From: Eubacteriales bacterium
Lineage (GTDB): Bacteria > Bacillota_A > Clostridia > Christensenellales > Aristaeellaceae
Length of the DNA: 18,936 nt
Direction of reading: 5' to 3'
Assembly (NCBI GenBank): GCA_029974855.1
Contig: JARKQO010000039.1
Span: 1 to 18,936, forward strand
This document shows positions 1 to 18,936 of the stretch, piece after piece. The translations under genes and the position numbers were made by a program. Each line of letters starts with the position of its first letter. The stretch's first letter is position 1. The notes below the pieces were generated by a model that had not been told where the DNA came from, made no database searches, and worked only from the letters and a program-made list of their open reading frames with translations.

Positions 1-353
1 AATTCGCTGGTGGGGTGGCCTCCCTTGCTGAGCCCCCAGCGAACGCGGTAGGCGTCCCCCCGTTCATTCAGCTGGCAGACGCAGATGTTCTCCCGGGGGC
101 ATTGCAACACATGGCGGAAGAACTTGCCGCTGCCGGTGGCGATGAAATATTCCCCCGCCAGGTTTGCCGCACGTACCCCCAGGGGAGTCCACTCTTCCGG
201 GGTCTGGTCGAAAAAGGGGGTGCACTGGCTCACCTGTGCTTCTGTCATGCGGCAGGTGAGGTTGCCGCCGTTGCGCTCGTGCCAGCCTTGGTCCCAGCCG
301 TCCTGGCAGGTGCGGGCAAATTGCCGGATGATCTCAATGTCCGTCATCTCCAT
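1..353 (-). CDS. rhaD: Rhamnulose-1-phosphate aldolase, N-terminal part (left edge cuts it)
   Basis: RhaD is a class II zinc aldolase that splits L-rhamnulose-1-phosphate into DHAP and L-lactaldehyde, the last step of cytoplasmic rhamnose breakdown. I translated this stretch by hand: 117 codons from ATG 353 to the window edge. It matches E. coli RhaD closely: GWHERNGGNLT near residue 22 (phosphate-binding loop), FIATGSGKFFRHV around 70-82, and YRVRWGL followed by PTSE at the edge. The last visible residue, Glu117, has the same number as E. coli Glu117, the catalytic acid/base. The zinc-binding HCH motif lies beyond the window. The start has GGAGG 9 nt upstream, inside the end of rhaA. Only 3 nt separate the rhaA stop from this ATG, so the genes are cotranscribed and probably coupled. 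The identity is firm despite truncation. Full length and stop are unknown. Confidence 0.93.
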   Translation of the reverse strand, partial: MEMTDIEIIRQFARTCQDGWDQGWHERNGGNLTCRMTEAQVSQCTPFFDQTPEEWTPLGVRAANLAGEYFIATGSGKFFRHVLQCPRENICVCQLNERGDAYRVRWGLSKGGHPTSE

Positions 354-356
354 GGC

Positions 357-1592
357 CTATTTCCTCCCCGCCAACACGGCCTTTTCATACTCGCACACCT
401 CTTGAAACCAGTTCTCCCTGGGGGGAACCCCCTGCCGCCGGCAATACTCCTCCCACACCGGGCCAAAGGGCAGCGTTTTGCATTCCTCCTGTAGCATCAG
501 CAACTCCGTAAAGGCCTCGCTTTGCTGCAGCCTCTTGAAATGATCATGGGGCAGAAGCAGCGCGTACAAAAGCGCCTTTTCCATGTTCCGCGTGCCGATC
601 ACCCAGGCCGCCACCCGGTTGATGGACGCGTCAAAGAAATCCAGCCCGATCATCACCTTGTCCAAGGCGTTATTCCGCACGATCTCGCAGGCGATCTCCC
701 TCAACTCGTCCTCCAGGCGCACCACATGGTCGCTGTCCCAGCGGACCGCCCGGGTCACGTGGAGCGGGATTTTGTCAAAGAAGCACAGCAACGCCGGAAT
801 CTTGTCGCTGATGACCTCGGTGGGATGGTAATGGCCGCTGTCCAAAAGCTGATAGACCCCCGGGCGGGTGGCGGCATAGGCGGTGTAAAACTCGCTGCTG
901 CCCACGGTGTAGGCCTCCAGGCCGATGCCGAACACCTTGCTCTCCACACAGTCGATGACGCCCTCCAGCTTCTCCGCGAAGATCCGGTCCAGGGAATCCA
1001 TGAGCAGCATGCGGGGGGACATCCGGTCGGCGGGTACATCCTTTAGCCCGTCGGGAATCCACACATTGCACAGGCAGGGGCTTCCTTGCTCCTTGGCAAA
1101 AAAGGCGGCGATGCGGCGGCAGGCGATGCCGTGGCGCACCCAGAAGTCCCGGATTTCCGGATCAGGATGGGAAAGGGTCAACCCCCAGGCCTTGGGGTGG
1201 GAAAAGAAGGTGGGGTTAAAGTCCATGGCAATGCCGTTCTGTTTCCCCCACCGGGCCCAGGCCTCGAAATGCCGGGGCAGCAGCGTGTCCCGGTCCACCT
1301 TTTCGCCTGTTTCCAGCACCGCGTAGGAGGCGTGCAGGTTCAGGCGCTTCTTCCCGGGGATCAGGCTGCAGGCCTTCTCAAAATCGGCGGTGAGCTCCTG
1401 AAAATTCCGGGCCTTGCCGGGATAGCTTCCCGTGGCTTGAATGCCCCCGGTGAGGGGCCCGGCGTTTTCAAAGCCCGTCACATCGTCTCCCTGCCAGCAG
1501 TGGATGCTGACGGGGATCTCCCCAAGCCGTTTCAGCGCCCCCTCCACATCCACCCCAAAGGCCTCATACCGCTTCTTGGCCTGTTCAAACAT
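357..1592 (-). CDS. rhaA: L-rhamnose isomerase
   Basis: RhaA interconverts L-rhamnose and L-rhamnulose in the cytoplasm using a divalent metal. The 411-residue product is about family length (E. coli about 419) and collinear with it. Visible blocks are SIHCWQGDDVTGFEN near the N-terminus, TGGIQATGSYPGKARN, KRLNLHASY, DFNPTFFSHP, CNVWIPDGLKD, VESKVFGIGLEAYTVGS, SGHYHPTEVISDKI, VRWDSDHVV and IGLDFFDASINRVAAWVIG. These carry the Glu/Asp/His metal ligands of the family. Two starts are possible: ATG 1598, which overlaps the rhaB stop as ATGA, and ATG 1592. AAGGAG sits 7 nt before ATG 1592 but only 1 nt before ATG 1598, so 1592 is preferred. The gene lies between rhaB and rhaD in a tight rhaBAD order. 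A much longer upstream extension of this frame lies inside rhaB and is not coding. Confidence 0.96.
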   Translation of the reverse strand: MFEQAKKRYEAFGVDVEGALKRLGEIPVSIHCWQGDDVTGFENAGPLTGGIQATGSYPGKARNFQELTADFEKACSLIPGKKRLNLHASYAVLETGEKVDRDTLLPRHFEAWARWGKQNGIAMDFNPTFFSHPKAWGLTLSHPDPEIRDFWVRHGIACRRIAAFFAKEQGSPCLCNVWIPDGLKDVPADRMSPRMLLMDSLDRIFAEKLEGVIDCVESKVFGIGLEAYTVGSSEFYTAYAATRPGVYQLLDSGHYHPTEVISDKIPALLCFFDKIPLHVTRAVRWDSDHVVRLEDELREIACEIVRNNALDKVMIGLDFFDASINRVAAWVIGTRNMEKALLYALLLPHDHFKRLQQSEAFTELLMLQEECKTLPFGPVWEEYCRRQGVPPRENWFQEVCEYEKAVLAGRK

Positions 1593-1594
1593 AG

Positions 1595-2995
1595 TCATGC
1601 TCCTTTCGTCCCGGGAAGATAGGTGTCCATGGGAAAGCTGCGGGCAATGGCCCTGCGGGCGGCTTCCCCGTCCGGGAGCTCCCCGGCCGCGATCATCTGG
1701 GCCGCCAGATTTCCCAAAGCGGTTCCCTCGGTGGGGCCCGCGTAGACCGGGATGCCCAGGGCGCTGGCGGTCCACTGGTTCAGCACCCGGTTTTGGCTGC
1801 CTCCCCCTACGATGTTCATGCTGGTATAGGTTTTGCCCGTCAAGCCTTGCAGCCGCTCCGCCGCCTCCCGGTAACACCGGGCCAGAGAATGGTACACGCA
1901 GGCGTACAGCTCCCCGTCGGTCCCAGGAAGGGGCTGCCTCCCCTCCCCCAGGGCCGCTTCGATCTCCCGGATCATGCTCCGGGGAGCCATAAAGCGCGGG
2001 GCATTGGCGTCGAAATAGCCGGCGAAGCCTTCATGGGCCTGGGCCATCTCCGCCATTTCCCCAAAGGAATGACGCTTGCCCTGTTCCTTGCGGATTTGCT
2101 GCAAAATCCACATCCCCATGATATTTTGGAGGTAGCGGTACCTGCCCCCGTAGCCGCCCTCATTGGTAAAGCCTGCCGCCAAAGAGGCCCCGTCCGTCAG
2201 GGGCTGCTCCAGCTCCACCCCCAGCAGGCTCCAGGTGCCGCTGGACAGGTACAGGGCGTTTTCGTCCTTGGCGGGAACCGCCAGAAAGGCACTGCCTGTA
2301 TCGTGGGTGGCGGGCAGCACCACCTTGCACGAATAGCCCGCCTCCCGGGCAATCTCCGGCAGAAAACCCCCCAGGATAGTGCCGGGCATCACCGGCGGGT
2401 TGGCAAACAAGCGGGAGGGCAGGCCCGCCGCTCGCAAAATCTCCGGGGCCCATGTGCGGGTTTTGGCGTCCAGCATGGCCGTGGTGGAGGCGTTGGTGTA
2501 CTCGTTGCATTTCTTCCCTGTCAGAAAGAAGTGAAGGTAATCGGGCATCATCAGAAAGCTTTCCGCCTTTTCTAAGGCCTCCCCGGGCAGGCTCATCAGC
2601 TGGTAGACGGTGTTGAAGGGCTGCTTGGCAATGCCCGCCAGGCTGTAGTGCCTGGCAAAGGGCAGGCGTTCTTCCAGGCGGGCGTCCATGCCTTCGGTGC
2701 GGCGGTCCCGGTAGGCCACCGCGCCGCCGATGATCCGCTCCCCCTGATCCAGCAGCACAAAATCCACGCCCCAGGTATCGATGCCGAAGCTGACGGGGGC
2801 GTAGGGCCTGGCCGCCTTCAGCCCCTGAAGCACATGGTGCTTCAAAGCCTCCACGTCCCAGCAAAGATGGCCGTCCTTCAGGGCGTAATCGTTGTCAAAG
2901 CGGTATAGCTCCATGATCTCCATGTGCCCGTTTTCCAGCGTGCCCAAAATATGCCGCCCGCTGGACGCGCCGATATCGCAGGCCAAATAGCGCAT
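1595..2995 (-). CDS. rhaB: L-rhamnulokinase (FGGY kinase)
   Basis: RhaB phosphorylates L-rhamnulose with ATP to rhamnulose-1-phosphate in the cytoplasm. The 466-residue protein (E. coli 489) has the FGGY-kinase layout. The N-terminal actin-like domain begins with YLACDIGASSGR. IDTWGVDFVLLD follows near residue 73. PATHDTGSAF carries the catalytic Asp expected for RhaB. LSSGTWSLLG and the C-terminal nucleotide motif NIVGGGSQNRVLNQ, then GPTEGTALGN, complete it. GIDTWGVDF and NEYTNASTT are typical of rhamnulokinase within FGGY kinases. ATG 2995 is preceded by GGGAGGG with 6 nt spacing. Upstream is a 91-nt AT-richer gap after the GH112 gene, where an internal promoter is possible. Downstream it abuts rhaA with 2 nt between stop and chosen start. 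The assignment is firm from motifs plus position in rhaBAD. Confidence 0.95.
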   Translation of the reverse strand: MRYLACDIGASSGRHILGTLENGHMEIMELYRFDNDYALKDGHLCWDVEALKHHVLQGLKAARPYAPVSFGIDTWGVDFVLLDQGERIIGGAVAYRDRRTEGMDARLEERLPFARHYSLAGIAKQPFNTVYQLMSLPGEALEKAESFLMMPDYLHFFLTGKKCNEYTNASTTAMLDAKTRTWAPEILRAAGLPSRLFANPPVMPGTILGGFLPEIAREAGYSCKVVLPATHDTGSAFLAVPAKDENALYLSSGTWSLLGVELEQPLTDGASLAAGFTNEGGYGGRYRYLQNIMGMWILQQIRKEQGKRHSFGEMAEMAQAHEGFAGYFDANAPRFMAPRSMIREIEAALGEGRQPLPGTDGELYACVYHSLARCYREAAERLQGLTGKTYTSMNIVGGGSQNRVLNQWTASALGIPVYAGPTEGTALGNLAAQMIAAGELPDGEAARRAIARSFPMDTYLPGTKGA

Positions 2996-3023
2996 GCTTG
3001 ACCCTCCCTTCCGTCTTTATTGT

Positions 3024-3032
3024 ATATTACCA
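3024..3032 (-). promoter_or_regulatory. Possible extended -10 element ahead of rhaB
   Basis: The 91-nt gap between the GH112 stop and rhaB (2996-3086) is much richer in A and T than its flanks. On the minus strand it contains TGGTAATAT, which fits an extended -10 (TGn plus TAATAT, 4 of 6 to TATAAT). No good -35 is present (best TGGCAA, 16 nt upstream, 3 of 6). It could give separate expression of rhaBAD. It could equally be ordinary AT-rich spacer. A small ACAGC/GCTGT hairpin with an 11-nt loop also lies here, without a convincing U-run. Confidence 0.25.
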
Positions 3033-3086
3033 TAAAATGACAGCTTTGCCATCAGGCTGTTCTTATTGTCCATCCAATGCAAAACG

Positions 3087-5264
3087 TCAATCCGGCTCCT
3101 CTATCCCCTGCTCCAAATCCAGCACCCGCATCTCATAGGGCGCCAGGGACGCGGCATAGCGCCTGCCCTGCCACAGGCAGGCGGTGTCCTGATGGGCAGC
3201 GCTGTTGTTCACCAGCGCCAGCTTGCCCAGGGCGGGATACAGAGCGCACTCCGTATGAAGGTTTTGGGTCACGGGCCCGGCCTCCTCCAACCCGCAGGCA
3301 TGGAGCAGCAGATTTTGCAGCAGCCGGCTGTGGGCCATATCGTAGCGGAAGCCCGACAGATACACGCCCTTCCCCTTGCCAAAGGGGTGCAGCGTGACAG
3401 CCGGATAACGTTCCCCTTCCAAAGTTACGGCGGCTAGCACCTGGGCTGTGCCGTCGGTGAGAATCACGTTCCGCCTTCCCGCCAGGACAATGCCCCCGGG
3501 AATCAGCCCGGCTTCGTCCTTTGCCTCAAAGGTCCACCGGCCATGGCAGTCCCGCTCCCCACCGTCCAGGTCCACCCCCAGCACATGGGCCATCCGCAGG
3601 CAGGTGGCGTTGCCCCGGCTGGCTCCCGGCTCCCCGATGCCCAGCAGCACGCCGCCCCGGTGCACCCAGGCGGTGAGGGCATCCACCACCCGAACATCCT
3701 GCCACAGGCTGCCTCCGCTCCACGCGCCGCCGCCCTCTCCCGCGTTCACCAGCACATCGATCTCCCCGGGGACTCCCTCCCGCACATCCTCAAAGGAGAG
3801 GAAGCGCACCTCAAAGGGCAGCCCGGCCAGGCTTTCCAGCACATGGATCAGCACATGCCCGCAGGTTTCATGAAAATGCCCGCTCAGGGTCCAGGTGCGC
3901 AGGGAGCCCCAGGCGGTGAGGACGCCCACGACGGGCTTTTCACAGCGGGGCGCGCTCCCCTCATGAAGGCCGCGAATCTCCCGGAACTCCCTCACAATGC
4001 GATCCATGGCCTCCATAAAGTCCGGGTACTCCCGCACCAGATGCAAATAGCCCCCCAGCCCGGCCCTCTCCACCTTTTGGCGCAGCAAAGCCCGGCGGAC
4101 GCCGACCCAGTATTCCAGGGCGTCCTTGCCGGGGCGGCCCCCAGGGGCAAAGGTGGGCGCTCCCCCCAGCCCCACCGGGAATAGGTAGGGGTGAAGGCGG
4201 ATTTCATGGACCGGGGCGGGCACCCCGGCGCAAAGGCGGACCTCATACCCGGAAAACACGCACTTGATGATCCCGTCAAAGGCAAACTCCTCAAAGCGCC
4301 CGTTATAGGGCTCCAGCCCCACCCAGCTATCGTCGTAGAACACATAGGCCCGCTTCCCAAAGGAATGGACGATTTGCACCAGCTCCCGGCCCAGCTCCCG
4401 CACAAACCCGCCGATAAAGGCCATCCAGTCCCGCTGCCGCGGGCCGGGCACCCGATGGGTGGCGTTGTGCTTGCCCTGGCGCACAAAGTCCTCGGCGGTG
4501 AGGGCATAGCCATGCTGCCGGGCAAAGTCCTCCAGGGCCTCCGGGGAGACGGTGAAATCATAGCTGCCCCAATCGGTAAACAGGTGCCGGTTTTCCGGAT
4601 GAGCGCCCCAAATCCACGCGAAATTGTAAAACAGGGAGGTGAAGCGCACCACAGTTGTGTCCGGCCTGGCCCGGCACCAGTCCGCCATCCAGGTTTTCAG
4701 GTAGGCCCGGGCCTCGGGCCGGTAGGGGTTCAGTTGCATCAGGGGCTCCTTGTCCCACCCGTTGGTGACGTGGTTGTACATGGAAATTTCTTCCCAAATC
4801 CGCCAGGCCAGAAAGCTCACCGTATACTGCCGCCAGGGGGTGGCCTGGATGTCCACCGTGCCCGCCGACGGGTTCCAGCGCCAGCGCTCCTGAGGGAGCT
4901 CCCGGTTCTCGGTACGGTCGTACACCTGCCAGTAGGCCATGGCTTCGGGCGAATCGTTCACCTGAAACTGCCGGGAAAAGAAGCCCTCCAGCGGCGCTAC
5001 CCTGAGCTCCGTTCCCTCCGCCACCAAAAGGGGCGTGCTTAAAAAGGTCTGCTGCCGGGTGTTTGGATGCTCCCGTATCCAGCCGTTATGCTCCCGGATG
5101 GGGCAAAGGGTGGAGTAGACCCCGTACCCGGCGTGCAGCAGCTCCTGGGAAAGCCAGGTGCCGTCGCTGTCCCGTAGCACATCCGCCCCCCAGCGCCGGG
5201 CCAGCTCCAAGGTCAGCTTTTCATGGCCGGCTTCCCCCGGCAAGGTAAAACAGCCCCGTTCCAT
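3087..5264 (-). CDS. GH112 phosphorylase, probably D-galactosyl-1,4-L-rhamnose phosphorylase
   Basis: GH112 enzymes split beta-galactosides at the non-reducing end with phosphate, giving alpha-galactose-1-phosphate plus GalNAc/GlcNAc or L-rhamnose. The 725-residue protein (family about 720-750) begins GCFTLPGEAG and has RWGADVLRDSDG, the family's WGADAIRxSDG. It continues with YTVSFLAWRIWEEISMYNH near 147-165, RFTSLFYNFAWIWG at 207-220, YVFYDDSWVGLEP near 307-319, RRALLR, GGYLHL, LINVLE-like C-terminal blocks and GKGVYLSG. Asp312 aligns with Asp313, the general acid of bifidobacterial GLNBP. No signal peptide is visible, so it is cytoplasmic. Position between a GH105 gene and rhaBAD favours rhamnose over HexNAc specificity; this is inference. 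ATG 5264 is chosen because AGGTGG sits 5 nt upstream; ATG 5267 and GTG 5273 are alternatives. Ten nt separate it from the GH105 stop. Confidence 0.88.
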   Translation of the reverse strand: MERGCFTLPGEAGHEKLTLELARRWGADVLRDSDGTWLSQELLHAGYGVYSTLCPIREHNGWIREHPNTRQQTFLSTPLLVAEGTELRVAPLEGFFSRQFQVNDSPEAMAYWQVYDRTENRELPQERWRWNPSAGTVDIQATPWRQYTVSFLAWRIWEEISMYNHVTNGWDKEPLMQLNPYRPEARAYLKTWMADWCRARPDTTVVRFTSLFYNFAWIWGAHPENRHLFTDWGSYDFTVSPEALEDFARQHGYALTAEDFVRQGKHNATHRVPGPRQRDWMAFIGGFVRELGRELVQIVHSFGKRAYVFYDDSWVGLEPYNGRFEEFAFDGIIKCVFSGYEVRLCAGVPAPVHEIRLHPYLFPVGLGGAPTFAPGGRPGKDALEYWVGVRRALLRQKVERAGLGGYLHLVREYPDFMEAMDRIVREFREIRGLHEGSAPRCEKPVVGVLTAWGSLRTWTLSGHFHETCGHVLIHVLESLAGLPFEVRFLSFEDVREGVPGEIDVLVNAGEGGGAWSGGSLWQDVRVVDALTAWVHRGGVLLGIGEPGASRGNATCLRMAHVLGVDLDGGERDCHGRWTFEAKDEAGLIPGGIVLAGRRNVILTDGTAQVLAAVTLEGERYPAVTLHPFGKGKGVYLSGFRYDMAHSRLLQNLLLHACGLEEAGPVTQNLHTECALYPALGKLALVNNSAAHQDTACLWQGRRYAASLAPYEMRVLDLEQGIEEPD

Positions 5265-5274
5265 CATTCCCACC

Positions 5275-6300
5275 TCACGCGCTCTGCAGTACGGCCACCA
5301 GGAACGCCAGTCCCAGTCCCTGCCCCCAGCCCTGGGTCCATTTTCTCGAAATATTGCGGTAGCCGTCCAGGTCCCGCATCACGGCGGTGCCCCCGGAAAC
5401 GTTCAGCAGCCGCCCGTCCTCAGAGATGTTTTCCAGCACACCCCCATAGGCCCTTTGCATATAGGGAGTGTGCAAGGGGTTGCCCGATGCCAACATCGCC
5501 GCCGCGATGCCGCAGCTGGCGGACAGCTCCTCATAGGAGTCCGGGTCATCTAGCACCGTGCGCCACAGGCCCTTTTCCGTCTGCAGCCCTTTCAGGGCCG
5601 CCAGCTGCTCCCGCAAGGAAGCGTCTACGTCCATATACTGCGGGTACAAATAGGGCTCAGGCAGCGCGCGCTTTACCTGGCTCATGGTGTAGGCGGCCCA
5701 GGCATTGGCCCTGGCCCAGAAAAAGCCGGACATATGATCCTTTTGGATATGGCTGTAGCCATGGTACCAGAGCCCGGTGGCCCTATCCTGCAGAAATTCG
5801 ATATGCCAGAAATACTGGTTCAGGGCGTCGTCGATGACGGCCTGATCCTCCAGCTTCACGCCCATGCGCAGCATGAAAAACGCCGCCATGAACAGGGTGT
5901 CCGCCCAGGCCTGCTCCGGAAAGTCATTGTTCACGGACACCGTATGCTGCAGCACCTGCTCCCCAAAGCGCAGGGCGCGGCCCCGCAGGTACTCCAGCTT
6001 GAAAAGAGCCGCCTGCCAGTAGGCTTCCTCCCCGGTTTCCTCGTACAGGGTGATGAGGCAATGGCCCATGGCGCAGGCGTTCACCGTCCACTCCGGCAGG
6101 CCCAGCCCCATCAGCTCGTCCACCCGCCCCCGAAGCAAAGCCAGGTACTCCCCGTTGCCGGTGGCCCGCCAGGCCTCCGCCACGCCGTAGTACGCCACGC
6201 CGCAGGGCCAGTCCCAAATCATGTCCATTTGCATGGTTTTGCGCACCATGCGGTCTATCCTGTCCAGAACCTCCCGCTTTTCAAACCCCAGCCGAATCAT
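5275..6300 (-). CDS. GH105/GH88-type unsaturated rhamnogalacturonyl hydrolase (YteR-like)
   Basis: Enzymes of this family remove the 4,5-unsaturated galacturonate left at the non-reducing end of rhamnogalacturonan-I fragments by lyases, working by vinyl ether hydration in the cytoplasm. The 341-residue protein is near YteR length (373) and has no signal peptide. Its (alpha/alpha)6-barrel motifs are IWDWPCGVAYYGVAEAW at 28-44, a NNDFPEQAWADTLFMAAFFM block in which Asp134 corresponds to the catalytic Asp of YteR, WYHGYSH at 178-184, FWARANAW at 194-201 (family WxRGNGW) and a C-terminal WTQGWGQGLGLAFL. ATG 6300 is preferred over the upstream in-frame extension because GGAGG lies 7 nt upstream and homologous sequence starts near here. 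It follows the binding-protein gene by 91 nt containing a strong hairpin and runs directly into GH112. GH88 unsaturated glucuronyl hydrolase is the alternative; context favours GH105. Confidence 0.87.
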   Translation of the reverse strand: MIRLGFEKREVLDRIDRMVRKTMQMDMIWDWPCGVAYYGVAEAWRATGNGEYLALLRGRVDELMGLGLPEWTVNACAMGHCLITLYEETGEEAYWQAALFKLEYLRGRALRFGEQVLQHTVSVNNDFPEQAWADTLFMAAFFMLRMGVKLEDQAVIDDALNQYFWHIEFLQDRATGLWYHGYSHIQKDHMSGFFWARANAWAAYTMSQVKRALPEPYLYPQYMDVDASLREQLAALKGLQTEKGLWRTVLDDPDSYEELSASCGIAAAMLASGNPLHTPYMQRAYGGVLENISEDGRLLNVSGGTAVMRDLDGYRNISRKWTQGWGQGLGLAFLVAVLQSA

Positions 6301-6320
6301 CGCTTTCCCTCCGTTTGGGA

Positions 6321-6356
6321 GAAAGGAGCCCCCCTCTTGCGGGGAGGGCTCCTTTC
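6321..6356 (-). other. Strong intercistronic RNA hairpin after the binding-protein gene
   Basis: Positions 6321-6336 and 6341-6356 form a 16-bp inverted repeat with a 4-nt loop, one mismatch and one G-T pair. On the transcribed minus strand no run of T follows, so it does not look like a Rho-independent terminator that would cut off the downstream enzymes. It is better explained as a 3' stabiliser or processing barrier for the binding-protein mRNA, or at most a partial terminator. This is inference from structure and position; RNA ends would decide. Confidence 0.65.
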
Positions 6357-6391
6357 CCTTGCCAGTCAACCCTTTGACAGGAAACGCTCCC

Positions 6392-8032
6392 TTACTTGGG
6401 CAGCTTGGTGGTATGGCCCGCCTCGTAGGCCTCCAAGCGCTCGTCCATGATCTCCTGGTAGCCGGCCTCCAGATACTTCTGGCTCAGCTCCCCGTAGAGG
6501 GCGTCGAACCCGGCGGGATCGGCCTTCACCAGCAAGGCGAAGTACTCCTGGTACAGGCTCAGCAAGGTGGCGGTGTACTCGCTCTCACTTTCGATGGCTA
6601 CGGCGAACACCGGGTCGGAGTAGGAGCGCCCGTCGTCGGCAATGGCCTTCAGCTTGTGATAGTTCTCCATCATCTGCTCCGTGAAGCTCTGGGGCAGCCC
6701 CTGGGGCGAAATCAGGCGGATGGTGTCCTCGATGGTGCCGGTTTTCTTGGCGGCGTGCACCAGGCAGGCCATGTCGATGTTCATGTTGTGGTTCAGCATC
6801 TCCTCGCCCCGGTAGTCCGCGTTCACAGCGGGGATGCCGTCCTCGCCCATGGTGTAGGTCACGCCCTCCACGCCGTTCTCCAGCACGAAGAGCACGTCCG
6901 GCTGAAGCATCCACTCCATCAGCATCCAGGCGGCCTTCAGCTGATCCTGGGTGGCGGTGGAAGCGAAGCCCACGATCATGCCGAAGGGGTTGTTGGCGCG
7001 GGTCTGCTGGGGGATGCCCTCTTCCGCCAGGCTGTACACGTTTTCAATGGCCAGCTCAGCGCCCGGGTTCTGCTCGAAGAAGGACACCAGCCAGTCCACA
7101 TTGGGGGACATATAGCCGCCATAGCGGTACAGCTTGCCGTTGATGAAGTCGGTCTTCATCTGGTCGGCCCCCGCGCCCTTGGAATCCTTCTCCAGCTCAA
7201 ACTCCTTGGAGATGAAACCGGCGTTGTATTCCCCATTGTAGCGCTTCAGGAAACGGTAGGTGGGCTCCCAGCCGATGGAAGCGGTGCCCAAAGAGGAATG
7301 CACGGCCCACTGCTTCTCGTCCGGCGGGAAATCCCTGAACTGGAAGTTAGCCACGTAGGCTGTGGCGGGGATGCCCAGGCCCAGGGGCGTTTCCGCCAAA
7401 CCGGCTTCCACGATCTTGGTCAAGGCGTCCACCTGCTCGGCGTAGGTGGCGGGAGGTGCCTCATACCCTACCTGGCGCAGCCAGTCCATCCGCACAAAGG
7501 TGGCGTAGGTATAGTCGGTCTTATAGTAGGGCCGCTCGCTGAGGACGAAGAAGGTTTGGCCGTTGATGTCGGTGTAGCCCAACTGGCTGTTGTCCACCAT
7601 GGACTGGTAATAGGTGGGGGCCGCCGCCTTGAAGGCCTCCAGGTCGATGACCTGCATCGCCCCTTCGCTGGCCCACTGGGCCACCTTGGGGTAGTCGTAC
7701 TCCATCATGATGGTGGGGGTTTCCCCACCGGCGATGAGGAGGCTGTACTTGGTCATCACATCGTTGCGGGGGATGGCCACATACTTCACGTCGATGTTCC
7801 ATTTGTCGCCGAATTCCTTCTGGATCCACCGGGTCCAGTAGTTGTCGTCCACGGCGGGGTAGCCCTCCTTGGAACGGTCGTACACGGGAACGGTGATGGT
7901 TACGCGCTCCGCAAAGGGCGCCCAGTCCGCGGGAAGGGTCGGGTTCACCGTGGGCGCCTCGGTGGCGAGGGCGGGAACCAGGCCCATGCACAGCACCAGG
8001 GTCACTGCCAGGGAAATCAACTTTTTCAGCAT
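6392..8032 (-). CDS. Extracellular sugar-binding protein of an LplA/YtcQ-type ABC importer
   Basis: This is the substrate-capture subunit of the ABC importer encoded just upstream. The 546-residue precursor is of the large type found with LplB/LplC permeases. MLKKLISLAVTLVLCMGLVPALA forms a signal peptide with a likely cut after ALA (residue 23). The only Cys (15) is preceded by Leu, so it lacks a proper lipobox. The mature part has a type-I solute-binding-protein layout, with WTRWIQKEFGDKWNIDVKY near the N-terminus, then IAGGETPTIM, RMDWLRQVGYE and a C-terminal hinge segment around NNPFGMIVGFAS. ATG 8032 has AGGAGG 8 nt upstream and puts the signal peptide at the N-terminus; a longer in-frame extension upstream is not used. 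It is third in the operon, after both permeases and before GH105/GH112, suggesting a rhamnogalacturonan oligosaccharide ligand (inference). Confidence 0.9.
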   Translation of the reverse strand: MLKKLISLAVTLVLCMGLVPALATEAPTVNPTLPADWAPFAERVTITVPVYDRSKEGYPAVDDNYWTRWIQKEFGDKWNIDVKYVAIPRNDVMTKYSLLIAGGETPTIMMEYDYPKVAQWASEGAMQVIDLEAFKAAAPTYYQSMVDNSQLGYTDINGQTFFVLSERPYYKTDYTYATFVRMDWLRQVGYEAPPATYAEQVDALTKIVEAGLAETPLGLGIPATAYVANFQFRDFPPDEKQWAVHSSLGTASIGWEPTYRFLKRYNGEYNAGFISKEFELEKDSKGAGADQMKTDFINGKLYRYGGYMSPNVDWLVSFFEQNPGAELAIENVYSLAEEGIPQQTRANNPFGMIVGFASTATQDQLKAAWMLMEWMLQPDVLFVLENGVEGVTYTMGEDGIPAVNADYRGEEMLNHNMNIDMACLVHAAKKTGTIEDTIRLISPQGLPQSFTEQMMENYHKLKAIADDGRSYSDPVFAVAIESESEYTATLLSLYQEYFALLVKADPAGFDALYGELSQKYLEAGYQEIMDERLEAYEAGHTTKLPK

Positions 8033-8074
8033 CCTCGTTTCCTCCTTTTTGTGGGGTAGCTCTTGATACGCACA

Positions 8075-8119
8075 TGGATGGCGGTCCATCCACATCTATG
8101 GCAACGGGAATGGCCCGTT
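8075..8119 (-). other. Two small hairpins between permease and binding-protein genes
   Basis: The 86-nt gap before the binding-protein gene holds two inverted repeats. One is TGGATGG/CCATCCA (8075-8081 with 8086-8092, 4-nt loop, extendable by wobble pairs). The other is AACGGG/CCCGTT (8103-8108 with 8114-8119, 5-nt loop), which reaches the permease stop codon. Neither is followed by a T-run. With the large hairpin at 6321-6356 they bracket the binding-protein gene. Such bracketing often accompanies higher mRNA levels for a binding protein than for its permeases. The functional role is inferred. Confidence 0.45.
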
Positions 8120-9027
8120 TAGCCCTTCACGGCGCCGATCATCACGCCTTTCACAAAGTACTTCTGCACGAAGGGGTACACCATCAAAATGGGAATGGTG
8201 GCGAACATGATGGCGGCGGCCTGGAGCACCTCCGGCGTACTGGTGACCGCCGCGGACTCCGACAGGCTCACCGCGTCGGTGCCGGAGCTCAGCACCATGT
8301 TGGACAGCAGGTATTGCAGCGGCTGCAAGGCCTTGGTGGTGATGTAGTATTTGGCGTCGGCATATGCGTTCCAGCGGCCCACCGCGTAATACAGGGACAG
8401 GGTCGCCAGGATGGGCTTTGCCAAGGGCAGCACGATGTTCCACAACACCTGAAAATGGGTGGCCCCGTCCAGCTCCGCAGCCTCGTAGAGGCTGTCGGGG
8501 ATGGTGGCCTGCAAAAAGCTTTTCATGATCAGAAAGTTATAGGGGGAAAAGCACAGGGGCAGCACCAGCACCCACATGGTGTTGGTGAGCTTCAAATTTT
8601 TCAGCAGCAGATATTCGGGAATCAGCCCAGCGCTGAAATACAGGGTGAACATGATGATGAGGGAGAAGAAGCCCCGGCCCTTCAGGCCCTTCCGGGACAG
8701 GGGGTAGGCCGCGCAGATGGTGATGACCATGCCGATGGCGGTGAACAGCACCGTCACCAGCACCGTATACCCCAGGGAATGGGTCAGCTGCCCGTCCCTG
8801 AAGATGGAGTGGTACGCGTGCACGTTCGCCCCCTTGGGCCACAAGTAGACCTCCTTGGCCATCACCGCCGTGTTGGAGGACACGCTCTTTGCCATGACGT
8901 GGATGAAGGGCAAAATACAGGTAAGGGACAGCAGCAAAATCACAAAGGCGATCAGGAAGTCGGAAACCCGTATGCGGTTTACGCCGTGGAAAGCGCGGGT
9001 TTTCCCGGGCTTTGGCGACGTGAGCAT
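8119..9027 (-). CDS. ABC sugar transporter permease, LplC/YtcP type
   Basis: This is the second membrane subunit of a carbohydrate ABC importer. The 302-residue protein has six hydrophobic stretches, beginning with FLIAFVILLLSLTCILPF near residue 24, then TVLVTVLFTAIGMVITIC and FFSLIIMFTLYFSAGLI. A cytoplasmic coupling loop, EAAELDGATHFQVLWNIVLP, is the EAA motif that docks to the ATPase. The last membrane span lies near IMFATIPILMVYPFV, followed by the typical YFVKGVMIGAVKG end. ATG 9027 has AGGAGG 8 nt upstream. An ATG at 9034 is in another frame. The gene follows the first permease by 18 nt and precedes the binding protein by 86 nt. Its closest known context analogue is YtcP of Bacillus subtilis, in the rhamnogalacturonan cluster. 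The sugar cannot be read from the permease itself. Confidence 0.94.
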   Translation of the reverse strand: MLTSPKPGKTRAFHGVNRIRVSDFLIAFVILLLSLTCILPFIHVMAKSVSSNTAVMAKEVYLWPKGANVHAYHSIFRDGQLTHSLGYTVLVTVLFTAIGMVITICAAYPLSRKGLKGRGFFSLIIMFTLYFSAGLIPEYLLLKNLKLTNTMWVLVLPLCFSPYNFLIMKSFLQATIPDSLYEAAELDGATHFQVLWNIVLPLAKPILATLSLYYAVGRWNAYADAKYYITTKALQPLQYLLSNMVLSSGTDAVSLSESAAVTSTPEVLQAAAIMFATIPILMVYPFVQKYFVKGVMIGAVKG

Positions 9028-9045
9028 GGGGCATGCCTCCTTTCG

Positions 9046-10002
9046 TTACAGCAATCCGTCCTCGCCCAGCCTTTTAGCCGCCCGGTCCGCGGCCAGCACC
9101 AACAAGACCCCCACAACGGACTGGAACAGGCCCACCGTGGTGGCGCGGCTGAAGTTGCCCCCTGCCAGCCCCTTTTCGTAGATGTAGATGGCCAGCTGGT
9201 ACTGAAAATCCTTCACCTGGACATTGCCCAAAGCGTCCAGGCGCTCGAAGTTGGAACCCATCAGACGGCCCAGGTTCATGATCAGCAAGGTGACCATGGT
9301 GGGACGGATGCCCGGCAGGGTCACGTGCCAGATGCGGCGCAGCCGGTTCGCCCCGTCGATGGTGGCGGCCTCATACAGCTGAATGTCGATGCCGGTGATG
9401 GCTGCCAAATACAGGATGGAGCCCCAGCCCATGTTCTGCCATACGCCAATCAGCAGATAGGTGACAGCCCAGTTCCACTTTTCCGACAGGAAGGGGATGC
9501 CCCGGTGAATCACGCCCATGTTTTTCAGCATGATGTTGATGAGCCCGGTTTCCGGCTTGAACAGGTTCAGGGCCACGCTGGCGATGATAACCCAGGACAG
9601 GAAATGAGGCAGGTACAGGATGGTTTGGGAGACCCTCTTGAAGCGGTGAAACCGAAGCTCGTTGAGCATAATCGCCAGGAGCACCGGGATGGGGAAGCCC
9701 ACCAGCAAATCCAGGGCGTTAAAAATCAGCGAATTTTTCAGCGCCCGGTGAAAATCCCGGTCCCCCAAAATCTTCTCGAAGATTTCAAGGCCCACCCACT
9801 CGCTGCCCGCGTAGCCCCTGGCAGGCTTGTAGTTCATGAACGCCATGCGCAGGCCCGGATAGGCCGCGTACTTGAAGATGATCACAAAGGCGATGGGTAG
9901 GGCCAGCAGCAGGTACAAGCGCCAGTTCCGCGCGGCATGCTTGCGCGCCGAAGCCCAGAACCGGAGGGCTGAGGCACTGAACTGCCGGGTCTTGATTTCC
10001 AT
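9046..10002 (-). CDS. ABC sugar transporter permease, LplB/YteP type
   Basis: First membrane subunit of the importer and first gene of the minus-strand catabolic operon. The 318-residue protein has a positively charged start, then six membrane spans: around WRLYLLLALPIAFVIIF, LDLLVGFPIPVLLAIML, ILYLPHFLSWVIIASVAL, AVTYLLIGVWQNMGWGS, the segment after the EAA loop, and SVVGVLLVLAADRAA at the end. The EAA loop reads EAATIDGANRLRRIWHVTLP. FMNYKPARGYAGSEWVGLENF-like spacing after the first span is typical of LplB/YteP proteins. ATG 10002 is chosen because AGGAGG lies 6 nt upstream. An upstream in-frame GTG at 10074 would add 24 residues but has no ribosome binding site. The leader from the predicted TATAAT at 10099-10104 to the start is about 90 nt. 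No ATP-binding subunit is encoded in the window. Confidence 0.93.
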   Translation of the reverse strand: MEIKTRQFSASALRFWASARKHAARNWRLYLLLALPIAFVIIFKYAAYPGLRMAFMNYKPARGYAGSEWVGLEIFEKILGDRDFHRALKNSLIFNALDLLVGFPIPVLLAIMLNELRFHRFKRVSQTILYLPHFLSWVIIASVALNLFKPETGLINIMLKNMGVIHRGIPFLSEKWNWAVTYLLIGVWQNMGWGSILYLAAITGIDIQLYEAATIDGANRLRRIWHVTLPGIRPTMVTLLIMNLGRLMGSNFERLDALGNVQVKDFQYQLAIYIYEKGLAGGNFSRATTVGLFQSVVGVLLVLAADRAAKRLGEDGLL

Positions 10003-10098
10003 TCTCGTCCTCCTGGGTGAAACCTCCCGCGCCATCGCAGGGGATTCGTTGGCAAAGCGTTGTGGTTTTTTCACATTTTCTCTTGTTACTTCATGTAC

Positions 10099-10104
10099 AT
10101 TATA
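10099..10104 (-). promoter_or_regulatory. -10 box for the transporter/rhamnose operon
   Basis: The minus strand has a perfect TATAAT here, about 97 nt before ATG 10002. No recognisable -35 occurs at 16-18 nt upstream (the sequence there is A-rich). A consensus -10 without a -35 is what an activator-dependent promoter often looks like, and the divergent AraC-type gene is the obvious candidate activator. The sequence shows the box; the regulation is inferred. Confidence 0.5.
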
Positions 10105-10257
10105 GGCAAATCAAGATTCCCATTTCTATTCTTTTTCAATTGCAAACTGCCCACTTTCGATCATTCATCACGCAAAATGGGCGCTGGTGACAGCGGCCCC
10201 TATTTCGGACGTCTGATCAAGACATCATAGAACGCCTTTCATTTTTCGCGCCTTGCC

Positions 10258-10286
10258 TTGTGCTCTGGGTTTCCTTCTGCTATACT
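10258..10286 (+). promoter_or_regulatory. Sigma70/sigmaA-like promoter for the AraC regulator and rhaM
   Basis: TTGTGC at 10258-10263 and TATACT at 10281-10286 are separated by exactly 17 nt. The -10 matches consensus at 5 of 6 positions; the -35 only at 3 of 6, but including the key TTG. The predicted transcript would begin near 10293, leaving a short leader before the TTG start at 10319. No other credible promoter precedes the gene. Confidence 0.5.
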
Positions 10287-10318
10287 ATGGCACAGAAGCC
10301 TCTGGGTGGTGATTGTTT

Positions 10319-11314
10319 TTGAGAAAATCCAACCGCACCATTGTGGAATACCGGGTGTACGACCTGCCCCTGGAACTGCCCCTGATGCTGCTGCACGGGG
10401 ACCAATGGCGCATCTCCGATGAGCTCAGCGGCCGCCTCCACTTTCACAACTGCCTGGAGATCGGCTTTTGCCGCACGGACAGCGGGGTGCTGCAATTTGA
10501 GGAGGAAACCATTCCCTTCCGCGCCGGGGACGTCACCGTCATTCCCCGCCATATCCCCCACACCACCTGCTCCCAAAAGGGGACCCGCAGCCAGTGGTCC
10601 TACCTGTTTATGGACCTCACCGCCTTGCTCAGCGGCGAGCTGCCCTACAAAAGCCCGTCTGAGGACAGGCTGCGGGACATCACCCCCAGGGCCTTCCTGT
10701 TCAGCCGGGCCCAGCACCCCCGCATCCACTTTCTGGCAAACTGCCTATTGGAGGAATGCGTAGCCCAGCGGAAGGACTGGGTGACGGTGATGAAAAGCTA
10801 CGCCCTGGCCCTCCATTACGAACTGCTGCGCATGGTGGAGGACCAGGAGCGCCAACGCCTTCCCCAGGATGTGAAATCCTTCGTGCTGCGCCCCGTGCTG
10901 GAGCACATCCGCTCCCACTATATGGAGCCCACCTCCGTAAAAGCCCTGGCGCACATCTGCCACATCAGCGAAACCCATTTCCGGCGCTTATTCCTGTCCA
11001 TCATGGGCACCTCTCCCCTGAGCTTTGTGAACGCCACCCGGATCAGCCAGGCCTGCGTGCTGCTGAACACCACGCAGCTTTCCATTCTCGCCATTGCCGA
11101 GGCGGTGGGCATCCCCTCCCTGTCCAGCTTCAACCGCAATTTCCAGCAGGTGATGGGGGTGAGCCCCCGGCAGGACCGCAACGCCCCCTCCCCGCTGAGC
11201 CATACCCCCAGGCAAAAATACGTCCTGACCTACAAGGGCTGGCTGGCCGCCGAGGACCGGCCCGCCCACGTTTCCTCCGCCCAGCCGGAGGCGGCGGCGC
11301 AGCCGTCCCCCTAA
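10319..11314 (+). CDS. AraC-family transcriptional regulator
   Basis: Probable sugar-responsive activator of the divergent transporter/rhamnose operon. The 331-residue protein has an N-terminal cupin sensor (about 25-95) with LHFHNCLEIGF, FRAGDVTVIPRHIPH and SYLFMDL. A helical linker follows. The C-terminal AraC DNA-binding domain (about 190-285) has two helix-turn-helices: SVKALAHICHISETHFRRLF, then SILAIAEAVGIPSLSSFNRNF with the usual VMGVSPRQ end. A Pro/Ala-rich tail of about 45 residues beyond that is unusual. The start must be non-ATG: an in-frame TGA at 10310-10312 closes the frame upstream and the first ATG (10382) would remove part of the sensor. TTG 10319 is favoured over TTG 10313, as GGTGG lies 9 nt before it. 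The effector is unknown; position suggests rhamnose or an imported oligosaccharide. Confidence 0.9.
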   Translation: MRKSNRTIVEYRVYDLPLELPLMLLHGDQWRISDELSGRLHFHNCLEIGFCRTDSGVLQFEEETIPFRAGDVTVIPRHIPHTTCSQKGTRSQWSYLFMDLTALLSGELPYKSPSEDRLRDITPRAFLFSRAQHPRIHFLANCLLEECVAQRKDWVTVMKSYALALHYELLRMVEDQERQRLPQDVKSFVLRPVLEHIRSHYMEPTSVKALAHICHISETHFRRLFLSIMGTSPLSFVNATRISQACVLLNTTQLSILAIAEAVGIPSLSSFNRNFQQVMGVSPRQDRNAPSPLSHTPRQKYVLTYKGWLAAEDRPAHVSSAQPEAAAQPSP

Positions 11315-11343
11315 GGGGAATAACAAGCATAGGAGGCATGTCC

Positions 11344-11661
11344 ATGGAACGGGTTGCATGGAAGGGTAAAATCAAGCCCGGGCAAAAGGCGGAATACATC
11401 CGCCGCCACGACGGGATATGGCCGGAAATGGCGCGGGTGTTAAAGGACGCGGGCATCCGCAACTACACCATATTTGCCAATGGCGACGAGCTGTTTGGCT
11501 ATTATGAATGCGAAAAAGGCCTTGCCTACGCCCAGCGGGCCCAGGCGGCCAGCCCCGTGGTGGACCGCTGGAACGCCTATATGAAGGATGTGCTGGAGCT
11601 GGAAATGGACCCGGAAACCGGAGCCCAGCCCGCCCTGGAGGCCGTGTTCAGGCTGGACTGA
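11344..11661 (+). CDS. rhaM: L-rhamnose mutarotase
   Basis: RhaM interconverts the alpha and beta anomers of L-rhamnose in the cytoplasm, supplying the form used by rhamnose isomerase. The 105-residue protein is the family size (E. coli 104) and collinear with it. KPGQKAEYIRRHDGIWPEM contains Tyr18 and His22, at the same numbers as the catalytic Tyr18 and His22 of E. coli RhaM. NYTIFANGDELFGYYE and RWNAYMKDVLE follow, then the LEAVFRLD end. AGGAGG at 11331-11336 is 7 nt from ATG 11344 but only 1 nt from ATG 11338, so 11344 is chosen, and the residue numbering agrees. It follows the regulator by 29 nt and is likely cotranscribed with it, on the opposite strand from rhaBAD. It faces purL, 34 nt away, tail to tail. 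Confidence 0.94.
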   Translation: MERVAWKGKIKPGQKAEYIRRHDGIWPEMARVLKDAGIRNYTIFANGDELFGYYECEKGLAYAQRAQAASPVVDRWNAYMKDVLELEMDPETGAQPALEAVFRLD

Positions 11662-11680
11662 AAAGCGCCGCTCCCGCGCT
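11661..11680 (-). terminator. Weak candidate terminator behind purL
   Basis: The 34-nt gap between the convergent rhaM and purL ends contains AGCGC/GCGCT (11664-11668 with 11676-11680, 7-nt loop). On the minus strand the hairpin is followed by TTTT, as in a minimal Rho-independent terminator for the purine operon. The stem is only 5 bp and the T-run only four bases, one of which is in the stem, so efficiency is doubtful. On the plus strand no T-run follows, so it does not serve rhaM. Confidence 0.35.
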
Positions 11681-11695
11681 GTTCCCATGGAAAAA

Positions 11696-14600
11696 CTAGC
11701 TGAAATAGGCCACGCCCCCCTCAAAGAGGGGCTGGAATGTATTGCCTTGGACGTTCTTGTACAAATCCTTTCCCGCCCGCTCGCTGTGGCCCATCTTGCC
11801 CAAAATATGGCCGTCCGGGCTGGTGATGGCCTCGATGGCCAAAGCGGAGCCGTTGGGGTTATACAGCGGGTCCATGGTGGGGTTCCCCTGGCCGTCCACG
11901 TACTGGGCGGCGATCTGCCCCCCGGTGATGAGGCGCTCCAGCACCTCTTGGGATGCCACGAAGCGGCCTTCCCCGTGAGAGATGGCGATGGTATGCTGTT
12001 GGCCCAAGGTACAGCGCTGGAGCCAAGGGCTCAGGGTGGAGGAAATCCGGGTGGTGACCAGCATGCTCTGGTGCCGCCCCAGGGTGTTAAAGGTGAGGGT
12101 GGGCCAGTCCGCCTGAGCCGGGGCGATCTCCCCAAAGGGCAGAAGCCCCAGCTTCACCAAGGCCTGAAAGCCGTTGCAGATGCCCAAAACCAGCCCGTCC
12201 CGGTGCCGCAGCAGCTCCCGGACCCCCTCCTCCATGGCGGGGTTGCGGAAGAAGGCGGCGATGAGCTTGGCGGAGCCGTCGGGCTCATCTCCCCCGGAGA
12301 AGCCGCCGGGGAACACGATCATCTGGCTTTGGGCCAACAGCTTTCGCGCCTCTTGGAGGCTCTGGGCGATATCCGAGGGGGTCTGGTTGCGGATCAGCAG
12401 AATCCGGGGCCGGGCCCCGGCCCGCTCCAGGGCCCTGGCGGTGTCGGTTTCGCAGTTGGTGCCGGGGAAGGCGGGGATCAAGGCCATGGGCCGGGCCTTG
12501 CGGCAGGCGGGCCTGGGGCGCTGCGCGGCCCCCTGGCCCGCAAAGCGGAGGACAGGTATTTGCGGACTCTGGGCCTCGCCAGGAGTCCGGTAGGGGAATA
12601 CGGAGGCCAGCTTGTTTTCGTACCGCTCCTGGAGAGGCCACAGAGGAATCCGCTGCCCGGCCACTACCAGCCCATAGCTGTCAATGGTTCTCCCCAGGGT
12701 TATCCCCAGGGTTATCCCCAGGGCCTCTCCGCCTCCCGCGTCCTCCCAGCCCGGGGCCATTTCCAGAACCAGGCCGCCGAAATGGTGGGCGAACAGATCC
12801 CCCTCATAGGAGATTTCCACGCCGATGCGATTGCCCATAGCCATGTTCAGCAAAGCCTCCGCCAATCCCCCCAGCCCCAGGGCCCAGGCGGAAAGGATTT
12901 TCTGCTCCCCTATCAGCCGGTAGGCCAGAGCCCAGCTGTCTTTCAGGGCCCGGGAATCGTGGGGGTTCACCGCCAGCAGCCGCAGGGCATGGCCGGGCCC
13001 CTTAAACTCCGGGGAGATCACCCGGCTGGCCTGGCCGGGGGCCACGGCGAAGCTGACCAAGGTGGGGGGCACCGTGAGGGCTTCAAAGGTGCCGCTCATG
13101 CTGTCCTTGCCGCCGATGGCCGCCACGCCGAAGTCCAGCTGCGCGTCCAAAGCGCCCAGCAAAGCCGCCAGAGGCTTGCCCCAGGTATCGGGATCGCCGG
13201 TCATCCGCTCAAAGTACTCCTGAAGGGTCAAATAGGCTCCGGCGGTCTCAAAGCCCGTGGCGGCCAGCTTTGCCAGGCTTTCCACCACCGCCAGGTAGGC
13301 CCCCTCGTAGGGGTCCAGGCTGCTGAGATGGGGGTGGAAGCCGTAGCTCATGCCGCTGACGGTGTCCGTCTCTCCCCCCGGTACCGGCAGCTTTGCCACC
13401 ATGCACTGGATGGGGGTAAGCTGATACTTTCCCCCCAAAGGCATCAGCACCGTTCCCCCGCCGATGGTGCTGTCAAAGCGGCCGGTGAGGCCCTTTTGCC
13501 CGCAGATATTCAGGTGGAAGGCCATGGCCTCCAGCCGGGAGGGCAGATCGGGCTGAGCCAGCCAGGGCAACAGAGAATCCTCGTGGTTGAAAGGGGTGGC
13601 ACCCTTGATCACCGCCTCCGCCTTCCGCTTCGCCCCGTTGCTGCTGACAAACTCCCGGGACAAATCCACCAGCGTCCGCCCCCGCCAGCGCATCACCAGG
13701 CGGGGCTGCTCCATCACCCAGGCCACGGGGGTGGCCTCCAGGTTCTCCCCCTGGGCCAGAGCGATAAACGCCTCCACATCCTGGGGGGCCACCACCACGG
13801 CCATGCGCTCCTGGCTCTCGGAGATGGCCAGCTCCGTGCCGTCCAGGCCCTCGTATTTCTTGGGCACCCGGTCCAAATCAATGATCAGGCCGTCGGCCAG
13901 CTCGCCGATGGCCACGCTGACGCCCCCGGCGCCGAAATCGTTGCAGCGCTTGATGAGCCTTGTGACCCGGCCATCCCGGAACAGGCGCTGGATCTTCCGC
14001 TCCACCACCGGGTTGCCCTTTTGCACCTGGGCCCCGCAGCTAAGGGCGCTGTCCTGGCTATGGCTCTTGCTGCTGCCGGTGGCCCCGCCGCAGCCGTCCC
14101 GGCCCGTGCGGCCCCCCAGCAAGATCACCGCGTCCCCGGGGGTCGGCTCCTCCCGGCGCACATGGGCCGCCGGGGCCGCCCCCAGCACCGCCCCCAGCTC
14201 CAGGCGCTTGGCGGCGTAGCCCGGATGGTAGATTTCCTTCACCAGCCCCGTAGCCAGGCCCACCTGGTTGCCATAGGCGCTGTACCCGGCTGCGGCGGTG
14301 GTGGTGAGCTTGCGCTGGGGCAGCTTGCCGGGCAAGGTGTTCCGCAAATCCCCGGTGGGGTCCGCGGCCCCGGTGATCCGCATGGCCTGGTACACATAGG
14401 CCCGGCCCGACAGCGGGTCCCGGATGGCTCCCCCCAGGCAGGTGGCCGCGCCGCCAAAGGGCTCAATCTCCGTGGGGTGGTTGTGGGTCTCGTTCTTGAA
14501 CATCAGCAGCCAGGGCTCGGTTTTGCCGTCCACGTCCACGTCGATCCGGATGGAGCAGGCGTTGATCTCCTGGCTCTCGTCCAGATTTTTCAGCAGCCCC

Positions 14601-15439
14601 CGGCGTTTCAGCTCCTTGGCCCCGATGGTGGCGATATCCATCAAGGTGATGGGCCTGTCCTGGCCGGGGTACAGCGTCTCCCGGAGGGCAAGGTAGCGTT
14701 CAAAGGCCTTTCTGGCCGCCGGGTGCTCCACCCGGACCCTTTCCAGCTGGGTCCCGAAGGTGGTATGGCGGCAGTGATCGCTCCAGTAGGTGTCCAACAC
14801 CCGCAGCTCCGTAAGGCTGGGGTCCCGCTTTTCCCCCCGGAAATAATCCTGGCAGAAGGCCAGATCCCGCTCGTCCATGGCAAGGCCGTAGTCCTTCACA
14901 AAATCCGGAAGGGCCTCCCCCTCCAGTTCCCGGAAGCCCGCAAGGATGGGCACGTCCTCCGGGGCCTCAAAGTCCAGGGCCAAGGTCTTTGTGGGGTTCA
15001 AATCCGCTTCCCTGGCCTCCACAGGGTTGATCAGGTAGTCTTTGATCCTGGCAAAATCCTCCGGGGTCATAGCCCCGGAGAAAAGGTATACCTTGGCGGC
15101 AGCCACTTTGGGCAGCTCTCCCCCGGTCAGGAGCTGCACGCACTCCTCACAGCTGGCGGCCCTGGGGTCAAACTGCCCAGGCAGGGGTTCCACCGCCAGG
15201 GCCCTGTGCTCCCCCTCGGGCAGCCGGTCATAGGCCTCGTCCAAAGGCGGCTCCATGAACACGATGGGCTTGCACCGCTCCATGGTTTCCGGGTCCAGGC
15301 CCTCCACGTCGTACCGGTTCAAAATACGGACCCCCGTTACCCCGGGAATCCCCAAAACCTTCTGAATTTCGGCCAGCAAGCCCCGGGCCTCCACCGCATA
15401 GGGGGCCTTTTTCTCCACATACAGGCGAATGACAGCCAT
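11696..15439 (-). CDS. purL: Phosphoribosylformylglycinamidine synthase, single-chain
   Basis: PurL converts FGAR, glutamine and ATP to FGAM in de novo purine synthesis. The 1247-residue chain is the fused form, with a PurS-like N-terminus (about 1-90), synthetase halves and a C-terminal class I glutaminase from about 985 (MALIPAFPGTNCETDT). Synthetase motifs are YWSDHCRHTTF, NETHNHPTEIEPFGGAATC (catalytic His of THNHPT), NDFGAGGVSVAIGELADG and GGKDSMSGTF. The glutaminase triad appears as Cys1088 (LGICNGFQA) and His1218/Glu1220 (GHSER). The shape resembles the clostridial/streptococcal single-chain type (about 1240 aa), rather than the separate PurS/PurQ/PurL of Bacillus. ATG 15439 has AGGAGG 6 nt upstream; a longer in-frame extension lies inside purD. 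Ten nt separate it from the purD stop, which is embedded in the binding site (TAGGAGG). It is last in the operon. An in-frame triple repeat lies at residues 907-918. Confidence 0.96.
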   Translation of the reverse strand: MAVIRLYVEKKAPYAVEARGLLAEIQKVLGIPGVTGVRILNRYDVEGLDPETMERCKPIVFMEPPLDEAYDRLPEGEHRALAVEPLPGQFDPRAASCEECVQLLTGGELPKVAAAKVYLFSGAMTPEDFARIKDYLINPVEAREADLNPTKTLALDFEAPEDVPILAGFRELEGEALPDFVKDYGLAMDERDLAFCQDYFRGEKRDPSLTELRVLDTYWSDHCRHTTFGTQLERVRVEHPAARKAFERYLALRETLYPGQDRPITLMDIATIGAKELKRRGLLKNLDESQEINACSIRIDVDVDGKTEPWLLMFKNETHNHPTEIEPFGGAATCLGGAIRDPLSGRAYVYQAMRITGAADPTGDLRNTLPGKLPQRKLTTTAAAGYSAYGNQVGLATGLVKEIYHPGYAAKRLELGAVLGAAPAAHVRREEPTPGDAVILLGGRTGRDGCGGATGSSKSHSQDSALSCGAQVQKGNPVVERKIQRLFRDGRVTRLIKRCNDFGAGGVSVAIGELADGLIIDLDRVPKKYEGLDGTELAISESQERMAVVVAPQDVEAFIALAQGENLEATPVAWVMEQPRLVMRWRGRTLVDLSREFVSSNGAKRKAEAVIKGATPFNHEDSLLPWLAQPDLPSRLEAMAFHLNICGQKGLTGRFDSTIGGGTVLMPLGGKYQLTPIQCMVAKLPVPGGETDTVSGMSYGFHPHLSSLDPYEGAYLAVVESLAKLAATGFETAGAYLTLQEYFERMTGDPDTWGKPLAALLGALDAQLDFGVAAIGGKDSMSGTFEALTVPPTLVSFAVAPGQASRVISPEFKGPGHALRLLAVNPHDSRALKDSWALAYRLIGEQKILSAWALGLGGLAEALLNMAMGNRIGVEISYEGDLFAHHFGGLVLEMAPGWEDAGGGEALGITLGITLGRTIDSYGLVVAGQRIPLWPLQERYENKLASVFPYRTPGEAQSPQIPVLRFAGQGAAQRPRPACRKARPMALIPAFPGTNCETDTARALERAGARPRILLIRNQTPSDIAQSLQEARKLLAQSQMIVFPGGFSGGDEPDGSAKLIAAFFRNPAMEEGVRELLRHRDGLVLGICNGFQALVKLGLLPFGEIAPAQADWPTLTFNTLGRHQSMLVTTRISSTLSPWLQRCTLGQQHTIAISHGEGRFVASQEVLERLITGGQIAAQYVDGQGNPTMDPLYNPNGSALAIEAITSPDGHILGKMGHSERAGKDLYKNVQGNTFQPLFEGGVAYFS
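12686..12721 (-). repeat. Three-copy 12-bp in-frame tandem repeat inside purL
   Basis: Read on the minus strand, CTGGGGATAACC occurs twice, followed by a third copy with one change (CTGGGGAGAACC). It encodes Leu-Gly-Ile-Thr, Leu-Gly-Ile-Thr, Leu-Gly-Arg-Thr at purL residues 907-918, between the synthetase and glutaminase domains. Because 12 is a multiple of 3 the frame is preserved. Replication slippage is the likely origin. Confidence 0.9.
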
Positions 15440-15449
15440 GCTGTTCCTC

Positions 15450-16730
15450 CTACGATCTGTTTTGCGCCGCCAGGGCCGCCGCCCCGATATCCCGCCGGAA
15501 ATGCGCGCCCTCAAAGAAAATTCTGTTTGCGGCGGCATAGGCCCTGCCCACGGCTTCCCCAAGGCCGGGGGCCGTGGCGGTGACGCCCAGCACCCGGCCT
15601 CCTGCGGTGAAAACGCTTCCGTCTTCCCCCTGAGCCGTACCAGCATGGTAGACCTGAGCCGTTTCCCCTGCCTCTTCCAGCCCGGCGATCCGCTTCCCCG
15701 CCTCATAGCCCTGGGGGTAGCCCCCGCTGGCCAGCACCAGGCAGCAGCTTGCTTTTTCCTCAAACTCGCAGGGCACCTCCGAAAGTCTGCCTTCCGTGGT
15801 GGCCCGCATCACCGCCAGCAGGTCGCTTTTCAGCAAAGGCAGCACCGCCTGGGCCTCCGGGTCCCCGAACCGGGCGTTGTACTCGATGACCTTGGGGCCT
15901 TGGGGCGTCAGCATCAGCCCGAAGTACAGGCAGCCCGCAAAGGGGCAGCCCATCTCCCGCAAGGCCGCCAAGGTGGGCAAGAAGATGGTTTCCATGCACA
16001 GCCGGGCCATTTCCGGGGTGTAGTGGGGGTTGGGGGCCACCGCCCCCATGCCCCCGGTGTTGGGTCCCAGGTCCCCATCGAAGGCCCGCTTGTGGTCCAT
16101 GCTGGACACCATGGGGCGCAGGGTTTTCCCGTCGGTGAAGCACAGCAAAGACACCTCCGGCCCGGTGAGGCATTCCTCCACCACCACCCGGCTCCCGGCC
16201 GCGCCGAACATCCCCGCCACCATCATATCCCGGATGGCCTCCCGGGCCTGGGCCCCGTCGGCGCAGACCCGCACGCCCTTGCCCAAAGCCAGCCCGTCCG
16301 CCTTCACCACCAGGGGATATTCCGCCTCTTTGACATAGGCCAGGGCCTCCCCCGCCTCCTCAAACACCCGGCAGGCGGCTGTGGGAATCCCAAAGCGCTC
16401 CATCAGCTCCTTGGCAAACACCTTGCTGCCCTCGATCCGGGCCGCCGCCCTGGTGGGGCCGAAGGCCGGGATGCCCCGCTCCTGCAGCAAATCCACCAGC
16501 CCAAGGCACAGGGGATCATCCGGGGCCACCACCACATAGTCCATGCCGGCCCGCTGGGCAAACTCGGCCAACTCCTCCACCCGGTTCGCCCGGATGGGTA
16601 CGCACACCGCCTCCCGGGCGATGCCCCCGTTGCCCGGGGCGCAGTATAACTCCGGGTTTTCCGGGCTCTCCTTCAATTTGCGGATGATGGCGTGCTCCCG
16701 CCCGCCGCCGCCTACCACCAGAATCTTCAT
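15450..16730 (-). CDS. purD: Phosphoribosylamine-glycine ligase
   Basis: PurD (GAR synthetase) joins phosphoribosylamine and glycine using ATP in the cytoplasm. The 426-residue protein is full family length. It starts MKILVVGGGGREHAI (N-domain glycine-rich loop) and has DYVVVAPDDPLCLGL. The ATP-grasp portion includes SKVFAKELM, VVKADGLALGKGV, VEECLTGPEVSLL, DHKRAFDGDLGPNTGGMGA and the family signature RFGDPEAQAVLP. The C-terminal domain includes VLASGGYPQGYE. ATG 16730 is chosen because homologues begin exactly at MKILVVG and GGAGAAGGAAA lies upstream. An in-frame TTG at 16754 overlapping the preceding stop would add 8 unrelated residues. It sits 20 nt after the AICAR transformylase gene and 10 nt before purL. 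Confidence 0.96.
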   Translation of the reverse strand: MKILVVGGGGREHAIIRKLKESPENPELYCAPGNGGIAREAVCVPIRANRVEELAEFAQRAGMDYVVVAPDDPLCLGLVDLLQERGIPAFGPTRAAARIEGSKVFAKELMERFGIPTAACRVFEEAGEALAYVKEAEYPLVVKADGLALGKGVRVCADGAQAREAIRDMMVAGMFGAAGSRVVVEECLTGPEVSLLCFTDGKTLRPMVSSMDHKRAFDGDLGPNTGGMGAVAPNPHYTPEMARLCMETIFLPTLAALREMGCPFAGCLYFGLMLTPQGPKVIEYNARFGDPEAQAVLPLLKSDLLAVMRATTEGRLSEVPCEFEEKASCCLVLASGGYPQGYEAGKRIAGLEEAGETAQVYHAGTAQGEDGSVFTAGGRVLGVTATAPGLGEAVGRAYAAANRIFFEGAHFRRDIGAAALAAQNRS

Positions 16731-16750
16731 AAGCGTTTCCTTCTCCCCCG

Positions 16751-17923
16751 TCAATGATGAAACAGCCTCACGCCCGTCATGGCCATCACCATGCCATGCT
16801 CGTCGCAGGCCTGAATCACCTGCTCATCCCGGACGCTGCCGCCGGGCTGGGCCACATAGGCCACCCCGCTGCGGGCGGCCCGGTGGATATTGTCCGGGAA
16901 GGGAAAGAACGCGTCGCTGCCCAAGGAAACCCCGGAGAGCCGGGAGAGCCAATCCCGCTTTTCCTCCTGGGTGAGGGGGGCGGGCCTTGCCGAAAATAAC
17001 GCCTCCCAGCGCCCGGGGGCCAGCACCTCCTCCGGCTCCCGGGAAAGATACCGGTCCATGGCATTGTCCCGGTCCGGGTTTTTCAGGCCGGGCAGAAAAG
17101 GCAAAGCCAGGGCCTTGGGGTGCCGGCGCAGCCACCACAGGTCTGCCTTGTCCCCGGCCAGCCGGGTGCAGTGGATGCGGCTCTGCTGCCCAGCGCCGAT
17201 GCCGATGGCCTGGCCGTCCTTTACATAGCACACGCTGTTGCTCTGGGTATATTTCAAGGTGATCAACGCCACGGCTAAATCCCGCCTGGCCTGGGCGGGC
17301 AGAACCTTCTGTTGGGTCACGACCCGGTCCAAAAAATCCGGACCCATCACCCATTCGTTGCGCTCCTGCTCAAAGGTCACGCCGAACACGTCCTTTTGCT
17401 CCAAGCGGGGCGGCTGGTAGGCCGGGTCGATTTCCAGAACCGTATAGGCCCCCTTGCGCTTGGCCTTGAGAATTTCCAAAGCCCGGGGCTCATAGCCCGG
17501 CGCGATGATCCCGTCGCTGACCTCCGGGGCGATAAGCCTGGCGGCGCTTTCGTCGCACACCCCGGACAGGGCGATCCAGTCCCCGAAGCTGCTCATCCGG
17601 TCCGCGCCCCTGGCCCTGGCGTAGGCGCAGGCCAAGGGGGAAAGCTCCCCCTCCCCCACAAAGTACATCCGCCGCAGGATATCGCAAAGAGGCAGCCCCA
17701 CAGCGGCCCCGGCGGGACTCACGTGCTTGAAGCTGGCGGCGGCGGGCAGGCCCGTGGCTCCTTGCAGCTCCCGCACCAGCTGCCAGCCGTTCAAGGCGTC
17801 CAGCAAATTGATGTACCCCGGCCTGCCGTTTCGCACGATAAGGGGCAACTCCCCCTCCTTGGCAAAGACCCGGGCGGGCTTTTGGTGGGGGTTGCACCCG
17901 TATTTCAGCTCCATGTCCCTCAT
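16751..17923 (-). CDS. Stand-alone AICAR transformylase (PurH C-terminal activity only)
   Basis: It transfers a formyl group from 10-formyl-THF to AICAR, giving FAICAR, the penultimate step to IMP. At 390 residues it corresponds only to the transformylase half of bifunctional PurH (about 510-530) and lacks the N-terminal MGS-like IMP cyclohydrolase domain. Motifs are ELKYGCNPHQ near residue 5, FKHVSPAGAAVG with the catalytic Lys66-His67 pair, SFGDWIALSG, DGIIAPGYEPRALEILK, KYTQSNSVCYVKDGQAIGIGAGQQSR, SDAFFPFPDN and the C-terminal AQPGGSVRDEQVI to TGVRLFHH. ATG 17923 overlaps the stop of the IMP cyclohydrolase gene as ATGA, indicating translational coupling, with GGAGGG about 8 nt upstream. 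The next gene, purD, follows after 20 nt. Some databases label it purH, but only one PurH activity is present. Confidence 0.93.
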   Translation of the reverse strand: MRDMELKYGCNPHQKPARVFAKEGELPLIVRNGRPGYINLLDALNGWQLVRELQGATGLPAAASFKHVSPAGAAVGLPLCDILRRMYFVGEGELSPLACAYARARGADRMSSFGDWIALSGVCDESAARLIAPEVSDGIIAPGYEPRALEILKAKRKGAYTVLEIDPAYQPPRLEQKDVFGVTFEQERNEWVMGPDFLDRVVTQQKVLPAQARRDLAVALITLKYTQSNSVCYVKDGQAIGIGAGQQSRIHCTRLAGDKADLWWLRRHPKALALPFLPGLKNPDRDNAMDRYLSREPEEVLAPGRWEALFSARPAPLTQEEKRDWLSRLSGVSLGSDAFFPFPDNIHRAARSGVAYVAQPGGSVRDEQVIQACDEHGMVMAMTGVRLFHH

Positions 17924-18657
17924 GGCCGGCCCTCCTTTGGGGGATGGTCCCCCAGCTTGTTGAAGATACGGGTTTCGGTCCGGCCTGTGGCAAGGTCCAC
18001 AGCCCGCACAAAGAGGCTGACCTTGTTTTCCCGGTTCAGGCTGTCCCACAGTCCCTGGGCCAGGGCATCCAAATCCGGCTCCAAGGACACCGCCGCCGGC
18101 TCCCCCGCAAAGCTGGGCAGGGGGTTCCCGTCCCCCCGGTAGGTGTGGATCAAATGCCCCTGGCCCGCCACGGGCTGGGGATAGTGGAAAAAGAAGCGCT
18201 GAACGCTCTCCCCCTTGCCCCCTTCGGATTTGAGGATGGAGAGGGCATAGCGCATCTCCCCTTTTTCCACGTGCATCAGCCCCGATATCCGGGGGGTGAA
18301 GTGGGGCGCGTCCGGCTCGAAGGTGCGGTCTTCCAGGGCCTGCTGAAAGCTACCGCCTTTTGCCAGTGCCGAAAAAATGGTGTCCGTCTGGTCCCCGTTG
18401 GTGACGATGGTATCGCTCCCCACCACCCGCACCGGGGCGTAGAGGATGAGGCTGGGGTCCTGTACCAAGGCCGGGTCGAAGGCCCTGGCCTCGATGCCCC
18501 CGTCCTTTTCCACAAACACCCGATTGCGGCTGTTGCCGCTGCGGCCCATGATGAAATAAGCCATCACCGCCCGGTTTTCCCCGCTTCGCCCCAGCAAAAT
18601 ACCCCGTCCGGGGTAGGGGTTGGCTCCCAGCGCCTCCCGCACATCCGTGTTTCTCAC
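17920..18657 (-). CDS. purO: IMP cyclohydrolase, PurO type
   Basis: It closes the ring of FAICAR to give IMP, completing what bifunctional PurH does elsewhere. The 245-residue protein belongs to the PurO-like family (IMP_cyclohyd), first known from archaea. Conserved blocks are NPYPGRGILLGRS at 13-25, AYFIMGRSGNSRNRVFV at 33-49, SDTIVTNGDQTDTIFSAL at 81-98, EPDAPHFTPRISGLM and a C-terminal RTETRIFNKLGDH. The start is GTG 18657: it overlaps the purN stop as GTGA, and AGGGAGG lies about 8 nt upstream. A longer in-frame start at 18720 would run through purN and is not used. The direct neighbour is the stand-alone AICAR transformylase, overlapping by 4 nt, so the two halves of PurH activity are made side by side. 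The gene symbol follows archaeal usage. Confidence 0.92.
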   Translation of the reverse strand: MRNTDVREALGANPYPGRGILLGRSGENRAVMAYFIMGRSGNSRNRVFVEKDGGIEARAFDPALVQDPSLILYAPVRVVGSDTIVTNGDQTDTIFSALAKGGSFQQALEDRTFEPDAPHFTPRISGLMHVEKGEMRYALSILKSEGGKGESVQRFFFHYPQPVAGQGHLIHTYRGDGNPLPSFAGEPAAVSLEPDLDALAQGLWDSLNRENKVSLFVRAVDLATGRTETRIFNKLGDHPPKEGRP

Positions 18658-18936
18658 GCGCTTTCCTCCCTGAGCATTCTTTCCGCCACCCGCTCCACCG
18701 CCTGGGGCAGCAGCACCCACTCCGCCTCCTCCATCACCCGCTTTTGGAGGCTCTGGGGGCTGTCCCCCTCCAGCACCGGCACGGCCTTCTGGGCCAGAAT
18801 CGGCCCTCCGTCGGGAATCTCGTTCACCAGGTGCACCGTTGCCCCGGTCATCTTCACGCCCCGGGTGAGCGCCGCCTCATGGACCCGCAGGCCATAGTAG
18901 CCCTTGCCGCAGAAGGCGGGAATCAGGCTGGGGTGA
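18654..18936 (-). CDS. purN: Phosphoribosylglycinamide formyltransferase, C-terminal part (right edge cuts it)
   Basis: PurN transfers formyl from 10-formyl-THF to GAR in de novo purine synthesis. Only about 93 C-terminal residues are inside the window. They begin exactly at HPSLIPAFCGKGYYG, whose His corresponds to catalytic His108 of E. coli PurN. HEAALTRGVKMTGATVHLV follows, then DGGPILAQ, whose Asp matches catalytic Asp144, and a helical C-terminus (VMEEAEWVLLPQAVERVAER). The reading frame starts outside the window at the right edge. The short ATG-initiated frame at 18857 is only its tail. The TGA stop overlaps the GTG of the next gene by 4 nt. Upstream neighbours, presumably purF, purM and others, are not visible. 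Confidence 0.95.
   Translation of the reverse strand, partial: HPSLIPAFCGKGYYGLRVHEAALTRGVKMTGATVHLVNEIPDGGPILAQKAVPVLEGDSPQSLQKRVMEEAEWVLLPQAVERVAERMLREESA

Follow-up and report, generated by a model that had tools for sequence, protein, structure and literature searches.

The window, by which we mean the whole 18,936-nucleotide stretch of DNA that was analysed, holds 63 open reading frames (ORFs) of at least 90 amino acids, many of them antisense, and 18 of these were run against Pfam. A minus-strand transcript in the order lplB-lplC-binding protein-GH105-GH112-rhaB-rhaA-rhaD lies in its left part, with an AraC-family regulator gene and rhaM running divergently on the plus strand:

1..353, minus strand: rhaD, rhamnulose-1-phosphate aldolase; first 116 amino acids, truncated at the window edge, start ATG at 353 (NF002963, 6.6e-29; TIGR02624, 3.1e-28)
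357..1598, minus strand: rhaA, L-rhamnose isomerase (PF06134, 625 bits; TIGR01748, 614 bits, above the cut-off of 585)
1595..2995, minus strand: rhaB, rhamnulokinase (FGGY_N and FGGY_C; TIGR02627, 488 bits, below the cut-off of 528)
3087..5267, minus strand: GH112 phosphorylase, predicted beta-1,4-galactosyl-L-rhamnose phosphorylase (PF09508, 1.6e-168; PF17385; PF17386); no signal-like start by eye
5275..6300, minus strand: GH105 protein, predicted unsaturated rhamnogalacturonyl hydrolase (PF07470, 7.7e-76); start ATG at 6300, no signal-like start by eye
6310..6360, minus strand: strong GC-rich stem-loop separating the genes for the binding protein and GH105
6392..8032, minus strand: extracellular solute-binding protein of an ABC transporter (PF01547, 4.4e-11); start and signal-like N-terminus judged by eye
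8119..9027, minus strand: LplC-type ABC permease (PF00528, 2.8e-15)
9046..10074, minus strand: LplB-type ABC permease (PF00528, 7.5e-15)
10313..11314, plus strand: AraC-family regulator (PF00165, PF12833; cupin models PF12852 and PF02311 under their cut-offs)
11344..11661, plus strand: rhaM, L-rhamnose mutarotase, downstream of the AraC-family regulator (PF05336, 2.3e-24)

The start ATG of rhaA and the stop of rhaB overlap by 4 bases, and no more than 10 bases separate the stop of GH105 from the start of GH112. Every gene that an earlier note on this DNA had named was found within positions 1-11661 by Pfam or NCBI profile matches. The same note had seen no other catabolic genes at the locus and no secreted polysaccharide lyase, in agreement with the 18 Pfam-scanned ORFs, which revealed neither; an ABC ATPase was not found among these 18 either. 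The stem-loop has a z of -3.4 with an equally good fold in 1 of 200 shuffles, and a terminator scan of its region gave 4 sites against 6.0 expected and hence no excess. Rfam yielded no match in the window at gathering scores and ARAGORN no tRNA. Purine biosynthesis genes follow from ~11.7 kb onward and form a separate unit. The host of the operon is related to Candidatus Limiplasma; the nearest relative of its PurL among the matches listed is 87% identical and comes from a ‘Candidatus Limiplasma’ MAG. GH112 was encoded in none of the 14 pattern-matching stretches of viral contigs.

In a tree of GH112 proteins, the 96 sequences of the window type form a clade apart from the lacto-N-biose type (support 0.97). 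The window GH112 is 47-65% identical to members of its own clade, and the full-length matches listed from 308 family genomes again fall into two groups, at 47-66% and 33-36% identity. The underlying alignment comprises 113 proteins (96 window-type and 17 HexNAc-type); 8 of the 121 loci (6 window-type, 2 HexNAc-type) lie outside it because simple ORF calling missed their frame of more than 600 amino acids. Two sets of 20 stretches were hand-picked from the listed matches, and L112 of the first set is window-type. R32, N166, R210, D313 and E319 (BlLNBP numbering) are identical in all 113 proteins, D313 being the catalytic Asp of GH112. We chose 26 BlLNBP positions to inspect, and at seven of them (162, 163, 214, 336, 338, 342 and 363) the 96 window-type and 17 HexNAc-type proteins have no residue in common, although much of this separation is plain clade distance, because 73 of 554 aligned columns separate both groups likewise. 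At position 314 the groups overlap, with one Asn on each side. The window enzyme carries I, L, C, F, E and L at V162, F214, S336, G338, T342 and F363, respectively; F214, S336, G338 and F363 are present in all 17 HexNAc-type proteins, V162 and T342 in 16 of 17 each. A match to beta-galactosidase BglB (NF051900) was rejected, as its 215 bits are far under the cut-off of 420.

For GH105, nine active-site positions of YteR have been named (PMC4528949). Within the subfamily of the window protein H132, W141, D143, M147, H189, W211 and W217 are conserved in 67 of 67 members, Y41 (Tyr40 in that paper) is replaced by W and D88 by N in all 67, and K133, a residue shown in a figure legend, is replaced by T or C. 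Reading the D88 to N exchange as a sign of lost GH105 activity was dropped, since the Trp/Asn pair is reported in YesR and RhiN (PMC4528949). Pamy_5356 of Paenibacillus amylolyticus 27C64 is reported to be induced on rhamnogalacturonan-I (RG-I) (PMC6339884), and the protein it encodes reportedly shows no activity on homogalacturonan digests. In this strain a GH105 protein with the mass of Pamy_5356 (39.2 kDa) adjoins GH112; it is likely to be Pamy_5356 itself and an ortholog of the window GH105.

The two enzymes keep company well beyond the window. Of 101 window-type loci, 69 have a member of the GH105 subfamily near GH112, versus 0 of 19 HexNAc-type loci (Fisher 8e-9, the loci not being independent). 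Among the 34 family genomes with subfamily GH105, GH112 adjoins it in 24 (gap below 400 bases), lies at most 3.1 kb away in 1, is on another contig in 7 and was not found in 2. The contrast is weak for rha genes, any of which occurs near GH112 in 20 of 101 window-type and 0 of 19 HexNAc-type loci (p = 0.04). They also stand beside GH105 and GH112 in L033, L034 and L056, and rhaA lies within ~11.5 kb of GH112 in only 3 of 80 genome-contig loci. A related transporter binding protein is absent near GH112 in 48 of these 80 loci, partly owing to contig edges, and GDSL esterases, which might deacetylate RG-I, occur in 30. Among the papers searched by term, none named GH112 together with GH105, rhamnogalacturonan and phosphorylase.

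At the level of sequence, a salvage of RG-I by galactosyl-rhamnose phosphorolysis appears well supported, and the operon most likely uses galactosylated RG-I fragments. Small unsaturated fragments would enter through the binding protein and the two permeases, with an ATPase presumably encoded elsewhere. GH105, taken as cytoplasmic, would trim the unsaturated galacturonate off rhamnose, as suggested by its subfamily, its residues and the RG-I-induced likely ortholog. Judging from its clade and gene company, GH112 would phosphorolyse Gal-beta-1,4-Rha to alpha-Gal-1-P and L-rhamnose. Conversion of rhamnose to DHAP and lactaldehyde via RhaM, RhaA, RhaB and RhaD is an established pathway, and with their genes present at the locus these enzymes would be expected to take up the rhamnose released. 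The divergent AraC regulator, followed by rhaM, might sense rhamnose or a related product, which is a guess. Import, GH105 trimming, the GH112 split of Gal-Rha and a rhaBAD/rhaM drain had already been proposed in the earlier note, and this part of its interpretation is supported by the separate GH112 clade, the company of GH105 and the likely ortholog.

A different substrate would follow if the GH112 protein were a lacto-N-biose/galacto-N-biose phosphorylase, the locus serving host mucin or milk glycans and the rha genes being merely adjacent. The window GH112 indeed passes the NCBI equivalog model for the HexNAc phosphorylase (TIGR02336, 578.1 bits against a cut-off of 560.3), and NCBI gives such a name to 8 of 120 listed relatives. 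Automatic names disagree: within these 120, the name beta-D-galactosyl-(1->4)-L-rhamnose phosphorylase is given to 8 by JGI (two of the names incomplete) and to one by NCBI. However, the window protein falls outside the group of 17 HexNAc-type proteins, to which it is 31-37% identical, and its neighbours are GH105 and rha genes. An APH-type kinase and GH95, each present in one HexNAc-type locus (L108 and L106, respectively; ten neighbour proteins from six loci), are absent among the scanned window proteins. We therefore regard a role in host glycan use as very improbable. GH105 might instead act on another uronide-rhamnose or uronide-galactose unit (e.g. of arabinogalactan or a bacterial polysaccharide), and GH112 on a Gal-linked rhamnoside of the same glycan. 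The family spans several uronides, 4ce7 being an unsaturated 3S-rhamnoglycuronyl hydrolase, and a GH115 gene was found in one related locus (L127). Against such a glycan stand the likely P. amylolyticus ortholog, reported to be induced on RG-I only, and the GDSL esterases as possible RG-I deacetylases, which makes this reading unlikely.

Parallel action of the two enzymes is also conceivable, with GH105 taking plain unsaturated GalA-Rha and GH112 taking Gal-Rha from other enzymes; pathway and substrate would be unchanged and the RG-I assignment unaffected. Window-type GH112 often occurs without subfamily GH105 (GH105 in 34 of 308 genomes, any GH112 in 151 of 308), but the close pairing in 24 of the 34 genomes speaks against independent action. 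We consider parallel action a real though minor possibility.

The earlier note had proposed a saving of ATP on the galactose half. This weak claim presumes entry of Gal-1-P into the Leloir pathway and is not supported: of the 34 relatives with subfamily GH105, just 11 gave a GalT match, and in 23 none was found. All 11 matches are under the TIGR01239 cut-off and over that of PF02744. The proposed scavenging of fragments released by others is weak as well, because PF18370, a PL11-type RG-I-lyase domain and the sole lyase family searched, is present in 16 of the same 34 relatives. We entertain only as a doubtful proposal that the GH105 subfamily has specialised in removing unsaturated GalA from rhamnose that already carries galactose (a branched +1 acceptor) and that relatives without GalT pass Gal-1-P by a non-Leloir-uridylyltransferase route; no assignment of branched-acceptor specificity to GH105 was found in the literature examined. 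A genuine lack of GalT would turn the fate of Gal-1-P into a testable question.

The locus leads to the prediction that a Clostridia-type bacterium would use the galactosylated core of rhamnogalacturonan-I. Under the current NCBI model the window GH112 receives the HexNAc name; the GH105-GH112 pairing together with the deep GH112 split would let two GH112 specificities be distinguished. The kind of pathway is already known, because galactosyl-rhamnose phosphorylases have been published and a role in RG-I use proposed for them: the review PMC8950772 describes Cphy_1920 of Lachnoclostridium phytofermentans, which has three GH112 proteins, and Oter_1377 of Opitutus terrae as D-galactosyl-beta-1,4-L-rhamnose phosphorylases of this family. 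By these descriptions, the window GH112 resembles them in family, predicted reaction and RG-I role, but sits in a single gene run with the transporter, GH105 and rhaBAD. With the lacto-N-biose/galacto-N-biose phosphorylase of B. longum (PDB 2zus/3wfz) it has in common three GH112 domains and the five invariant residues, whereas it is about one third identical to that group, differs at 7 of the 26 positions and has other gene neighbours. The window GH105 shares the Trp/Asn replacement of YteR Tyr/Asp88 with YesR/RhiN-type enzymes and, like the same-mass counterpart of Pamy_5356, described as RG-I-induced, adjoins GH112; it differs from both, its substrate being predicted, in sharing a single gene run with the transporter and the rha genes. 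The operon represents a well-built instance of a pathway type already known, not a new pathway.

Gene calling bore out the gene set that the earlier note had placed together (two permeases, a solute-binding protein (SBP), GH105, GH112, rhaBAD, rhaM and an AraC regulator), which forms a compact locus of 10 genes. On the minus strand the transcript order is lplB, lplC, SBP, GH105, GH112, rhaB, rhaA and the start of rhaD, truncated at the window edge; the AraC-family regulator and then rhaM lie divergently on the plus strand and are followed by a purine biosynthesis cluster. Spacing is tight at two gene junctions read, and lplB is preceded on the minus strand by a weak promoter-like site (three sites in the region versus 1.9 expected). 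By eye, the SBP has a signal-like N-terminus and GH105 and GH112 have none. No ABC ATPase or lyase was found among the 18 window ORFs scanned. In the working model, the locus would act by import, trimming by GH105, phosphorolysis by GH112 and rhamnose catabolism. A strong GC-rich stem-loop (6310-6360, minus strand; z -3.4) lies between the SBP gene and GH105; we can only guess that it raises SBP expression above that of the downstream enzymes. The purine genes next door (16751-18720, minus strand) include a PF01808 AICARFT/IMPCHase-type protein covering profile positions 75-311 and a separate IMP cyclohydrolase-like PF07826 protein, which we take to resemble archaeal PurO.

The window GH112 passes the NCBI HexNAc-phosphorylase model TIGR02336. 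This model therefore does not separate the lacto-N-biose/galacto-N-biose phosphorylases (HexNAc-type) from the clade of the window protein (window-type, predicted galactosyl-beta-1,4-rhamnose phosphorylases), and public names of galactosyl-rhamnose-type proteins may consequently often be wrong. Among the 120 GH112 relatives listed (best of 3655 matches), NCBI names eight as HexNAc phosphorylase and one as galactosyl-rhamnose phosphorylase, the latter name being given by JGI to eight of the 120. The nearest other GH112 among the matches listed is 69% identical to that of the window. In the family of the related genome G133 GH112 is present in 151 of 308 genomes, and the full-length matches listed from 308 genomes fall into two identity groups (47-66% and 33-36%). 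An alignment of 113 proteins from 121 loci (eight were lost to simple ORF calling) placed the 96 window-type sequences in a single clade (support 0.97). R32, N166, R210, D313 and E319 (numbering of B. longum lacto-N-biose phosphorylase, BlLNBP) are invariant in 113/113 proteins. We inspected 26 BlLNBP positions of our own choice: at seven of these (162, 163, 214, 336, 338, 342 and 363) residues do not overlap between the 96 window-type and 17 HexNAc-type proteins, with changes such as V/T to I at 162, S to C or A at 336, G to F at 338 and T/S to E at 342. Some of the separating positions presumably line the acceptor site. Since the two groups likewise share no residues at 73 of the 554 aligned columns, the seven-position signature mostly reflects an ancient divergence and is no more than a hint of an altered acceptor site.

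The 80 best of 566 confirmed GH112 loci in the genome collection were compared for genes lying up to about 11.5 kb away; as several loci are cut by contig edges, counts are lower bounds. The window GH105 subfamily, predicted unsaturated rhamnogalacturonyl hydrolases, was found at 64 loci, AraC at 42, SBP and LplC at 32 each, LplB at 31, rhaM at 12, rhaA and rhaD at three each and rhaB at two. After addition of 21 further window-type loci, this GH105 lies near 69 of 101 window-type versus 0 of 19 HexNAc-type GH112 loci (Fisher 8e-9, overstated because loci are related), and any rha gene near 20 of 101 versus 0 of 19 (p = 0.04). Ten proteins neighboring HexNAc-type GH112 at six loci comprised one GH95, one APH-type kinase and eight that were SBP, unrelated or unknown. 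A GDSL-type esterase of ~600 aa (e.g. 7868-9826 in locus L037) often stands beside GH105 and GH112 (30 of the 80 loci) and was absent among the window proteins scanned; that it deacetylates rhamnogalacturonan-I (RG-I) fragments is a guess. Other family genomes have a second GH105 subfamily alongside window-type GH112 (L131, 12843-14018; L132, 7059-8099); it is close to NF051900 BglB (396-402 bits, cut-off 420).

Within the G133 family the window GH105 subfamily occurs in 34 of 308 genomes at E values of 1e-60 or lower, every member having 63-76% identity. GH112 directly adjoins it in 24 (gap <400 bases), lies within 3.1 kb in one and on a different contig in seven, and was not found in two. 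The converse pairing fails, as GH112 occurs in 151 genomes but this GH105 in only 34. PMC4528949 names nine YteR positions, of which seven are retained in 67/67 subfamily members; at the remaining two, Trp and Asn occur throughout (67/67), as that paper reports for YesR and RhiN.

Locus L040 derives from Paenibacillus amylolyticus 27C64, whose genome has six PF07470 matches. With masses computed from the first ATG, two proteins (42.2 and 42.1 kDa) correspond to Pamy_1066 and Pamy_4272, and a 38.4-kDa protein adjoins the 42.1-kDa one, like the Pamy_4273 methylesterase in the table of PMC6339884. The GH105 adjoining GH112 has 39.2 kDa, the mass of Pamy_5356, which the other three (40.6, 88.5 and 44.6 kDa) do not match; by mass and position it is thus likely Pamy_5356. 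Pamy_5356 is reported as strongly upregulated on RG-I by RT-qPCR and assigned as unsaturated rhamnogalacturonyl hydrolase (PMC6339884), and as upregulated on RG-I only and inactive on homogalacturonan digests (PMC7267202). The main texts of both papers contain no mention of GH112.

Regarding galactose-1-phosphate, GalT was detected in 11 of the 34 relatives carrying this GH105 (two models picked out identical genomes, all 11 scoring below the TIGR01239 cut-off) and not found in 23, including the nearest relative G202. Incompleteness alone is not expected to hide 23 GalT genes, as 80 of 100 genomes drawn from the family of a related locus yielded PurL. In these genomes full-length matches to PurL reach at most 65%; for the window PurL the top match among those listed, from a Candidatus Limiplasma sp. 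MAG, is 87% identical and the next 70%. We take the host to be a Clostridia-type bacterium. RhaA occurs in 23 of the 34 relatives and the PF18370 lyase domain in 16. Given these GalT and PF18370 counts, the ATP saving via galactose-1-phosphate and the scavenging of fragments released by others, both proposed in the earlier note, stay guesses.

The closest relative, locus L123 of G202 (cut by a contig edge), has the order LplC-SBP-GH105-GH112-GDSL, with identities to the window of 91% (LplC, 135 aa), 74% (SBP), 76% (GH105) and 65% (GH112). The best rhaB-rhaA-rhaD set of G202 is on another contig; the window thus brings together genes that are split between two sites there. Loci L033, L034 and L056 show a somewhat similar arrangement; L138 and L139 carry rhaA, rhaB and rhaD near GH112, but with a different GH105. 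A review (PMC8950772) already gives galactosyl-rhamnose phosphorylase a role in RG-I breakdown: the kind of pathway is known, and the locus is a newly found, compact example of it.
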